Shown piece by piece: positions 1 through 64,000 of a DNA stretch of 64,000 nucleotides. This stretch comes from Paenibacillus xylanilyticus (GTDB taxonomy: Bacteria > Bacillota > Bacilli > Paenibacillales > Paenibacillaceae): the NCBI RefSeq assembly GCF_009664365.1, contig NZ_CP044310.1, forward strand, positions 2,057,001 through 2,121,000. Direction: 5' to 3'. Positions within the stretch are counted from its first letter, which is position 1. Every line of letters begins with the position of its first letter. Made by a program: the position numbers and the translations under genes. The notes under the pieces are model-generated. The model had not been told where the DNA came from and did not search any database. It worked only from the letters and a program-made list of their open reading frames with translations.

Positions 1-60
1 TGATCCCTCTGCAGCACGGACCAGGATGGCTATGGTTGATGTTTGCGGCGATGATGGCAT
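1..60 (-). CDS. 5' end of an unidentified minus-strand gene, cut by the window edge
   Basis: An ATG at 60 reading leftwards is preceded by an AGGAGG about 9 nt upstream, and the frame stays open to position 1. It encodes a start like MPSSPQTSTIAILVRAAEG. The gene begins about 30 bp after the stop of the YheC/YheD-like gene and is probably its operon partner. YheC and YheD genes often occur in tandem, and a short hydrophobic strand near the N-terminus is compatible with that family, but 20 residues are too few to assign it. Confidence 0.5.
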   Translation of the reverse strand, partial: MPSSPQTSTIAILVRAAEGS

Positions 61-90
61 CGGAATGCACCTCCTGTAATGGATCACTCT

Positions 91-1458
91 TCAGAATCCG
101 GCCAGATACGTGGAGTATTCCAGCATGGCTTTGACAGAGGGCCGGATTTTACTCTCGCTCAGTGGCGTATTGTCATTCTTGGACGGTTTTGAATTAACCT
201 CGAGCAGCCAGACACGACCAGTGGTATCCATCGCAAGATCAATACCAAGTTCACCGAAATGGGCCGGAATCGCATGCTCAATTCCTTTGGCAATGTCGAG
301 CGCCGCCGTATGAAGATTGGCATAAGCTGAGGCTTTGGCTGATGCGGGAAGCTGGGTTTTGGCCACGGCATCCTTAACGGTACTGAGGCTTCCGCCGCGG
401 GCTAGATTCGATACATAATGGCTGCCTCCGGCAATGCGGGCTACGATGGATGTAACACTCCATTTGCCTGATCTGTTTTTTTGTACGAGGGCACGGAAGT
501 CGACGGGCCTACCGCTATTATCAATGAGAGACAGCCCTTGCTGAATCTGGTATCGCGTCGTTTTCATTTTTCCGGACAGACTGGCATAGAGTTTATCCAG
601 AGAAGTATACGTTTGTTTGCGGGTACCTCCAACACTGGTTGCGAGTGTAAGGAAACTTCCGTCAATTTGACGGGAGACCCGGATGATTCCTTTACCAAGC
701 GAACCTCGCACAGGCTTGAGAAATACAACCGGATACCGGGTGCACATCGTTTTGAGCGTGGCAGAGGACTTCAGCAAATGTGACTCCGGCAGGACCCTTT
801 TGAGCGTTGTAATGGACTTCAAGGCATCAAACACTTCATTTTTGTCCAGGAACTTTTCATTGAAGGTTTGTGTGCCGTAGAGAGATTTTACTTCTTTCAT
901 GAAATGCTGTACGCTAGGTTTGTTCTCAAGCTTACGGGATGTCAGCCTGTTATTGACGACGTCTGCAATGGGCAGAACCGTCTTTTTCCAGCCGTCATCA
1001 TACACCCAGCCCTGAATATGACCCGTTACCGCTCCGATATCCTCTGGTGTGAAAAAGGATACATAGGCGCCCTGCTTACGGCAGGCCTTCACCAGCTCAT
1101 GACAGAACATCGTGATGGAGCCAAAGGGCCGATCGGGCTGATCGGGATAATCCTGGCTTACCAGCACACTGATGAAGGGGCCAAGGCGCAGCGTACGGCT
1201 GGCTGAACGATAGGATACACTCAGGACCGAACGGGGAACCAGGCCGGTCTTGCTGGCTACCGTCTGATTGATGCGAAGGCCGTCGTATCTGGGAACCGGA
1301 ATAACGGTGACTTCACGGCGGTAAGAGCCGAATTGAAGCTGAAGCGGCCTTCCCGAAGGGATTTTAAGGGCCTTGAGCACCCCTTCGCCCAGCATGATGA
1401 CGTCGTCCTGCAGGATGCCCGAGCCGGTAACCTGAATCGTTACTTTTTTAGTGGACAT
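91..1458 (-). CDS. YheC/YheD family ATP-grasp protein, endospore coat-associated type
   Basis: The product is 455 aa from the ATG at 1458, which has an AAGGAG 8 nt upstream; a longer frame to 1548 lacks such support. The N-terminal half (about residues 1-120) is the beta-rich region typical of YheC/YheD. The C-terminal half is an ATP-grasp fold, with a KPVRGSLGKGI nucleotide-binding loop and, near the end, a DFRALVQ strand and a VWLLEVNSKPS metal-ligand segment. Members of the family in Bacillus are associated with the spore coat, but their ligation substrate is unknown. The neighbouring yheA homologue on the opposite strand keeps the B. subtilis yhe association. Confidence 0.85.
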   Translation of the reverse strand: MSTKKVTIQVTGSGILQDDVIMLGEGVLKALKIPSGRPLQLQFGSYRREVTVIPVPRYDGLRINQTVASKTGLVPRSVLSVSYRSASRTLRLGPFISVLVSQDYPDQPDRPFGSITMFCHELVKACRKQGAYVSFFTPEDIGAVTGHIQGWVYDDGWKKTVLPIADVVNNRLTSRKLENKPSVQHFMKEVKSLYGTQTFNEKFLDKNEVFDALKSITTLKRVLPESHLLKSSATLKTMCTRYPVVFLKPVRGSLGKGIIRVSRQIDGSFLTLATSVGGTRKQTYTSLDKLYASLSGKMKTTRYQIQQGLSLIDNSGRPVDFRALVQKNRSGKWSVTSIVARIAGGSHYVSNLARGGSLSTVKDAVAKTQLPASAKASAYANLHTAALDIAKGIEHAIPAHFGELGIDLAMDTTGRVWLLEVNSKPSKNDNTPLSESKIRPSVKAMLEYSTYLAGF

Positions 1459-1737
1459 CACGGATCTCCTTCCGGGCGGCAACTTGATGTCTGATCTCGA
1501 AGTTGAACGGCATCTGAACATGGCATGTGCTTCATCATATGAGGACATATACCCCTTGGTGATTGACCCATTTGGATTAAATGCAATTGATTTGACATCG
1601 GAATCGATGACCTGTCTGGGTCAGCCATTGTTTGAGAGAAGAGAAATGCGTGTATAAACACGGGTGAACGTTGCGACGAGAAAATTGAGGGAATGATTGA
1701 ATAGCAGCAGAACAATCCAAATTGAGGAGGAATAATA

Positions 1738-2085
1738 GTGAATATTTATGACAAAGCCAATGATCTGGCCAAAGCACTGAGAGAAAGCAGCGAGGTGGAA
1801 GAAATTACGTCCGCGATGAAGCTGATCGAAGCTGATCCGGAGGCGAAACGCATGCTGGACAGCTTCCGTGATCAACAAATGGAATTGCAGCAGCGCATGA
1901 TGAGCGGCGACATGCCGGCACCGGACGAGATGGAGAAAATGGAGAAGCTGTTTGAGGTGCTGAGCCTGAATCTCAACATCCGTCGCCTATTCGATGCGGA
2001 GCGCCGTCTGAGCGTAATCATTGAAGATGTGAACAAAATTATTGCTGACAGCCTGGGCCATCTGTATGGTGGAGCTGAGGCGTAA
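1738..2085 (+). CDS. yheA: YheA/YlbF family protein (UPF0342)
   Basis: This 115-aa soluble, almost entirely helical protein has the YheA/YlbF family pattern: IYDKANDLAKALRES at the N-terminus, a central SFRDQQMELQQ helix and a C-terminal ERRLSVIIEDVNKIIADSL helix. The start is a GTG, preceded by TTGAGGAGG at a good distance. YheA is of unknown function in B. subtilis, where it sits beside yheB, yheC and yheD, matching the neighbour here. The better-known relatives YlbF and YmcA act in an RNA-processing complex, but that role should not be transferred to this paralogue. Confidence 0.85.
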   Translation: MNIYDKANDLAKALRESSEVEEITSAMKLIEADPEAKRMLDSFRDQQMELQQRMMSGDMPAPDEMEKMEKLFEVLSLNLNIRRLFDAERRLSVIIEDVNKIIADSLGHLYGGAEA

Positions 2086-2181
2086 AACGTTTAACAGGTT
2101 ATTTGTCTAAATCTTTCATATTGCACAGTTCCGGTTCATAGACTAGACATATAGAGTCGATCAAGAACGAAGGAGCTGTGT

Positions 2182-2469
2182 ATGGTGAAAAGGTTGAAAA
2201 AGGCAAAACATGTGATCTATCTGCTTATTGCTCTGTCAATGCTGGTTATCGCGCTGCCGCGTATTTCCTTCGCAGGTGGAATGGACTGGGTTAATATTTT
2301 TGGCATCGTATGGGTGCTGTTCTCCCTATTAATCATTGGTGCGCACCTTCATTTCATTCTTGGTGTAGATGAAGAGAAGAAGCGTGCACTGGAAGCTGTT
2401 CGCCGGGCCAAGCTGCGGCAGTGGGAGATGAAGCTGGTGGACAAGCAGGAGCAGAGCAAATCTGTATAA
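2182..2469 (+). CDS. small two-helix membrane protein of unknown function
   Basis: The 95-aa product has a positively charged N-terminus (MVKRLKKAKH), two predicted transmembrane helices at about residues 12-30 and 38-60, and a highly charged C-terminal tail from residue 66 (EEKKRALEAVRRAKLRQWEMKL) likely to be a cytoplasmic helix. The start is well supported by GAAGGAGCTGTGT just upstream. An intrinsic terminator follows the gene, so it is probably transcribed alone or with yheA. I do not recognise a family. Confidence 0.8.
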   Translation: MVKRLKKAKHVIYLLIALSMLVIALPRISFAGGMDWVNIFGIVWVLFSLLIIGAHLHFILGVDEEKKRALEAVRRAKLRQWEMKLVDKQEQSKSV

Positions 2470-2500
2470 GCCTTGCATCAAGGCATCAGGACAGAATCCG

Positions 2501-2543
2501 AAGACCGATCATCCTTCAATCCGAAGGGTAATCGGTCTTTTTG
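2501..2543 (+). terminator. intrinsic terminator after the small membrane protein gene
   Basis: AAGACCGAT pairs with ATCGGTCTT around a loop that contains a second short pairing (CCTTC with GAAGG), and a T-run follows. It separates the membrane protein gene from ytoI. Confidence 0.8.
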
Positions 2544-2593
2544 CGTTGATAAACGAAGTGCGGGGGAATGGGGTTATTTTCCTCAGAGCGTGT

Positions 2594-2599
2594 TATAAT
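2594..2599 (+). promoter_or_regulatory. extended -10 element for ytoI
   Basis: TATAAT preceded by TGT forms an extended -10 about 42 bp before the ytoI start. No clear -35 hexamer is seen, which is usual for extended -10 promoters. Confidence 0.5.
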
Positions 2600-2640
2600 A
2601 GATACAGAATAGTACAGATGCATCTTCGGGGGTGGTACAG

Positions 2641-3975
2641 ATGGACGGACAGGAAGAGAACGTGACGAAGCACGAACAGCTGCTGCAGCATATCGAACAG
2701 TTAAAAGTCGGCAGTAAAATATCGGTCCGTGGCCTGGCAAGAGAGCTTGGCGTAAGTGAAGGGACCGCTTATCGGGCAGTCAAGGAAGCAGAGAACTTCG
2801 GGCTGGTGGTAACCAAAGAACGAATTGGAACGGTACGGATCGAAAAGAGGCCGCGCGGCATGTCAGAACAGCTGACCTTTGCCGATGTGGTCACCATTGT
2901 GGAAGGTCATGTGCTCGGAGGCAGTGATGGCTTGGCCAAACCGCTTCATAAGTATGTGATTGGTGCGATGAAAGAGCAGGCCATGGCCCGCTATATAGAT
3001 GCAGGAAGTCTACTTATTGTGGGTAACCGGGATAATGCCCATTCGCTTGCACTTGAGCAGGGAGCGGGTGTACTCATCACCGGCGGTTTCGGCACAAGCC
3101 GTGAAGTCAGATTGCTGGCAGATGAACTGGGACTGCCGATTATTTCTTCCAGACATGATACATTCACCGTGGCTTCCATGATTAACCGAGCAATCTTTGA
3201 CCGATTGATCAAGAAAAAAATCATGCTTGTGGAGGATATTATCGGTCAGAAGCCCCGTCTTCAAGTGCTCAAGGTCACCAGCTCTGCCGCTGATTTTCAC
3301 AAGCTGGTTGCCGAAACGGGAGATCATCGCTTCCCGGTAGTTGACGAATGGAATCGGGTTATCGGCATTGTCAGCCTGAAGGATGTGAGCGAACTTCTGG
3401 AAGACCAGAGCATTGAGAAATGCGTCGTGCGCCGTCCGGTTACGGCCTCGCTGCAAACCTCACTGGCTTCTGCCGCGCAGATCATGACTTGGGAAGGCAT
3501 TGATTTTCTGCCCATTGTGGATCGCAATCGGAAGCTGATTGCCTCCATAACGCGGAAGGAAGTACTGCAGGCCATGCGCGACGCGCAGAAGCAGCCGCAG
3601 CTCGGCGAGACCTTCGATCATCTGATCTGGAACGGGTTTGCCGAGGAACGCGGAGAACAGAATGAGTTAATGTTTCATGGTTTCATTATTCCGCAGATGG
3701 CGACAGACTTGGGCACGATCTCTGAAGGGGTGCTGCTGAACGTCATGACGCAGGCAGGACGCCGGGCTGCCTGGGATGTTACGGGTAACGATTATGTCGT
3801 GGATAATGTGACGACGTATTTTGTGCATCCGGTGCAGATTGAGGATCAGATTTTGGTTCGACCCGTCATTCTGGAAACGAGCCGCCGAACCTGCAAAATG
3901 GACATTGTCATTACCCGTGAAGGAAATGTCGTATGCAAAGCGGTCATGACGCTGCAATCCATTGATCATGGCTAG
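2641..3975 (+). CDS. ytoI: YtoI-like regulator: HTH, DRTGG, CBS pair and hotdog domains
   Basis: From the ATG at 2641 the product is about 444 aa; a GTG at 2632 overlaps the GGGGGTGG ribosome binding site and is less likely. Domain order is a winged helix-turn-helix (residues about 10-70, VRGLARELGVSEGTAYRAVKEAE), a DRTGG domain (about 75-180), two CBS motifs (about 195-315, with FPVVDEWNRVIGIVSLKDV and FLPIVDRNRKLIASITRKEV) and a C-terminal hotdog/MaoC-like domain (about 330-440). This architecture is that of B. subtilis YtoI. The CBS pair suggests sensing of an adenine nucleotide and the HTH suggests transcription control; target genes are unknown. Confidence 0.88.
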   Translation: MDGQEENVTKHEQLLQHIEQLKVGSKISVRGLARELGVSEGTAYRAVKEAENFGLVVTKERIGTVRIEKRPRGMSEQLTFADVVTIVEGHVLGGSDGLAKPLHKYVIGAMKEQAMARYIDAGSLLIVGNRDNAHSLALEQGAGVLITGGFGTSREVRLLADELGLPIISSRHDTFTVASMINRAIFDRLIKKKIMLVEDIIGQKPRLQVLKVTSSAADFHKLVAETGDHRFPVVDEWNRVIGIVSLKDVSELLEDQSIEKCVVRRPVTASLQTSLASAAQIMTWEGIDFLPIVDRNRKLIASITRKEVLQAMRDAQKQPQLGETFDHLIWNGFAEERGEQNELMFHGFIIPQMATDLGTISEGVLLNVMTQAGRRAAWDVTGNDYVVDNVTTYFVHPVQIEDQILVRPVILETSRRTCKMDIVITREGNVVCKAVMTLQSIDHG

Positions 3976-4013
3976 TTCAGGTGATTAGTGAATCACTGCT
4001 CCCATATATAACG

Positions 4014-4100
4014 AAGAGGATATCCCCCACTATTGTCATGTCGAACTGCTGTTCACAGCCGGCATTCAGACATGTATCGATGAGTGGAATATCCTCTTTT
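4014..4100. terminator. long cruciform between convergent ytoI and ytpI
   Basis: AAGAGGATATCCCCCACT at the left pairs with AGTGGAATATCCTCTT at the right. A nested CATGTC/GACATG pair lies inside the 50-nt interior, and a short T-run follows on the plus strand. Its position between converging genes and the A/T runs on both sides suit a bidirectional terminator, although it is longer than usual. Confidence 0.6.
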
Positions 4101-4128
4101 CGCTGCAGATAGGGTATAACTGCGTGCA

Positions 4129-4470
4129 TTAAACAGATTGCCTGGACGCACGGCCTGACTGATTTCCGCTGTGCTCCCGTAGACGGGCAAAGTAGCTGCG
4201 GTTGCGCAAACCGGCGAACAGATTGTAAGCACCGATAATTAGAAAGAGCGCTTCCACAACAATAGACAGGCTCGATCCAGTGAAGACAAACATGAGGATT
4301 ATGGACAATACAATCAGCATGCCACCCATCCAGATATTGGTCCATGAACGGTAAAGGCCAGCGTCAGCGGCATTCGCGGCCCGGTACGAACGAATGCTGT
4401 TCAGCGCCGAGCAGACCATGGCTAGAGCGAAAATGGCAATCAGGACATACTTGAGAACATCAATCAACAC
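4129..4470 (-). CDS. ytpI: YtpI-like membrane protein
   Basis: This 113-aa protein has three predicted transmembrane helices (about residues 5-22, 46-64 and 70-88) and a basic C-terminal tail. The last helix with its flank, LFLIIGAYNLFAGLRNRSYF, resembles the end of B. subtilis YtpI as I remember it. In B. subtilis ytpI is next to ytoI and close to ytrI, ytrH and dnaE, and the same neighbours are present here. The start is a GTG with AAAGGAG 10 nt upstream. Function is unknown. Confidence 0.7.
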   Translation of the reverse strand: MLIDVLKYVLIAIFALAMVCSALNSIRSYRAANAADAGLYRSWTNIWMGGMLIVLSIILMFVFTGSSLSIVVEALFLIIGAYNLFAGLRNRSYFARLREHSGNQSGRASRQSV

Positions 4471-4500
4471 GAATGAGCAGCTCCTTTTCTGGAAAGCATT

Positions 4501-4549
4501 TACTGCCCTTATTGTACCACGCGAGACAGGGACAAGGGCAGTTTTTTCT
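4501..4549 (+). terminator. terminator-like hairpin reading on the plus strand
   Basis: ACTGCCCTT and AAGGGCAGT pair around a 26-nt loop and are followed by TTTTTT on the plus strand. The flanking genes both run on the minus strand, so it may block antisense transcription into ytrI, or may simply form a hairpin in the ytpI upstream region. Confidence 0.5.
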
Positions 4550-4566
4550 AGCCTGCTTCCCAGTGG

Positions 4567-5055
4567 TTAAGCCGGAACGTGCATCCGAATTTGTACCCAA
4601 ACCTGAAGTACGCCTTCCATAACGAGCATGGTTTTGACTTGGACCGTATATTGTTTTTCCCTTACCGTGTATACTTTCTGATTCAACATGATGCGTGTCA
4701 TTTTGCTGTACTCATCGATATTAAACACATCACGACCGCGAAGAACCTCAAGCTCGTCCCCCAGCTTCTGCAGCATGATTTTGAGAGATGCTTCGTCCGG
4801 ACCTTTGTCAGACTCTTCAGCGCGCACCTTAATTTCCTTAATGACGGTTTGCCGTTTACTGTATTTTTTCAGCGTTTTGATATCCTCCTCATTCTGATGC
4901 AGCTGGAGCTGCAACTCCTGATTGGTTAGCCAGAGTTTGTTATAACTCAGGTGAAATACACCGTTGTATACAGCGCTTCCCGCGATCATTCCCAGGACAA
5001 ACACGGCTGTCATGCGCATAAGCGGGCGGTAGCGTGAAAAAGGCGGAATCCTCAT
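4567..5055 (-). CDS. ytrI: YtrI-like sporulation membrane protein
   Basis: The 162-aa product has one transmembrane helix (about residues 12-30), a coiled-coil segment (about 42-100, NQELQLQLHQNEEDIKTLKKYSKR) and a beta-rich C-terminal domain (about 115-160) in which VYTVREKQYTVQVKTMLVM stands out. This is the layout of YtrI, a sigma-E-dependent sporulation membrane protein in B. subtilis. It follows ytrH by 21 bp on the same strand. The Shine-Dalgarno signal is weak (GGGACTGAG), so translation may be coupled to ytrH. YtrH and YtrI are reported to matter for sporulation, probably at the engulfing membrane. Confidence 0.85.
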   Translation of the reverse strand: MRIPPFSRYRPLMRMTAVFVLGMIAGSAVYNGVFHLSYNKLWLTNQELQLQLHQNEEDIKTLKKYSKRQTVIKEIKVRAEESDKGPDEASLKIMLQKLGDELEVLRGRDVFNIDEYSKMTRIMLNQKVYTVREKQYTVQVKTMLVMEGVLQVWVQIRMHVPA

Positions 5056-5076
5056 GGGCTCAGTCCCGGTGCCATA

Positions 5077-5406
5077 TTAACCCCGCCCTCCGCCGCATAC
5101 CCATTTTACGAGTTCGGTTCCCATATGAGCGCCCATAAAGGCCGAGATCAGATACAAAATTTGCTTCACCGCTGGCGACAGATTGCCGTCGAGAACGTTG
5201 CTCTCAATGACACGCATCGGATCGATGGTGCCCCCAACTGCGGCTGCAAGCGCCCATATCTTGATTTTGCCGGAAATATCAAGCATCGTCTGAGTCGGAG
5301 GCTGGAGAGAGATAACAGCACCAATTCCTCCGATCATCGCGCCGCCCAGCACAATGCCAAACGCAATAAAGAAATCAAGAATGGCTTTGGATAAAAATGT
5401 GCTCAC
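5077..5406 (-). CDS. ytrH: YtrH-like sporulation membrane protein
   Basis: This 109-aa protein has a long N-terminal helix (about residues 8-32, IAFGIVLGGAMIGGIGAVISLQ) and two further hydrophobic stretches. The GTIDPMRVIESNVLDGNLSPAVKQILYLISAFMGAHMGTELVKWV region is the conserved core of the YtrH family. The start is GTG with AGGGGTG upstream. It is the first gene of a ytrH-ytrI pair transcribed away from dnaE, as in Bacillus. No confident sigma-E promoter could be drawn by eye. Confidence 0.88.
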   Translation of the reverse strand: MSTFLSKAILDFFIAFGIVLGGAMIGGIGAVISLQPPTQTMLDISGKIKIWALAAAVGGTIDPMRVIESNVLDGNLSPAVKQILYLISAFMGAHMGTELVKWVCGGGRG

Positions 5407-5483
5407 CCGCTAACACCCCTTTCAGACCCAGCAGCGCACCTCCTGTCAGTGGCCCGAAACAGGGGGAGCGGCTTGTACTCTTA

Positions 5484-5513
5484 TTGTATGGGCGTGCCCC
5501 TGGACGATATGAT
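5484..5513 (+). promoter_or_regulatory. sigma-A-type promoter for dnaE
   Basis: TTGTAT and TATGAT are separated by 18 bp, about 137 bp ahead of the dnaE start. No other gene lies between them on this strand. Confidence 0.6.
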
Positions 5514-5649
5514 AAAATAGAATAATAAAGTACGGTTGTACGTGCTGAAATTTTATTCAGTTATTGTATTCATATAGAAGAAAGATAGGCAGCAGCTGGG
5601 CTCTGAAGACAGATGCTGCAGCTATCCGCGGCGAAAGGAAGTAACGAAC

Positions 5650-8600
5650 ATGAGTTCTTTTGTGCATTTGCACGTTCATAGTGAATATAGTTTGCTGGAC
5701 GGCGCTGCGCGTATTCCGGATCTCGTGAACCAGGCCGCAGATCTTGGGATGACCACACTCGCATTGACCGATCACGGCGTCATGTACGGCGCTGTTCCCT
5801 TTTATAAAGCCTGTATCGAACGAGGCATCAAGCCGATTATCGGTTGTGAGGCATACATGACCGCAGGGTCCCGCAAGGAGCGGGGCAGCCGCAAGGATCA
5901 GCCCATTCACCACTTGATCTTGCTGGCGAAGAACATGACAGGTTACCGCAACCTGATGAAATTATGCTCTATTGGGCATTTGGAAGGTTTCCATTACAAG
6001 CCACGTATTGATATGGAGAGTTTGGCGGCTCATCACGAGGGCATTATCTGCCTGAGTGCTTGTCTGGGTGGAGAAGTGCCTCAGCATTTGCTGCATGGAC
6101 GGGAAGAAGAGGCCCGGCGGGCTGCGCTTCGTTATAAACATATTTTTGGTCCTGATTTCTATCTGGAGCTTCAGGATCACGGCCTCGCAGAGCAAAAAAG
6201 AGTCAATCCCCAATTGATTCGTCTAGCCGAAGAACTGGATATTCCGCTTGTGGCAACCAATGATGTGCATTACCTGTCCGAAGCGGACGCTGAACTTCAG
6301 GATGTGCTCATTTGTATCGGAACCGGGAAAACCGTTGATGATGAGAGTCGTCTTCGGATTGGTACCAATCAGCTGTATTTGAAAAGTGAGCAGGAGATGG
6401 CCCGCTTGTTCCCTCATGTGGAAGAAGCGCTGAGGAATACGGTTCGTATTGCCGAATCCTGTGAACTGCAGCTGGAATTTGGCAAGTCCATCTTGCCTGA
6501 ATACAGACCGCTGCCTGAGGGGCAGAGTCCTTCTCAGTACTTGAGAGAGCTCTGTGAAAAAGGCATGGAGGAACGATATTTGAGCTCAGAACGCTGGACG
6601 GATTCGGCCCTTCGTTCCGAGCTTGATAAGCGGTTGAATTATGAACTTCAGGTCATCGACAGTATGGGCTTCTCGGATTACTTCCTGATCGTATGGGATT
6701 TTATCGCTTATGCCCATAGACAAGGGATCGTCACCGGCCCAGGCCGGGGTTCCTCGGCGGGAAGCCTTGTTGCCTATACACTGCATATTACCGATGTTGA
6801 TCCGATGAAGTACAATCTGCTCTTTGAACGTTTCCTGAATCCTGAACGTATTTCCATGCCCGATATCGATATCGATTTCAGTGATGAGCGGCGGGATGAG
6901 GTTATTGATTATGTCGCAGACAAATACGGAAAAGCACATGTGGCGCAGATTATTACCTTTGGTACCATGGCTGCACGTGCAGCAGTCAGGGATGTTGGAC
7001 GGGCGTTAAATGTACCTTATGGCGAGGTGGATAAGGCGGCGAAGCTCATTCCTGCCCAGCTCGGGATTAACATCCGGCGTGCCATGGAAGCAACGCCTGA
7101 ACTGAAGGCTTTATATGAAACGAAGCCGAAAACCCGTGAACTGCTGGACATGGCCATGAAGGTGGAAGGCATGCCGCGCCATGCGTCCACGCATGCTGCC
7201 GGGGTCGTTATATCACGCGATCCTCTGACCGATGCTGTTCCGCTTCAGGAAGGAAGCGAGGGCACTGCGCTAACCCAATACTCGATGGAAAATCTGGAGT
7301 CAATTGGGCTGCTCAAGATGGACTTTCTCGGACTGCGGACCCTCTCCATTATTGAACGCTGCCTGCGTTGGATCGGGGAAGAAGGGCAAGTTCCGGATTT
7401 TCGATATATCGCGGACGATGATGCAAAGACGTATGAGATGCTTGGCCGTGGCGACACGATGGGCATATTCCAGCTGGAATCGGCGGGCATGCGTCGTGTG
7501 CTGAAGGATCTGAAGCCGACGGTATTTGAAGACATCATCTCCGTTCTCGCTTTGTATCGTCCGGGTCCAATGGAGTTCATCTCCAAGTATATTCAGGGCA
7601 AGCATGGACAGATTGAGGTCGATTATCCCCATGCCGATCTGGAATCCATTCTTAAGGATACGTATGGCATCATCGTCTATCAGGAACAGATCATGCAGAT
7701 TGCTTCACGCATGGCGGGTTTCTCACTGGGGGAAGCAGACTTGCTGCGTAGAGCCGTGTCCAAGAAGAAACGGGAAGTGCTCGATCTGGAACGTGGACAT
7801 TTCGTTCAGGGCAGTCTCAAACAAGGCTACAGCGAGGAAGAAGCGGACTTGGTCTATGACATGATCGTGAAGTTTGCCAACTATGGTTTCCCGCGTGCCC
7901 ACGCCGCGGCGTATGGTGTACTGGCGTTCCAGACCGCATATCTGAAGGCTCATTATCCGGTTCATTTTATGGCTTCCATGCTGACCGCTGTTATGGGCAG
8001 TCACCGCAAGGTTGCAGAATACGTCGTGGAATGTCGTCGTATGGGAATTGAGGTTCTGCCACCTGACGTCAACGAGAGCGGCATTCTGTTTACTCCAGTC
8101 TTTGCCGTACCCGGCAAACCGGAGAACAATCTGACTGACAGGTCCGAAATGGACAATGGGAACAACACCGAAAATCATATGTATGATCATCCCGGTCAGG
8201 AAGAATATGGCGATGCACCTTTGCCGGATGACCCGGGCCCAATGCCCGAAGAAGGTGATGATTCATATGGCTGGCAAGCTTCGACCGTGATGCCTGAAGG
8301 CCTGAAACAAGAGGGGTTATCTGTAAGCGGTAGTGAAGCGTCTGCGATAAAACATGTAGATCGGGAAGAAACAGGTATGACCGGCGGAGTGGACCAGAAT
8401 CAAGCTGAGGTATTTGCATCCGGTTCTATCCGTTTTGGACTGGCTGCTGTGAAGAATGTCGGCACCCAAGCCATGGAGAGTATCATGCTCGTCCGCAAGG
8501 AGCGCCCATTCGACAGTTTGCTCGATTTTTGTCGCCGTGTCGATCTGCGTGTCTGCAACAAACGTGTCATTGAATCGCTGATTCAGGCGGGGGCCTTTGA

Positions 8601-9639
8601 CACTTTGCCGGGACACCGAGCTCAACTGCTTGCGATGCTGGACGAGACGGTGGAAGCTGCTCTGAAGTGGCGCAAGGAGCGCGAGGATCTGCAGATTCAG
8701 CTGTTTGATTTTGTTGAGACACCCAACTGGGAGATTGAATATCCACAGATTCCTGCGTATTCAGCCACTCAGCAGCTGGAGCTTGAGCGAGAATTGTTGG
8801 GTCTATATCTCTCCGGTCATCCACTTGATGATTATGAAGATGTGCTCGAATCGAGCGGGGCAGATCGGATTATGGAGCTGACCGAAGCGGCCGACGATAC
8901 GATGGCCGTCGCTGCCGGGATGGTGGTGTCCGTGAAGTCGATCACGACGAAACAGGGCAAGGCCATGGCGTTCATGGAGCTGGAAGACCAGATTGAACGA
9001 TGCGAAGTGGTTCTCTTTCCCGAAGTATGGCGGCGGAGCCAGCAGCATGTCGGGAAAGGCGAACTGCTCGTCGTGCGTGCCAAAGTGCAGCAGCAGGACG
9101 AAGGGTTTAAGCTGCTGGCTGAGGAAGTGGCGCCGCTCACACAGGCGGCACTGGAACAGCAGCTGCGCAGCCGCGAACGGCGCGGGAAGCCCGGCAGCGG
9201 CAGTCCTTCGCGCCCGGCGGCTCCGGCAAGGCAGCAAGCCGGTGCGGGGGCTGGAGCAGCTGCTGGAGCTGTACGCAGCAGCACAGGCGGAGGGCCGGCA
9301 ACAGCGCACCGAGAGGAAGGCGCAGGCAAAGCTGAGGGGACGTCTGTATCGTCGCCTGGCAGCACCGATTCTGCCAATGGATCCGAGCAGATTCGCCGGT
9401 CTCAGGCCGTACAGCAGCGGGTGTTTGTGAAGATCACTCCACAGTCCGAGAAACCGGAACTGCTGACACGTTTGAAGCAGCTGCTCCAGCAGCATCCGGG
9501 TCCGGTTGCAACGGTACTTTTCTATGAGCAGCAGCAGAAGCTGCTCGCGTTAAGCGATGCTTACCGGATTAAACCGTCTCCAACACTATTCTCCGAGATG
9601 GAACAGATGCTGGGCGAGGGTACAGTTAAAATCAAGTAA
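5650..9639 (+). CDS. dnaE: DNA polymerase III subunit alpha (DnaE)
   Basis: At 1329 aa this replicative polymerase subunit is about 200 aa longer than the 1115-aa B. subtilis DnaE. The PHP domain opens with HLHVHSEYSLLDGAARI and has TDHG near residue 43. The catalytic palm shows GPGRGSSAGSLVAY and PDIDIDF, with the metal-binding aspartates at about 405 and 407. The fingers (about 560-800), tandem helix-hairpin-helix (about 920-1010) and OB-fold (about 1080-1160) follow. The extra length sits in two places: a Gly/Asp/Glu-rich insertion at about 820-920, between VNESGILFTP and SIRFGLAAVKNVG, and an Ala/Gly/Gln/Ser-rich linker at about 1180-1265. Both look disordered. Its position upstream of accDA matches Bacillus. 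Confidence 0.97.
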   Translation: MSSFVHLHVHSEYSLLDGAARIPDLVNQAADLGMTTLALTDHGVMYGAVPFYKACIERGIKPIIGCEAYMTAGSRKERGSRKDQPIHHLILLAKNMTGYRNLMKLCSIGHLEGFHYKPRIDMESLAAHHEGIICLSACLGGEVPQHLLHGREEEARRAALRYKHIFGPDFYLELQDHGLAEQKRVNPQLIRLAEELDIPLVATNDVHYLSEADAELQDVLICIGTGKTVDDESRLRIGTNQLYLKSEQEMARLFPHVEEALRNTVRIAESCELQLEFGKSILPEYRPLPEGQSPSQYLRELCEKGMEERYLSSERWTDSALRSELDKRLNYELQVIDSMGFSDYFLIVWDFIAYAHRQGIVTGPGRGSSAGSLVAYTLHITDVDPMKYNLLFERFLNPERISMPDIDIDFSDERRDEVIDYVADKYGKAHVAQIITFGTMAARAAVRDVGRALNVPYGEVDKAAKLIPAQLGINIRRAMEATPELKALYETKPKTRELLDMAMKVEGMPRHASTHAAGVVISRDPLTDAVPLQEGSEGTALTQYSMENLESIGLLKMDFLGLRTLSIIERCLRWIGEEGQVPDFRYIADDDAKTYEMLGRGDTMGIFQLESAGMRRVLKDLKPTVFEDIISVLALYRPGPMEFISKYIQGKHGQIEVDYPHADLESILKDTYGIIVYQEQIMQIASRMAGFSLGEADLLRRAVSKKKREVLDLERGHFVQGSLKQGYSEEEADLVYDMIVKFANYGFPRAHAAAYGVLAFQTAYLKAHYPVHFMASMLTAVMGSHRKVAEYVVECRRMGIEVLPPDVNESGILFTPVFAVPGKPENNLTDRSEMDNGNNTENHMYDHPGQEEYGDAPLPDDPGPMPEEGDDSYGWQASTVMPEGLKQEGLSVSGSEASAIKHVDREETGMTGGVDQNQAEVFASGSIRFGLAAVKNVGTQAMESIMLVRKERPFDSLLDFCRRVDLRVCNKRVIESLIQAGAFDTLPGHRAQLLAMLDETVEAALKWRKEREDLQIQLFDFVETPNWEIEYPQIPAYSATQQLELERELLGLYLSGHPLDDYEDVLESSGADRIMELTEAADDTMAVAAGMVVSVKSITTKQGKAMAFMELEDQIERCEVVLFPEVWRRSQQHVGKGELLVVRAKVQQQDEGFKLLAEEVAPLTQAALEQQLRSRERRGKPGSGSPSRPAAPARQQAGAGAGAAAGAVRSSTGGGPATAHREEGAGKAEGTSVSSPGSTDSANGSEQIRRSQAVQQRVFVKITPQSEKPELLTRLKQLLQQHPGPVATVLFYEQQQKLLALSDAYRIKPSPTLFSEMEQMLGEGTVKIK

Positions 9640-9668
9640 TGGCCTTGGCAGCGCCCATCGCCAAAGGA

Positions 9669-9704
9669 GGAACCTGTCTGGTTATGCCGGACGGGTTCTT
9701 TTGT
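9669..9704 (+). terminator. intrinsic terminator after dnaE
   Basis: GGAACCTGTCTGG pairs with CCGGACGGGTTC around a TTATG loop and is followed by TTTTGTTT. The stem uses some G-U pairs. Confidence 0.8.
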
Positions 9705-9721
9705 TTGACCAAACCAAGTGA

Positions 9722-9777
9722 GACTTCTGCCTGGGGAGCCCCGTTTAACCCCTGGCAGAAGTCCATTTGTGTTTTTT
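9722..9777 (+). terminator. second strong hairpin with T-run downstream of dnaE
   Basis: GACTTCTGCC pairs perfectly with GGCAGAAGTC, with an inner GGGG/CCCC pairing, and TTTTTTT follows at 9772-9778 after a short gap. It is either a backup terminator or a terminator-like leader element for the next gene. Confidence 0.6.
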
Positions 9778-9798
9778 TATGAACGTTTTGCTGGGTAG

Positions 9799-9852
9799 CC
9801 GCATACACTTGAGAACACCGAAGGACCTCGCGGTCCTCGGGGAGCGATGCGG
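9799..9852 (+). promoter_or_regulatory. structured leader just upstream of the pgpA-like gene
   Basis: A GC-rich hairpin (CCGAAGGACC with GGTCCTCGG, TCGC loop) is enclosed by an outer pairing of CCGCAT with ATGCGG. The outer strand ends immediately before the GGGAGG ribosome binding site at about 9850, so folding could influence translation. The regulatory role is inferred. Confidence 0.4.
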
Positions 9853-9863
9853 GAGGTCGAGAT

Positions 9864-10352
9864 ATGTCATATGAAATCGTAGAAGCTATGCTGGCCCGGC
9901 GGGGTGTACAGATTGATGCAATCGCTGAAATTGTATATCGTCTGCAAAAAGGGTACCACCCGGAACTGACGATGGATGATTGTGTAACAAGTGTGAAATC
10001 GGTACTGCAAAAAAGAGAGGTTCAGTATACGCTGTATACGGGCATTGCTCTGGATGAACTGGCTGAAAAACGTCTCTTGCCCCAGCCGCTGCAGGCCATT
10101 ATGGAAGCGGATGAATCCCTGTATGGAGTGGACGAGACTCTGGCCCTTGGCATTACCCATGTATATGGCATGATTGGTTTAACCAGTTTTGGTTACCTGG
10201 ATAAAGAAAAAATAGGCGTCATTCACGATCTGAATGAAGATGGATCAGGCATTCATGTCTTCCTGGATGATCTGGTCGCCGGTCTGGCCGCCGCGGCTTC
10301 CGCACGTATTGCCCACAAAAATCTCAATGCTAAAAAATACCCTACCGATTAA
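9864..10352 (+). CDS. phosphatidylglycerophosphatase A family protein (YutG-like)
   Basis: The 162-aa product belongs to the PgpA/YutG family. Its C-terminal half carries a GYLDKEKIGVIHDLNEDGSG stretch followed by HVFLDDLVAGLAAAASARIAHK, the typical low-hydrophobicity arrangement of the Gram-positive members. PgpA enzymes dephosphorylate phosphatidylglycerophosphate, while the YutG branch is soluble and less well characterised, so the substrate is uncertain. The start ATG has GGGAGG about 8 nt upstream. The gene stands alone, behind a structured leader. Confidence 0.75.
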   Translation: MSYEIVEAMLARRGVQIDAIAEIVYRLQKGYHPELTMDDCVTSVKSVLQKREVQYTLYTGIALDELAEKRLLPQPLQAIMEADESLYGVDETLALGITHVYGMIGLTSFGYLDKEKIGVIHDLNEDGSGIHVFLDDLVAGLAAAASARIAHKNLNAKKYPTD

Positions 10353-10525
10353 TCATTTCCTCCCTAGCTGCAGGACATTCAGGGCGGCAGGCGCTGCCCT
10401 GGAGAACCTGAACGTCTTATATCCCTTGCCAAAATATCAGACGAAGTGTTAAGCATATCGGTTATCCTAGTGGGACAAATGTCCCCCAAGATCCCGTTTT
10501 CTCCCCTAAGGTCCTGAACCCTTCC

Positions 10526-10555
10526 TTGCAGAAAAAAACGGAGGTATGGTATCAT
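10526..10555 (+). promoter_or_regulatory. promoter for the small ORF upstream of accD
   Basis: TTGCAG and TATCAT are separated by 18 bp, about 49 bp ahead of the 62-aa ORF. A GGGACAAATGTCCC hairpin lies upstream at 10472-10485. Confidence 0.5.
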
Positions 10556-10603
10556 TAGTCCAATATACGGGCTCTGAACATTAGCTTAGGGGGCGGACAT
10601 GGC

Positions 10604-10792
10604 ATGTGGACGGTGATTTACATTGCACCGACAGCAAAGGTTGCGGACAAGATTAAGACCAAGCTTTCGGAAGAAGGTTTTCTGGTACAGACCCGTCCCA
10701 TCAGTTTATCCAAGCAGCAATTTGAGATTCGCGTCCCTTCTGGGGAATTGGAAGAGGTCCAGGAAGTGCTGAATTCAATTCTGCATTCCTGA
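10604..10792 (+). CDS. small conserved-type protein upstream of accDA
   Basis: The 62-aa product MWTVIYIAPTAKVADKIKTK... has a beta-alpha-beta-beta-alpha pattern that resembles small ferredoxin-like proteins of the DUF2007 (putative signal-transducing) type. I recall similar 62-aa proteins in Paenibacillus carrying a doubtful glutamate decarboxylase label; the sequence has nothing of a PLP enzyme. A recognisable promoter lies upstream and GGGGGCGG precedes the ATG. Its place directly before accDA suggests a link to fatty acid synthesis, but this is positional inference only. Confidence 0.65.
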   Translation: MWTVIYIAPTAKVADKIKTKLSEEGFLVQTRPISLSKQQFEIRVPSGELEEVQEVLNSILHS

Positions 10793-11201
10793 TTTGATTC
10801 AACATCAGAGGTGCCTTGGCGAAGAAGAAAGTACCATCGGTACATAAGGGGCTGACCGCGCAAGCGGAGAGAGGAATCGACTTGCATGTATTGTATGCTG
10901 CTGTCCTTCCTTCTTTTTTTGTTAGGCTATGGACTGACCAGGCTGCTCCCGGAGACCCTACCGAGACAAGTTCAAGTATTTCGCGCAACAATCTTTCGGT
11001 AATACAGGTAACATCAATCGTGCTGATAGAAGCCACTGATTCTTGCCTTATGCCGGCGGATTTTTTTGTTGTGAATGCCTGGACAAGGCCCATTGCAGCG
11101 TGTGGGTCGTAAACGGTTCACCGCAGTACCTCTGTAGAAGTCGCTTTTCGCGATGTACTGCAGGGTGCGGCTATAAAATCAACGGCTGGAGAGGTGTAGT
11201 T
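10793..11201 (+). promoter_or_regulatory. 409-bp leader before accD with a strong stem at 11123-11161
   Basis: No convincing gene lies here; frames are open in places but have no family look and overlapping T-runs. The clearest element is GCAGTAC at 11123 pairing with GTACTGC at 11155, enclosing a perfect TCGC/GCGA hairpin, with an 11-nt bulge on one side. A sequence with FapR-operator consensus was looked for and not found. The stem ends about 40 nt before the accD start, so leader-level control of accDA is possible. Confidence 0.4.
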
Positions 11202-12095
11202 GTGTTCAAAGATATATTCCAGAAAAAACGGAAGTACGCTACCATACCTTCCGAGCGTGCGGTTCGTGGCGAAGGCCAGGAAGTCGTAGAACGTCCAAAG
11301 CGTGAAATCCCTGAAGGACTTATGAACAAGTGCAGCAAATGCGGCACGATTCAATATAGCAAGGAATTGGAGAAAAACCTGAAAGTATGTCCTGCTTGCG
11401 GCTATCACATGCGCCTGAATGCCATGGAGCGTATTGCCATGGTTTTGGACGAGCAAGGCTTTGTTGAGCTGGATGCCGACATGGTTTCCGTGGATCCGCT
11501 TGGTTTTCCGGGATACAGCAGCAAGCTGGAGCAGCAGCGTCTAAAATCAGGACTGAAGGAAGCTGTAATTACAGGAGAAGGAACCATTGAAGGTTTACCT
11601 GTGGTTGTTGCTGTCATGAGTTTTGATTTCTTCACAGGCAGCATGGGTTCTGTTGTAGGGGAGAAAATTACTCGTGCTGTAGAGCACGCAACGGAGAAAA
11701 ACTTGCCCCTGATTATATTCTCGACCTCTGGTGGAGCGCGGATGCAGGAGAGTATCCTCAGCTTGATGCAGATGGCCAAAACAAGTGCGGCACTAGCTCG
11801 TTTGGATGAGCAGGGAGGACTTTATATTTCGGTCATCACGGACCCGACCACAGGTGGGGTATCAGCGAGTTTCGCCAGTCTGGGCGATATCAATATCGCT
11901 GAACCAGGTGCCGTATTTGGTTTTGCCGGCCGAATTGTTATTGAGCAAACCATTCGTCAGAAGCTGCCTGAGGATTTCCAGACGGCAGAATTTAATATGC
12001 AGCATGGTCAGTTGGACTTGGTGATTCACCGGAAAGAACTTCGTACGACCCTTGCCAAGCTTCTGGATATGCACAGCGAAAAAGGAGGGGTCTAA
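11202..12095 (+). CDS. accD: acetyl-CoA carboxylase carboxyltransferase subunit beta
   Basis: AccD forms the carboxyltransferase of acetyl-CoA carboxylase with AccA, making malonyl-CoA in the cytoplasm. The best start is the GTG at 11202 ([12 protein letters not shown]), giving 297 aa, close to family length; upstream sequence in frame is non-coding leader. A four-cysteine zinc ribbon (CSKCGTIQY...CPACGYH) lies at about residues 43-66. The crotonase-like core shows [14 protein letters not shown] and [13 protein letters not shown]. It directly abuts accA with no intergenic base. Confidence 0.96.
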
Positions 12096-13136
12096 ATGGC
12101 GGGTGAGTTGCCATATGAAGCGCCTCTGGTTGAGATGCGCAAAAAGATTGAGGAGCTTGTACAGTTTGGACAGGAGAAGGGCATTGATTTCACTGATGAA
12201 ATCGCCCGCCTGGAGGAGCGTTATCATAGACTTGAAGAAGAGATTTATTCCGGCATAACCGCAGCTCAGAAAATGCATCTGGCGCGTCATCAACAGCGTC
12301 CAACTGCACTTGACCTGATCCAGCTGATTTTTACCGATTTTATAGAGCTTCATGGTGATCGGATGTTTGGCGACGATCTGGCCGTCGTTGGCGGCCTTGC
12401 GAAACTGAATGGAAGAACGGTAACTGTCATCGGACAACAGCGGGGGAAAGATACGAAGGATAATATCGCCCGCTTTTTCGGGAGCGCGCATCCGGAAGGT
12501 TTCCGCAAAGGACTGCGGCTGATGAAACAGGCGAACAAATTTGGCCGTCCAATTATTACATTTGTTGATACTAAAGGAGCCTATCCGGGTAATACTGCAG
12601 AAGAGAGAGGTCAATCGGAAGCCATCGCCCGTAACCTGCTTGAAATGGCGAAGCTCACGGTGCCTGTAATTGTTGTGGTTATCGGCGAGGGTGGAAGCGG
12701 CGGCGCACTCGCCTTGGCTGTAGGCAATCGAGTACTCATGCTGGAGCATGCCATTTATTCAGCGATCTCTCCGAATGGTGCAGCGTCCATCCTGTGGAAG
12801 GATGCGTCCAAGGCAGATCAGGCAGCGGAAGCGATGAAGATCACAGCCAAGGATCTGCTGGAGATGGAAGTTATCGAGGAAATTGTTCCTGAACCACGTG
12901 GTGGTGCGCATCGGGATTATGAAGGTGCTGCAGCAGCGATCAGCGAAGCTCTTGTTCGTCATCTGGAAGAGATGAAAGGCTGGAGCGGGGATCAGCTGAA
13001 GCAGGATCGGTACGAGAAATTCCGCAAAATCGGATCGGTTACGTTCGAATCTCCAACACCACCGGCCCCAGTTGAAGCTCCGGAGGAGCCCGTTCGAGTG
13101 GATGCAGTGAATAATTTGTCGGGAAATGCAGAATGA
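12096..13136 (+). CDS. accA: acetyl-CoA carboxylase carboxyltransferase subunit alpha
   Basis: The 346-aa product is the AccA partner of the upstream gene. It has an N-terminal helical region with [15 protein letters not shown], then a crotonase-fold core with [40 protein letters not shown] and [17 protein letters not shown]. It is somewhat longer than typical (about 320 aa) because of a Pro/Glu-rich C-terminal tail (about residues 318-346). The ATG follows the accD stop directly and uses AAAGGAGGGG inside the accD end, so translation is coupled. In B. subtilis pfkA follows accA; here pyk comes next. Confidence 0.97.
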
Positions 13137-13243
13137 TGTGACGAATTTCCTATACAAAAGAACGAAAGTATAGTAAATTTAATAGTTGGAAAAAGAAAAA
13201 AGACATATACAGAGAGACCTTTTAAAATCGGAGGAAACCTAAA

Positions 13244-14671
13244 ATGCGCAAAACGAAAATTGTATGTACAATCGGTCCATCCAGTGAATCACTGGAGAAC
13301 ACCAAAAAACTGATTATGGCCGGTATGAACGTGGCCCGTCTGAACTTCTCCCACGGTGATTTCGATGAGCACGGCGGACGGATCAAAGCGATTCGCCAAG
13401 CATGCGAAGAGTTGAACAAAACCGTAGCAATCCTGCTGGACACCAAAGGACCGGAAATTCGGACAGGTAAACTCGAAGTTGAACCGATTGAACTGGTTCA
13501 GGACGAGTACATCACTTTGACAACAGAAGAAATTCTGGGAACCAAAGAACGTCTTTCCATTACGTATGCAGATCTTCCAAATGATGTTGAGCCAGGATCT
13601 ACAATTCTGATCGACGACGGTCTGATCGGACTGACTGTGGTGGAAGTGCAAGGCACCGAGATCAAATGCCGTATCGTGAACGGCGGAACGATCAAAAGCA
13701 AAAAAGGTGTTAACGTTCCAGGCGTTGCCATTTCTCTGCCGGGTATCACTGAAAAAGATGCGAACGATATCGTATTTGGTATCGAGCAAGGTATCGATTT
13801 CATCGCGGCTTCTTTTGTTCGTAAAGCAAGTGACGTGCTTGAGATTCGTGAACTGCTTGAGAAACACAATGCTGGACATATCCAAATCATCTCCAAAATT
13901 GAGAACCAACAAGGCGTAGACAACCTGGATGAGATCCTTGAAGTGTCTGATGGCTTGATGGTAGCTCGTGGTGACCTTGGTGTGGAAATTCCTGCGGAAG
14001 AAGTACCATTGGTACAAAAACGCATGATCGAAAAATGTAATGTTGCAGGCAAACCGGTTATTACAGCTACACAAATGCTGGATTCCATGCAGCGCAACCC
14101 ACGTCCAACTCGTGCGGAAGCAAGTGACGTTGCGAATGCGATCTTCGACGGAACAGATGCAATCATGTTGTCTGGTGAGACAGCTGCGGGTAAATACCCG
14201 GTTGAATCCGTTCTGACAATGTCCCGTATCGCTGAAAAAGCAGAGTCCGCTCTGCCTTATCAAGAGCTGTATCTGAAACAACGTGTTGCACAACAAACAA
14301 CCGTTACAGAGGCAATCAGCCAATCCGTTGCGCTGTCCGCTCAAGATCTGAACGCAAAAGCGATCATCACTTCGACTGAGTCTGGCCATACGGCTCGTAT
14401 GGTTTCCAAATACCGTCCTGAAGCTCCAATCATTGCTGTGACTACGGAAGATAGAACTTCCCGTCGTCTTGCACTGGCTTGGGGTGTAACACCGGTGAAA
14501 GGCAGACGTTGTGACTCAACGGATTCCTTGTTCGAGAATGCAATCGAAGGCGGTTTGAAATCCGGAATCGTCAAAGAAGGTGATCTGGTTGTCATCACTG
14601 CGGGTGTACCTCTGGGTCGCTCCGGTTCTACCAACCTGATCAAAGTTAGCCAAATTCCAAATAACGCTTAA
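13244..14671 (+). CDS. pyk: pyruvate kinase, short form
   Basis: Pyruvate kinase converts phosphoenolpyruvate and ADP to pyruvate and ATP. The 475-aa product shows the N-terminal [16 protein letters not shown], the substrate loop [11 protein letters not shown], the [16 protein letters not shown] lysine region and the signature segment [17 protein letters not shown]. It ends at the usual C-domain ([20 protein letters not shown]). The extra PEP-utiliser-like C-terminal domain of about 110 aa found in the Bacillus enzyme is absent. GGAGG precedes the ATG, and a terminator follows. pfkA, adjacent in B. subtilis, is missing here. Confidence 0.97.
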
Positions 14672-14709
14672 TTGAACGATTAAGTTTTAGATGGATCAAA
14701 ACAGGAATG

Positions 14710-14741
14710 AAGCAATGGGGCATTTGTCCCGTTGCTTTTTT
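14710..14741 (+). terminator. intrinsic terminator after pyk
   Basis: AAGCAATGGG pairs with CCCGTTGCTT around GCATTTGT and is followed by TTTTTT. Confidence 0.85.
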
Positions 14742-14806
14742 CCATCTTTATGAGACTTTTCACGGAATAAATACGTATAAAGGGTAGACCCAAGGAGGCG
14801 GGTAAC

Positions 14807-15313
14807 ATGCAAGAACAGCACCATGGAAACTGGTATGCGGCACGTCTGCGTGTGCGCTATCAAGAGAGTGATCAGATGGGTGTGGTCTATCACGCCAACT
14901 ATTTGAATTGGTTTGAAATCGGTCGAACCGAGATGATTCGCCAAATGGGGTATACATATCGTAAAATGGAGGAACAGGGGCTACTGCTTCCCGTAACTGG
15001 ACTGGATGTGAAGTATCATAAGCCTGCAAAGTATGATGATGAGGTTATGGTATTCACCCGAATTGTTGCATTTAGTGGTCTGCGATTAAATTATGAGTAC
15101 GACGTTAGACGCATGACCGAAGACCTTACTGTACAATTCGGCATTGGAGAGCAGGTATGGGCTTCTGATGAATCGCTTCCGGGAGAACGACTGGTAACAG
15201 GCTCTACCCAGCATGTGTGGGTGAATGGAGATTGGAAGCCGGTAAGACTGGATAAAGCCGCCCCTGAGCTCTACAGCGCACTGGAGAAAGTGTGGCTCTC
15301 AGGAAAGGAGTAA
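14807..15313 (+). CDS. acyl-CoA thioesterase, YbgC/FadM hotdog family
   Basis: The 168-aa product has the 4-hydroxybenzoyl-CoA thioesterase hotdog fold. The motif RVRYQESDQMGVVYHANYLNWFEIGRTEMIR contains the catalytic aspartate (SDQMG) and the YHANY signature. It probably hydrolyses acyl-CoA or acyl-ACP thioesters. It is followed after 6 bp by fxsA and likely forms a two-gene operon bounded by terminators on both sides. AGGAGGCGGGTAAC precedes the ATG. The substrate cannot be told from sequence. Confidence 0.88.
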   Translation: MQEQHHGNWYAARLRVRYQESDQMGVVYHANYLNWFEIGRTEMIRQMGYTYRKMEEQGLLLPVTGLDVKYHKPAKYDDEVMVFTRIVAFSGLRLNYEYDVRRMTEDLTVQFGIGEQVWASDESLPGERLVTGSTQHVWVNGDWKPVRLDKAAPELYSALEKVWLSGKE

Positions 15314-15319
15314 TTGGTA

Positions 15320-15715
15320 ATGCGAAAATGGATGTGGGCTATATTATTATTCGTTCCGGTTATTGAACTGTTTGGATTCATTCTGATGAGTGACTGGATC
15401 GGAGCCGGGAAGACCTTGCTTCTCATGATTCTCACGTCCTTGATTGGTATAGCGATGCTGCAGTTTGAAGGGCGAAAAGTACTCGTCGATGCCAAAACCG
15501 AGATGGAACGCGGTAAAGTGCCTGGACGGAAAATGGTAGACGGACTTTTTATTTTTGTGGGTGGTTTCTTGCTGTTGATTCCGGGGTTTGTTACGGATAT
15601 CATCGGATTTACCCTTGTATTTCCGTTAACACGTGCTGTGTACCGCTTATTTTTCCTAGGTTGGCTTGAGAAAAAAATGAAAAACGGCAGCATCACATTC
15701 TACCGCCGTCGCTAA
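15320..15715 (+). CDS. fxsA: FxsA family membrane protein
   Basis: The 131-aa product starts at the ATG at 15320, 9 nt after AAGGAG; a TTG at 15314 is too close to it. It has four predicted membrane segments (about residues 2-22, 25-44, 70-90 and 95-110), with PGRKMVDGLFIFVGGFLLLIPGFVTDIIGF as the conserved FxsA core. FxsA in E. coli, when overproduced, relieves exclusion of phage T7 by F plasmid; its normal role is unknown. B. subtilis carries a homologue (ytzA) at the equivalent place between pyk and ytvI. Confidence 0.88.
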   Translation: MRKWMWAILLFVPVIELFGFILMSDWIGAGKTLLLMILTSLIGIAMLQFEGRKVLVDAKTEMERGKVPGRKMVDGLFIFVGGFLLLIPGFVTDIIGFTLVFPLTRAVYRLFFLGWLEKKMKNGSITFYRRR

Positions 15716-15734
15716 TATGGTGTTGATTCATTAT

Positions 15735-15779
15735 TAAAGGCTCCTTCGCGCAGATCTTTCCTGCAGGAGGAGCCTTTTT
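15735..15779. terminator. bidirectional terminator between fxsA and ytvI
   Basis: AAAGGCTCCT pairs with AGGAGCCTTT across a 20-nt loop, with TTTTT on the plus side and an A-run on the other. It lies between two convergent genes. Confidence 0.8.
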
Positions 15780-15803
15780 GATGTATTAAAAAATGTACAA
15801 AAG

Positions 15804-16922
15804 CTATCGTACCCGGCCATTGATGATGTACGTTCTCAGGTCGCGCAGCACATTCGCACGATTGAAGGCATCGAGGATGACCAAGCTGACTGGACCGATG
15901 ATCAGGCCGAGTACGCCAAAGAGCTTCAATCCTACAAACATGCCCACCAGTGTCGCAAGTGGATCCAGACCTACACTGCTTGCCAGCACCTTTGGTTCAA
16001 TGATCTGTCTCGCAATCAGTACGATGAGATAAACGACCGAAATACCAATCCCCAGATAGAGGTCTCCGTTCATAAACAGGTATGCTGCCCACGGAACCAT
16101 GACCAGTCCAACGCCAAGATAAGGCAGAAGATCAACCAGACCGATTAGCAGAGCTATGGTGAAAGCAGACTTCACCTGTAAGATGAGCAATCCAATCATG
16201 ACAAATACCGCAGTTATGGAAATCATGATTAACTGAGCACGAGCATAGCCGAACAATGCTTTCTTTAAGTCGTTCCATATGTCCGTAATCGGTTTGCGGA
16301 TTGAAGAAGGCACCCATCCCGAGACGGTAATGCCGTGGCGGGTCCAGCTTTTGCTAATAAAGAACGTGGAGAGCAGAACGACAATTAATACCGCTCCCAT
16401 GTTGGGAAGCGAGGTCAGCAGACCCAAAATCATATTGAAAAATCCGGTAACCAGATCGCTGACAGCCGTACCTACCGTTTCGGTTGTTTTGCTGATATTG
16501 CTGTTGATCGTTTCCTGGTAGTTAGGATTTTCCTTATAAAATTCATTAATCTGTCCGATCAGGTTTTGGATCGTATCGTTTTGGGTCCAGCGGACAAAGG
16601 TTTCCTTGATCTCGTCCACATGCAGGTCAAAACTCGTGGTAAGTGATATCACTTCTTTTACCATCCGGGTTACTGCTGCGGAAAGGATCACAACGATTGC
16701 CCCGAAATAGACAATCAATGAAAGGGTCACAGCTAACCAGCGTGGAAAGCGGGCTTTGTCCTGAAGCAGCTTCACCAGCGGATTCATCGCATAAGCGATA
16801 ATCCATGCGATGACAAAGGGGTATAGAAGCGGGAACAGCAAGTATATGGCAAAGGCGATCAGAACGGTCGCAATAATGACCCACAAGCCGCGCAGCAGGC
16901 GTTTCATAATAATTCTGTCCAA
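15804..16922 (-). CDS. ytvI: YtvI-like sporulation integral membrane protein (AI-2E transporter family)
   Basis: The 372-aa product belongs to the AI-2E/PerM family, with seven to eight transmembrane helices: a pair at about residues 12-48, one at 65-90, then a soluble region at about 95-150, and the remaining helices from 155 on. The TTG at 16922 has AGAAGGAG 9 nt upstream; an ATG 15 bp later is too far from it. B. subtilis ytvI is at the same place beside citZ, and this subfamily is linked to sporulation. The transported substrate is unknown. Confidence 0.9.
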   Translation of the reverse strand: MDRIIMKRLLRGLWVIIATVLIAFAIYLLFPLLYPFVIAWIIAYAMNPLVKLLQDKARFPRWLAVTLSLIVYFGAIVVILSAAVTRMVKEVISLTTSFDLHVDEIKETFVRWTQNDTIQNLIGQINEFYKENPNYQETINSNISKTTETVGTAVSDLVTGFFNMILGLLTSLPNMGAVLIVVLLSTFFISKSWTRHGITVSGWVPSSIRKPITDIWNDLKKALFGYARAQLIMISITAVFVMIGLLILQVKSAFTIALLIGLVDLLPYLGVGLVMVPWAAYLFMNGDLYLGIGISVVYLIVLIARQIIEPKVLASSVGLDPLATLVGMFVGLKLFGVLGLIIGPVSLVILDAFNRANVLRDLRTYIINGRVR

Positions 16923-17390
16923 ACGTCACGTCTCCTTCTAACAATTTCGATCAGCATAGAAGCTATCTAGTTAATATAGAGCAATTGCAGCGTTTTGAAA
17001 CGTTTGATTGGCCTGCTAAGGAGCTTTTATTTCTTTTGCCTAGAGTATGCCAGAACACACGGATATATAGCAATATTCATCGTGCAGGCGCACAGAATTA
17101 TATAAATAGGATAAAATGTCAACCTTGTTTTTGTAAAGGCTTTCAAAAATGATTTATAGGCGTGATAAAGAAGTTTGATGTGCGAATGGCCTTTGGTGAT
17201 GTTCACATAACCGACAAAATCCAGTATGATGTTATAAGGAAATACCGATTGACAGATAAGAAACCCGAATTTTGACGGTTTTACTATTTTATGAATTGTA
17301 AATGTTTTCAACACCAATTATTATGCTTTTCTAAGAGCTTCATCATGCTTTGTGGTTTCTTGATTTCGTTTATTAAAGGAGAGATGTAAT
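16923..17390 (+). promoter_or_regulatory. ytvI-citZ intergenic region with a cre-like site at 17297-17310
   Basis: This AT-rich 468-bp stretch has no supported gene; a 96-aa minus-strand frame looks non-coding. TGTAAATGTTTTCA at 17297-17310 differs from the CcpA cre consensus only at the central C. Carbon catabolite repression of citZ by CcpA is known in B. subtilis, so a cre here is plausible. CcpC dyads were looked for without a confident hit. Confidence 0.5.
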
Positions 17391-18503
17391 ATGACAGCTA
17401 CCAAAGGTCTGGAAGGCATCGTTGCAACAACCTCTTCGATCAGTTCCATTGTAGACGGTGTACTTACATACCGTGGCTACAATATTGACGATTTGGCTGA
17501 ACATGCAAGCTTTGAAGAAGTTGCTTATTTGCTGTGGTTCGGCAAATTGCCCAATACGGATGAATTGAAATCCCTTCGTAAAAGCCTGAGCGATTACGCG
17601 CCGATTCCGAGCGAGTTGATTGCACAAATCCGATTGTATCCGAAAAACATGAGTACCATGGCAGCACTGCGTTCTGCAGTATCCGCTCTGGGACTGTATG
17701 ATGAGCAGGCTGACGAGATGACAGCTGAAGCTAATGAAAATAAAGCGGTCAAGTTGCAAGCTCAATTGCCAACCATCGTGGCAGCCATCGCCCGCATCCG
17801 TCAGGGAAAAGAGCCTGTGGCTCCTAAAGAAGGCGCTTCCATCGCTGAGAATTTCCTGTACATGATGACCGGTGAAGAACCTTCCGATACGGCAGTTAAA
17901 GCGCTGGATCAGGCTCTGGTTCTGCACGCGGATCATGAACTGAATGCTTCGACGTTTGCAGCACGGGTAACCGTAGCTACGCTCTCCGACATTTATTCAG
18001 GCGTAACTTCCGCTATTGGCGCACTGAAGGGACCCCTGCATGGTGGTGCGAACGAAGCCGTCATGAAAATGCTGAATGAGATCGGCACGCCGGATCGTCT
18101 GGAAGCAGCGATCCAGGAGAAGCTGAACAATCGTGAGAAAATCATGGGCTTCGGACACCGTGTATACAAAAATGGTGATCCACGTGCCAAACATCTGCAG
18201 AAGATGTCCAAAGAGCTGGGCAGCATGAACAATGACACCCGTCTTTATGAGATGTCTGTGAAGATTGAAGAACTGGTTACCGGACAAAAAGGGCTAAAGC
18301 CGAACGTGGATTTCTATTCCGCTTCCGTGTATACCCAGCTGGGTATCGAACAGGAACTGTTCACGCCGATCTTTGCCATCAGCCGGGTATCCGGATGGAC
18401 AGCTCATATTCTGGAGCAGCTTGCGGATAACCGCATTATTCGTCCGCGTGCAGAATATACAGGTCCAACGGATCAGCGTTACATTTCAGTTGAGCTTCGC
18501 TAA
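17391..18503 (+). CDS. citZ: citrate synthase
   Basis: Citrate synthase condenses acetyl-CoA and oxaloacetate in the first step of the TCA cycle. The 370-aa product begins with TATKGLEGIVATTSSISSI and has the catalytic histidine segments LHADHELNAS and GPLHGGANEAV, plus MGFGHRVYKNGDPRAK and the C-terminal arginine region RPRAEYTG. GGAGAGATGTAAT precedes the ATG. The citZ-icd-mdh order is as in Bacillus. The protein is close to full family length. Confidence 0.97.
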   Translation: MTATKGLEGIVATTSSISSIVDGVLTYRGYNIDDLAEHASFEEVAYLLWFGKLPNTDELKSLRKSLSDYAPIPSELIAQIRLYPKNMSTMAALRSAVSALGLYDEQADEMTAEANENKAVKLQAQLPTIVAAIARIRQGKEPVAPKEGASIAENFLYMMTGEEPSDTAVKALDQALVLHADHELNASTFAARVTVATLSDIYSGVTSAIGALKGPLHGGANEAVMKMLNEIGTPDRLEAAIQEKLNNREKIMGFGHRVYKNGDPRAKHLQKMSKELGSMNNDTRLYEMSVKIEELVTGQKGLKPNVDFYSASVYTQLGIEQELFTPIFAISRVSGWTAHILEQLADNRIIRPRAEYTGPTDQRYISVELR

Positions 18504-18653
18504 TAGACGGAAAACCAGTATAATAAACTGGATGGGGTGAAGGGTCCCGAAAACCGCCAGCAAGCCTGGTCAGTCATCAAGACCCTTCCTTCGATAAGAC
18601 AAGCGGTATCATGATACCGGAATTATACCAACACTCAAGGAGGAATTATGATT
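18504..18653 (+). promoter_or_regulatory. citZ-icd intergenic region with three inverted repeats
   Basis: Three separate dyads lie in 110 bp: CCAGT/ACTGG at 18515-18531, GAAGGGTC/GACCCTTC at 18539-18588, and a perfect 16-bp palindrome CGGTATCATGATACCG at 18604-18619. The last is only about 20 bp before the icd ribosome binding site. None has a T-run, so they look like operators or RNA stability elements instead of terminators. Confidence 0.45.
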
Positions 18654-19946
18654 ATGAAATTAGAAAAATTCGCTCATCCAACTGAAGGGGAAAAAATTCA
18701 GATTGATAACGGAACACTGCAAGTGCCTAATAACCCGATCATTCCTTTTATCGAAGGTGACGGTACAGGCCGCGACATCTGGAAAGCTTCCAAGCGTGTA
18801 TTGGATGCAGCTGTTGAAAAAGCATATGATGGCAGCAAAAAAATTGCATGGTATGAAGTGTTTGCTGGTGAGAAAGCATTCAATACATACGGTGAGTGGT
18901 TGCCGAATGATACGCTCGAAGCCATTCGTGAGTATATCGTAGCTATCAAAGGACCTCTGACGACGCCAATCGGTGGCGGAATTCGCTCCCTGAACGTAGC
19001 ATTGCGTCAAGAGCTTGACCTGTACACTTGCCTGCGTCCTGTACGCTATTTCGACGGAGTGCCTTCCCCGGTTAAACGTCCTGAACTGGTAGACATGGTC
19101 ATTTTCCGTGAAAATACAGAAGATATCTACGCAGGTATCGAGTATGCTGAAGGTTCCGATGAAGTGAAAAAAGTGATTCAGTTCCTGCAACAGGAAATGG
19201 GCGTTAACAAAATCCGTTTCCCTGAAACTTCAGGTATCGGTATCAAGCCAGTATCCTCCGAAGGTTCCAAACGTCTGGTACGTGCAGCCGTTCAATACGC
19301 TATCGATCACAACCGTAAGAGCGTGACATTGGTACACAAAGGTAACATCATGAAATTTACTGAAGGTGCCTTCAAAAACTGGGGTTATGAAGTCGCTGAG
19401 GAAGAGTTCGGCGATAAAGTGTTCACTTGGGCACAATACGACATCATCAAGGAAAAAGACGGTACAGACGCAGCCAATGCAGCTCAAAAAGCAGCTGAAG
19501 ATGCGGGTAAAATCATCGTTAAAGATGCGATTGCCGACATTGCTCTGCAACAAGTATTGACTCGTCCAGGCGAATTTGATGTTATTGCTACATTGAACCT
19601 GAACGGTGACTACCTGTCCGACGCACTTGCTGCACAAGTTGGTGGTATCGGTATCGCTCCAGGAGCGAACATCAACTATGTAACAGGCCATGCGATCTTC
19701 GAAGCTACACACGGTACTGCACCTAAATATGCGGACAAAGACGTCGTGAACCCTGGTTCCGTTATCTTGTCCGGTGTTATGTTGCTTGAGCACCTGGGAT
19801 GGCAAGAAGCAGCAAACCTGATCTACAAAGGTATGGAAACTTCCATCAACAACAAAACCGTAACGTATGACTTCGCACGTCTGATGGATGGTGCTACTGA
19901 AGTTAAATGCTCTGAATTCGCTGATCAAATCATTAAAAACCTGTAA
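18654..19946 (+). CDS. icd: isocitrate dehydrogenase, NADP-dependent
   Basis: Isocitrate dehydrogenase oxidises isocitrate to 2-oxoglutarate with NADP. From the ATG at 18654 the product is 430 aa; an ATG at 18648 is only 4 nt from AAGGAGG. Residues [13 protein letters not shown] at the N-terminus, the substrate serine region [52 protein letters not shown] and [23 protein letters not shown] are all typical of the bacterial enzyme. mdh follows after 15 bp. This makes citZ-icd-mdh a probable operon. Confidence 0.96.
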
Positions 19947-19961
19947 GGGGAGTTGAGAGGC

Positions 19962-20903
19962 ATGACTATTCAGCGCAAGAAAATCACAGTAGTCGGTGCC
20001 GGATTTACCGGAGCAACAACCGCTCTAATGCTTGCACAAAAAGAGCTTGGAGATGTTGTGCTGGTTGATATTCCTCAGTTGGAAAACCCGACTAAAGGTA
20101 AAGCACTCGATATGCTGGAGGCGAGCCCTGTTCAAGGCTTTGACAGCAATATCGTCGGAACTTCAAACTACGAAGATGCGTCAGGTTCAGACATTGTAAT
20201 TATCACTGCAGGTATTGCCCGCAAGCCGGGAATGAGCCGTGATGATCTGGTCAATACCAACGCTGGAATCGTGAAGTCCGTGTGTGAAAATGTGAAAAAA
20301 TATTGCCCTGATTCCATCGTCATTATTCTGAGTAACCCGGTAGATGCGATGACTTATGCTGCATATAAAACACTAGGATTTCCTAAAAACCGAGTTATCG
20401 GCCAATCCGGTGTCCTGGATACAGCGCGTTATTGCACATTCATTGCGCAGGAGCTAAATGTATCCGTTGAGGATGTTCGTGGTTTCGTTCTTGGTGGCCA
20501 CGGAGACGACATGGTACCGCTTGTTCGTTATTCAAGCGTTGGTGGTATTCCAATCGATACATTGATTCCGGCAGATCGCATTGAATCCATCGTACAACGC
20601 ACACGTGTTGGCGGCGGCGAAATTGTCAATCTGCTGGGTAACGGAAGTGCCTATTATGCCCCGGCTGCTTCACTGGTTCAGATGACCGAAGCCATTTTGA
20701 AGGACAAAAAACGGATCATCCCAGTGATTGCTTACTTGGAAGGCGAGTATGGTTATAACGACTTGTTCCTCGGTGTGCCAACCATTCTGGGTGGTAACGG
20801 GATTGAGAAGATATTTGAACTCGAGCTCACACCTGAAGAAAAGGCGGGACTCGACAAATCTGCGGATTCTGTTCGAAACGTCATTTCAGTCGTGACCATA
20901 TAA
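19962..20903 (+). CDS. mdh: malate dehydrogenase
   Basis: Malate dehydrogenase interconverts malate and oxaloacetate with NAD. The 313-aa product from the ATG at 19962 (9 nt after AGGGGAG) has the Rossmann motif [16 protein letters not shown], the substrate segment [29 protein letters not shown] and the catalytic histidine region [17 protein letters not shown]. It is of the lactate dehydrogenase-like malate dehydrogenase subgroup usual in Bacillota. It closes the citZ-icd-mdh cluster and is followed by a terminator. A TTG at 19953 is in frame but too close to the ribosome binding site. Confidence 0.96.
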
Positions 20904-20935
20904 GTTTGAAAACTTCTTGAACATGAATAGTGAGA

Positions 20936-20966
20936 AAACCTCCGGAAAACCCGGAGGTTTTCTTTT
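20936..20966 (+). terminator. intrinsic terminator after mdh
   Basis: AAAACCTCCGG pairs with CCGGAGGTTTT around AAAAC and is followed by CTTTTCTTT. Confidence 0.85.
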
Positions 20967-21038
20967 CTTTGGATAAGTTCCCCAGTATAATGAGATGTGA
21001 TGTATAGCACACTGAAAATGTTGAGGAGGATGGAAATT

Positions 21039-21464
21039 TTGACAATGATTATGTATTTGCTCCATATCGTCGGAGCGCTATCCATGGGGTTCTATCTGAT
21101 CTTGCCGTTCGTTGTTGGTAAGATCCGCACGCTGAATACTGCGGCACAGGAAGGTGCATTTACATCGGTTCGTTCCTTGAACCGCATCGCCCAGTATGGG
21201 TTGGTTATCCAGCTTCTCACAGGGGGATATCTGATGACGAAGGGTGAGTATTCTCACCTGTGGATGGGTGTCGTTGTTGTTTTATTGCTTGCCATTGCTG
21301 CCATTGGCGGTATTATGGGTAAACCACTGCGTCTCGCAGCAGAAGGTGTGAAAAGCAACCGTGATGTAAGCCCGGAGCAGGGCAAGATTCGTATGTTCAG
21401 TACAATACTGGCTGTCCTCTTGCTCATTATGGTTTATCTTATGGTTGATCGCACGATCATCTAA
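21039..21464 (+). CDS. four-helix membrane protein of unknown function
   Basis: The best start is the TTG at 21039, 9 nt after GAGGAGG, giving 141 aa; upstream in-frame sequence is non-coding. Four hydrophobic helices are predicted at about residues 3-24, 45-65, 70-92 and 118-138, with short charged loops (RSLNRIAQYG, KSNRDVSPEQGK). The layout resembles DUF2269-type integral membrane proteins, but the match is by pattern only. It is transcribed separately from mdh, between two terminators. No function can be given. Confidence 0.75.
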   Translation: MTMIMYLLHIVGALSMGFYLILPFVVGKIRTLNTAAQEGAFTSVRSLNRIAQYGLVIQLLTGGYLMTKGEYSHLWMGVVVVLLLAIAAIGGIMGKPLRLAAEGVKSNRDVSPEQGKIRMFSTILAVLLLIMVYLMVDRTII

Positions 21465-21569
21465 CGAGTGATCTGCAAGACTATTGTTTTCGATACAGCT
21501 TGTTAACCAGAATCTAAAACGCTTGCATTTACATGCGGGTAGACAAGCAGGCAGGGGATGTAAGTATCA

Positions 21570-21602
21570 AAAATAGACAACCCATGGGGCTGTCTATTTT
21601 TA
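21570..21602. terminator. bidirectional terminator between the membrane protein and cyclase genes
   Basis: AAAATAGACA pairs with TGTCTATTTT around a CCCATGGGG-containing loop. A- and T-runs on both sides suit two convergent genes. Confidence 0.8.
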
Positions 21603-21620
21603 TTTGTTTAACATATTGGA

Positions 21621-23180
21621 TTAGGCAAGGCTGACTGAATGAGTAAATACAGCGTTGCGTCCATTTCGTTTGGACTCGTATAATGCACTATCGGCATCCC
21701 GAAGCAAGGATTCAAGTGAATCCGTTTCACGGCTATACTGGGCAACCCCAAAGCTTGAAGTAATAGGCACAAGACTTCCTTCCACATGAAGAGGGTCATT
21801 CAGCAAAGCGACACGTAGCTGCTCGGCGAGCTGCTTTCCATCCTGAAGAGTAGCATTCGGTAGGGCAATGACAAATTCCTCTCCGCCATACCTGGCGAAC
21901 ACCATCTCAGAGTTCAAATAACGATTACAAACCGAGACGACATGAACAAGGGCCTGATCCCCAACTTCGTGTCCATAAGTGTCGTTGATCCGTTTGAAAT
22001 GATCGATATCAAATAGAATAAAAGAGGCTGGCTGATGGCTAAGCTGTGCCTCGTTCAAAATTTCACGGCCTTTGTGCAGGAACTGCGTTCGATTGTATAT
22101 TTTGGTCAAACCGTCGAAATAAGCGAGCTGCTTCAACTGCTCTTGCAGAAACCGCTGCTCCGTAATATCAATCAGCATGATCAGGCTTCCAACGGTCACT
22201 CCGTTTTTGTTATACACATATGATGTTCTGACCTGATAACAGACTGTCTGCCCACGTAACTGCCAATAGAGATCTGTCTGCAGGCCTTCCCTTCCGTATT
22301 CCACGGGAAAAGTCTCGCCTGCCAGTGAAAGCCAGATATCATTCAACGGCTGTCCAACCATGCTTGTCTCCAGTTCAGGCAGCATCTCGCGCAGCGCCTT
22401 GTTGTAATCGACCAGACGATTCGAACTATCCAGAACAATAACACCTTCGCGCATGCTCTCAAAGATACTGTCTTTGGCGATAGGGACGATCGTCAATAGA
22501 CGAGAAGACAGGATTGCCCAGATGTACATGGATGAAGTGACACACATGAGTACCGGTACAGGATCCATTCCTCCTGGCGTCAGTCCCATTAAATAAAGAA
22601 AGGCACCCGTCATCGGTATTAGTTGGGAAGTAATCAATGTAAGCAACTGAAGTCGATACATTTTCTTGGTGTGTTTCCATTGCGCAATCAGGATCAGACA
22701 TGCACATAACAGACAGGAAAAGGTAAATGCTCCGTGAACAACATACCATTGGCCAGCAGCAATATCCATTAAGGGAACAGAACTATCTGTTCGAAGCCAT
22801 ACCTTTTTGTAGAATAAATGGTGGTAGTCATTGGTTGCAACCATGAAGAGCGTAATCGTCGGAATGACGAACAGCGCTGCCGTTGCTTTTTTCGATAGTG
22901 ACTTGCCTGTGTACTGGATCATCAGGATCAAGCCGAGGGAGGCGGAGAAAGGCATGCCCATGTACTCCACTACCGTCCAGAATTTCATTTGTTCCAGTGT
23001 ATTGCTGGCGAGTTCAATGGCATAACCAAAGGTATAAACGGATAAGGCAGCCGTATAGAGCATAAATACGTTGGCTCTTGAAATTTCTGCTCTCCTAAAA
23101 TAGGTGTATACACACAAAAAAACATTCAGGACGGCTGAAGTGGTGACAAGGGATATATAAGCGTTAATGTGCGATTCCAT
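21621..23180 (-). CDS. diguanylate cyclase with 7TM sensor and PAS domain
   Basis: The 519-aa product has seven predicted transmembrane helices in residues 1-225 (the histidine-kinase-type 7TM sensor module), a PAS domain at about 235-345 (EGVIVLDSSNRLVDYNKALREMLPE, then YVYNKNGVTVGSLIMLIDITEQ) and a GGDEF domain at about 350-510. The active-site loop is RYGGEEF, an allowed variant of GGDEF, and FDIDHFKRINDTYGHEVGDQAL is the Mg/GTP-binding helix. It should make cyclic di-GMP at the membrane. An RxxD inhibitory site before the active loop is not evident. It has no obvious operon partner. Confidence 0.93.
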   Translation of the reverse strand: MESHINAYISLVTTSAVLNVFLCVYTYFRRAEISRANVFMLYTAALSVYTFGYAIELASNTLEQMKFWTVVEYMGMPFSASLGLILMIQYTGKSLSKKATAALFVIPTITLFMVATNDYHHLFYKKVWLRTDSSVPLMDIAAGQWYVVHGAFTFSCLLCACLILIAQWKHTKKMYRLQLLTLITSQLIPMTGAFLYLMGLTPGGMDPVPVLMCVTSSMYIWAILSSRLLTIVPIAKDSIFESMREGVIVLDSSNRLVDYNKALREMLPELETSMVGQPLNDIWLSLAGETFPVEYGREGLQTDLYWQLRGQTVCYQVRTSYVYNKNGVTVGSLIMLIDITEQRFLQEQLKQLAYFDGLTKIYNRTQFLHKGREILNEAQLSHQPASFILFDIDHFKRINDTYGHEVGDQALVHVVSVCNRYLNSEMVFARYGGEEFVIALPNATLQDGKQLAEQLRVALLNDPLHVEGSLVPITSSFGVAQYSRETDSLESLLRDADSALYESKRNGRNAVFTHSVSLA

Positions 23181-23391
23181 TATTTGGCTCCATGTCAGAT
23201 TGAGAATCTGTTATTTGAGATGCTTGATCGAACGCAGGATATATACCGGGTATAAGGTATTAAAATCACATTTGTATACTGTACATTGTACCTCAGCCCA
23301 AGCGGCATAGGAATACAATTTGCGTCATGAAACAGGTCATTTTCGAAAAATAATCGAAATTTGGTGCAATCTATTATTCATCCTATTTTCT

Positions 23392-23416
23392 GTTTGACCT
23401 CCAAAAGAGAGGGTAA
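23392..23416 (+). promoter_or_regulatory. possible sigma-B-type promoter for the SDR gene
   Basis: GTTTGA and GGGTAA are separated by 13 bp, close to the sigma-B consensus of GTTTAA and GGGTAT. The SDR family downstream includes general-stress proteins of B. subtilis. Paenibacillus may lack classical sigma-B, so this is tentative. The rest of 23181-23542 shows no gene. Confidence 0.3.
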
Positions 23417-23542
23417 GTAAGTATCGAGACAGCAGAAGTGAGTTTTGGATGATGTCAGCTGCAGCAGGAATAATCTGTACTGTTCATGCCATCCTACAGA
23501 ATGAGAAGTTTACAGCCATTCATTTTGAGAGGAGAATGTGAA

Positions 23543-24412
23543 ATGTCAACCAATACACAAACGCAAAAAACGATGCCAGCACAACATCAGGACCAGCGTC
23601 CCGGAATTGAATCGGAGATGCACCCTAAGCCGGAGTTCGAAAAACCGCAGTATAAGGCGGCTGACAAATTATTGGACAAAGTTGCCCTTATTACCGGAGG
23701 TGACAGTGGAATCGGACGTGCCGTTGCCATTACGTATGCCAAAGAGGGCGCGGATGTAGCCATCGTATACCTGAGCGAGCACCAGGATGCAGAAGAAACC
23801 AAACGTCAAGTGGAGCAGGAAGGACGCAAGTGTATCCTGATTGCCGGAGACATTGGTGATGATTCATTTGCCAAGAAATCTGTTCAACAGACGGTGGAGC
23901 AGCTGGGCAAGCTGGATATTGTGGTTAACAATGCGGCCGAGCAGCACCCACAGCAGAATCTGGAGGATATTACGCCTGAACAGCTGGAGCGGACGTTCCG
24001 CACCAACATCTTCGGGATGTTTTATATCACGCAGGCTGCCCTGCCACATCTGAAGCAAGGCAGCACAATTATCAACACGACGTCGATCACAGCCTATCGA
24101 GGTAGCCCGACTCTGCTCGATTATTCGTCCACCAAAGGAGCGATCACGTCCTTCACACGTTCCTTGTCCATGAATGTTATTGAGAAAGGCATTCGTGTAA
24201 ATGCGGTAGCTCCAGGCCCAATCTGGACACCTCTGATTCCATCGACATTTGATGAGAAAAAGGTGAGCGAGTTCGGCGCTACGCAGCCGATGAAACGTCC
24301 TGGTCAACCGGATGAGCTGGCTCCTGCATATGTCTATCTCGCTTCGGATGATTCATCCTATGTGAGTGGACAAGTCATTCACATCAACGGTGGCGAAGTC
24401 GTTAACGGATAA
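23543..24412 (+). CDS. SDR family oxidoreductase, general-stress type
   Basis: From the ATG at 23543 (after GAGAGGAGAATGTGAA) the product is 289 aa. An N-terminal extension of about 45 residues (TQKTMPAQHQDQRPGIESEMHPKP) precedes the Rossmann domain, as in the YhdF/YhxC/YdaD stress proteins of B. subtilis. The cofactor loop is TGGDSGIGRA, NNAAEQ follows, and the catalytic Tyr-Lys pair is in LDYSSTKGAI with a Ser at INTTSIT. The physiological substrate is unknown. It is flanked by a terminator and stands alone. Confidence 0.92.
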   Translation: MSTNTQTQKTMPAQHQDQRPGIESEMHPKPEFEKPQYKAADKLLDKVALITGGDSGIGRAVAITYAKEGADVAIVYLSEHQDAEETKRQVEQEGRKCILIAGDIGDDSFAKKSVQQTVEQLGKLDIVVNNAAEQHPQQNLEDITPEQLERTFRTNIFGMFYITQAALPHLKQGSTIINTTSITAYRGSPTLLDYSSTKGAITSFTRSLSMNVIEKGIRVNAVAPGPIWTPLIPSTFDEKKVSEFGATQPMKRPGQPDELAPAYVYLASDDSSYVSGQVIHINGGEVVNG

Positions 24413-24453
24413 TTTGAAGCTCAGTTCGAGTTAGTATTTTCAATAACATATCT

Positions 24454-24495
24454 AAGACGTATCGTTCAGCTGCTGCTGGCGGTACGTCTTTTTTG
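24454..24495 (+). terminator. intrinsic terminator after the SDR gene
   Basis: AAGACGTATCG pairs with CGGTACGTCTT around a CAGCTGCTGCTGG loop and is followed by TTTTTTG. Confidence 0.8.
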
Positions 24496-24700
24496 TTTTG
24501 ACAATGATCCCAAATTTCTGTGCGATGTTTACAAAAGTCAGGATCAGAAATGATAGTTACATGATATTCTTGATACATGTTCTCTTGGACTTCGTACAGT
24601 AAACGTACTTCATGTCGGTTCTGGTTTCAATTAGAAACGAATCTGTCCCAAAGGCAACTGTGATATGATAGACGGAACATAGCTATCGGGAGGATACAAC

Positions 24701-25048
24701 ATGAAGATTAGCAAACAAAACGCAGCACATTACATATGGGGTGCACAATGTGATGGATGGCATCTCGTGCAGAACGAGGGTTTAAGCATTATTCATGAGT
24801 GCATGCCTGCAGGAACAGATGAAATACGTCATTACCATAACGTAAGCCGCCAATTCTTTTTTATTCTGAGCGGAGTGGGGTGTATGGAGTTAGATGGCGT
24901 GGAGTATATACTTGAGCCACATGAAGGATTGGAGATTCCTCCAGGTGTGCCTCATCAGATGCAAAATACAAGTGCAAATGAAGTAGAGTTTCTGGTTGTT
25001 TCACTACCAGGTACACATGGCGATCGGATAGAGTTAACTAACCTATAA
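24701..25048 (+). CDS. cupin domain protein
   Basis: The 115-aa product is a single-domain cupin. The first cupin motif includes EIRHYHNVSRQFFFILSG, with metal-ligand candidates His-Tyr-His and Gln, and the second motif includes LEIPPGVPHQMQNTS with a third histidine. Such proteins bind a metal and can be isomerases, dioxygenases or sugar-binding regulators; nothing narrows it here. GGGAGG precedes the ATG. phoR begins 28 bp after its stop, so the two may be co-transcribed. Confidence 0.85.
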   Translation: MKISKQNAAHYIWGAQCDGWHLVQNEGLSIIHECMPAGTDEIRHYHNVSRQFFFILSGVGCMELDGVEYILEPHEGLEIPPGVPHQMQNTSANEVEFLVVSLPGTHGDRIELTNL

Positions 25049-25076
25049 TTGAGATTAACTAAAAAGGAAGAGATTA

Positions 25077-26906
25077 ATGAGACCGTTTCGAGTTCGCCTT
25101 TCCATCATCATGATGATATTGATTGGTGTATCCGTCATTGTGGCTGGATATACGATGGGCAGAGTATTTAAAACAACACACACCACGGCACTGGAGCAAA
25201 CGATGGTGCGTGAAATCAATTTGCTGAAAGCAACGTTTCCTTTCCACGATGCGACCGATCCAACTTCTGCAGAAACCAGAAAGTACTATTCGGATCGGGC
25301 AGGCGAGCTGGAGAAGCTCACCGATTCCAGGGTAACGTTTATTAATCGGGATGGAACGGTCATTGGAGATTCAGAGAGTGATCCTGCGACAATGGATAAT
25401 CACCTGGACCGGGAAGAAATCAAGGGTGCAGTCGGCGATGGTTATGGCCAGTCCATCCGTTTCAGTGAGACGCTGGGAGAAGATATGTTATATGTCGCTC
25501 TGCCCGTGAACTCGGATCAAAGTGATATGGTCGAAGTGCCAGGCGGAGAATTCGATGGTTACATCCGATTATCAATGAGTTTGGCTGCTGTGGACCAGGG
25601 GTTACAGCGCGGCTGGTTAATCATGTTTGTAGCCTTGGGACTATTGTTCCTGATTGTGGCTCTGGTTAGTTACCGGGTTGCTCGGGGATTAACCTCACCG
25701 ATCGAACACATAACAAAGGTAGCTCATCGGATTACCAAACTGGAGTATGATGCACGGGTAAAGGTAACACGCAGAGACGAAATTGGACAGCTTGGGCTGG
25801 CGATTAACGGAATGGCTGACAGTCTTCAGACACAGCTTAAGACAATTCGTGATAATGAGGCACTACTTCAGAGTGTCCTGGCTAATATGGCAGGCGGCAT
25901 TGTCATGATTGATGCATCCCAGTCGATTGCACTGGTAAACCGGGAAGCAGAGCGTATGCTGGGTATTGAATCCGAACGCGTGACAGGTAAACCCTATATT
26001 GAATTGAAGAAACATTATGAATTAACGCGGACGATTGAAGAAAGTGTAGCTGTTCAGGACCGGATGCATGAGGAGGTAAGTATCTTTAACCCCGAGGAAC
26101 GTCTGATTCGTATTGATGGTGTTCCGATGACTGAAGATGATGGCGGATACCGCGGGATGCTGTTCCTTTTGCAGGATGTTACGGCGATACGCAGACTGGA
26201 ATCGATGCGTAGTGAGTTCGTTGCGAATGTTTCCCATGAATTGAAGACCCCTGTGGCCGCGGTCAAAGGGTTTGCTGAGACGCTGCTCAGCGGGGGAGTG
26301 CAGGACAAAGAGACGGAACGATCATTTTTGCAGATCATCTATGATGAAGGCGATCGATTAAACCGATTAATCGGGGATATTCTGGAGTTATCCAAGATCG
26401 AATCCAAGCGGGCACCGCTGCAATGTTCTCCTGTACATGTGCATTCGTTCTTCGAGATGGTTCTGGGTACACTATCCAAAGTGGCAGAGAAGAAGCAGAT
26501 TCGACTGCAAATGTTTGTGCCTGAGGAGCTGTATATCGAAGCCGACGAGGATAAAATGAAACAGATCTTCATTAACCTGCTCTCGAACGGGATTAACTAC
26601 ACCCCTGAGGGTGGGCGTGTCAAATTACAAGTGACGGTCGAGCATGGTGAAGCCGAGGAACAGGTGGTATTTGCCGTATCGGACACGGGAATTGGTATTC
26701 CGAAAAAGGACCTGCCGAGAATTTTTGAACGTTTCTACAGGGTAGACAAAGGAAGATCTCGCAACTCTGGTGGTACGGGGCTTGGGTTATCCATTGTGAA
26801 GCATCTGGTTGAGCTGCACCATGGCAAGTTATCGGTTGAGAGTGAACTTGGCATGGGTACAACGTTCAAGGTCATCCTTCCCCTGATACAGGATGAAGAA
26901 ATCTAG
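25077..26906 (+). CDS. phoR: PhoR-like sensor histidine kinase
   Basis: The 609-aa product has two transmembrane helices (about residues 8-26 and 180-200) enclosing an extracytoplasmic sensor domain, then HAMP (about 200-253), PAS (about 258-370), HisKA and HATPase domains. The phospho-acceptor is His387 in SEFVANVSHELKTPVAAVKG. ATP-binding boxes include NLLSNGINYTPEGG, SDTGIGIPKKDLPRIFERFYRV and GGTGLGLSIVKHLVELH. Phosphate sensing is inferred from the downstream phoP, pstB, phoU and PhoP-like boxes. The kinase precedes the regulator, the reverse of B. subtilis phoP-phoR, and a separate promoter lies between them. Confidence 0.88.
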   Translation: MRPFRVRLSIIMMILIGVSVIVAGYTMGRVFKTTHTTALEQTMVREINLLKATFPFHDATDPTSAETRKYYSDRAGELEKLTDSRVTFINRDGTVIGDSESDPATMDNHLDREEIKGAVGDGYGQSIRFSETLGEDMLYVALPVNSDQSDMVEVPGGEFDGYIRLSMSLAAVDQGLQRGWLIMFVALGLLFLIVALVSYRVARGLTSPIEHITKVAHRITKLEYDARVKVTRRDEIGQLGLAINGMADSLQTQLKTIRDNEALLQSVLANMAGGIVMIDASQSIALVNREAERMLGIESERVTGKPYIELKKHYELTRTIEESVAVQDRMHEEVSIFNPEERLIRIDGVPMTEDDGGYRGMLFLLQDVTAIRRLESMRSEFVANVSHELKTPVAAVKGFAETLLSGGVQDKETERSFLQIIYDEGDRLNRLIGDILELSKIESKRAPLQCSPVHVHSFFEMVLGTLSKVAEKKQIRLQMFVPEELYIEADEDKMKQIFINLLSNGINYTPEGGRVKLQVTVEHGEAEEQVVFAVSDTGIGIPKKDLPRIFERFYRVDKGRSRNSGGTGLGLSIVKHLVELHHGKLSVESELGMGTTFKVILPLIQDEEI

Positions 26907-26942
26907 GCCTGAAGAAGTGAATTGTAAAATCGAATAAATTGC

Positions 26943-26974
26943 TTTACACAGCGTTAACAAATAAGTGCTATGAT
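26943..26974 (+). promoter_or_regulatory. promoter of phoP with a two-repeat PhoP box
   Basis: TTTACA (26943-26948) and TTAACA (26954-26959) are separated by 5 bp, the 11-bp period of B. subtilis PhoP boxes. TATGAT follows at 26969-26974. This fits an autoregulated phoP promoter between phoR and phoP. Confidence 0.6.
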
Positions 26975-27023
26975 ATAAAAAGTGTTGTGGCAACAGACAA
27001 CCTATAAGGAGAGAAGGGGTATC

Positions 27024-27755
27024 ATGGCACAGCGTTTGCTAGTTATTGAAGATGAACCTACATTATCGAGATTACTTACGTACAACCTGACACAGGAAGG
27101 TTATGACGTTACCGCCGAGGATCATGGATCTTCAGGATATGACCGAGCAGTTTCCCAGGACTTTGATTTGATCCTGTTGGACCTGATGCTGCCAGGAATG
27201 AACGGTCTCGATATTCTGAACAAATTAAGAGTTCAAGGTGTAACTACACCCGTTATCATCCATACGGCGAAGAACGGTGAAGCCGAGGTGGTACAGGGTC
27301 TGAAATCCGGAGCTGACGACTATATTACGAAGCCCTTTGGCGTTTCGGAACTGCTTGCCAGAGTGGATGCCGTATTAAGGAGATATTCCAGTGGTGATGA
27401 CCTGCCGCAGCCAGAGGACAAGGACGGTTCACGAATTGTACTGGGCGAACTTGAGATCTATCCACTGAAGTATGAAGTGACGCTGGGTGGACAATCGATA
27501 AGTCTGCGTCCCAAGGAATTCGAGGTTTTGCTCTATTTGGCCAAGAAGCCAGGCGTTGTACTTACACGCGATGACCTGATGAATGCGGTCTGGGGCTTCG
27601 ATTATATTGGAGGCCAGCGTACCGTAGACGTCCATGTCAGTTCGTTACGTAAAAAGCTGGAGCTGGACCCGGAATCCGTACACATTGATTCCATTCGTGG
27701 TGTAGGTTATAAACTGGTTGTAAAAAGAAAAACTCCCCATCATTCAAGTTCGTAA
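27024..27755 (+). CDS. phoP: PhoP-like response regulator
   Basis: From the ATG at 27024 the product is 243 aa, an OmpR/PhoB-family regulator. The receiver domain has the acidic pair in VIEDEP, the phospho-acceptor Asp53 in LILLDLMLPG and the Lys in DYITKPFG. The C-terminal winged helix (about residues 140-235) includes LRPKEFEVLLYLAKKPG and RTVDVHVSSLRKKLE. It presumably controls phosphate-starvation genes by binding TTAACA-type repeats like those found in this locus. Its stop codon lies inside the loop of the terminator. Confidence 0.9.
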   Translation: MAQRLLVIEDEPTLSRLLTYNLTQEGYDVTAEDHGSSGYDRAVSQDFDLILLDLMLPGMNGLDILNKLRVQGVTTPVIIHTAKNGEAEVVQGLKSGADDYITKPFGVSELLARVDAVLRRYSSGDDLPQPEDKDGSRIVLGELEIYPLKYEVTLGGQSISLRPKEFEVLLYLAKKPGVVLTRDDLMNAVWGFDYIGGQRTVDVHVSSLRKKLELDPESVHIDSIRGVGYKLVVKRKTPHHSSS

Positions 27756-27775
27756 TGATCGGGGAGTTTTATTTT
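27728..27775 (+). terminator. intrinsic terminator overlapping the phoP stop
   Basis: AAACTCCCC pairs with GGGGAGTTT, extended inwards by ATCATT/AATGAT, and TTATTTT follows. The phoP TAA is in the loop. Confidence 0.85.
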
Positions 27776-27811
27776 ACGTTCAATTTACATAAACCTTTAT
27801 TTTCCTTTACA
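27773..27811 (+). promoter_or_regulatory. four-repeat PhoP box upstream of the CBS-chemoreceptor gene
   Basis: TTTACG, TTTACA, CTTTAT and TTTACA start at 27773, 27784, 27795 and 27806, exactly 11 bp apart with 5-bp spacers. This is the architecture of an activating PhoP binding site in B. subtilis (four TTAACA-like repeats upstream of the -10). Confidence 0.75.
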
Positions 27812-27904
27812 TAGAGGGAGTAGCATGAACTTGTCCGAGTGATTCTTAGGACCTACATAACCCATCTCAGGACGGAGCTCATACGTAAAGGAGATTGCGC
27901 ATTT

Positions 27905-29080
27905 ATGCCCACGTTGCTCGAAGAGAAGCCTGATCTATCCGTAGAAGTTACATATAAGCATGAGCATGATTCGATTCGTTTAACTCAGGATGATCTTACA
28001 GAATTAACCCTTAACAATCAGGTGTCCATCCGAGAATACTGCCGTCAGGTTCCCATGGTGGGGGTGCATACCACCTGTGGAGAGGCTGCCAGCATACTGA
28101 GTCAGGAACAGAAATATCCATGTGTAATATTGGGTGATGATGAGAATCGCCCGCTGGGGTTATTGATGCGGGAAACCTTGTATCGAATACTGAATGGACG
28201 TTTCGCCGCGGACTTGTTTTATCGCAAGTCCATATCACATGTTGCTGATTCATCTCCGGTAGTCGTGGATGTACGAGCTGATGCGCCAGAAGTGATTGAT
28301 GTAGCTTTGTCACGAAGTGAGGAGCATTTCTATGATTGCATCATTGTAACGGAGGAGAACAGGGTGCTTGGCGTATTAACCATGCGGGATCTCATGTCCC
28401 TTTCAAGAAGGATGCAGCACGAGGCTGGAGAAGAGCGCGTTCACACCATTACCGAGAGCCAGAAAGAGATATCCCGGATTCATGAGTCGATCACGAAGCT
28501 GGTTCAATCCGCCGGAAAGACAGGAGAAGATGCGAAACAAATTATTCAATTGTCTGAACAGGGCGCAAGCAGTCTTATGCAGGTTGAGGCTTCTTATAAC
28601 CGTGTACATCAGCACATGGGAGGGCAGCGCCAGCATGCGAATGATATGTTGATCTCCATCGAAACCGGAGCGGGCATGGCACATTCCATTCGATCTCTGG
28701 CCGATCAGAGTGCATTGCTTGCGATGAATGCTTCCATTGAGGCAGCTCACGCTGGCGAGTATGGGCGAGGCTTTCAAGTGGTAGCCGGTGAGATTCGGGC
28801 CTTAGCCAAACAAACACGTGAGGTTGCGGGAGCTATGTCCTCCTTGCTCGAAGGGATCGGTGAATTAACCAGACAAACCGTTGAACTGGTTCGCGCCAGT
28901 GCTGCTGAAATTGACGACAGCTCCGTACATGTTACCGAGGGAAGTGCCGCTTTCAATCGTTTAAACTCTGCCGTGGAAGGTATGCTTCATATTGCTGCCA
29001 ACATTGCAGAGGAAGGCAAGCAGACTGGAGAAGTGGCGGATTATATTCGAAAAAAACTGGAGTCTATGATTTCCGGATGA
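27905..29080 (+). CDS. soluble CBS-pair / methyl-accepting chemoreceptor fusion
   Basis: From the ATG at 27905 (AAAGGAG 11 nt upstream) the product is 391 aa with no transmembrane segment. Residues about 40-185 form two CBS motifs (VGVHTTCGEAASILSQEQKYPCVILGDD and DCIIVTEENRVLGVLTMRDLM). From about 195 to the end is a coiled-coil MCP signalling domain with the hairpin tip LADQSALLAMNASIEAAHAGEYGRGFQVVAGEIRALA. CBS pairs usually bind adenine nucleotides, so this could report energy or nucleotide state to the chemotaxis machinery. The PhoP-type box upstream and its place between phoP and pstB tie it to phosphate starvation by inference. Confidence 0.88.
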   Translation: MPTLLEEKPDLSVEVTYKHEHDSIRLTQDDLTELTLNNQVSIREYCRQVPMVGVHTTCGEAASILSQEQKYPCVILGDDENRPLGLLMRETLYRILNGRFAADLFYRKSISHVADSSPVVVDVRADAPEVIDVALSRSEEHFYDCIIVTEENRVLGVLTMRDLMSLSRRMQHEAGEERVHTITESQKEISRIHESITKLVQSAGKTGEDAKQIIQLSEQGASSLMQVEASYNRVHQHMGGQRQHANDMLISIETGAGMAHSIRSLADQSALLAMNASIEAAHAGEYGRGFQVVAGEIRALAKQTREVAGAMSSLLEGIGELTRQTVELVRASAAEIDDSSVHVTEGSAAFNRLNSAVEGMLHIAANIAEEGKQTGEVADYIRKKLESMISG

Positions 29081-29158
29081 GGATTGTAATCAGAGATAGA
29101 CATCATTTACCATCTATGATCGTAATGGGAAGGTCATGGCTTGTGAAGGATGTCTTTT

Positions 29159-29197
29159 TTTACATTCCGTTAACACGAAAGTGATACTCTTTTTACA
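29159..29197 (+). promoter_or_regulatory. four-repeat PhoP box upstream of pstB
   Basis: TTTACA, TTAACA, GTGATA and TTTACA begin at 29159, 29170, 29181 and 29192, again an exact 11-bp period. The third repeat is degenerate. The box lies about 115 bp ahead of pstB. Confidence 0.75.
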
Positions 29198-29312
29198 TTG
29201 AGAAGGTAGGATATTAAGGATGACCGAGAAACTGAAAGTTATTGATCAGGCCTCGGCCTCAACGTAAAGGGAGCTTGGTTTTGTCCCTCCAGCGAAGGAG
29301 AAGTGAACATCC

Positions 29313-30068
29313 ATGAAGGAACTCATTCACATTGAAGGACTTAATTTGTACTATGATACGCATCATGCGCTTAAAAATATATCAATGGACCTGCCGGAAC
29401 GAACTGTAACGGCATTCATCGGACCGTCAGGTTGTGGTAAATCCACACTGCTCCGTACGTTAAACCGGATGAATGACATGATTCCGGGAGTACGTGTCGA
29501 GGGACAAGTTCTGCTCGATGGATCGGATATCTACAGTAATGAAATCGAAGTTGAAACGCTGCGCAAACGAGTAGGCATGGTGTTTCAGCAGCCCAATCCT
29601 TTTCCAAAATCAATCTATGATAATGTCGCATATGGCCCACGTTTGCACGGTGTTACCCAGAAGGCGGAGCTGGATCAGCTGGTTGAGCAAAGTCTTGTAC
29701 ACGCTGCATTGTGGGATGAAGTCAAGGATGTACTCAAGAAATCGGCGCTTAGTCTGTCGGGCGGTCAGCAGCAGCGTCTCTGTATTGCACGCGCCCTCGC
29801 GGTACAACCTGATGTACTGCTGATGGATGAAGCCACTTCGGCCCTGGACCCCATCTCGACATTAAAGATCGAGGAACTGGTCAAGGAACTGCACAACAAG
29901 TACACCATCGTCATGGTAACCCATAACATGCATCAGGCTGCCCGCGTATCGGGTAAGACTGTGTTTTTCCTGAATGGTGAGGTTGTGGAGGCCGCTGATA
30001 CAGAAACGCTGTTCTCCACGCCCCAGGATTCCCGAACCGAGGATTATATATCCGGACGGTTCGGTTAA
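29313..30068 (+). CDS. pstB: phosphate ABC transporter ATP-binding protein
   Basis: PstB energises the PstSCAB high-affinity phosphate importer. The 251-aa product has Walker [10 protein letters not shown], the signature LSGGQQQR, Walker [14 protein letters not shown] and the PstB-typical [20 protein letters not shown]. pstS, pstC and pstA are not in this window, so this copy either serves permease genes elsewhere or is a second pstB, as in B. subtilis where two PstB genes exist. It is followed by phoU and preceded by a PhoP-type box. AAGGAG is 12 nt from the ATG. Confidence 0.95.
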
Positions 30069-30132
30069 GCAAGCTAAATTCGAACGAACCCGGCGTATCC
30101 GGAGATGATGGACAAGGGGGACATGGAAACCT

Positions 30133-30792
30133 ATGATTCGCAGAAAAGAATTTGATCAGGAGCTTGAAGAGCTTCGCATTTTGCTTCGGCAAATGGGTGA
30201 GCATGTAGGGACGGCATTGGATGGTGCCATCGAGAGTTTACGGACATTGGATGCTGAGAAAGCTCAGGTCATCATCAAGAATGATGCGAATCTGAATGCG
30301 CTGGAAGACAAAATCATGGAACTGGGCTCCAAGCTGATTATTACCCAGCAGCCAGTCGCGAAGGATCTGCGCCGTATTATTGTGGCGTTCAAAATCTCAA
30401 GTGATCTCGAGCGTATGGGCGATCTCGCCTTGGACGTTGCCAAAGTTACGCTTCGTATGGAAGGACAGGAGCTGATTAAGCCATTGGTGGATATCCCGCG
30501 TATGGCGGAAATCGTCAAAGAGATGATTGATGAATCCATCGAGTCATTCCTGAAGGAAAATACGGATCTGGCTTACAAAATGGCACAAACGGATGATCAG
30601 GTTGACCAGCTGTACAGTCATATGATTGGCGATCTATACAGTTTCATGACCTCTCATCCAACTCAGGCTTCTCAAGCCATGCTGCTCATGTTGGTAGGAC
30701 GGTATATTGAACGCATAGGTGATCATGCAACCAACATTGGGGAGAGCACGGTTTATCTGGTAACAGGTAAACGTCCGGATCTGAACCAATAA
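30133..30792 (+). CDS. phoU: phosphate-signalling complex protein PhoU
   Basis: PhoU is a helical negative modulator linking the Pst transporter with PhoR. The 219-aa product consists of two similar three-helix bundles. The family metal-ligand motifs are EDKIMELGSKLI in the first half and DDQVDQLYSHM in the second. FKISSDLERMGDLALDVAKV and YIERIGDHATNIGE are the paired E/DxxxD segments. It lies 65 bp downstream of pstB and is closed by a terminator, so pstB-phoU is likely one operon. Confidence 0.95.
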   Translation: MIRRKEFDQELEELRILLRQMGEHVGTALDGAIESLRTLDAEKAQVIIKNDANLNALEDKIMELGSKLIITQQPVAKDLRRIIVAFKISSDLERMGDLALDVAKVTLRMEGQELIKPLVDIPRMAEIVKEMIDESIESFLKENTDLAYKMAQTDDQVDQLYSHMIGDLYSFMTSHPTQASQAMLLMLVGRYIERIGDHATNIGESTVYLVTGKRPDLNQ

Positions 30793-30842
30793 TCATTAAC
30801 GGCAAATCATTGGAATTGGGGACGATTTGCTGCAAAAACAAG

Positions 30843-30900
30843 GGACTTTCTCCCGGCGGCCTGCACACGACAGGCTGTCTGTGGAGAGAGTTCTTTTTTT
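30843..30900 (+). terminator. intrinsic terminator after phoU
   Basis: GGACTTTCTCC pairs with GGAGAGAGTTC, with an inner GCCTG/CAGGC helix, and TTTTTTT follows. Confidence 0.8.
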
Positions 30901-31014
30901 GCTGGATGGAATGTGTAAAAAGATGCCCAATCTTTTTTGTTGTAACAGGTGTGTATGTTATCATGAGAGTAGATGTACTTGAGGGTTTGACCATACGATA
31001 CGTGAGGTGCTGGA

Positions 31015-33669
31015 ATGGAAAAGTTTATTCTCATAGATGGAAATAGCATTATTTACCGGGCATTTTTTGCAATGCCTCCTCTGACGAATTCGAAAGGGCT
31101 GCATACCAATGCGGTGTATGGCTTCACCACCATGCTGCTCCGATTGCTGGAAGAGCATAAGCCAACCCATGTTATGGTGGCATTTGATGCCGGTAAGGTC
31201 ACTTTCCGTCACGAAGGATATCAGGAGTATAAGGGTGGCCGCGAAAAAACACCACCCGAGCTGTCGGAACAGTTTCCATTACTCAAAGAATTGCTGCAAG
31301 GACTGGGTATTGCCCAGTTTGAGCTGGCCGGGTTTGAAGCGGACGATATCATCGGAACGTTAACCAAACGCGCAGACGAGGCTGGAAGACAGGTACTGGT
31401 TGTATCGGGTGACAAGGATATGCTGCAGCTTGCCTCCGAACATGTACATATCGGTCTCACGCGCAAAGGGGTAACGGAAATCGAACTGTATGACCCTGCT
31501 CAAATTAAGGAACGGTATGGTCTAACGCCACTCCAAATCATTGATCTCAAAGGTCTGATGGGCGATGCGTCGGATAATATTCCGGGTATTCCCGGAGTCG
31601 GAGAGAAAACAGCGTTGAAGCTGCTGCATCAGTTCGGATCGGTAGAAGATGTGTTGAACGGGACAAGTGAACTGAAAGGCAAGATGAAAGAAAAGATTGA
31701 AGCCCACGCCGAAGATGCTCGGATGAGCAAACAACTGGCGACGATTCACCGGGAAGTTCCGCTGGAACAGACTTGGGAGGATATGCAATTTGCTGGATTA
31801 AAAGAAGAACAGGCTGGTCCTGCACTGGCCAAGCTGGAATTCAAATCCTTGCTTGAACGCTTGTCATTCAGTGGGAGTGTAGGCTCTGCAGCTGAAGCGG
31901 TACCGGCTGCCGAAGTGGAATCCACGATCGCTACAGAAGAAACGATTGGTGATCTCTTTGCCTCCCTAGAATCCATAGATGTACTCCACGTGGAGACCCA
32001 TGGTGATAATCCGCATCAAGCGAGATTGATTGGGGTAGCGATTGGATCTGGTGAGACGTATATCTTCCTGTCACCGGAAGTATTAAACGCTGAAGCTGCG
32101 GCTCCGGTGCGAGAATGGCTTGGTAATTCGGACAAGCCCAAACGTGGTTATGATTTGCACCGCGTCGATCTGGCTCTGCACGCGCATGGCCTTGAATTCG
32201 CCGGAGCATCCTTCGATGTGCAGCTTGCTGCCTACTTGCTTGACCCGACGGAATCCAATCAAACCATTAGCGGCTTGACTTCGAAGTATGGCTTGCCTTC
32301 CCTTGCTGAAGACGACACGGTTATGGGCAAAGGTGCAAGATACAAGGTGCCTGATGTAGAAATCCTTGGCGATTTCCTGTGCCGTAAGGCAGCTGCCGTG
32401 GCTGCCATTATTCCTCTTCAGGAGCAGGCACTTGAGAATGATGAGATGAACGCGCTCTTTCACGATTTGGAGATGCCGTTATCACGTATTCTGGCAGACA
32501 TGGAGAAACAAGGAATCAAAGCCAATACGGCAGACCTGCAGGCCTTGGGCCGTGAGTTCGAGGAACAGATCAGCAGGCTGATGGCGGAGATTTACCGACT
32601 TTCCGGTACGGAATTCAACCTGAATTCCCCCAAACAGCTCGGTGAGATTTTATTCGATAAGCTCGGCCTTCCTGTGGTGAAGAAAACCAAAACAGGTTAT
32701 TCCACTGATGCAGAAGTTCTGGAAAAGCTGGCTCCATATCATGACGTCGTACAGCTGATCCTTCAATATCGTCAGCTTGCGAAGCTGCAGTCCACCTATG
32801 TAGAGGGTCTCCTCAAGGAAATTTCGGATCGGGACGGCAAGGTCCATACGTATTACCGGCAGACGATCGCTGCGACAGGGCGTCTCAGCAGTCAGTTCCC
32901 GAACTTGCAGAACATTCCGATCCGTCTGGAAGAAGGACGCAAAATCCGGAAGGTGTTTGTTCCTTCCGAGCCAGGCTGGTCCATTTTGGCTGCCGACTAT
33001 TCCCAGATTGAATTGCGTGTACTTGCCCATATTTCGGATGACGAACGGCTCAAGGAAGCTTTTGTTCATGATATGGATATTCATACCAAAACAGCTTCTG
33101 ACGTATTCGGAGTGAAGGCCGAAGAGGTGGACAGCGACATGCGTCGTTCAGCCAAGGCTGTTAACTTCGGAATCGTGTATGGTATTAGCGACTACGGGTT
33201 ATCCCAGAATCTGAACATTACCCGTAAAGAGGCAGCCCAGTTTATCGATCAATACTTTGAAGTGTTCCAGGGCGTTCGTCGATATATGGACGACATTGTG
33301 AAGGAAGCACGCCAGGATGGCTTTGTCAAAACGCTGCTGGAACGCCGCCGCTACCTGCCTGAGATCAATGCAAGCAATTTTAATCTGCGTTCCTTCGCTG
33401 AGCGTACAGCGATGAATACCCCGATCCAGGGGACAGCCGCAGACATTATCAAGCTTGCCATGGTGCAGATGGATGAAGCGCTGCGTGAACGCCAATTGAA
33501 GAGCCGCATGCTGCTTCAGGTACATGACGAACTTGTATTTGAAGTACCTGCGGATGAGCTGGAGCTAATGAAGGAATTGGTGCCTTCCGTTATGGAAAAA
33601 GCTTTGGAGCTCTCGGTACCACTCAAGGCAGAAGTCAGTTTCGGGGAAAACTGGTACGAAGCCAAATAA
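31015..33669 (+). CDS. polA: DNA polymerase I
   Basis: The 884-aa product has an N-terminal 5' nuclease (residues about 1-295, FILIDGNSIIYRAFFAMPPL and GLMGDASDNIPGIPGVGEKTA), a degenerate 3'-5' exonuclease domain (about 315-465) and a family A polymerase domain (about 480-884). Polymerase motifs are AADYSQIELRVLAH (motif A), RRSAKAVNFGIVYGISDYG (O helix) and LLQVHDELVFE (motif C). In the exonuclease domain the DxE motif is replaced by HVE at about 325-327 and the third acidic site appears lost, as in the Bacillus/Geobacillus enzymes that lack proofreading. polA follows the pho cluster as in B. subtilis. Confidence 0.96.
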   Translation: MEKFILIDGNSIIYRAFFAMPPLTNSKGLHTNAVYGFTTMLLRLLEEHKPTHVMVAFDAGKVTFRHEGYQEYKGGREKTPPELSEQFPLLKELLQGLGIAQFELAGFEADDIIGTLTKRADEAGRQVLVVSGDKDMLQLASEHVHIGLTRKGVTEIELYDPAQIKERYGLTPLQIIDLKGLMGDASDNIPGIPGVGEKTALKLLHQFGSVEDVLNGTSELKGKMKEKIEAHAEDARMSKQLATIHREVPLEQTWEDMQFAGLKEEQAGPALAKLEFKSLLERLSFSGSVGSAAEAVPAAEVESTIATEETIGDLFASLESIDVLHVETHGDNPHQARLIGVAIGSGETYIFLSPEVLNAEAAAPVREWLGNSDKPKRGYDLHRVDLALHAHGLEFAGASFDVQLAAYLLDPTESNQTISGLTSKYGLPSLAEDDTVMGKGARYKVPDVEILGDFLCRKAAAVAAIIPLQEQALENDEMNALFHDLEMPLSRILADMEKQGIKANTADLQALGREFEEQISRLMAEIYRLSGTEFNLNSPKQLGEILFDKLGLPVVKKTKTGYSTDAEVLEKLAPYHDVVQLILQYRQLAKLQSTYVEGLLKEISDRDGKVHTYYRQTIAATGRLSSQFPNLQNIPIRLEEGRKIRKVFVPSEPGWSILAADYSQIELRVLAHISDDERLKEAFVHDMDIHTKTASDVFGVKAEEVDSDMRRSAKAVNFGIVYGISDYGLSQNLNITRKEAAQFIDQYFEVFQGVRRYMDDIVKEARQDGFVKTLLERRRYLPEINASNFNLRSFAERTAMNTPIQGTAADIIKLAMVQMDEALRERQLKSRMLLQVHDELVFEVPADELELMKELVPSVMEKALELSVPLKAEVSFGENWYEAK

Positions 33670-33782
33670 CAAACGGTTTATATTTCGGTTTATTTACAAA
33701 CATTTCCTCACAAGGATTCGACATAAGAAGGGGTCCCGCTGAAGCTCAACTTCCGTTATAATATAGGGGAGGTGAGAACATC

Positions 33783-34613
33783 ATGCCGGAATTACCGGAA
33801 GTCGAAACAGTCAGAAGAACATTGAATCAGCTTGTTGTAGGTAAGACCATTGAACGCGTAACCGTTAACTTGCCGCGTATCATTCAGCGGCCGGACGATA
33901 TAGATGCATTTGCACTGGAACTCGCAGGACACACCATCATCGGAGTGGAGCGCAGAGGGAAGTTTTTACGGATTTTGTTGGACGGGCTGGTACTGGTCTC
34001 TCATCTGCGGATGGAAGGTCGATACGGCGTATACGAGCAGCACGAAGAAGTAGAGAAGCATACCCATGTTATCTTTCACTTCACAGATGGTACGGAATTA
34101 AGATACAAGGACGTACGTCAGTTTGGAACCATGCATTTGTTTGCAGCGGGCGAAGAGCTCGTATCCAAACCTTTGTTGAAGCTCGGCCTTGAGCCACTGG
34201 ATCCGGCATTTACCGTGGCCGCATTTCGTGAGGCGGTTGGTAAACGGACAACCAAAATCAAGGCTGTATTGTTAAATCAGGCATATGTCGTTGGCATCGG
34301 GAATATTTATGTGGACGAAGCCCTTTTTCGGGCAGGCATTCACCCCGAAACCATTGCCAAGACGCTGACTGAAGCCCAATTGACGGTGCTGCACGAGGCT
34401 ATTGTAGCTACGCTGCAGGATGCCGTGAATGCGGGCGGATCCTCCATCAAATCGTATGTTAATGGACAAGGTGAGATGGGCATGTTTCAGCATCAACTGA
34501 AAATCTATGGTCGCAAATCCGAGCCTTGTACAACGTGTGGTACATTGATTGAGAAAAGCGTTGTTGGCGGTCGCGGGACGCATTACTGTCCGAAGTGCCA
34601 ACCACTAAAGTAA
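33783..34613 (+). CDS. mutM: formamidopyrimidine-DNA glycosylase
   Basis: MutM/Fpg removes 8-oxoguanine and other oxidised purines from DNA and cleaves the abasic site. The 276-aa product starts MPELPEVETVRR, which exposes the catalytic Pro2 and Glu3. It has LVSHLRMEGRYGVY, the H2TH region (NIYVDEALFRAGIHP) and a C-terminal CTTCG...YCPKC zinc finger from about residue 245. The polA-mutM-ytaF-coaE order is conserved with Bacillus. GGGGAGG precedes the ATG by about 9 nt. Confidence 0.97.
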   Translation: MPELPEVETVRRTLNQLVVGKTIERVTVNLPRIIQRPDDIDAFALELAGHTIIGVERRGKFLRILLDGLVLVSHLRMEGRYGVYEQHEEVEKHTHVIFHFTDGTELRYKDVRQFGTMHLFAAGEELVSKPLLKLGLEPLDPAFTVAAFREAVGKRTTKIKAVLLNQAYVVGIGNIYVDEALFRAGIHPETIAKTLTEAQLTVLHEAIVATLQDAVNAGGSSIKSYVNGQGEMGMFQHQLKIYGRKSEPCTTCGTLIEKSVVGGRGTHYCPKCQPLK

Positions 34614-34985
34614 CCCAAAGATGATACCAATTGAAATTGTCGTTTACACGTCTACGGAGAGGGCAGAAAAAAACTGGAGAAGCGAAGCGTTCACCTACAA
34701 GCTTTCTGCAAGAAAGCTACATCGAAAGCATAGGCTATCACCGGATTTCCCCTTGGGGGAACGAAATATAAAAAATCTGGGGATAACAGTGATCGGAAGT
34801 ATATTCTGTTATCGTAGTAGTTAATGTAATCTGCAAGCTTGAATTTGTGCCGAAAGAACGAAATGATTAAAACGTAGCACCCATGGATTACTCCCTCCAT
34901 ATACTGATATGGCAGAAATAAGCGGGCGAATACCTATCTGTAACGGTAGGTGGAAACGAGTTCCCGCACAGGGGAGGAATCCGGG
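34614..34985 (+). promoter_or_regulatory. structured 372-bp leader between mutM and ytaF
   Basis: No real gene is seen. Several stems stand out: AGCTTTC/GAAAGCT at 34699-34718, GATAACAG/CTGTTATC at 34783-34811, and a compact two-tier hairpin at 34922-34967 (outer GCGGG/CCCGC, inner ACCTATC/GGTAGGT with internal loops). The last ends a few bases before the GGGGAGGA ribosome binding site of ytaF. The family is related to manganese exporters, but I could not match the yybP-ykoY riboswitch consensus. Confidence 0.45.
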
Positions 34986-35741
34986 GTGCTGCATCATTTT
35001 ATTTCATTGCTGGCGCTTGCTTTGGCGCTTAGTTTAGATGGTTTTGGTGTCGGGATTACATACGGGCTGCGCAGGACGAAGATCCCGCTGTTATCCATTG
35101 CTGTCATCTCCATTTGTTCGGGGTTGGTCATTGCGTTGTCCATGCAGGTGGGAGTTTTGTTATCCCATGTGGTATCTCCTGATATGGCTTCGTTCGTTGG
35201 TGCGGTTATTCTGATTGCCATCGGTGCGTGGTCATTAATACAGTTAATCCGTAAGCAGGGGAAGGATCGCCTCGAATCGGAAGAGGGAACGGAAGTAGTC
35301 GGAGATGAAGAGCAAGTAATCGATGCAGCGCCGGTCAAAGGCAGAAATCAAGTGCTGGCACTTGATCTTGAACCATCTGCATCCGGCGGATCGCTGGAAC
35401 GCATGGTATTTACACTGGAACTGCGGAAATTAGGTGTTGTCATTCAAATATTACGCAGTCCTTCCAAAGCGGATATGGACAATTCGGGAAGCATATCCAC
35501 CCAGGAGGCGATGTGGCTTGGAATCGCGCTGTCACTGGATGCCTTCGGTGCAGGGCTCGGAGCTGCTTTGCTCGGTTTCCCCACATTGTGGACTGCACTT
35601 GTCATCGCGCTGTTCAGTGGCGCATTTCTGTTAATAGGCATGAAAGTCGGATTACGCTTTTCAGCACTGCGCTGGATGAGAAGACTGTCCGTACTTCCTG
35701 CGTTGTTACTGATGATAATGGGAATAATGAAGCTGTTATGA
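34986..35741 (+). CDS. ytaF: YtaF-like sporulation membrane protein (MntP-related)
   Basis: From the GTG at 34986, 8 nt after GGGGAGGA, the product is 251 aa. Two three-helix repeats flank a hydrophilic centre (about residues 95-170). Each repeat carries the family signature: LALALSLDGFGVGITYGLR near the start and GIALSLDAFGAGLGAALLG after the centre. YtaF belongs to the family that includes the manganese exporter MntP and is associated with sporulation in Bacillus. Its transported ion is unproven. coaE follows after 9 bp. Confidence 0.88.
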   Translation: MLHHFISLLALALALSLDGFGVGITYGLRRTKIPLLSIAVISICSGLVIALSMQVGVLLSHVVSPDMASFVGAVILIAIGAWSLIQLIRKQGKDRLESEEGTEVVGDEEQVIDAAPVKGRNQVLALDLEPSASGGSLERMVFTLELRKLGVVIQILRSPSKADMDNSGSISTQEAMWLGIALSLDAFGAGLGAALLGFPTLWTALVIALFSGAFLLIGMKVGLRFSALRWMRRLSVLPALLLMIMGIMKLL

Positions 35742-35750
35742 GGTGAAACG

Positions 35751-36347
35751 ATGAATATTGGCTTAACCGGCGGGATCGCAACGGGAAAGAGCAGTGTTTC
35801 CGCCCTTCTTGCCAGTAAGGGAGCGCTGCTGATTGATGCAGACGTGATTGCCCGGGAGGTCATGATGCCCGGGCATCCTGTTTTGGCTGCCGCTGTTCAG
35901 CGGTTTGGACAAGCCATATTAAATGAAGACGGGACACTGGACCGGAAAAAGCTGGGCAGCATTGTGTTTCAAAATCCCGATGAGCGTAAAGCCCTCGAGG
36001 CAATAACACATCCGGCTATTCGCCAGGAGATGCGGGAACGTGCTGCTGCATATGAAGAGGCCTATCCGGACAAGCTTGTGGTATCGGATATACCTTTATT
36101 GTTTGAATCCGGTCTGGAAAAAGGATTTGATGAGGTTGTCGTTGTTTACGTTCCAAGATCCGTGCAGCGGGAGCGGCTGATGAGCCGGGATGGCATGACA
36201 GAGGAACAGGCTGACGCCCGTATTAACGCGCAGATGGATATTGAACATAAGAAGCAGCGTGCTGACGTGGTCATTGACAACAGCGGCTTATGGTCGGAGA
36301 CGGAGCAGCAGGTTATTTCATTTTTGCATCATAAGGGTCTGATATGA
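35751..36347 (+). CDS. coaE: dephospho-CoA kinase
   Basis: CoaE phosphorylates the 3'-hydroxyl of dephospho-CoA in the last step of coenzyme A synthesis. The 198-aa product has the P-loop GLTGGIATGKSS at residues 4-15, the LIDADVIAREV segment, and the LID and CoA-domain motifs PLLFESGLEKGFDEVVVVY and DVVIDNSG. It overlaps the next gene by four bases (ATGA), indicating coupling. AGGTG precedes the ATG. Confidence 0.96.
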   Translation: MNIGLTGGIATGKSSVSALLASKGALLIDADVIAREVMMPGHPVLAAAVQRFGQAILNEDGTLDRKKLGSIVFQNPDERKALEAITHPAIRQEMRERAAAYEEAYPDKLVVSDIPLLFESGLEKGFDEVVVVYVPRSVQRERLMSRDGMTEEQADARINAQMDIEHKKQRADVVIDNSGLWSETEQQVISFLHHKGLI

Positions 36348-36907
36348 AGTTATTGCGCAAGAAACGGGTACTGCTGTTGATGTTTGTATCATTTGTTTTG
36401 GTGCTGTTCCTGAATACAAACTGGATGGCGTGGTTTTATCCGATTCATTACAAGGAAGAGATTCGTGCGCAGTCTCAGAGCTATGAGGTAGACCCTTTCC
36501 TTATCGCTTCCATCATCAAGGTGGAAACCAATTTCAAGACAAGCAAGGAATCCAGAAGAGGTGCCATCGGGTTGATGCAGCTGATGCCGGATACGGCCAA
36601 CTGGATCATGGAGCAGGCCAAAATTCCCGGGACCTCGTTAGAAGAACTGAAGCATGAACCGGGCAGGAACATTCAGCTTGGGACATGGTATCTGCGTAAC
36701 CTCTCAGAACAGTTTGACGGAAATGAGACGGCCATGATTGCCGCTTACAATGCCGGACCAGGCAAAGTAAGTGGATGGATCAGAGATGGTGTCTGGGACG
36801 GCTCGTTCGAGACAGTCAAGGATATTCCTTTTGGAGAAACCCGGCACTATGTACAACGAGTCATTTATTATTATAATCAGTATGTAAAGATCTATAATAC
36901 GTTCTAA
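36344..36907 (+). CDS. membrane-anchored lytic transglycosylase (SLT domain)
   Basis: The 187-aa product has an N-terminal signal-anchor helix (about residues 9-24) and a Slt-type lysozyme-like domain (about 40-185). Glu61 in SIIKVETNFKTS is the likely catalytic residue. RRGAIGLMQLMPDTANWI, LGTWYLRNLSEQFDGNETAMIAAYNAGPGKV and YVQRVIYYYNQY are the conserved family blocks. It should cleave peptidoglycan outside the membrane. It overlaps the coaE stop by four bases. The same arrangement downstream of coaE is common in Bacillus relatives. Confidence 0.93.
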   Translation: MKLLRKKRVLLLMFVSFVLVLFLNTNWMAWFYPIHYKEEIRAQSQSYEVDPFLIASIIKVETNFKTSKESRRGAIGLMQLMPDTANWIMEQAKIPGTSLEELKHEPGRNIQLGTWYLRNLSEQFDGNETAMIAAYNAGPGKVSGWIRDGVWDGSFETVKDIPFGETRHYVQRVIYYYNQYVKIYNTF

Positions 36908-36994
36908 TGGCTGATTGCTTGGATTACGCGGTAGTCTAGAGTACAATCGGTTTGAATTTTGATATCGTATGTCTTATTTAATAGTAGAAGCACA

Positions 36995-37022
36995 GAGCAG
37001 GCCGGTTATTCACCGGCCGCTC
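36995..37022. terminator. GC-rich hairpin between the transglycosylase and SASP genes
   Basis: GAGCAGGCCGG pairs with CCGGCCGCTC around TTATTCA. It sits between convergent genes. There is no T-run, so termination is probable but not certain. Confidence 0.55.
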
Positions 37023-37057
37023 CATGCTCCTCTGTCAAACGTATTACAAAGCAGATA

Positions 37058-37282
37058 TTATTGGTATTGACCTGCCAATTGCTGTTCTGCAATTGTTACC
37101 AGACGTTTCGTGATGTATCCACCGATCGAACCGTTCTCGTAAGAAGTCATGTTACCTTGGTATCCGTCTTGTGGGATGCTGATTCCGAGTTCTTGAGCAA
37201 CTTCATATTTCAATTGCTCCAGTGCTGCGGAAGCGCGAGTTACTACCAAGTTGTTGGAGTTACCGTTGCTGTTTTGGGCCAT
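37058..37282 (-). CDS. small acid-soluble spore protein, alpha/beta type
   Basis: Alpha/beta SASPs coat and protect spore DNA and are degraded at germination. The 74-aa product shows both family blocks: the GPR protease-site region ALEQLKYEVAQELGI and the DNA-binding segment GNMTSYENGSIGGYITKRLVTIAEQQL. The N-terminus is rich in Asn/Gln/Ser. GAGGAGGTG lies 7 nt before the ATG. It is monocistronic, as is usual for these genes. Confidence 0.96.
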   Translation of the reverse strand: MAQNSNGNSNNLVVTRASAALEQLKYEVAQELGISIPQDGYQGNMTSYENGSIGGYITKRLVTIAEQQLAGQYQ

Positions 37283-37395
37283 TGCTGTTCACCTCCTCGC
37301 GGTTGGTAAAAGTATTATGTGTCTTCAATGCAATTTTCATAACTAGAAGTGACAGGGAATTTATGGTAAAAGAAAAACATGGGAAGTGATCTAAG

Positions 37396-37863
37396 TTGAA
37401 ATGTCCTTATTGCGCCTATCTGGGTACAAAAGTGCTGGATTCTAGGCCTGCTAATGAATCAAAATCCATCCGCCGTCGTCGTGAGTGCGAGCAGTGCAGT
37501 CGCCGTTTTACAACGTTTGAAATGGTTGAAGAGACACCGCTGATTGTCATCAAGAAAGATGGCAGCCGTGAAGAGTTTAGTCGCGACAAAATTCTCCGTG
37601 GCCTTATCCGTGCTTGTGAGAAACGTCCAGTCTCTGTAGAGACGCTCGAGATGATGGTTTCCGAGGTAGAGAAGTCACTGCGTAACACTGCAGAAGCTGA
37701 AGTGGAAAGCCGCCAGATTGGCGAGCTGTTGATGGAGCAGTTGTTCCCGGTTGATGAAGTGGCCTATGTGCGGTTCGCTTCCGTGTATCGCCAATTCAAA
37801 GACATCAATATGTTCATGAAAGAACTGAAATCGTTATTGTCCAAAGAGGATCTCGACGATTAA
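37396..37863 (+). CDS. nrdR: transcriptional repressor NrdR
   Basis: NrdR represses ribonucleotide reductase genes in response to dATP/ATP. The 155-aa product has an N-terminal zinc ribbon with Cys3, Cys6, Cys31 and Cys34 ([10 protein letters not shown] and CEQCSRRF) and a C-terminal ATP-cone (about residues 49-140, [30 protein letters not shown]). The start is a TTG with GGAAGTGATCT upstream. It ends the conserved coaE-nrdR segment. The gene is followed by the tRNA-Ala. Confidence 0.96.
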
Positions 37864-37967
37864 AGAAGTGGATTAAGGGAGAAGAGCAGTCTGGGCTTGT
37901 AATTATGAGTGTTCTTGTCTGTACAGAGGTTGTTCTTCTCCAAACACTTTGCGTTCTAAAAAAGTTA

Positions 37968-37996
37968 TTGACAGCTAAAGCTGCATTTTATATGAT
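37968..37996 (+). promoter_or_regulatory. strong sigma-A promoter for tRNA-Ala
   Basis: A perfect TTGACA and TATGAT are separated by 17 bp, 52 bp ahead of the tRNA. Confidence 0.85.
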
Positions 37997-38047
37997 ATAG
38001 AAGTCGCCTGTGAAACTTCGCAGAAGCGGACAAGTGTATATATATGT

Positions 38048-38120
38048 GGGGAATTAGCTCAGCTGGGAGAGCGCGTCGCTGGCAGCGACGAGGTCAGGGG
38101 TTCGAGCCCCCTATTCTCCA
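38048..38120 (+). tRNA. tRNA-Ala (anticodon GGC)
   Basis: A full cloverleaf can be drawn: acceptor GGGGAAT with ATTCTCC, D-arm GCTC/GAGC, anticodon stem CGTCG/CGACG with loop CTGGCAG giving anticodon GGC, and T-arm AGGGG/CCCCT. The third acceptor pair is G-U, the alanine identity element. The CCA end is not encoded. It marks the left boundary of the decayed prophage. Confidence 0.97.
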
Positions 38121-38137
38121 TTCAAATTAAACTCTTG

Positions 38138-38172
38138 AAACCCTTGGTACAGTAAGGGTTTTTTCTTTTTTT
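38138..38172 (+). terminator. intrinsic terminator after tRNA-Ala
   Basis: AAACCCTT pairs with AAGGGTTT around GGTACAGT and is followed by a long T-rich run. Confidence 0.85.
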
Positions 38173-38182
38173 ATAGAAGCTT

Positions 38183-38398
38183 TTAAAAATGACTTACTAC
38201 ATTTTTTACTTCCATTGGGAACGGATTGGGGACAAGCCTTTTATTTTGTTTGAATTGATTAAAAGTCTGAACAGCATCACGGTTCAATTTTTCAATTGCA
38301 TGTGTATACATATTTCCGGTTCTTAGATTTGTTTCATTGGTACGTTCTTACTCATCAAGTAAGTTGCAGTGGTATGACGTAAACCATTATCTTGACTG
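38183..38398 (-). pseudogene. tyrosine integrase remnant, C-terminal part
   Basis: Read leftwards from about 38392, one frame gives DNGLRHTTATYLMSKNVPMK, the HxLRHT box of phage tyrosine recombinases. After a stop, a second frame gives NMYTHAIEKLNRDAVQTF and continues in frame to a stop at 38183. The segment between the histidine box and the MYTHA tyrosine motif (normally about 20 residues) is deleted, so the recombinase is dead. Its location beside the tRNA and its orientation are those expected of a tRNA-targeting prophage integrase. Confidence 0.8.
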
Positions 38399-38414
38399 AA
38401 AAGTAAACGCGACG

Positions 38415-38636
38415 ATGGATCTGATTCTATCAGAAAAGATAATTAACATTGTTGCGACTTATCAGACTATTGGAAAACTGCTAACAACACAAGATCTTTT
38501 AACCAAGATTAGCAGCACACCAATGAAACAATACGCCGATGGCGGAATAGCAAGGGAGCCATCCATATTCGGTGAAGCGGGTCCAGAAATCGCTATACCG
38601 TTGAACAACAAACCGAGGTCACAGGGCTTACAATAG
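38415..38636 (+). pseudogene. phage tail tape measure protein remnant, C-terminal
   Basis: The 73-aa frame contains YADGGIAREPSIFGEAGPEIAIPLN, the characteristic C-terminal box of tape measure proteins of siphophage and myophage tails. Intact proteins of this type are 600-1500 aa, so nearly all of the gene has been lost. It stops 14 residues after the box. The following 38640-38819 holds further phage-like coding sequence (for example AQTLGINELKSMLHQIERD) that I cannot assign. Confidence 0.75.
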
Positions 38637-38819
38637 GATTATGGGGAGAGAAAGCGGAGTGCTTGCAGGATCTTCTGATATTTAAATTGTATTCTCGACT
38701 AGCTATGATATTGCTGGCGTAGATTCTAGCCAAGTAAAGGCTCAGACCCTGGGAATAAACGAGCTGAAAAGTATGTTGCACCAAATAGAAAGGGATAGTC
38801 AGAGGAGGAGCCTGGTAGG

Positions 38820-39030
38820 ATAACGACTTATCGAACTATTCAAGGATAGACCTGGGACGGAATTGCTTATAAGGTGACAGGCAGTTGTAATGCCATGCCC
38901 ACTCCCGATGTATGTCAATCTCAATCATATTCACACCGTGATTTTCACGGCAGGCGTGAAATTGAATGTATAATATATTGAAGCGCAGACATCGAGAACG
39001 CTGCCATCTTGGAGGGTAGACGATGAGTAA
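38820..39030 (+). pseudogene. phage tail protein X remnant
   Basis: One frame gives ITTYRTIQG, a TAG stop, then TWDGIAYKVTGSC, which matches the start of P2-type tail protein X, a small LysM-like protein. A shifted frame then continues with FTAGVKLNV, a second stop and EAQTSRTLPSWRVDDE. At least two stops and one frameshift disrupt it. It lies between the tape measure and D remnants, as in P2-like tails. Confidence 0.75.
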
Positions 39031-39031
39031 T

Positions 39032-40065
39032 CTGGTACAGAAGGGCGTTATGCGGCGGTGTGGCTTCAGTTTAAAGGCAAAGACGTAAATAAGGACTTTG
39101 CTCCTTACCTGATGAACTTTAATAACAATGAAGGCTATTCCGGCCAGGCAGACGACATCACGATGACAGTGGATGATCGGGACCGGGAATGGATTAAGGA
39201 ATGGTGCCGGTGATGGGCAATGAGATTAGAGCGGAGATTCTGAACTATCATTGAGACAAGCAGGGTGAGAAATTGAAGCTCCCTTACGGAAAATTCTATC
39301 TGAAGTCATTCACATATGGTGGTATACCGGATACGGTCACGATGGAAGCGAGTGCTCTTCCCGTTGAAGGGAATAAATCAAAGGAGGAGAAGAGTTCAAC
39401 GTCATGGGGAAAACGTGCAACTCAAGACGGTTGCTGCCGAGATGCAAAACGTGCAAAGCTTGATTTGGTGTACGAAGTATCTTCGAATCCGTCTTGTGAG
39501 CGATTGGATCAAACGGAACAGACGGACCTTGAATTCTTGCTTGGTATTGCTGTGAAAGAGGAAATTACCCTTAAGATCAGATGGGCCAAGCTTGTTTTAT
39601 TCAACGAGGAAAAGTTTGAAAAGGCAGCAGATGCCTTTGATATCGTTTATGGGGAAAGGTAATGTACATCCTATGATTTTGACTCTAATAGTGAAGATGC
39701 GGCCTATGGAAGCTGTGAAGTGGTGTAGACAATTCCGAAAAGCAAGAAAGAAGCGGCGAAGACCGTTAAGGGGGATACAAACTACCGAATGAGGAAATTT
39801 GCCTATGCTTCAAGTCAATAGAAGTGTCGAGTCGGTAGCCAAGGCCAATAGGCTGGCAAAAAACAGTTTTCGAGAGCAAAACAAGAAGGCGGGGCGTGGG
39901 CGCCTCACGCTCTCTGGACATATGCGGCAGGATTGACCATAAATATAAAAGACTGGGCTATTTCGATGGAAAATACATTATTGAGTGCGTTAATCATCGA
40001 ATCAGTGCAACGTCACCTTATACCACGTTCCTTTACTTTTTCTAATATGGTTAGATCTTTAAAAT
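39032..40065 (+). pseudogene. late control protein D / baseplate hub remnant
   Basis: Pieces in different frames together cover a gpD-like protein of about 340 aa. They include AAVWLQFKGKDVNKDFAPYL, then ADDITMTVDDRDREWIKEW, LPYGKFYLKSFTYGG, VYEVSSNPSCERLDQTEQ, WAKLVLFNEEKFEKAADAF, VESVAKANRLAKNSFREQN and AAGLTINIKDW near the end. There are at least five frame changes or stops, including stops near 39211 and 39661. The hub protein is needed for contractile-tail assembly, so the tail module is inactive. The phage type (contractile, P2-like) is inferred from the X-D order. Confidence 0.8.
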
Positions 40066-40872
40066 TTCGAATTTTGAATAAATCCCCGTACAAAACTAAT
40101 TGTAATAATTTTTTTCTGAAAATTCTCTAATATTATCTCTAGTTCAAACAACAATTGATGCCCCTATATGTTTTCAGATAGGGACTCATAGTATTCAATG
40201 GTTTCCTGTCTCTTAAACATAATTGATGTAAGCTTAGTTGAATGCTCTTTGAAAGTATATACTAAATTTGAATTTGCTTCAGGTGTAACCTTTTATTCTT
40301 TCACATCTCAGTTCTACCGTCCACGTTTTGAAAGTGGCGAGACATTCAATTAACTAATCAGCGACCTTTGTTCTTGCATCGCTTGAATTTTTTGTCTCAT
40401 TTTTATAATTCTTTTTCTGAGTCCTATTAACATTGTAGAGAACAAGTAGAGCTACGGTAAGATTGCATAAAATGATTCCTCTTCTATAGGAAAACCAATA
40501 GTTAGATAAGCAGATATGACAAGGCCGATGTATAATAATAATTTTCAACCATGGATAATTATATTATATTTCATCTCATTTGATATCTTGAAATTACCGG
40601 TGTCGCGTTTCTATCAAAATTGATCCTCCTTCGATTGAATTTCACATGAAAAGATCCTATCAGTCATGTGTGACTGTAGGACCTTTTTGTTTGAAAAGTT
40701 TCTTGATTACCGTGGATATATTAATATCATGTACAATTTGTTATACACGGCCTTTTCGGACCTCAGAGCCTTCATGAACACGTGTATTTTGAATCCGGAA
40801 TGATACATTGGATACTTTATACTGAACCGGGCCGATATTCTTTTCCCAGGATACACTGACACTGTGTCTTTG
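40066..40872. other. gene-poor AT-rich stretch of the prophage remnant
   Basis: No convincing gene is present. A 17-bp stem at 40649-40688 (AAAGATCCTATCAGTCA against TGACTGTAGGACCTTT, followed by TTTTTG) is a clear terminator-like hairpin. On the minus strand at about 40745-40865 a short frame SVSWEKNIGPVQYKVSNVSF looks like genuine but truncated protein sequence. I cannot name its family. Confidence 0.5.
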
Positions 40873-41454
40873 CTATTCTAAATTATCTACCGCATATTGA
40901 GCTTCTTCCTTCGTAAATTTTTCTCCGTACTCAGAAGTCAATTGGTCATAAATAGCGGAATCTGACATATTCATGCTCTCTGCATAATTCTGTGCCGATT
41001 TTAATGCATTTTCTTTCCAATCGATTTGGAGGTTGTCAATAGCGTATTGAGCGGCTTCCTTCGGGAAGTTTTCTCCATACTCTGAGGTCAATTGATCATA
41101 GATTCCTTGCTTGGACATATACATCATTTTTGCATAGGATTGAGCCGATTGCAATGCCGCTCTATGTTCCCGTGGAATACTATTGGCCTCGGCTTCCTTT
41201 TTAGCCAATTCTTTAGCTGCAGCTGCATCTTTCGCTTCCTGTTCTTCTGCAGCTTTTTTATCGGCCTCTGCTTGCTCTTTGTCTGCAGTTGTTTGTTCAG
41301 TTGATGAATCTTCTTTTTGGGATTGCTGGGATACTGCTTGGGCAGTAGGTTCGTTGGCTGGAGTTTCTTTCTCGCCGAGATTACCGATCACTCCGATAAA
41401 AACTACGATAGCAATCCAAAACCACCACTTCTTATAAATCGGTTTCTTGTTCAA
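40873..41454 (-). CDS. Ltp family superinfection-exclusion-like membrane protein
   Basis: The 193-aa product starts at a TTG with AGGAGG 7 nt upstream. Residues 9-26 (KWWFWIAIVVFIGVIGNL) form a membrane anchor without a lipobox cysteine. A charged Glu/Ala/Lys-rich stalk spans about 30-95. Two copies of a 45-50-aa helical repeat follow, each with the pattern ALxSAQxYAxxMxMS and YDQLTSEYGExF and ending AQYAxDNL. This is the host-cell-surface-exposed (Ltp) repeat. In Streptococcus thermophilus phage TP-J34 the Ltp lipoprotein blocks DNA injection by other phages. Here the anchor is a helix, not a lipid. It appears intact. Confidence 0.88.
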   Translation of the reverse strand: MNKKPIYKKWWFWIAIVVFIGVIGNLGEKETPANEPTAQAVSQQSQKEDSSTEQTTADKEQAEADKKAAEEQEAKDAAAAKELAKKEAEANSIPREHRAALQSAQSYAKMMYMSKQGIYDQLTSEYGENFPKEAAQYAIDNLQIDWKENALKSAQNYAESMNMSDSAIYDQLTSEYGEKFTKEEAQYAVDNLE

Positions 41455-42009
41455 GGTACTTCCTCCTATGTAATAGATAAAGATAGTCTATCAGACCTAG
41501 GTAAATGTTTCTAGATATTTTGGAACAATTACAAAAATGTCGATATGGGTTAACTATATAACTAAACCCGAAAGGATCGGTCAAGCCTCTGCTATGTTGT
41601 TCTAGTAGAGGTTTATTTTGTTAAGACATTTTGAAATCTTTCACTAACATGAATGAAATACTTAATTATAAGAAATTAAAGAGGGGGATGGTTGAAAGGT
41701 GTAATGTTAAATAGTTGGAGTTGGATTCAATGGAATTAAACAATGGAATATTACGTAGCACTTAATTGAGAAAAACGAAAACAAACATTAGCGGTTTTAA
41801 CCTAATCTAGGAGAGAGTCGCTTTTTGGCGTGTTCAAATGAATGCTTTTCTCAGAATTATGGAACTATTTAGATATTTTTATATAGGGTTATTAATATTT
41901 TTGAAATACTCTCCGATATTATACATGTTAATGATTTTGATACTATCAAAATTTATGAGAGTAATACCAGATCATCAGATTTAAATAATTCTCTGAGAGG
42001 TGGATTTCT
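41455..42009. other. intergenic region with a terminator-like hairpin at 41583-41619
   Basis: This AT-rich stretch has no supported gene. AAGCCTCTGCTA pairs with TAGTAGAGGTTT (one G-T) around TGTTGTTC and is followed by ATTTTGTT. The right end should hold the promoter of the secreted propeller gene, but none could be chosen confidently. Confidence 0.5.
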
Positions 42010-43497
42010 TTGTTTTCTAAAAAAATCTTAATGTCTTTTGCAAGTTTGGTTTTATCGGGAATGTTTTTCTTAATACCCCCAACTCATGCTGCTTCTACCC
42101 CATTTGTTCAGGGAAGTGGCTACCAGTCAGGTGCGTATGATACTGATGCAATGCAACCTACTTCTTTTAACTGGGATAGAAATTCTAGATTTGCAGGTGT
42201 AACCGAGGATGTATACATAAAATGGAGTTATACAACACCAGCACCAGGTAATGCATCCCTAATATTAGATGAGAACGGTTCTGTAATAACTAAGAGTTTT
42301 ATAGGAGGAGATCCTAAGTATTCAATACAGGCTATTAATCCTAACGGAACGCTTAAATGGGTATACAATACAAACGATGAAATGACTATGGGCTCTCCAG
42401 TAATCAATAAAGAAGATAAACTTATTATTATGGGGGCAGACAAGCTCAAATCTATTAATTTAAATGATGGTATTGGTACTGAGACTAAGTTTGGTGAAGC
42501 ATATCCTACCCAAATAGCAATAGATGATAAAGGTGTTTATTATCTAGTCGGCCCGATGAGAGTAGCAGCTTACTACCCTAATGGTACGCTTAAATGGAAA
42601 GCGAGCCATAATTATAGTCGAGGGAGCTATCCTATTCTCACTAAAACTGGATCCCTAGTATTTAAAGCTGGGAATGGTACAGCTGGATCTCTATACTCTT
42701 TTAATGCTGAAACAGGACAAAAAAACTGGGAGTATGGTTTACCTTCGAACTCCAATAACACAGCTCCAGCAGTATCCGTAGATGGTACGATCTATGCAAG
42801 TGATAGGCTTGGGTATACTTACGCTATAGATCCTACTGGAACTATGAAATGGAGTTTTAAAGCAGATGCTGCTTCGACGAGTGCTAATATAGTTGATCCA
42901 GTCGTATCTCATGATGGTACGATATACGTGGTTAATGCGACAAAGAATCTATATGCTCTTAACTCAGACGGGACGATTAAGTGGGTATATAATACGAACT
43001 ATGGTATCAATTCTTCTCCTATAGTTGATAAGAACGGCGATGTGTTTTTTTTCAGTCAGAGTGCTGCTAATGCTATAGATAAAAACGGAAAGCTAATCTG
43101 GTCCTTAAGTATAGAAGGATCAGCATTTAATTCTCCTGCGATTGCCGAAGATGGAACTATATATGCCCATGCAAACAATGGCATTTTATATGCGATTGGA
43201 GGGAAAGTAAAGCAAGACTCTGAAGACCCGGAAACGGAGATTCCTGTCGAACCTGAAATTCCATCTAGTGGGAGGGCCTTGCTAGTTATTATGCTTCAAA
43301 ACGGTGTAGAAAGAGAATATGACCTATCAATGAGTGAGGTTAATGCTTTTGTCAATTGGTACGAATCTAAATCTGGGGGAATTGGGAATATTACTTTTGC
43401 TATCGATAAGCATAGTAATAATTTAGGACCATTCAAGCAAAGAAAAGACTATATTCTATATGATAAAATTATTACTTTTGAAATAAATGAGTACTAG
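42010..43497 (+). CDS. secreted PQQ-like beta-propeller protein
   Basis: The 495-aa product starts at a TTG with GAGAGGTGG upstream. A Sec signal peptide (residues 1-27, cleavage likely after THA-A) is followed by a beta-propeller of repeated units such as GTLKWVYNTNDEMTMGSPVI, GTIYASDRLGYTYAIDPTG and GTIKWVYNTNYGINSSPIV (about 65-400). A Pro/Glu linker (about 405-420) leads to a C-terminal module of about 75 aa, GRALLVIMLQNGVEREYDLS to DYILYDKIITFEINEY. From memory this tail recurs on many Paenibacillus surface proteins. It may act as a cargo gene of the prophage. No enzymatic cofactor residues are evident. Confidence 0.85.
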   Translation: MFSKKILMSFASLVLSGMFFLIPPTHAASTPFVQGSGYQSGAYDTDAMQPTSFNWDRNSRFAGVTEDVYIKWSYTTPAPGNASLILDENGSVITKSFIGGDPKYSIQAINPNGTLKWVYNTNDEMTMGSPVINKEDKLIIMGADKLKSINLNDGIGTETKFGEAYPTQIAIDDKGVYYLVGPMRVAAYYPNGTLKWKASHNYSRGSYPILTKTGSLVFKAGNGTAGSLYSFNAETGQKNWEYGLPSNSNNTAPAVSVDGTIYASDRLGYTYAIDPTGTMKWSFKADAASTSANIVDPVVSHDGTIYVVNATKNLYALNSDGTIKWVYNTNYGINSSPIVDKNGDVFFFSQSAANAIDKNGKLIWSLSIEGSAFNSPAIAEDGTIYAHANNGILYAIGGKVKQDSEDPETEIPVEPEIPSSGRALLVIMLQNGVEREYDLSMSEVNAFVNWYESKSGGIGNITFAIDKHSNNLGPFKQRKDYILYDKIITFEINEY

Positions 43498-43605
43498 AAT
43501 TTGTGCTAAATTTCAATATGCCTCCACTCTAAAGTGGAAACTTACATTATATTATTAACTGAGTGGTATTAATTACGTTTTGTTTAAAGTGCTGATATAA
43601 AGATG

Positions 43606-43636
43606 TACCTAGTCAAATGACTGGGTATTTTTTTTG
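43606..43636 (+). terminator. intrinsic terminator after the propeller protein gene region
   Basis: TACCTAGTCA pairs with TGACTGGGTA around AA, followed by TTTTTTTT. Confidence 0.85.
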
Positions 43637-43688
43637 TTGAATAACGAACAAATATTCGCATATAATAAGCAAAACGAACAAGTGTTCT
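43637..43688 (+). promoter_or_regulatory. SOS promoter with two LexA/DinR-type boxes
   Basis: CGAACAAATATTCG (43645-43658) and CGAACAAGTGTTCT (43675-43688) flank the -10 element TATAAT (43661-43666); TTGAAT lies 18 bp upstream at 43637-43642. The second box contains a perfect GAAC-N4-GTTC, the Bacillus LexA core, and the first has one mismatch. Binding would cover the promoter from both sides. Confidence 0.8.
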
Positions 43689-43701
43689 ATTTGTTGTAGG
43701 G

Positions 43702-43890
43702 ATGAACATGCCCGTAAAATACTTGGGTTGGTTGGTGGAAATCATATATCAAGATCAATCAGGTAAGATAACAAAACGCCGCATCCGAGTCAAAAGCATA
43801 CGGTCAGGGATAATTAAAGCTGATAATCTTCTGTCTGGCCAGCCACGTACATTCCGCGAATCTGGATTACTGGCACGTTATCCAATTTAA
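43702..43890 (+). CDS. small WYL-like protein under LexA control
   Basis: The 62-aa product (MNMPVKYLGWLVEIIYQDQSGKITKRRIRVKSIRSG...) looks like the C-terminal half of a WYL domain: two strands, RRIRVKSIRSGIIKADN, then PRTFRESGLLA. Similar small proteins precede YolD/UvrX genes in SOS cassettes of Bacillota as I recall them. It starts 14 bp after a LexA box and is the first gene of that cassette. A second in-frame ATG at 43708 is possible. Function is unknown. Confidence 0.65.
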   Translation: MNMPVKYLGWLVEIIYQDQSGKITKRRIRVKSIRSGIIKADNLLSGQPRTFRESGLLARYPI

Positions 43891-43943
43891 AATAACAGTA
43901 TAGGGGAAATGCCAGATTCTAAATGATACGAAAGGAAAGTGCT

Positions 43944-44206
43944 GAGAATTTTATATAACTACAGTGGGGTAAGGAGAAGATTCCCTACACTCCATGAATT
44001 AACGATAAAGACAGGAAGAAACAAGGCTGACATTCTTGGCCGCTTTAAACGGGCACATTGCAGGTAATTACATATCGTGGGAAGACAAGTCAGACACAGC
44101 TAATACCGTTATTTTGGAGGGATGGGAGCGAGAATCTGAGCAGACTAAACCTCCAATCATTCCACCTACTCGACCAAGCGATCTGAGTTATTGGACAGAA
44201 TATTAA
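43944..44206 (+). pseudogene. frameshifted HTH protein of the SOS cassette
   Basis: One frame reads RILYNYSGVRRRFPTLHELT, then KTGRNKADILGRFKRA, which resembles the LexA-type N-terminal helix-turn-helix with an inserted turn. A +1 shift near 44040 is needed to reach ALNGHIAGNYISWEDKSDTA and the run to DLSYWTEY and its stop at 44204. An AAGGAGGG for the next gene overlaps this stop. The assignment is by pattern only. Confidence 0.5.
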
Positions 44207-44220
44207 GGAGGGAATCAGCA

Positions 44221-44551
44221 ATGGCCAAAAAGTTGATTGATAACGGCTTGTTTGAATCTTCACGACTGATTCTACCGGAGCACAAAGAGGCTTGTTAACG
44301 CAACAGGAGCAGTTAGTTAAGAAGAAAAAGCCCATAATGGATGAACAAGAGGTACAGTTGATCCAACGCGCGCTGATCGACTCTTATAACCGGCGCCTAC
44401 GTATCCTTATCAAAGTCTTTCTGTAGAGGACAAAATAAATGAAGGAATCGTATCAACGGTAAATACATACTTGAAGGAAATCAAACTAGTCTGGGGCATG
44501 GAAAGTTACCGCTTCATTAAAATAGACGAAATTATCAGCGTAAGAATATAA
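44221..44551 (+). pseudogene. yolD-like gene broken by frameshifts
   Basis: The start MAKKLIDNGLFESSRLILPEHKEA after AAGGAGGG is the conserved N-terminus of YolD-like proteins. The reading frame is then lost, but KKKKPIMDEQEVQLIQRALI in a second frame and VNTYLKEIKLVWGMESYRFIKIDEIISV in a third restore the rest of the family pattern. Two frameshifts are therefore needed to rebuild an intact protein of about 110 aa. YolD genes usually precede uvrX, a Y-family DNA polymerase; no uvrX remains here. Confidence 0.75.
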
Positions 44552-44576
44552 AGCTACTAATCTCTTCTCTGGTATG

Positions 44577-44610
44577 AAATCCGTCAGGAAAGAACTGACG
44601 GATTTTCTTT
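44577..44610 (+). terminator. intrinsic terminator after the SOS cassette
   Basis: AAATCCGTCAG pairs with CTGACGGATTT around GAAAGAA and is followed by TCTTT. Confidence 0.85.
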
Positions 44611-44816
44611 ATCGAACTACAGTGATTAATTATAATAATAAGCTGTCTTTCAAATGAAAAGACCCCAGCTTATGCCGGGGTCAAGTTGGGGACGGATCGG
44701 GGACAGAATTCACGTTTAAGCAAAGAAAGCAGTCCACTTAAAGCCATTGGTATTAGAAAAAACATTGATGTACCAGTATTTTTAGGAATTGAGGAAGAGT
44801 TGTTCTTTGTCTCCAA

Positions 44817-44863
44817 CATCGCTGGCAGCGATGAGGTCAGGGGTTCGATCCCCCTAGGCTCCA
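44817..44863 (+). repeat. partial tRNA-Ala 3' half, probable prophage attachment site
   Basis: This 47-nt stretch matches the tRNA-Ala from the anticodon stem to the discriminator base (38074-38120) at 42 positions. The differences include a compensated stem pair (G-C to A-T), one T-loop base and two acceptor bases, so it derives from another functional tRNA-Ala and not from decay of this one. No D-arm or 5' acceptor strand precedes it. A terminator hairpin (AAAACCTCTTGG/CCAAGAGGTTTT) follows at 44870-44906. Confidence 0.8.
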
Positions 44864-45087
44864 TACTCGAAAACCTCTTGGATACCAAGAGGTTTTTTGC
44901 TTTTTATGGATTTCTTTTACCCGTGTCTGTAGCCAAAATGCTCATATTATCTTACTCCCAAAAATGGATCGCACAGTAAACTTGAGACGAAGGGCATTAA
45001 AAAAACTGGGCGGAGTCTACATTGATAATGGCTCTGCTCAGTGCATAAATCCCTTTTTAATTTTTATGTAAACGCTTAAAAATTTGA

Positions 45088-45139
45088 TGGACAATAACGC
45101 AAAACTGATGTTATATTGTTTCTGTAAGAAACAATATAA
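45088..45139 (+). promoter_or_regulatory. promoter overlapped by a perfect 12-bp inverted repeat operator
   Basis: TTATATTGTTTC (45111-45122) and GAAACAATATAA (45128-45139) form a perfect dyad with a 5-bp spacer. A likely promoter has TGGACA at 45088-45093 and TATATT at 45112-45117, so the -10 is inside the dyad. The downstream MarR gene is the obvious candidate to bind it. The surrounding 44980-45258 contains no gene. Confidence 0.75.
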
Positions 45140-45258
45140 TCTTCATAGGATACTAAATTTCATTGTAAAGTGGACATGACAATGCTAACTAAATGTGCTC
45201 AAAGCTCAATGATGTGATCTCTTGGATGCTTGAGCACCATGAAAAGGATGGGATGAAT

Positions 45259-46068
45259 ATGAACCACAGTGAGACAACGATTAAATCATTTGACGGAACA
45301 CAGCTATATTTCAGCAAGGATACAGTCGAAGAGGCGAAGGCAGCCGTGGTCATTGTTCATGGGTTGTGTGAGCATGCCGGGCGTTATGATGAGTTGACGA
45401 TGCACTTAAACAAACGAGGGTGTAACGTATATCGATTCGACCATCGTGGTCATGCGAGATCTGAAGGAAAGCGTACATTCTACAGTGATTTTCACCAACT
45501 CATCGAGGATGTGAATGTCGTAGTTGATAGGGCTTTGCAAGAGAGCAATGGCCTTCCAGTATTCGTTATTGGACATAGCATGGGCGGATTTGCAACCTCA
45601 TCATTTGGCACGAAATATCCAGGCAAGGTCAAAGGTATTGTTTTATCAGGAGCACTTACCCGTTACAATACGAAGGTTGCTGGTGAGCTGCCGCTTGATC
45701 TTCCTACAGGGACGTATTTCCCGAACGAGCTTGGCAGTGGCGTATGTAGTGACCCTGAGGTTGTATCCGCTTACGCAAGTGACCCACTGGTAGAAAAACA
45801 AATTTCTGTGGATCTTTTTAATAGCCTGGGGAACGGCGTGGCGTGGTTAAAAGAACATGCCAAGCAGTTTGTGGACCCGGTGCTCGTTCTGCATGGAGCA
45901 AACGATGGGCTGGTGAGCGAACTGGATTCACGTGAATTCTACGGTGACATTGCCTCCACTGACAAAACATTGAAGATCTATGCACATCTCATGCATGAAA
46001 TATTTAATGAACCGACTAGACATGAAGTCATAGAAGAAGCAATTACATGGATTGAAAAACATATCTAA
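45259..46068 (+). CDS. alpha/beta hydrolase, monoacylglycerol lipase type
   Basis: From the ATG at 45259 (AAAAGGA 10 nt upstream) the product is 269 aa. It has an S33-type fold with VIVHGLCEHAGRYDELTMHL (oxyanion region), the nucleophile Ser107 in GHSMGG, and the acid and histidine near VLHGANDGLVSE and YAHLMHEIFNEPTRHEV. The HGxxEHxxRY motif is typical of monoacylglycerol lipases and lysophospholipases. No signal peptide is present. It is followed by a MarR regulator after 48 bp, and the pair shares an operator-bearing promoter. Confidence 0.9.
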   Translation: MNHSETTIKSFDGTQLYFSKDTVEEAKAAVVIVHGLCEHAGRYDELTMHLNKRGCNVYRFDHRGHARSEGKRTFYSDFHQLIEDVNVVVDRALQESNGLPVFVIGHSMGGFATSSFGTKYPGKVKGIVLSGALTRYNTKVAGELPLDLPTGTYFPNELGSGVCSDPEVVSAYASDPLVEKQISVDLFNSLGNGVAWLKEHAKQFVDPVLVLHGANDGLVSELDSREFYGDIASTDKTLKIYAHLMHEIFNEPTRHEVIEEAITWIEKHI

Positions 46069-46116
46069 TTTCAGTAGAGTAAAGGAAAGAGAATCTAAAT
46101 ATGAAAGGGATTACTC

Positions 46117-46638
46117 ATGAAATTAGATTGGATGGGCGACCATCGGACGCTGATTGAGAAAATTATCAAGTACGGTAATGCATATTCGAACACCTATAAG
46201 CTGCAGCGAAGCTATGGTACGGACATGATGTTCTCCGCCTCTCAGATCCAGACCCTGGAATATATTCTGGAAGCAGAGGATAAGGAGGAGAAAATGTCAG
46301 AGATGGCCGCACGTTTGGGCGTTAGCCGCAGTACATTTTCCAAAAATGTGAAGAATCTGACGGAAAAAGGCTTGCTCGAAAAATATCATTTAAGCGGTAA
46401 CCGCAAAGATATTTATGTCAAACCTTCGGCGAAAGGGCGCGAAGTATATGCAAAGTACACTGAATTTGTCCGTGAGCTTTGCTTTGACGATATCTTTAAG
46501 CATGCTGACCAAATTTCAACAGCCGACAAGGAGAGTTTTATTCGCATTATGGATCTGTTCGCCGATGTGCTGGTTTGGTATGGTGAGAAGGAACAGGAAC
46601 CGCGCAAACTCATTAAAATTGATCCGGGCAGCGATTAA
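46117..46638 (+). CDS. MarR family transcriptional regulator
   Basis: The 173-aa product has a winged helix (about residues 45-115), with AARLGVSRSTFSKNVKNLTEKGLLEKYHLSGNRKDIYVKPSAKG containing the recognition helix and the beta-wing. Helices at both ends form the dimer interface. It probably controls the lipase operon through the perfect dyad at 45111-45139, a common autoregulatory layout for the family. AAAGGGA is 6 nt from the ATG. Confidence 0.9.
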   Translation: MKLDWMGDHRTLIEKIIKYGNAYSNTYKLQRSYGTDMMFSASQIQTLEYILEAEDKEEKMSEMAARLGVSRSTFSKNVKNLTEKGLLEKYHLSGNRKDIYVKPSAKGREVYAKYTEFVRELCFDDIFKHADQISTADKESFIRIMDLFADVLVWYGEKEQEPRKLIKIDPGSD

Positions 46639-46685
46639 ATTCTAGGATTATCGATGTAAATGTATAGCTTAGAATAGGAATAAGA

Positions 46686-46715
46686 AAAATGCCCTTGAAC
46701 AAGGGCATTTTTCTG
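46686..46715. terminator. bidirectional terminator between marR and the anti-sigma gene
   Basis: AAAATGCCCTT pairs with AAGGGCATTTTT around GAAC. A- and T-runs on both sides fit two convergent genes. Confidence 0.85.
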
Positions 46716-46751
46716 CGCAATCGTTTTTTCATCTTGGTTAAGGTTTGGTTA

Positions 46752-48401
46752 CTATTTAGTGCTATGAAGTGGAATTCGTAAATCTCCATCCGGTTTCTTC
46801 GTTGTATAGTTCGATACATAAAGATCAATGTCTTTACCCTTAAAATCTTGGAACACTTCTGTATGTTTATTATCACTATCGTTGAAATACAGCGGCGTCA
46901 GATATTGCTTTTCTCCCGCATCAAGAAAATACGTTTGGTTGATCCCGCCAAATGTAGACTCAGGGCTGGACATCCCAACGTACAGGTTCCCATCCTTGAG
47001 ATAATAAGTCCAGTTAATAAGGAACCCTTCGTACTCCCTTGTTACCGTTTGTGGCTGAGTCGAAATATTCGTTAGACGAATAGACGTCTGGTCACCAGCG
47101 TGCTCATCAACTCGGTCCTTCGCAATGAAGGTTATCGGTTTGTTGGCCACAGAATTAACATCCATGAGAGACGAGGCGGACTGCTCAAATCGCAGTTCAG
47201 TCTGGTTGGGATTCAACGTGCCTTCGAGGGAAACGTATCCTTCCAACACTCTGCCGTCCACTTCCAACTGATACGTCCGATAAGGCAGTCTGTAGTAGTC
47301 TTCTTGGTGATCAATAGTTAAGCGAATCTGGGTTGGTGTCACCACTACTCCACTGATTTTAGCCTCTCCATCCAATGACTGCAGTGGAATATCCATTTCT
47401 TTCTTAACTGAACCTGTTTCCATTTGCTGTTTAGACAAGGAGAGTTCGACGTTCCAGATTCCATCTGTTCGCTCTTTCTCATGTGTATATGTGAAGGTGA
47501 AATGATCTGCTCTCTCTTTGAACTGCTGTTCGTAAAATATTTGCGTGCTGGAGTATGCTCCGGTTGCACCTTCGGTACCGAAGACTGGGCTTTCGGTTTC
47601 TTTAAGCATGTTCCCATTTGGATCATAGGCTGTGATTCTGGCCCAAGTCTGTTCCTTCAACGCCGTATCTGTAAAAGTCACGTTGGAACGAATCATGATT
47701 TGATCTTCCGTGTGCCGGAAGGATTGTACTTCTACCGTTTCGATTCCGTCCTTTTGTATATTAAATTTCTGAGTATTCGTGTCCTTGGGATCGAGTGTAA
47801 TGTCCTCCTGAATGTCTTGCAAATATCGAACACCTGTAATGGAGAATTGTAGATTGGATTGGTTCTCAGACATCACCCAGTCCGTTTCGAAGTATCCCTG
47901 ATACACACCTTGCTCTTCGTTCCATTGTTGATAATAGTGTCCTTCAATAGGCTTACCCTCACTGTCTTTCAAAACGATCTGATCATATCTGATTTCTGCT
48001 CCGTCTGTTTCCATGCCGGGTTTGATCGTATAGAGAAGGACGGTTCGGTTATCATCCACAAAAGCGTTATGCACCGTTAAGGTGACTCCGTGAGCTGTGA
48101 CGCTTTGTTCAATAGACTGACCATATCCCGCTTGGAGAGCTGACTCAATTCCGGACTTATGGGAGAGGACATCACTCCAATCATATTGAAAAGCTGCATA
48201 TACCGGAGTGGCCATTACCGCTACAGATACACCCAGGACAATAGCAACTTTCGTCTTACCGCGCTGTGATCTTTCCTTGAGCTGATCTGCTACCCGAAGC
48301 TCGTCCATCTGTATGCTGTTAAACATCTTATCAAAATCCGGATATTCAATGTGGTCTGAATGTTTCATGTGATTCTTAACTTTGGATTCTACTGTATTCA
48401 A
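46752..48401 (-). CDS. DUF4179-type transmembrane anti-sigma factor
   Basis: The 549-aa product starts at a TTG with AGGAGAG upstream and overlaps the end of the sigma factor gene by 26 bp. A cytoplasmic N-terminus (about residues 1-48) is followed by one transmembrane helix (about 50-70, KVAIVLGVSVAVMATPVYAAF) and a large extracytoplasmic region. The first part of that region (about 95-200, HGVTLTVHNAFVDDNRTVLLYTI) is the DUF4179 fold, and the rest is beta-sandwich-like. Such proteins pair with an adjacent ECF sigma factor and hold it at the membrane. The signal sensed is unknown. Confidence 0.88.
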   Translation of the reverse strand: MNTVESKVKNHMKHSDHIEYPDFDKMFNSIQMDELRVADQLKERSQRGKTKVAIVLGVSVAVMATPVYAAFQYDWSDVLSHKSGIESALQAGYGQSIEQSVTAHGVTLTVHNAFVDDNRTVLLYTIKPGMETDGAEIRYDQIVLKDSEGKPIEGHYYQQWNEEQGVYQGYFETDWVMSENQSNLQFSITGVRYLQDIQEDITLDPKDTNTQKFNIQKDGIETVEVQSFRHTEDQIMIRSNVTFTDTALKEQTWARITAYDPNGNMLKETESPVFGTEGATGAYSSTQIFYEQQFKERADHFTFTYTHEKERTDGIWNVELSLSKQQMETGSVKKEMDIPLQSLDGEAKISGVVVTPTQIRLTIDHQEDYYRLPYRTYQLEVDGRVLEGYVSLEGTLNPNQTELRFEQSASSLMDVNSVANKPITFIAKDRVDEHAGDQTSIRLTNISTQPQTVTREYEGFLINWTYYLKDGNLYVGMSSPESTFGGINQTYFLDAGEKQYLTPLYFNDSDNKHTEVFQDFKGKDIDLYVSNYTTKKPDGDLRIPLHSTK

Positions 48402-48918
48402 AACGGTTCTCTCCTCTCATGTTAACCTTCTCATAGTACTCCAGTTTCTTTCGCATCAATTTAAGAGCCTTGTGCAATCTGGATCGAACGGTACCCTGAC
48501 GTATATTGAGAATTTCCGAGATTTCCACAACAGATAGATCACCAATGTATCGCAGGGTTACAACACTTCGCAGCTTGTCAGGCAATTGGCGCAATTGCTG
48601 TTCCAATTCAGCGAAGGATAACTTAGCCATAACCATCCCATCGACCGTATCTCTAGTAAGAGCCTCGTGTTCATGCTGCTTCTGCAGATGGTCTTGTTTG
48701 TCATTTTTGACTTTGTTCTTACGAATGACGTTGAGGCAATGATTCATGGCGATTCGCATAATCCAGGCCTTGAGATGTGTAACATTTCTCCAGTCCTGCC
48801 GAAACACAGTTACAAACACATCATGGCATACATCCTCGGCATCCTGGATATTTTTGAGCATATACAAGCAGGTACGATATACATCCTTGTTGTAAGAATA
48901 GAAGAGTTCGTGCTCGGT
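48376..48918 (-). CDS. ECF-type RNA polymerase sigma factor
   Basis: The best start is the GTG at 48918 (VTEHELFYSYNKDVYR), 8 nt after AAAGGAG; the longer TTG frame at 48960 lacks a ribosome binding site. The 180-aa product has sigma region 2 (about residues 5-72, with DAEDVCHDVFVTVFRQDW and KAWIMRIAMNHCLNVIR) and region 4 (about 105-160, LPDKLRSVVTLRYIGDLSVVEISEILNIRQGTVRSRLHKALKLMRKKL). It is co-transcribed with its presumed anti-sigma factor. Together they form an extracytoplasmic-stress-type regulatory pair. Confidence 0.92.
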   Translation of the reverse strand, partial: TEHELFYSYNKDVYRTCLYMLKNIQDAEDVCHDVFVTVFRQDWRNVTHLKAWIMRIAMNHCLNVIRKNKVKNDKQDHLQKQHEHEALTRDTVDGMVMAKLSFAELEQQLRQLPDKLRSVVTLRYIGDLSVVEISEILNIRQGTVRSRLHKALKLMRKKLEYYEKVNMRGENRFEYSRIQS

Positions 48919-49163
48919 CACTTCCGCTGCTCCTTTCTTGTTGGGATATATAATAGACAAGTGAGCGCCGAAAATGATTCACTTTTTTTATCCTGTCTCT
49001 TGATAAAGAACATGTTAAGATAATCCATTATGGTTGATTGCTCATGAGTTGAACAGATTGAAAGTTACCATAAAAAGACTCGGACCGGACAGATCAACGC
49101 AAATAATGACAGGCCGCAAAACAAGTATTCCTCTATTATAGAAATCAAGGAGTGGTCAACCGT

Positions 49164-50009
49164 ATGAACTGGATTGAATCGTTGCAGAAGGCTATACAGT
49201 ATATCGAAGAACATCTACTCGAAAATGTAACAATAGAGCAGATCGCAGCACAGGCTCATATCTCGCCTTTTTATTTTCAACGTACGTTTACACTATTAAC
49301 AGATGTTACCGTATTCGAGTATATACGGCGGAGACGATTAACGCTGGCAGCACATGAACTTGTACAGAGTGAACAGAAAATTATTGATCTGGCGTATAAA
49401 TACGGGTATGACACTCCTGAATCTTTCTCCAAAGCTTTTCGCAGACAGCATGGGGTTGCACCAAGTGAGGTGCGAAAAAGCAGCACCTCAGTTAAATCGT
49501 ATAATCGCTTGGCTATTCAAGTAAATTTAAAAGGAGCGGAACCGATGGATTATAAAATTGTTGAACAGGCTGAATTTACGTTAGTTGGAATTAAGCAAGC
49601 TTACTCTTATGCAGATGGAGAGAATTTACGGGAAATCCCTAAAATGTGGGAAGAAGCCTATGCGAACGGAACAGAAGATCGTTTAATAGCATTGAATAAT
49701 GGAGCTATTCAAGGATTACTTGGCGTCTGTGTAGAGCAGACCGAGATCAAGGGGAAGCAAATGGAGTACTGGATTGGTACAGCTTATCATGGTGAAATAC
49801 CAGAAGGTTTGTCCTCCCTCACCATCCCTGCTTCCAAATGGAGTGTATTTGAAGTAAAGGGGCCTCTGCCTGAGAGCTTGCAAAATCTATGGAAACAGAT
49901 TGTTTCCGAATGGTTCCCATCTAATCCTTATGAGCATGCTGGGACACCTGAATTAGAGGTTTATGCAGGTCCTCATCATGCGCCACAAATCTGGATACCG
50001 ATTAAATAA
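49164..50009 (+). CDS. AraC family regulator with GyrI-like effector domain
   Basis: From the ATG at 49164 (AAGGAG 11 nt upstream) the product is 281 aa. The N-terminal 100 residues hold two helix-turn-helix motifs (IEQIAAQAHISPFYFQRTFTLLTD and IIDLAYKYGYDTPESFSKAFRRQHGVAPSEVRK). Residues about 125-280 form an integron-associated/GyrI-like domain (YKIVEQAEFTLVGIKQAYSYADGEN to TPELEVYAGPHHAPQIWIPIK) that binds small hydrophobic effectors in the Rob/BmrR group. It probably controls a multidrug or stress response. A NUDIX gene starts 10 bp after its stop. Confidence 0.92.
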   Translation: MNWIESLQKAIQYIEEHLLENVTIEQIAAQAHISPFYFQRTFTLLTDVTVFEYIRRRRLTLAAHELVQSEQKIIDLAYKYGYDTPESFSKAFRRQHGVAPSEVRKSSTSVKSYNRLAIQVNLKGAEPMDYKIVEQAEFTLVGIKQAYSYADGENLREIPKMWEEAYANGTEDRLIALNNGAIQGLLGVCVEQTEIKGKQMEYWIGTAYHGEIPEGLSSLTIPASKWSVFEVKGPLPESLQNLWKQIVSEWFPSNPYEHAGTPELEVYAGPHHAPQIWIPIK

Positions 50010-50019
50010 GGGGGTGAAG

Positions 50020-50493
50020 GTGATAACTTCGAAATTTCATCATCTGGCAAGAGGAATTATAATCAGTCAGGATCAGGTTCTGCTCGCCCATGCCATTGGT
50101 CATCAAAATACGTTCTTGCCAGGAGGTCACATTGAATTTGGTGAAAGCGCACCGGATGCCCTAAAAAGAGAAATCGAAGAGGAACTGGGGCTGTCATGTT
50201 ACATCGATGGATATTTAGGCTCCGTAGAGCATCGGTGGGAGAAAAATAAGGAGCTACATTGCGAAATGAACCAGGTTTTCAGAGTGAAAGTCCCTGAACT
50301 GGATCTGTTACAATCTCCTGTATCTCTTGAGTCTCATATTGAATTCTATTGGGCGTCTGTGTATGAGCTTGCTGCGCATCATTTGCAGCCTTATCCCTTC
50401 CGCAAGTTAATCCCACAGCTTGTCAGAGGAGATACATCAATATGGTGGGAAAGTACGTTGAAGGATGGAATAACAGCGGATAATATCGAATAA
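50020..50493 (+). CDS. NUDIX hydrolase
   Basis: The likely start is the GTG at 50020, just after AAGGGGG; a longer frame would overlap the AraC gene. The 157-aa product has the complete NUDIX box GHIEFGESAPDALKREIEEELGL (Gx5Ex7REUxEExGU) at about residues 38-60. The substrate, a nucleoside diphosphate linked to X, cannot be assigned. The gene probably shares a transcript with the AraC regulator upstream. Confidence 0.9.
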   Translation: MITSKFHHLARGIIISQDQVLLAHAIGHQNTFLPGGHIEFGESAPDALKREIEEELGLSCYIDGYLGSVEHRWEKNKELHCEMNQVFRVKVPELDLLQSPVSLESHIEFYWASVYELAAHHLQPYPFRKLIPQLVRGDTSIWWESTLKDGITADNIE

Positions 50494-50581
50494 GGTTCTA
50501 CTCTAGTTAGGGGAGCGAGAGGAGTTCACTCCGTTCAATGTTGTTTTCTATATTTTGAAGATGGAGATGTTCCAAAGCCTT

Positions 50582-50672
50582 TCAATACCCTTCATCAACA
50601 CCTTAGTTCAATATCTTAGGTCAACACCATTTTTTAAAACCATAGATTAACACCTTTCATTAATACCTTTTT
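50582..50672. repeat. seven-copy imperfect 13-bp tandem repeat
   Basis: Copies begin at 50582, 50595, 50608, 50621, 50634, 50647 and 50660, exactly 13 bp apart. Each begins TYAAYACC or a one- to two-base variant (TCAATACC, TCAACACC, TCAATATC, TCAACACC, TTAAAACC, TTAACACC, TTAATACC) followed by five mostly A/T bases. The array is non-coding and lies between the NUDIX gene and the putative replication module. Confidence 0.85.
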
Positions 50673-50706
50673 ACAAGGAACAAAAGTGTCTCAAAAGGCT
50701 TGATCC

Positions 50707-50757
50707 ATAAGGGCTTCTGTATCTGGATAAATTTAGATATGGAAAGCCCTTATTTTT
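50707..50757 (+). terminator. hairpin with T-run downstream of the 13-bp array
   Basis: ATAAGGGCTT pairs with AAGCCCTTAT, with a second inner TATCT/AGATA helix, and TTTTT follows. It may terminate the AraC-NUDIX transcript. Confidence 0.7.
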
Positions 50758-50903
50758 ATGCAAAATGATAACGGTAAGGTACACATCAGGAAACGACAAA
50801 CCAACACGACATGAATTAAAATACCCATTAATGATCCATGCATCCAAATGAACAAAATCAATATAAACATTACCTATGCTACAAAACCACATGAGATAAA
50901 ACG

Positions 50904-50912
50904 TTATCCACA
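50904..50912 (+). promoter_or_regulatory. perfect DnaA box
   Basis: TTATCCACA is the consensus DnaA binding site. It lies in a 370-bp gene-free stretch (50758-51129) downstream of the 404-aa winged-helix gene. A GGGATT/AATCCC dyad with an inner GAAGT/ACTTC pair sits just to its right at about 50931-50966. Confidence 0.65.
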
Positions 50913-51037
50913 GCTTTAGTGGCGAAATTGGGATTCACAGGAAGTTATGAGATGACTTCAATCCCGCCATTTAAAGTGCAAATCTTACTAAATCCAACGA
51001 TAAGCTTACAATAACGGTCAAGTAGAAAAAACAAATA

Positions 51038-51069
51038 GCAGTCATTCTACTTTTTCGTAGAACCACTGC
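51038..51069 (-). terminator. interrupted 11-bp stem downstream of the winged-helix gene
   Basis: GCAGT and TTCTAC pair with GTAGAA and ACTGC, separated by a 2x2 internal loop, around TTTTTC. On the minus strand it is followed by TATTTGTTTTTT, so it can terminate the 404-aa gene. It may alternatively be part of an origin structure. Confidence 0.6.
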
Positions 51070-51129
51070 AACACAAGTTAGACTGAAATGGATCATATGG
51101 ATGCACAAATAAATCTAACCCTATAGAAA

Positions 51130-52344
51130 TTAGACGATGTGCGCTTGAGATCGAGTATTTTTTTGTCCATTCATATACTTCTCAATTTCCATTTTGATCT
51201 CCAGGATTGGAGCTGGAAGAGTTCTGATCCGGTAATAATGCTGGATAAACCATTCCGGATGTTGTCTGAAACGATTAAGCCAGCACGAATGGATGAGACG
51301 AAGTTTGTCCCACACTTTAACTTGTTGGCTATGCGCTGCTTCCATTAGTTCTTGATTGAGCATGGAGATCTCATCATTGGCAGAGAGGTTGGTCTCCGCC
51401 ATGTGTTTTTTCTGCTTGATCTGCTCAAGCTCCGCAGATAGTTGTACCGCATAGTTTAACTCGGCTGATTCCATAACGGACCGAAAATAAGCACTGATCT
51501 CATTCAGTTCGTTCTTTTCATCATTCACAATATAGGAAGAATCTTCTCTGTAGATCATGTTAAAGAAGGTCTGTGACCGTCTTTTATAATTTTGGATGCT
51601 AAAGAGGGCATGGTCGAAAATTTCAGTTGCATACTCATATCCAAATTTCGCATAGTAATCTTCCATGACTTTTGCTATTTGCCAAACCGCTTTCCGGGAT
51701 ATAAAGTCACAACAAAAACGATGCTTCATCAGCTGTTTGGTCACCCACAGCTCAGCACCTTCAGAATAGATTTCACCCATGTCAATCCATTTGGAGTGAA
51801 CGTTCAGTACTTGGAAGTTTTCCGTATGTATTTTGATCTTCAGATATTTGGAAGCCTTCTTAAGAATCGTAATCGCTTCTTTTGGCGTTCGTATATTAAG
51901 AAGTCCAGTTGGCCCATAAAGATCATTAATGTAACCCCAGCGGAAATTGCCTGGAATATAGATAAGCTCTTTGCCAACGTAATGAAGCACAAAGCGTTGA
52001 ACATTTCGGTCCTCAGACAAAAACTCATCGCATGTAAAGAAGGCAAAATTTTTGGCATAGAGCGTTTCCTGTGAAACTTCCGCTTGATCACGTACAAAGA
52101 TATAACGGTCAAAGAACAATGTACCAGCGTTATTGTAGTGAATAATACCCTCGTGTTCTAACTTGTGGAGAAGAATTCGGATTCGATAAGTGGAGGTACC
52201 CATTCGTTTAGCGAGTTCGGTCTGAGAAAGAGGAACTTCTCCACCATATGCGCAAACGGTACCCAGCAGGAGTTTAAGTTTGAAAAGCAAACGAGTATCA
52301 TGATGTAGGGTCTGTGCATCGAATAGATCAGGATGGTGTTTCAT
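51130..52344 (-). CDS. winged-helix protein with a replication-control-like leader, unknown family
   Basis: I do not recognise a family for this 404-aa protein. Residues about 38-80 form a clear winged helix (LSQTELAKRMGTSTYRIRILLHKLEHEGIIHY). The remainder is mostly helical, rich in aromatic and basic residues (FRWGYINDLYGPTGLL, KRRSQTFFNMIYRE), with a probable coiled coil at about 290-345, and is compatible with a second DNA-binding or oligomerisation domain. The ATG has AAGGAG 8 nt upstream. Its predicted mRNA leader of about 240 nt is crossed by an antisense RNA gene, and iterons lie further upstream. A role as plasmid-type replication initiator or copy-number regulator is inferred from context only. 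Confidence 0.75.
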   Translation of the reverse strand: MKHHPDLFDAQTLHHDTRLLFKLKLLLGTVCAYGGEVPLSQTELAKRMGTSTYRIRILLHKLEHEGIIHYNNAGTLFFDRYIFVRDQAEVSQETLYAKNFAFFTCDEFLSEDRNVQRFVLHYVGKELIYIPGNFRWGYINDLYGPTGLLNIRTPKEAITILKKASKYLKIKIHTENFQVLNVHSKWIDMGEIYSEGAELWVTKQLMKHRFCCDFISRKAVWQIAKVMEDYYAKFGYEYATEIFDHALFSIQNYKRRSQTFFNMIYREDSSYIVNDEKNELNEISAYFRSVMESAELNYAVQLSAELEQIKQKKHMAETNLSANDEISMLNQELMEAAHSQQVKVWDKLRLIHSCWLNRFRQHPEWFIQHYYRIRTLPAPILEIKMEIEKYMNGQKNTRSQAHIV

Positions 52345-52402
52345 CTGCGCCTCTCCTTAACTCCCAACTGTAAAAATGGGTATGGAAAATAAGGGTTTTG
52401 GC

Positions 52403-52543
52403 TTTTGTTTTTTTAGAAGACATGCTATAATGAACACATCAAAAAAGAAGCAAGACCAAGACCCCGACTTTTCGTGGTTTTAATAAGTGCCAGTCGCCAA
52501 ACTATCCACTTATTAGAACGATATCGTTGGGTTCTTTTTTTTT
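52403..52543 (+). ncRNA. predicted antisense RNA with its own promoter and terminator
   Basis: TTTTGT (52403-52408) and an extended -10 TGCTATAAT (TATAAT at 52426-52431) are separated by 17 bp. The RNA would begin near 52438. It contains a perfect AATAAGTG/CACTTATT stem (52482-52514) and ends with AGAAC/GTTCT followed by nine T residues at about 52543, giving about 105 nt. No protein start with a ribosome binding site is present. It runs opposite to, and within, the leader of the 404-aa gene. Confidence 0.65.
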
Positions 52544-52587
52544 ATTTAAACAGAGATGTTTATTAGCTTTCCATTTACTATAAATAG

Positions 52588-52616
52588 ATTATAGCATCCG
52601 TCTATTTAATTGGGAA
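52588..52616 (-). promoter_or_regulatory. extended -10 promoter for the 404-aa gene
   Basis: On the minus strand TATAAT (52593 to 52588) is preceded by TGC, an extended -10. A weak TTCCCA is at the -35 position. Transcription would start near 52580 and give a leader of about 240 nt. The leader contains ACCA/TGGT pairing at about 52455-52478 followed by CTTCTTTTTT, a possible attenuator. Confidence 0.5.
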
Positions 52617-52627
52617 CACCATGAAAA

Positions 52628-53160
52628 GTACGAGAAATGCGTAATAAAAATAGAAATGAAGAACGAAACGTAATTTGAAGACCATACATATAGTACGAGA
52701 AAAAAGTTAGAAAATTAAAAATAGGGCTACAAGCTTGCATTTAGGTTGTACTCGACACCACTAGAACTTTTTTTTGGTCTTTTTAGTACGTGGAATTGGT
52801 AATAATTTTATTAAGGTACGAGTTTTGAGTAATAATTATTAGAAAGTACGAAAAATAAGTGAGAATTGCGTTAATATTTAGGTCGGTACCCTATAGCGTC
52901 AAGCTTGAAACACCGAATCCAAGTACGAGTTTTTCGTAATAAAAATGAGACTGTCTTTTCAGTGCTTTAAATATTGTGAATAATTAATTAAAGTACGAGT
53001 AAAAAGTAAGAAAATGAAATCAGGTACGTTGTTTTCGTAATAAAATAATGGAGTCGAATCACACGAATGGCGCTGCAGAGGGATATTTATTTTTATTACG
53101 AAATGAAGTACGAAAAAAAAGTAATAATATAATGTCAGTACGAGAAATGAGTAATAAAAA
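52628..53160. repeat. iteron array: nine direct and one inverted copy of a 23-bp repeat
   Basis: Each copy starts GTACG and has GTAAT (or GTAAG, GTTAG, GTGAG) beginning 13 bp later, then an A-rich end. Direct copies start at 52628, 52693, 52786, 52816, 52846, 52923, 52993, 53024, 53108 and 53138; an inverted copy (about 53089-53111) shares its GTAC with the one at 53108. The best copies, 52628 and 53138, differ at one or two bases. Four neighbours are 30-31 bp apart, about three helical turns. The interval is AT-rich and has no credible gene. Counting the inverted copy there are eleven in all. Confidence 0.85.
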
Positions 53161-53260
53161 TTCAATCAAGCAGCACTACAAAAAGTTAACATTCCTAATC
53201 ATCAGGGTAGATGGGGCTGCAGGAAAACCTATATAAGCAAAAAAAATAGGAGAATGAGGT

Positions 53261-54763
53261 TCATTCTCCAATAAGTTCAGTCTGTATAGGAAAGGTAAGC
53301 TGAATAGGCGGCTCGGCTTGATCGAAAAAGTCATGCATTTCCGTGTGTGTTAATGGAATAAACGAGATCTCAAAAGAGGAATGAAGTCGTTTATAATCGG
53401 CAATCAGGAAATTCAGGCTTTTGAACTCCTCAAGCGCGTCCTGGATCTTTTTCATGTTTTGTTCCGTTTTTCTTTTGTCCATTCGCACTTTACGCAAGAA
53501 GTAGCTGAGCGGGAAGATATCGATGAATTGGTTCCCTTGTACATACCGCTCCAGACGCTCTTTCTGTAATGCATGTACCAAAATTTTAGAGATGTTTCCT
53601 TCAATGGAGTTGAGGCTGTCTCTATAGATTTTGACGGTCTGTTGATTAATGTATTGCTGGTGGAAGTACGTACCGATGACAATTTCGGCATAACGTCTGC
53701 CATTGGGATTGGAGTTGATGACAACCGAGTCAAATATGGACCAGTCGGCAGAACCGGATCTTGCTTTTTCAGACTTCTTCTTAATCACGGCTTGGAAGCC
53801 AAACGACCTGATTTTACGCAATCTTTTCTCAATCTCAACGTAGTTTTTAACCCCAGAAGAATTATAAGCTTTGCTGACCAGCTTGGATATATCAACCGTG
53901 ATCGTCCGATCCGTGTAAAAGGATTCATCCTTTTGGGAAAGGACATAGAAAATAATATCCCGATCCGTACCATCCAGTGATTTCGTAAGGCTTTTATCCG
54001 CGAGCAGGAAATCTCCATCCTCCACCTTGATAATGGTGCGCAGGAACTCATTGTCACTGATCTCATAATCATCAAAATAGGTTTGTTTGTTGGTGATTTC
54101 ATCTAATTCCATTCGGATCTTCAGGTTAGTTGATTTTTCCGCAAAAACGACATCTTCGATCAGGCCATGAGGCTGCACATCGACTGCATTGGTTAGGTCG
54201 TGTTTATCAATAATATCAGCCACAATAAAGTGCAGATCGGTGTCGATGGCCTTTTTGATCTGATTGGTTTTTTTACTCGACAAGTAACGATAGTCCGTGA
54301 GGTAGGTGGAGCTGGTGGTTGCCCACTCACTAATCTGTTGCAAGCGTAAAGCGGGTAAATCATTCAGGTCCTTTACGCCAATCAATCTTTCGGATTCAGC
54401 AACGATATCCAACCCCGCATTTGATGCTTTCATTTGCTCCAGCGCAAGTTTCCAAGAGCTAATCTCAATCAGAACCGGATTGTTTGGCACCGAATCCAGT
54501 TCCTCTTTAAATTTCTTGAGCCAATACTTTTTGCTCTGTTGTCTTTTGCGATAATTTTTATCCCGAATCTCAACGTGATCTTCCAGATGAGGCGTATCAA
54601 ATCCAAAATTCTGAATTAAGAGTTCCTTGATCAGCTCAAACAGCCACGTCTCTTTTGAGGTGCTGGTCGTTTCCTTGTATACATACATGTATAGATGATC
54701 GACAATTCTTGGCGGTAAGCACTCAATTGTCTTGGTAATTGCAAAAAGCGAAAGTTTAACCAT
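53261..54763 (-). CDS. putative iteron-type replication initiator protein
   Basis: The ATG at 54763 (after AAGGGAG) gives 500 aa; an ATG at 54769 is too close to the ribosome binding site. I infer two winged-helix regions. The first (about residues 250-350) contains DFLLADKSLTKSLDGTDRDI, then ITVDISKLVSKAYNSSGV and IEKRLRKIRSFGFQAV. The second (about 385-490) contains EGNISKILVHALQKERLERY, then FLRKVRMDKRKTEQNMKKIQDALEEFKSL. This resembles RepA/Rep_3-like and RctB-like initiators in layout, but sequence identity to any was not tested. It ends 100 bp from the iteron array. No helicase or nuclease motif is visible. Confidence 0.7.
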   Translation of the reverse strand: MVKLSLFAITKTIECLPPRIVDHLYMYVYKETTSTSKETWLFELIKELLIQNFGFDTPHLEDHVEIRDKNYRKRQQSKKYWLKKFKEELDSVPNNPVLIEISSWKLALEQMKASNAGLDIVAESERLIGVKDLNDLPALRLQQISEWATTSSTYLTDYRYLSSKKTNQIKKAIDTDLHFIVADIIDKHDLTNAVDVQPHGLIEDVVFAEKSTNLKIRMELDEITNKQTYFDDYEISDNEFLRTIIKVEDGDFLLADKSLTKSLDGTDRDIIFYVLSQKDESFYTDRTITVDISKLVSKAYNSSGVKNYVEIEKRLRKIRSFGFQAVIKKKSEKARSGSADWSIFDSVVINSNPNGRRYAEIVIGTYFHQQYINQQTVKIYRDSLNSIEGNISKILVHALQKERLERYVQGNQFIDIFPLSYFLRKVRMDKRKTEQNMKKIQDALEEFKSLNFLIADYKRLHSSFEISFIPLTHTEMHDFFDQAEPPIQLTFPIQTELIGE

Positions 54764-54952
54764 AACCATTCTCCCTTAAAAAAACTTCTCCTTAAAAATA
54801 TATCATAACTTCATATCCATTAGTTGAGGGATTATCATGGAAAAGGATTTAGTTTAGGAAAATAAACCATTTCCTATTCTATGAGGCTAGAGGACAACGG
54901 CCAGCCTCGTCGAACCATTAGTAGTAGTTGGAAAAAAAGGGGAGACTAATAA

Positions 54953-56437
54953 ATGGATAGAACATTAGATGAACTTCTACTAGAGACGGACATCGTTTCA
55001 TTACAGTCGGCGATGGAGTCCGGATCGTTAACATCGGAGGTCTGCGTTCGTTGGTATTTGGATCGGATCACGAGAATTGACCCTAAGCTGAATTCGGTAA
55101 TTGAAGTCAATCCGGACGCGATAGAGCAAGCCATTGCGCTTGACGCGGAACGGAGGGAACAGGGAGTACGTGGACCACTTCATGGTATCCCCATCCTGCT
55201 CAAGGATAATATCGATACAGGAGATCACATGCATACCAGTGCGGGTTCGGTTGCGTTAGCAGAACATATTGCAAAGTCAGATTCTATGGTGGCTGCACAG
55301 TTAAGAGCGGCCGGAGCCATATTCCTGGGAAAGGCAAACATGACGGAATGGGCAAATTTCATGTCGAATACCATGTTGTCCGGATACAGCTCAAGGGGCG
55401 GACAGACGTTGAATCCTTACGGTCCTGGAGAGTTGTTCGTTGGGGGATCAAGTTCAGGCTCTGCAGCAGCCGTCGCCGCCAATCTGTGTACTGCTGCCTT
55501 GGGCACAGAAACATCGGGTTCAATTATTAGTCCTGCCTCGCAAAATTGCCTTGTCGGCCTTAAACCAACCATCGGTCTGGTCAGTCGTACAGGGATTATT
55601 CCGCTTACGTCCAGCCAAGATTCAGCGGGTCCGATGACACGTTCCGTTAAGGACGCTGCAATTTTGCTCAGTACAATAATCGCTGTGGATCCGAATGATG
55701 CGGCGATGCATGACAATGAACGGAAAGCCTATACGGATTATACGTCCTTTCTGGATGTGAATGGCCTGCGAGGCGCAAGAATTGGCGTACCGCGCTTCTA
55801 CTATCAGCATCTGGATGAAGCGCGAGCAGCTGTTATCGAACGAGCTATCAATGTATGCAGAGAACAGGGAGCGATCATCATTGACCCGGTGTCATTACCT
55901 TGCGAAAGCGCGAAGTGGGATTTGGATGTGATGCGACATGAATTTAAAAAAGTATTAAATGATTATTTAGCTCAAGCGGGTCCAGATGCTTATGTTAAAT
56001 CGTTAGATGAGCTTATCGCATATAATGAGGAAAATAGTAGTGTTGCACTTAAATATGGACAGGATTTGCTAATCTGGTCGAACGTAACAAGTGGTACCTT
56101 GTCTGAACCGGTGTACGCAGAGAGCTTGCGGCATAATCGTCTGCTTTCCCGGGACCAAGGCATCGACCATGCAATTCGTGAGCATCAGTTAGATGCGCTG
56201 ATATTCCTGGGCAATGAAGAAGGACTCGATGTGTCTGCACGCGCGGGGTACCCTGTAATTACCGTTCCGGGTGAGTGCATCGACACAGGTATTGCTGGTG
56301 AAGATGGCTATACGACCAAAGGTCCTCAGGGGATTACGTTTGTCGGAACCGCCTACAGTGAGCCGATCCTTTTTCGATTAGCTTACGCTTACGAACAAGC
56401 GACTAAATTCCGTTTTGCACCTAGAGATGAGTTCTAA
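54953..56437 (+). CDS. amidase signature family protein
   Basis: The 494-aa product has the amidase Ser-Ser-Lys triad: Lys84 in GIPILLKDNIDTGD, the cis-Ser near 166 in VGGSSSGSAAAVAA, and the nucleophile Ser190 in GTETSGSIISPA. NCLVGLKPTIGLVSRTGIIPLTSSQDSAGPMTRSV completes the signature. It is a stand-alone enzyme without a signal peptide; gatB and gatC are absent, so it is not the glutamyl-tRNA amidotransferase subunit. The amide substrate is unknown. GGGGAG lies upstream of the ATG. Confidence 0.93.
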   Translation: MDRTLDELLLETDIVSLQSAMESGSLTSEVCVRWYLDRITRIDPKLNSVIEVNPDAIEQAIALDAERREQGVRGPLHGIPILLKDNIDTGDHMHTSAGSVALAEHIAKSDSMVAAQLRAAGAIFLGKANMTEWANFMSNTMLSGYSSRGGQTLNPYGPGELFVGGSSSGSAAAVAANLCTAALGTETSGSIISPASQNCLVGLKPTIGLVSRTGIIPLTSSQDSAGPMTRSVKDAAILLSTIIAVDPNDAAMHDNERKAYTDYTSFLDVNGLRGARIGVPRFYYQHLDEARAAVIERAINVCREQGAIIIDPVSLPCESAKWDLDVMRHEFKKVLNDYLAQAGPDAYVKSLDELIAYNEENSSVALKYGQDLLIWSNVTSGTLSEPVYAESLRHNRLLSRDQGIDHAIREHQLDALIFLGNEEGLDVSARAGYPVITVPGECIDTGIAGEDGYTTKGPQGITFVGTAYSEPILFRLAYAYEQATKFRFAPRDEF

Positions 56438-56565
56438 TCCGTTTGAACAATCAAACAAAATATCTGAAATTTACATTACAGCTAACACCAATAGACGGTA
56501 ACCACAACAGGTTTGTGATGCACAGGTTAAGGAGGTGGCGGTTATCAGAACCTCTCTAAAGTTTA

Positions 56566-56600
56566 GGGCGATCATTCACCGAAGTGGATGATCGCCTTTT
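56566..56600 (+). terminator. intrinsic terminator downstream of the amidase gene
   Basis: GGGCGATCATTC pairs with GGATGATCGCC around ACCGAAGT and is followed by TTTT. Confidence 0.85.
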
Positions 56601-56671
56601 CTATGTTCAGAATATGTTCAACTCTGCCCTGTATAATCGACGTTAGAATTTTTGGGATATGAGGTGGTTCG

Positions 56672-58702
56672 TTGTTAATCGGTGTATATGGCAAAAACGA
56701 CCCTCTGCAGACGCTGCCCGAGAGACGCATCAGCGCGATCGTTGGGGAGGGTTGGAGACAGGGCGTGGACGTATTTTTCTTTGACGCGAGCAGCATTGAT
56801 ATGGAGCAGGAAAGTATCAAGGGGAAATTTCAGGTAGGGGATTCCTGGATGGAGAAAAGGGTGCCTCTGCCGGATGTTATTTTGAATGAAGCACCTGATC
56901 CGGTTGAGAGCAGATCTGAGAGTGAGAACTGGCTGCGCCGCAGAGTTCCCTTTACGACATTTCTGATCCACGGCAAGTACGAGATTCAGCAGAAACTGGA
57001 GACTCACTTCCAAGAATATATGGTGCCAACCGAGCGGCTGCTTGATCTCAAAGGGCTGCTGGCATTTTTGGATGAGCATAGCGAAATTATAGTGAAGCCT
57101 AATCAGGGCTGTAGAGGCAATTCCATTTTTACTTTGAAGAAAGAGGATCAGAATTACATATGCCGTCAGCATGATACAGAGCGTCAGCTGAACTATTCTG
57201 CTCTGGAGCAGCATGTGCAGGATGTTCTGGCGCAAGGTCCATGTATTATGCAGCCCTACGTGCCTTCAATGAATGAAATGCAGGAGGTAGTGGACTTCCG
57301 AGTACATATTCAGCGCAATGGTACAGGAGGGTGGGTGCCAACCAAGGTGTACCCAAGAATTGGGGCTCCGAATTCCGTCATTAGCAATTTAAGCCAAGGC
57401 GGCCGTACCGGGGATACAAGAAATGAGCTGCAGCAGCAGCTCTCGGGCGATGCTGATCTGAAGATTCGGGAAATGGAACAGCTGTCGATTCGTATGGCAG
57501 AGCTGATCAATCATTCGTATCCTTTTCTGATTGATGAGCTTGGCATGGATTTTATTGTGAAACCTGATGGTAAGTTATTGTTCTTGGAAGCAAATATAAG
57601 TCCTCAAACGAGGTTTCATGAACGAGAGCGCGCCGCAAATGCGCTGGAATATGCCCAATATGTAGCCAGAGCAGGACGCATGGTGCCGGATCCCATTGTG
57701 GCCATGCTGACAGCTGACCCTGCAGACAAAATGTTGGCAGCGGCCTGCGCTTACGCAGCGAAGTGGAATGATGCAGAGTTCTATTATTTTGGTCCAACAG
57801 ACGTACACGCGGAATGGCGGTTTATTAAAGGATACGTCTACCAGAATGGAGAGTGGGAAGCAAGGTACTGTCCTTTTCCGAATGTGGTTTACGACCGGCT
57901 GAAGGAGCGTGGGAATGCGAATTTTGATAACGTCTATGCTGCCTTGAGACATGTACCTTTCACGGATGAACGAAAAGGGGGTTCCTTCAGCAAGAAAAAC
58001 ATATATGAAATGATACAAATGGATCCGGAGCTATCGGAGCATCTTATTCCTTATCAAGAAGTGAAACATAGCGACGAGGTTTTGGCTTTTATAGATATGC
58101 ATGGTACCTCTGTCATCAAGCCTTCTTTAGGGTCGTATGGCGAAGACATACTCATTGTTCAGCGGGAAGAAGGTGGTTACACCGTTAAGGATCACGAGCA
58201 TATCCGCCTAATGAGTGAGAAGGAATTTACCGAATTGATCACGATGATCGCAGCTAAGAACAGTCACCTTATGCAAACGTTTATCCGAAGTGAAACGCAG
58301 AATGGCCTGCCTTTCCATATAAGGCTTCATCTTGTTCGTAATGGAGAAGGAGAATGGTCATTGATATCCGCATTTCCCTTTTTGTCCACACAAAGTGACC
58401 ATAAGGTGGTCAACCATCCGGGATCTCTGCGTGCGTTTACGACATGGGACTGGCTCTCTAGGCATGAGTATCCCGATAGGCAAGAAGCGATGTCTGCCAC
58501 ACTTCAACGGCTTGCATTGAGAATAGCAGATTATATTGCCGCCAATATATCGGAACGAATATGTGAATTAGGGATTGATGTAGGAATCGACCCGTTATGC
58601 AAAGTATGGTTATTTGAAGCGAATATGAACAAAATTGGATCAACACATAGAGAGTTTGAAGTTGCCCAGAACATGGTCCCATTTGCCCTTTCTTTGCAAT
58701 GA
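56672..58702 (+). CDS. tandem YheC/YheD-type double ATP-grasp protein
   Basis: The 676-aa product contains two consecutive YheC/YheD-like units. The first spans about residues 1-345 with EIIVKPNQGCRGNSIFTLKK, the DFRVHIQRNG strand and DFIVKPDGKLLFLEANISPQ. The second spans about 355-676 with SVIKPSLGSYGEDILIVQRE, FHIRLHLVRNG and CKVWLFEANMNKIGS. Single-unit members are about 350-460 aa, so this is a fusion or duplication. The start is a TTG with GAGGTGG upstream. A spore-coat role is inferred from the family. The substrate is unknown. Confidence 0.88.
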   Translation: MLIGVYGKNDPLQTLPERRISAIVGEGWRQGVDVFFFDASSIDMEQESIKGKFQVGDSWMEKRVPLPDVILNEAPDPVESRSESENWLRRRVPFTTFLIHGKYEIQQKLETHFQEYMVPTERLLDLKGLLAFLDEHSEIIVKPNQGCRGNSIFTLKKEDQNYICRQHDTERQLNYSALEQHVQDVLAQGPCIMQPYVPSMNEMQEVVDFRVHIQRNGTGGWVPTKVYPRIGAPNSVISNLSQGGRTGDTRNELQQQLSGDADLKIREMEQLSIRMAELINHSYPFLIDELGMDFIVKPDGKLLFLEANISPQTRFHERERAANALEYAQYVARAGRMVPDPIVAMLTADPADKMLAAACAYAAKWNDAEFYYFGPTDVHAEWRFIKGYVYQNGEWEARYCPFPNVVYDRLKERGNANFDNVYAALRHVPFTDERKGGSFSKKNIYEMIQMDPELSEHLIPYQEVKHSDEVLAFIDMHGTSVIKPSLGSYGEDILIVQREEGGYTVKDHEHIRLMSEKEFTELITMIAAKNSHLMQTFIRSETQNGLPFHIRLHLVRNGEGEWSLISAFPFLSTQSDHKVVNHPGSLRAFTTWDWLSRHEYPDRQEAMSATLQRLALRIADYIAANISERICELGIDVGIDPLCKVWLFEANMNKIGSTHREFEVAQNMVPFALSLQ

Positions 58703-58782
58703 ATTCCAATCTGAATTCAATCTGATCAATACGTACACGGCAACCTTAGGAGCATGGTCCATACATTCGCCTTCTCCATGAC

Positions 58783-58824
58783 AAAAAGCCGTCCCCAAAA
58801 TCAAATGACTTTGGAGACGGCTTC
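58783..58824. terminator. bidirectional terminator between convergent genes
   Basis: AAAGCCGTCCCCAAA pairs with TTTGGAGACGGCTT around ATCAAATGAC. It serves the YheC/YheD fusion (plus) and the monooxygenase (minus). Confidence 0.85.
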
Positions 58825-58894
58825 TTATTGTTTGTTAGGCCACAAGGGAGCTTAAGCGGATAAGCTCAAATAATGACCCGATGCGAACCTTATT

Positions 58895-59191
58895 TTAGTG
58901 TTTAACGGCTTCGCCAGCAAATACTTCAACGTTCATCGGTGCAGCCATGAATGCTGCTGCTTGTTGAACAAATCCTTGGAAATGAGCACTTGTGTTGTGA
59001 GCTGCTGTAGCGGCTTCGTCTTTCCACAATTCGATCATGACATACTGATGTTCTTGCTCAGTGCTTTTGTTCAGATTGTAGCTGATGTTGCCTTCTTCAT
59101 TGCGAGTTGCTGCAACGAGTTCTTTGGCTGCTGCGAGGAATGCTTGCTCTTGATCTGGTTTAATGGACAGGTGTGCGTGAATAATAATCAT
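58895..59191 (-). CDS. antibiotic biosynthesis monooxygenase (ABM) domain protein
   Basis: The 98-aa product is a ferredoxin-like ABM-domain protein. It starts MIIIHAHLSIKPDQEQAFLAAAKELVAATRNEEGNISYNL and contains YVMIELWKDEAATAAHNTSAHFQGFVQQ. Such cofactor-free proteins act as quinol monooxygenases (YgiN type) or in heme or lactoyl chemistry. It is third in a MarR-nitroreductase-monooxygenase run, which suggests quinone or electrophile detoxification. GGAGG precedes the ATG. Confidence 0.88.
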   Translation of the reverse strand: MIIIHAHLSIKPDQEQAFLAAAKELVAATRNEEGNISYNLNKSTEQEHQYVMIELWKDEAATAAHNTSAHFQGFVQQAAAFMAAPMNVEVFAGEAVKH

Positions 59192-59281
59192 GTGTGTTTA
59201 CCTCCGTAATGTATATAAATTGTTTGATTGTTGCCAATAGTTAAGGGGTGACGCAGTTCAATGAAAAGTGTGATATATCAA

Positions 59282-59932
59282 TTATGCCCAAGTTGTAATC
59301 GTATCAACGGGCAGACGGTAGGATGGATGGCCCTCTTTGGCTGATTTACCCATGGAGATCAGCATAACCGGTTGATAGCGTTCTTTGTCCATACCGAACG
59401 CTTCAGCGATTTGATCTTTTTCGTAACCGCCAATCGGGTTAGTATCATAACCGTGAGCACGGGCAACCAGCATCAATTGCATGGATACCAGACCTGCATC
59501 AATCAGGTTGACATCGCGAAGAGCGGATTCTGGCATAGCCTTGTAATAAGGCATTACTTTAGCCAGCTGCATATCTTTTACTTCTTGTGGCATATAACCA
59601 AGCTCTACTGCTTTGCCGAAGATTTCTTCCATATATTCGATGTTGTTCATGTCAACAAATACACCGATAACTGCAGAAGAAGTCAACACCTGATTTTGAT
59701 TGAATCTGGCAAGAGGAGCAAGCTTCTCTTTACCTTCAGCGGTGTCCACAACCAGGAAGCGCCAAGGCTGCAGGTTGATGGAGGATGGGGCACGAGAAGC
59801 TTCGGCCAGAATTTCGGTCATCTCTTCACGGCTGATTTTTACCTCTGGATCATAAAGTTTAACGGAACGACGGCCGTAAGTGATCTCGTTAAAATCGTTC
59901 GTTTTTTGAAATGTACTTTGAAAGCTACTCAT
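59282..59932 (-). CDS. nitroreductase family protein
   Basis: The 216-aa product has the FMN-binding nitroreductase fold: YGRRSVKLYDPEVKISREEMTEILAEASRAPSSINLQPWRFLVVD at the N-terminus and VARAHGYDTNPIGGYEKDQIAEAFG near the end. It should reduce nitroaromatics or quinones with NAD(P)H. It follows the MarR gene by 30 bp and precedes the ABM monooxygenase by 90 bp on the same strand. The family is likely to be YdgI/YodC-like in Bacillus terms. Confidence 0.93.
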   Translation of the reverse strand: MSSFQSTFQKTNDFNEITYGRRSVKLYDPEVKISREEMTEILAEASRAPSSINLQPWRFLVVDTAEGKEKLAPLARFNQNQVLTSSAVIGVFVDMNNIEYMEEIFGKAVELGYMPQEVKDMQLAKVMPYYKAMPESALRDVNLIDAGLVSMQLMLVARAHGYDTNPIGGYEKDQIAEAFGMDKERYQPVMLISMGKSAKEGHPSYRLPVDTITTWA

Positions 59933-59962
59933 TCAGTGGATCTCTCCTCTATATATAAGGTA

Positions 59963-60382
59963 TCAAAAATTGTTCTGCATGCGTTCCAGATAACTCGCAA
60001 GATCCTGGATTTCATCTTCACTGAAATCATGCAGAATCTGATGAATAAAATTTTTCTTTTCTACTTTGTAACCCTCAATATGTTTCCGGCCATCATCAGT
60101 CAGACGAACAAAGGTAACCCGGTTGTCTTCCGGATTTTTGCGTCTGGTCACCATGCCGTCTGCTTCGAGCTGCTTCAAATGGCGGGTGATGGCAGCACTG
60201 TCAATATTGATGATTTTTTGCAGCATCGATTGGTTGATCTCATCGACCTGATCCAATTCATACAGAATCTCAAAGCGAGATGAACTGATTCCTGTGCACC
60301 GCTCGAACTTCGGGCTGACTTTGTTGCCAAGTGCATTCAGCAGATTGATGATCTGCTCTTCCTTTGAAACGATACGTGTCAT
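59963..60382 (-). CDS. MarR family transcriptional regulator of the nitroreductase operon
   Basis: The 139-aa product has a MarR winged helix: FEILYELDQVDEINQSMLQKIINIDSAAITRHLKQLEADGMVTRRKNPEDNRVTFVRLTDDG at about residues 32-95. No cysteine is positioned like the redox-sensing Cys of YodB near the N-terminus; one Cys lies at about residue 23. It is the first gene of a three-gene operon. The dyads at 60495-60523 upstream are its probable operator sites. Confidence 0.92.
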   Translation of the reverse strand: MTRIVSKEEQIINLLNALGNKVSPKFERCTGISSSRFEILYELDQVDEINQSMLQKIINIDSAAITRHLKQLEADGMVTRRKNPEDNRVTFVRLTDDGRKHIEGYKVEKKNFIHQILHDFSEDEIQDLASYLERMQNNF

Positions 60383-60494
60383 GACTAGACCTCCCGGGTG
60401 AATCTGGACATGAACAACGGCTTATGTTCACACAATCCGATTGTGGCCTTTTTACGACGATGCCAGTGTTGAAAAAATGATGGATGCCTCAACA

Positions 60495-60523
60495 ATTGAC
60501 ATGTCAATCATTGACCGCTCAAT
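60495..60523 (-). promoter_or_regulatory. two adjacent dyads upstream of the MarR operon
   Basis: ATTGACATGTCAAT (60495-60508) is a perfect 14-bp palindrome. It is followed at 60510-60523 by ATTGACCGCTCAAT, an imperfect dyad of the same half-sites (ATTGA/TCAAT). Both lie about 115-140 bp upstream of the MarR start and probably bind this regulator. Confidence 0.6.
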
Positions 60524-60749
60524 TAATATATCATGCCTCTTTTTATTTTGCAACCCAAAATAATATGAAAAAATATGCACATCAATCGGAGTCCTTCCTC
60601 ATCACGCTATGCAGTAGGATGTCCTGTTATAGACTTAAATATTGAGATTATATTTAATTCAGAATGGCTATCAACTATAAAAATGAAGAACTTTTGAGTA
60701 GAAAAGGGCTATATTTTACAAAGACGGGTGTTATCCTATATACTTCAAG

Positions 60750-60771
60750 CTATTGATCAATTAATTACTAC
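60750..60771 (+). promoter_or_regulatory. ATTGATCAAT operator in the tetR promoter region
   Basis: The perfect core ATTGATCAAT (60752-60761) is followed by TAATTACTA, matching one side of the longer operators found downstream of tetR. It lies about 20 bp before the tetR ribosome binding site, so autorepression is likely. Confidence 0.65.
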
Positions 60772-60789
60772 AGTTAGAGGTGAAACGAC

Positions 60790-61311
60790 ATGGCCAAAGA
60801 TACAACGGCTTCAGTTAATCGGCGGAACGACATTATCTCAGCGGCAATTGACGTATTTGCAGAAATCGGATATTACCGCGCAACGACAGCACAAGTGGCT
60901 GAAAGGGCGCAGATTTCCCAGCCTTATATTTTTCGTTTTTTCAAAACGAAGGAAGCCCTGCTGCTATCTGCACTGGAAGTATCATGGGCGCGAGTCATTG
61001 ATTCATTTCGACAGGTTGTAGAGACAGCAGCATCGGATCAACTGGAGCGCGAATTGATAGAAGCATACGAGAAAATTCTGGAATCGCACCATAGCGAAAT
61101 CCTGCTTCAGATGCAAGCTCAGACTATTCAGGAGGATGTGATTCGTCAGGCGATGCAGAAAGGGTTTAGCGAAGTGAGAACCATGGTTCTGAATGCTTTT
61201 AGCCATGCCGGCATTGCCGAAGCGAAGCAAAGAACGTTGGTTTTCCTGGCGATCGGCATGTTGTGCAATGTCTCGATAGCACTGGATATGCCTGAGCTCA
61301 AAGAAAGATAG
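60790..61311 (+). CDS. TetR/AcrR family transcriptional regulator
   Basis: The 173-aa product has an N-terminal TetR helix-turn-helix (RRNDIISAAIDVFAEIGYYRATTAQVAERAQISQPYIFRFFKTKEALLLSAL). The effector-binding core is all helical. GAGGTG is present before the ATG. It is followed after about 120 bp by an oxidoreductase gene. Four related ATTGATCAAT dyads around the two genes indicate autoregulation and control of the oxidoreductase. Confidence 0.93.
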   Translation: MAKDTTASVNRRNDIISAAIDVFAEIGYYRATTAQVAERAQISQPYIFRFFKTKEALLLSALEVSWARVIDSFRQVVETAASDQLERELIEAYEKILESHHSEILLQMQAQTIQEDVIRQAMQKGFSEVRTMVLNAFSHAGIAEAKQRTLVFLAIGMLCNVSIALDMPELKER

Positions 61312-61336
61312 GAAGGGTAAATGCCCTTTTTCAAAA

Positions 61337-61408
61337 TTAGTTATTGATCAATCACTAAATATGCGTTATATTGAGTTCAGGAGCTGTAAGTAATTGATCA
61401 ATAACTAA
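61337..61408 (+). promoter_or_regulatory. paired TetR-type operators before the oxidoreductase gene
   Basis: Two 22-bp dyads occur at 61337-61358 and 61387-61408. Each has the ATTGATCAAT-type core, flanked by TTAGT/ACTAA (TAAGT/ACTAA in the second). They are 50 bp apart start to start, about five helical turns, and the second ends 23 bp before the start codon. This is typical of strong TetR-family control with cooperative binding. Confidence 0.75.
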
Positions 61409-61430
61409 ATGAGTGAGAGGATGTATGAAG

Positions 61431-62384
61431 ATGAAAAAGGCAATTGTTATTGGTGCAACAGGCGGAACGGGTGCTGCCATTACACAGGAATTGATTAAGC
61501 GGGGGATCACAACGGTTGCCTATGGACGTTCACGGCAGAAATTGGAACAGCTTGCTGCTAAGCTGGGTTTCCCCGGCCATCTTCAGCTGGCTGTGGGTGA
61601 TGCATTTAACCCGAATGAAATCGTCGCTGCTTCCCGGAATGCGGATGTGATGTTCCACTGTGCCAACGTGCCTTACCATGAGATGGAGAGCAGACTCCTG
61701 CCACTGGGTGAATCCGTTATGAAGGCAGCTGAACAGCTGAGTCTGAAAGTGGTGGTTATTGATGGGATCTACCCCTACGGGAGAAGACAAATGGACGAAG
61801 TAACGGAAGAACATCCGAAGCAGCCGCATACCCGCAAAGGAAAAACAAGACTCGCCTACGAGCAGATGTTATTCAGCAGCAGGTGGTCCAGAGCGCAAGT
61901 CATGATTGTACGTTTGCCTGATTATTATGGTCCAACCGCGAATGAAGCCTCTTATCTGGGATCAACACTTGAATCCATCGCAAAGGGAAAAATGGCTTTT
62001 TTCATCGGCAATATGGAAACACCACGGGAATATATCTATCTGCCTGATGCAGCGGTTATGGTAGTGGAACTGGCAAGCAGGGAGAACACATACAATCAGA
62101 ACTGGAACATACCCGGTGCTGGCATTATTGCAGGCAAAGAGATCGTTAGGATTGCACAGCAGGCAGCGGGTGTAACGAAACCAGTCATGGCACTTGGGAA
62201 AATAGGACTGTCCCTGATTGGGCTGGGGGTGCCGGTCATGAAGGAAGTCGTTGAGATGTTATACTTAACCAAGGAGCCTCTCGTTTTAAGCAGGCAGAAG
62301 TATGAACGCAGTATTGGTCCTGTGCAGGCGACGCCTTTCGCAGAAGGAATTGCTGAAACCATTGCACAGCTTCAGAAAAAGTAA
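61431..62384 (+). CDS. NAD(P)-dependent epimerase/dehydratase family protein
   Basis: From the ATG at 61431 (GAGAGGA 9 nt upstream) the product is about 317 aa. It has the Rossmann motif VIGATGGTGAAITQEL, then the extended-SDR features DVMFHCANVPYHEM and a segment IDGIYPYGRRQ in the active-site region, YEQMLFSSRWSRAQVMIVRLPDYYGP and a C-terminal substrate domain. The catalytic Tyr-x-x-x-Lys is not in canonical form, so it may be an atypical SDR such as an NmrA- or azaphilone-like reductase. Its promoter is controlled by two strong TetR-type operators. The substrate is unknown. Confidence 0.88.
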   Translation: MKKAIVIGATGGTGAAITQELIKRGITTVAYGRSRQKLEQLAAKLGFPGHLQLAVGDAFNPNEIVAASRNADVMFHCANVPYHEMESRLLPLGESVMKAAEQLSLKVVVIDGIYPYGRRQMDEVTEEHPKQPHTRKGKTRLAYEQMLFSSRWSRAQVMIVRLPDYYGPTANEASYLGSTLESIAKGKMAFFIGNMETPREYIYLPDAAVMVVELASRENTYNQNWNIPGAGIIAGKEIVRIAQQAAGVTKPVMALGKIGLSLIGLGVPVMKEVVEMLYLTKEPLVLSRQKYERSIGPVQATPFAEGIAETIAQLQKK

Positions 62385-62401
62385 TTTACTTTTTTTAATA
62401 T

Positions 62402-62423
62402 TTAGTAATTGATTGATCACTAA
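62402..62423 (+). promoter_or_regulatory. fourth TetR-type operator downstream of the oxidoreductase
   Basis: TTAGTAATTGA and TTGATCACTAA form an imperfect version of the same 22-bp dyad. It lies 18 bp after the stop codon, far from any recognised promoter, and could support DNA looping. Confidence 0.6.
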
Positions 62424-62461
62424 CAAAAGAAATAAATGAATACTGCTTATGAATGACAGAC

Positions 62462-62492
62462 AGATCCGGAAGCATTATCCGGGTCTTTTTTT
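62462..62492 (+). terminator. intrinsic terminator after the oxidoreductase gene
   Basis: AGATCCGG pairs with CCGGGTCT around AAGCATTAT and is followed by TTTTTTT. The stretch 62493-62782 contains no gene. Confidence 0.85.
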
Positions 62493-62782
62493 ATAGTTGT
62501 ACGCCTTGGTCATAACGATGACATCCAACTTTCAGAAGCGGACAACATGTATTAGAGGGTGTATTTCGTAACGGTCAACAAGCATGTTAGCTATTTTTAG
62601 ATTGGATGACAATAAAGCTTCCGTCATATTCAAAAAAGTAATGGCAACCCATATACTAACGCTAATAAAAGTGTCGTAGATGTAGTGATAGTACTGAAAA
62701 ATGAGTTAAATATGACATAAACTTAACGTATGGCTGGAATTAAATCGAAATCGATTAATGTACCTTGAAAGGGTTGGGGATC

Positions 62783-64000
62783 ATGAGCCTAGAAGCTTTG
62801 AATCAACGAGTAAAAGAAGATCTCGCATATTTGGCCTATGGCGGTGCAAATTGGGTGCGTTCCACGGAACATGCTGAGGGTCATGTATATGACGTGATTA
62901 TTGTAGGAGGAGGACAGAGCGGCCTGGGAGCTGCTTTTGGCCTGCTGCGTGAGCGGATTTCTAACATTTTGGTTATTGACGAAAATAAAGCCGGACTGGA
63001 AGGCCCATGGGAAACATATGCCCGTATGACGACTCTACGTACCCCTAAACATCTGACCTCCATTGATCTGGGTATTCCATCCCTAACCTTTCGTTCCTGG
63101 TGGGAGGCTCAGTTTGGACTGGAAGGCTGGGAAGCGGTGGACAAGATTCCACGCGGAGATTGGATGAATTATTTGCGGTGGTATCGAGACGTGCTGAATC
63201 TGCCTGTAATCAATGAAGTAAAGCTAAAATTGATCGAACCCGCATCTGAGGGGCTTCACCGACTTCATGTGGAGGGTTCCGGTGTCGATGGCGGCACGCT
63301 GCTGGCGCGAAAGGTCGTGCTGGCTACCGGCATACAGGGAGGGGGAGAATGGCACGTACCTCCCATGATTGCAGAACGACTGCCGAGAGAACTGTATGCT
63401 CATACATCTGAGGCTATTGATTTTGAACGGCTGCGCGGCAAAAGAATTGCCGTATTAGGGGGAGGAGCTTCCGCCTTTGATAATGCAAGTTTTGCGCTTG
63501 CTGCAGGAGTTGCTGAAGCACATGTGTTTGTGCGGCGAGCACAACTTCCAAGTGTCAATCCCATACGCCAGATGGAGCAATCCGGGATGATTGAACGTTT
63601 TCATGCATTAGGGGCAGCTGATAAATACGCGGTCATTTCACACTTTTTTCAATATAATCAACCTCCAACCAATGATACCTTCAACCGGGCAGCAGCCTGG
63701 CCGGGTTTTGAACTGCATTTGAATTCACCTTGGCTCGGTGTGGAAGCAAACGAGGATGGAGCCGTAGTGACCACAGCCAAGGGGAAATTTGCTTTTGATT
63801 TTCTGGTGATTAGTACGGGGCTGCTAAGTGATCCTGCATTGCGGCCGGAACTCAAACTGGTGGAAAGTCATATAGCTCGTTGGGCGGATTGTTATGACGC
63901 GCCGGCTGAGCAGCGCAATGAGCTGCTGGATGCACATCCCTTCCTTACTCCCGGATTTGCGATGACGAGCCGAAGTGAAGCAGGCGAGTCACAGCTGCAT
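62783..64000 (+). CDS. FAD-dependent NAD(P)-binding oxidoreductase, 3' end beyond the window
   Basis: An ATG at 62783 preceded by GAAAGGGTTGGGG opens a frame that runs to the window end without a stop, giving 406 residues so far. The Rossmann FAD site DVIIVGGGQSGLGAAFGLL is at about residues 36-54. A second dinucleotide site, RIAVLGGGASAFDNASFAL, follows at about 218-236, and STGLLSDPALRPE lies near 350. The layout matches flavin monooxygenases of the SidA/Baeyer-Villiger-like group. The substrate is unknown. Confidence 0.88.
   Translation, partial: MSLEALNQRVKEDLAYLAYGGANWVRSTEHAEGHVYDVIIVGGGQSGLGAAFGLLRERISNILVIDENKAGLEGPWETYARMTTLRTPKHLTSIDLGIPSLTFRSWWEAQFGLEGWEAVDKIPRGDWMNYLRWYRDVLNLPVINEVKLKLIEPASEGLHRLHVEGSGVDGGTLLARKVVLATGIQGGGEWHVPPMIAERLPRELYAHTSEAIDFERLRGKRIAVLGGGASAFDNASFALAAGVAEAHVFVRRAQLPSVNPIRQMEQSGMIERFHALGAADKYAVISHFFQYNQPPTNDTFNRAAAWPGFELHLNSPWLGVEANEDGAVVTTAKGKFAFDFLVISTGLLSDPALRPELKLVESHIARWADCYDAPAEQRNELLDAHPFLTPGFAMTSRSEAGESQLH

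Follow-up and report, generated by a model that had tools for sequence, protein, structure and literature searches.

A bacterial chromosome is generally taken to have a single active origin, and a plasmid replicon that remains intact at the same chromosomal place in several species is therefore unexpected. Copy control by iterons and a Rep protein and copy control by an antisense RNA acting on an initiator are normally alternatives. Among the antisense-controlled plasmids, oriR1 lies downstream of repA in R1, the loops of R1 and ColIb carry UUGGCG, and IncI plasmids form a loop-to-leader pseudoknot. In one account of R1, synthesis of the initiator is limited by an antisense RNA, and the origin contains a perfect DnaA box (PMC5883639). 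Plasmid-type origins have also been described within oriC chromosomes, as in the fused chromosomes of Vibrio cholerae NSCV1 and NSCV2, where ori2 is reportedly active in one of the two strains and silenced in the second (PMC6284228). In Pseudomonas, the RepA-PFP/RepJ replicons are described as having exchangeable REx-C and REx-R modules, and a chromosomal repJ copy is reported not to replicate without a plasmid control module (PMC5304414).

A probable two-initiator replicon in the Paenibacillus xylanilyticus chromosome

Within the window (the whole 64-kb stretch of P. xylanilyticus DNA analysed), positions 50,582-54,769 of the minus strand, about 4.2 kb, almost certainly constitute a complete two-initiator replicon of the kind found on 367-543 kb plasmids of Paenibacillus and Brevibacillus. 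An earlier note had described a plasmid-like replication module with the parts list of a replicon embedded in the chromosome, and had proposed looking for the protein pair elsewhere. All of the elements it named are found at the locus, large plasmids carry homologues of both proteins in the same order, and the locus lies on a single contig of 6.45 Mb in which dnaA is found at position 27. The replicon has two halves, Rep with its iteron array (module A), and a winged-helix protein, WH, under a predicted antisense RNA, with an origin-like site (module B). Its features are:

53,261-54,769, minus strand: Rep, a 502-aa iteron initiator-like protein (open reading frame; codon 3 may be the true start)
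53,249-53,269, minus strand: hairpin resembling an intrinsic terminator, at the 3' end of rep (terminator scan)
52,628-53,157, minus strand: iteron array of ten CGTAC cores, eight of them exact TTAC-N8-CGTAC, on one strand (motif counts and conservation)
52,588-52,616, minus strand: putative WH promoter, TTCCCA-17-TATAAT with TG ahead (promoter scan)
52,345-52,549, minus strand: WH mRNA leader, with predicted hairpin I (UUUGGCG loop), helices 2:3 and 1:4, and a Shine-Dalgarno sequence
52,423-52,431, plus strand: putative extended -10, TGcTATAAT, for the antisense RNA, by eye; the region is largely conserved in a 14-row leader alignment
52,433-52,545, plus strand: predicted antisense RNA with terminator, stem to about 52,534 and T-run to about 52,542 (ends by eye)
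51,130-52,344, minus strand: WH, a 404-aa second initiator-like protein, with two winged helices (about residues 1-185) and a helical C-terminus
51,038-51,069, minus strand: candidate CIS/terminator-like hairpin past the WH stop codon (by eye)
50,904-50,912, plus strand: perfect DnaA box TTATCCACA, with 9/9 positions invariant in five species
50,704-50,757: long inverted repeat between the DnaA box and the 13-mers (by eye)
50,582-50,672, plus strand: seven contiguous 13-mers TYAAYACCTTNNN, a candidate DNA unwinding element (by eye)

Overall, the promoter and terminator scans are not above shuffled sequences (15 promoters against a shuffle mean of 13.5, and 2 terminators against 3.5).

The replicons of pART37, pY5S7-1, pPPM1a, pSC2, and B. 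halotolerans have the same gene order, leader, and downstream origin elements. In the Paenibacillus and Brevibacillus megaplasmid replicons WH is 68-82% identical, whereas the Reps are only 27-31% identical and the iterons differ. pART37, for example, has the same antisense loop and different iterons; a P. terrae-type plasmid has the same iteron code. Rep and WH differ in their nearest relatives, which suggests that the modules exchange, a trait in common with the RepA-PFP/RepJ system as described (PMC5304414). The megaplasmid homologues of Rep and WH are annotated as hypothetical, and in the records examined the initiators of Bacillota megaplasmids are mostly annotated as hypothetical or unlisted. 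The anatomy proposed here for such megaplasmids (up to 1.44 Mb), a Rep/iteron code joined to a second initiator that has its own origin and is under antisense control as in R1, would permit replicon typing, mini-plasmid vectors, and incompatibility tests in Paenibacillus.

Rep and its iteron code

The 500-aa protein to which the layout of an iteron-binding initiator had been ascribed corresponds to the 502-aa open reading frame of Rep, and its structure model is a double winged-helix of the RepE/RepA/RctB type, consistent with a tandem winged-helix initiator fold. Of the family and structure comparison that had been suggested, the structural part points to a known class. The family part yields no Pfam Rep_3 or RPA match above cut-off in Rep (RPA E 0.036, 14.1 bits against 27), and Pfam searches listed to E 1 show no RepA_N match for either Rep or WH. 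A Rep3_N match is present in one of 16 Rep family members (E 0.0044). The best structural matches are Rep_3/RepE-type initiators (F RepE, pPS10 RepA, R6K pi) and Vibrio RctB, which have in common with Rep the modelled double winged-helix and adjoining same-strand bipartite iterons; a correspondence of the model to RctB domains 2-3 in particular is tentative. Unlike them, Rep lacks a Pfam match at cut-off and has an extra N-terminal part of about 240 residues, and the replicon pairs it with a second initiator-like gene that has a control RNA and an origin-like site of its own.

The iteron array adjoins the rep gene, as is typical of Rep_3/RepE-type replicons. The spacer contains ten CGTAC cores, in agreement with the earlier count of about ten iterons, all on the minus strand and 8/10 in exact TTAC-N8-CGTAC form; they are spaced apart, not tandem. 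In seven spacers from three genera, picked for their close Reps, this motif occurs 8-10 times per spacer on one strand and the spacing is always N8. Outside the module, one exact N8 copy, either strand counted, occurs in the other 409 kb examined. A looser pattern (TATTAC-N5-9-CGTAC) in a whole-genome scan is unspecific, since it gives 19 hits, 12 of them outside the module, against 30 for the reversed control; the fixed N8 spacing, unlike the loose pattern, discriminates. We infer that Rep binds these iterons with one of its two winged-helix domains on each half-site, and it would govern initiation as RepE/RctB-type initiators do.

An R1-like control region and origin-like site

The second gene encodes a protein of 404 aa (51,130-52,344, minus strand), the length given earlier for a winged-helix protein with an antisense RNA gene across its leader. 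The antisense RNA is likewise predicted here, as the plus strand at 52,433-52,545 out-folds 200/200 shuffles (z -3.59), and the fold of the sense leader is unexceptional (z -1.57, 14/200 shuffles). The transcript would be about 105 nt long and begin near 52,438. The antisense promoter and terminator are absent from the list of a simple scanner and were both read by eye; conservation supports these putative elements, with 92% of positions 52,370-52,545 invariant in five species.

The predicted leader fold covaries. Among 17 leaders reduced to nine lineages (L064, with a 46% WH and no recognisable leader, was omitted), own-versus-permuted pairing gives P values of 0.0001, 0.0002, and 0.0004. In a count of paired changes, 11 of 27 pairs are altered on both sides, against 3.6 in shuffles (0/500). 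A loop-to-leader pseudoknot was rejected because the complementarity present in the window does not covary (P 0.63), and in this the replicon differs from IncI plasmids. An Rfam cmscan to E 5 gave three hits, none of them a plasmid control RNA (no CopA-like RNA family), and three relatives gave no hits at gathering thresholds. As a candidate tap-like leader peptide, a GTG-started mini-ORF is visible by eye in hairpin I of several leaders, without a clear ribosome site. P. xylanilyticus also has a second WH-type element, the antisense loop of which is different.

These elements suggest a switch that keeps WH, as a second initiator, in limiting supply. Folding of the leader (hairpin I, helices 2:3 and 1:4) would leave the ribosome site accessible, and the antisense RNA, pairing with the leader from the UUUGGCG loop, would break the helices and turn WH translation off.

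Downstream of WH, a CIS-like hairpin was seen by eye in 10 of 16 downstream regions and not in three distant WH relatives; 79% of 51,037-51,075 is invariant. The perfect DnaA box reported earlier is the sole perfect box of the 64-kb window, and seven occur in 410 kb. The strong inverted repeats reported with it are visible by eye at 50,704-50,757, with 89% invariance over 50,700-50,765; inspection of the plasmid relatives by eye showed no such repeat. The 13-bp tandem repeats comprise seven units by eye, and lag-13 matching tops 300/300 shuffles; Tandem Repeats Finder recognizes only 2.6 + 1.9 copies of the array. The lag-13 test is positive in all 12 sequences to which it was applied (0/300 shuffles each).

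The DnaA box and 13-mer array lie 3' of the initiator gene, where an R1-type origin would be expected, and the candidate CIS hairpin also occupies the position predicted for it. Sequence, fold, and conservation point to an antisense RNA over the initiator leader of the R1/IncFII type. WH made at the locus may pass the CIS-like hairpin to act just downstream at the DnaA box, and may then melt the 13-mer array in the manner of R1 RepA at oriR1. The putative leader switch, CIS-like hairpin, DnaA box, and 13-mer array of module B thus resemble the anatomy of R1/IncFII and IncB/IncI-complex plasmids (copA-repA-CIS-oriR1), a parallel that the earlier note had not drawn; these plasmids have in common with it an antisense RNA on the initiator and a perfect DnaA box at the origin. 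The resemblance is one of organisation, with no detectable sequence homology: WH has no IncFII RepA family among Pfam/NCBIfam hits up to E 1, the Rfam hits to E 5 include no plasmid control RNA, and the hosts are Gram-positive. The fold search lists contain no IncFII RepA or RepA_N structure, which does not show absence.

Conservation at one chromosomal site

Five Paenibacillus species have the module at an identical place in the chromosome, with both reading frames open (5/5). A gene comparison with 22 queries recovered the ECF sigma gene in no genome and covered G022 only around the module. dN/dS is 0-0.009 for the chromosomal Reps and about 0.1 for the WH coding sequence. Iteron cores are 93% invariant, against 63% for the remaining spacer, and in the ten CGTAC cores 49/50 positions are invariant. 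Rep, iterons, and antisense RNA rank among the best-conserved parts. Very probably, then, the module is under selection on the chromosome and is not decaying. The chromosomal repJ homologue PSA3335_1080 is likewise described as syntenic (PMC5304414); unlike that copy, the module retains its control RNA, iterons, and origin-like site. NSCV1/2 are described as whole-chromosome fusions in single strains (PMC6284228), whereas in Paenibacillus the replicon of about 4.2 kb alone is conserved across species.

A proposed restrained ancillary origin and its alternatives

On balance, we favour an intact composite theta-type plasmid replicon resident on the chromosome, most likely a replication-competent but restrained ancillary origin. 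The main rival, which we consider clearly less probable and still serious, is an incompatibility shield, with chromosomal Rep, iterons, and antisense RNA blocking incoming related megaplasmids in trans and firing being a by-product or absent. The high conservation of precisely these three parts would fit, as would the circulation of related megaplasmids in the genus, the single Rep-family match in each of the five host genomes, and the differing antisense loop of the second WH-type element. However, a shield would need neither the WH coding sequence nor the DnaA box and 13-mers, and yet these are conserved; moreover, a related Rep is found in only 5 of 70 other genomes of the genus (two of these on known plasmids), so that the distribution has no statistical power.

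It is improbable that Rep and WH have been co-opted as transcription factors or nucleoid proteins with the iterons as operator. The extreme conservation of chromosomal Rep would suit such a role, and a non-replication role has been suggested for the chromosomal repJ homologue of P. syringae (PMC5304414). Against this, exact iterons are confined to the module apart from the one copy elsewhere in the 410 kb examined, and regulators would not require conservation of a control RNA and origin-like elements.

Very unlikely is a unit that still alternates between chromosomal and extrachromosomal forms, or an integrated mobile element. In a second genus (g35), 5 genomes out of 13 carry Rep and a partner gene, and two of the five are single-contig. 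The pair occurs there in at least four different contexts among five species, only G489 and G469 having a common neighbour (98%); this variety of contexts, together with the apparent exchange of modules, speaks for such a unit. In Paenibacillus, on the other hand, the site is the same in five species, and Pfam shows no mobile-element family, and no integrase, resolvase, relaxase, or partition protein, among the ten neighbouring proteins. No clean empty site was found among three genomes with the AraC gene and two with the amidase gene; because only a single gene was common each time, there was no usable junction.

A decaying relic of an integrated megaplasmid, an option in the earlier note, has plasmid ancestry, a replicon that alone remains, and neighbours without mobile-element matches in its favour, and is the least credible reading, dismissed by purifying selection on the control circuit in five species (open frames, Rep dN/dS, and invariant iteron cores). 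A larger integrated plasmid was also rejected, as megablast of 38.5-62.5 kb (24 kb) against 72,556 plasmids, in which only high identity would be visible, returned nothing and the neighbours are not mobile elements. Phage origin fared no better: among 50,697 phage records, Rep has two matches, to C. difficile phages at about 25% identity, WH has none, and two viral-contig scans contain no relatives.

The preferred reading of an ancillary origin, also raised earlier, is compatible with the data and unproven. With about one copy per cell already provided by oriC, the replicon's own copy-control circuit would normally hold such an origin down. That it fires on the chromosome under some condition is a possibility to which we give somewhat less than even credence. 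GC skew, proposed earlier as a check, shows no flip (+0.06 to +0.12 in all twenty 20-kb bins across 410 kb). We regard it as doubtful, if conceivable, that a megaplasmid replicon has been domesticated independently in at least two lineages of the order, to serve the main chromosome as a permanent, self-limiting second origin. If so, iteron/Rep and antisense-RNA/initiator copy control would be joined in one origin, which might rescue the distal replichore or bring its replication to completion. In three single-contig genomes, the module lies 33-37% of the genome length from dnaA.

Chromosomal residence of the module

The earlier note had placed a plasmid-like replication module within the chromosome, and both its setting and its parts list hold. 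The window (C1:2,057,001-2,121,000) belongs to a genome assembled as one 6.45-Mb contig with dnaA at base 27, and its translated ORFs, named from their own sequence, include dnaE, accA/accD, pyk, citZ-icd-mdh, phoPR, polA, mutM, coaE, and nrdR; the module is therefore chromosomal. Two ORFs, the iteron array, the antisense strand, the DnaA box, and the 13-mers are all present.

50,582-54,769, minus strand: module comprising rep (502-aa iteron initiator-like protein), an iteron-bearing spacer, WH (404-aa winged-helix, second initiator-like protein) with its mRNA leader under the antisense RNA, and a downstream part with a hairpin, DnaA box, and 13-mers

In five species (G000, which holds the window, G012, G047, G022, and G072), the module has the same flanking genes, AraC/nudix and amidase, on contigs of 0.39-6.45 Mb; in P. 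xylanilyticus (G072) the nudix gene is only partly left. Housekeeping genes share its contig in G012, G047, and G072, the three relatives fetched on that side. The relatives with names are P. illinoisensis, Paenibacillus sp. ACRRY, P. xylanilyticus, and P. terrae. GC content is 0.415 in the 20-kb bin from 2,091,000 (window 34,000-54,000) versus 0.458-0.503 in the other nineteen bins, and the low-GC stretch beyond nrdR looks as if acquired or variable.

WH (E ≤ 0.001) is present in 12 of 75 genomes of the genus, Rep in 10 of 75. More widely, WH occurs in 15 of 394 genomes of the family, one marginally, and Rep (E ≤ 1e-10) in 15 of 392 genomes sampled from the order. A second genus of this order (g35) encodes Rep and a second protein of 510-526 aa in 5 of 13 genomes (L117-L121; G490, G489, G510, G469, and G491), with Rep 89-98% identical; two of these genomes, 8.0 and 8.4 Mb long, are single contigs. 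TTAC-N8-CGTAC iterons recur in all three g35 loci checked, and a palindromic double DnaA box, TTATCCACATGTGGATAA, in four of five printed spacers, with a near copy in the fifth. Comparison of ORFs of at least 150 aa in stretches of about 20 kb revealed a common neighboring gene in G489 and G469 only, so that the g35 pair occupies at least four contexts; the G490 copy is flanked by sugar-transport genes. The module lies about 33-37% of genome length from dnaA in G000 (2.109 Mb), G490 (2.851 Mb), and G489 (4.967 Mb), which may be chance among three single-contig genomes.

Conservation and possible function

Among the five copies, dN/dS is 0-0.009 for Rep (dS 0.16-0.83) and 0.07-0.13 for WH, with 0.03-0.14 for the flanking AraC gene and 0.09-0.16 for the amidase gene. 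Compared with G072, Rep (0.0087) falls below 14 of the 20 other recovered window genes (for example, polA, 0.025; dnaE, 0.076); lower values belong to accD, pyk, citZ, icd, pstB, and nrdR.

Invariant fraction of positions among the five chromosomal copies
Rep codon positions 1/2/3: 0.96/0.99/0.62
Iteron cores: 0.93; remaining spacer: 0.63
52,370-52,545: 0.92
DnaA box: 9/9 positions
13-mers: 0.83
Two other downstream stretches: 0.58 and 0.42

The chromosomal copy could serve to block incoming related megaplasmids. However, because origin-like elements and WH are conserved, not just trans-acting parts, replication competence seems more likely than a pure incompatibility role. The GC-skew inversion expected of an active second origin was not found; skew is positive in every 20-kb bin over 410 kb, so that firing, if any, is rare, late, or conditional. 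PMC6284228 reports plasmid-type origins either active or silent in the chromosomes of naturally fused V. cholerae strains, and PMC5304414 a syntenic chromosomal repJ homologue of Pseudomonas that did not replicate.

Plasmid relatives and modularity

The protein pair was sought in other Paenibacillus genomes and on plasmids and was found in both, with the same gene order on plasmids. Against 72,556 plasmid records, WH has seven matches (68-82% identity), every one on a plasmid of 367-543 kb, and Rep has 32, each below 60% identity. The order of Rep, a spacer of about 0.5-2 kb, and a second gene of 294-523 aa is repeated on plasmids of ten genera (Paenibacillus, Brevibacillus, Virgibacillus, Pontibacillus, Lachnospira, Priestia, Niallia, Exiguobacterium, Jeotgalibacillus, and Alkalihalophilus). 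It is absent in Rossellomorea and Aneurinibacillus, where the upstream, oppositely oriented neighbor is a hypothetical gene. Except on the WH plasmids, the second proteins do not convincingly resemble WH in sequence (best compared, Priestia koreensis, E 0.006). Among the matches listed from open-licence literature (titles and abstract openings), none deals with this family of replicons or with its copies on chromosomes.

The sister group of the chromosomal clade is P. terrae in a tree of Rep and pART37/pY5S7 in one of WH, so the Rep/iteron and WH/leader/origin halves have probably been exchanged, as PMC5304414 likewise describes for Pseudomonas replicons.

P. xylanilyticus carries, besides its chromosomal module, a second WH-type element (L041, contig C96) with a different antisense loop. 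WH relatives at 28-33% identity (L074-L077) form a type that looks like a WH-only plasmid replicon; the leader, downstream DnaA box, and 13-mers are retained in the three printed (L074, L076, and L077), and genes for a type IV coupling protein and an M50 peptidase lie near L074. For Paenibacillus sp. MAEPY2 and P. taichungensis in this group, the genus search yielded no Rep.

Rep of the same family is encoded on plasmids of Priestia megaterium (1.08 Mb, L046) and Niallia taxi (1.44 Mb, L049), where the repeat arrays are large (7-mer counts reaching 32 and 12, respectively) and the plasmid table lists no genes. A Rep about 25% identical is encoded by C. difficile plasmids of 127-136 kb (L078) and two phage records (CP011970 and OR397124). 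An initiator of this family may therefore serve some phage-plasmids. Among five loci (L024, L026, L027, L079, and L081), all have a stalk-domain gene within a few kilobases of the replicon, and three have recA and PhoH-family genes nearby.
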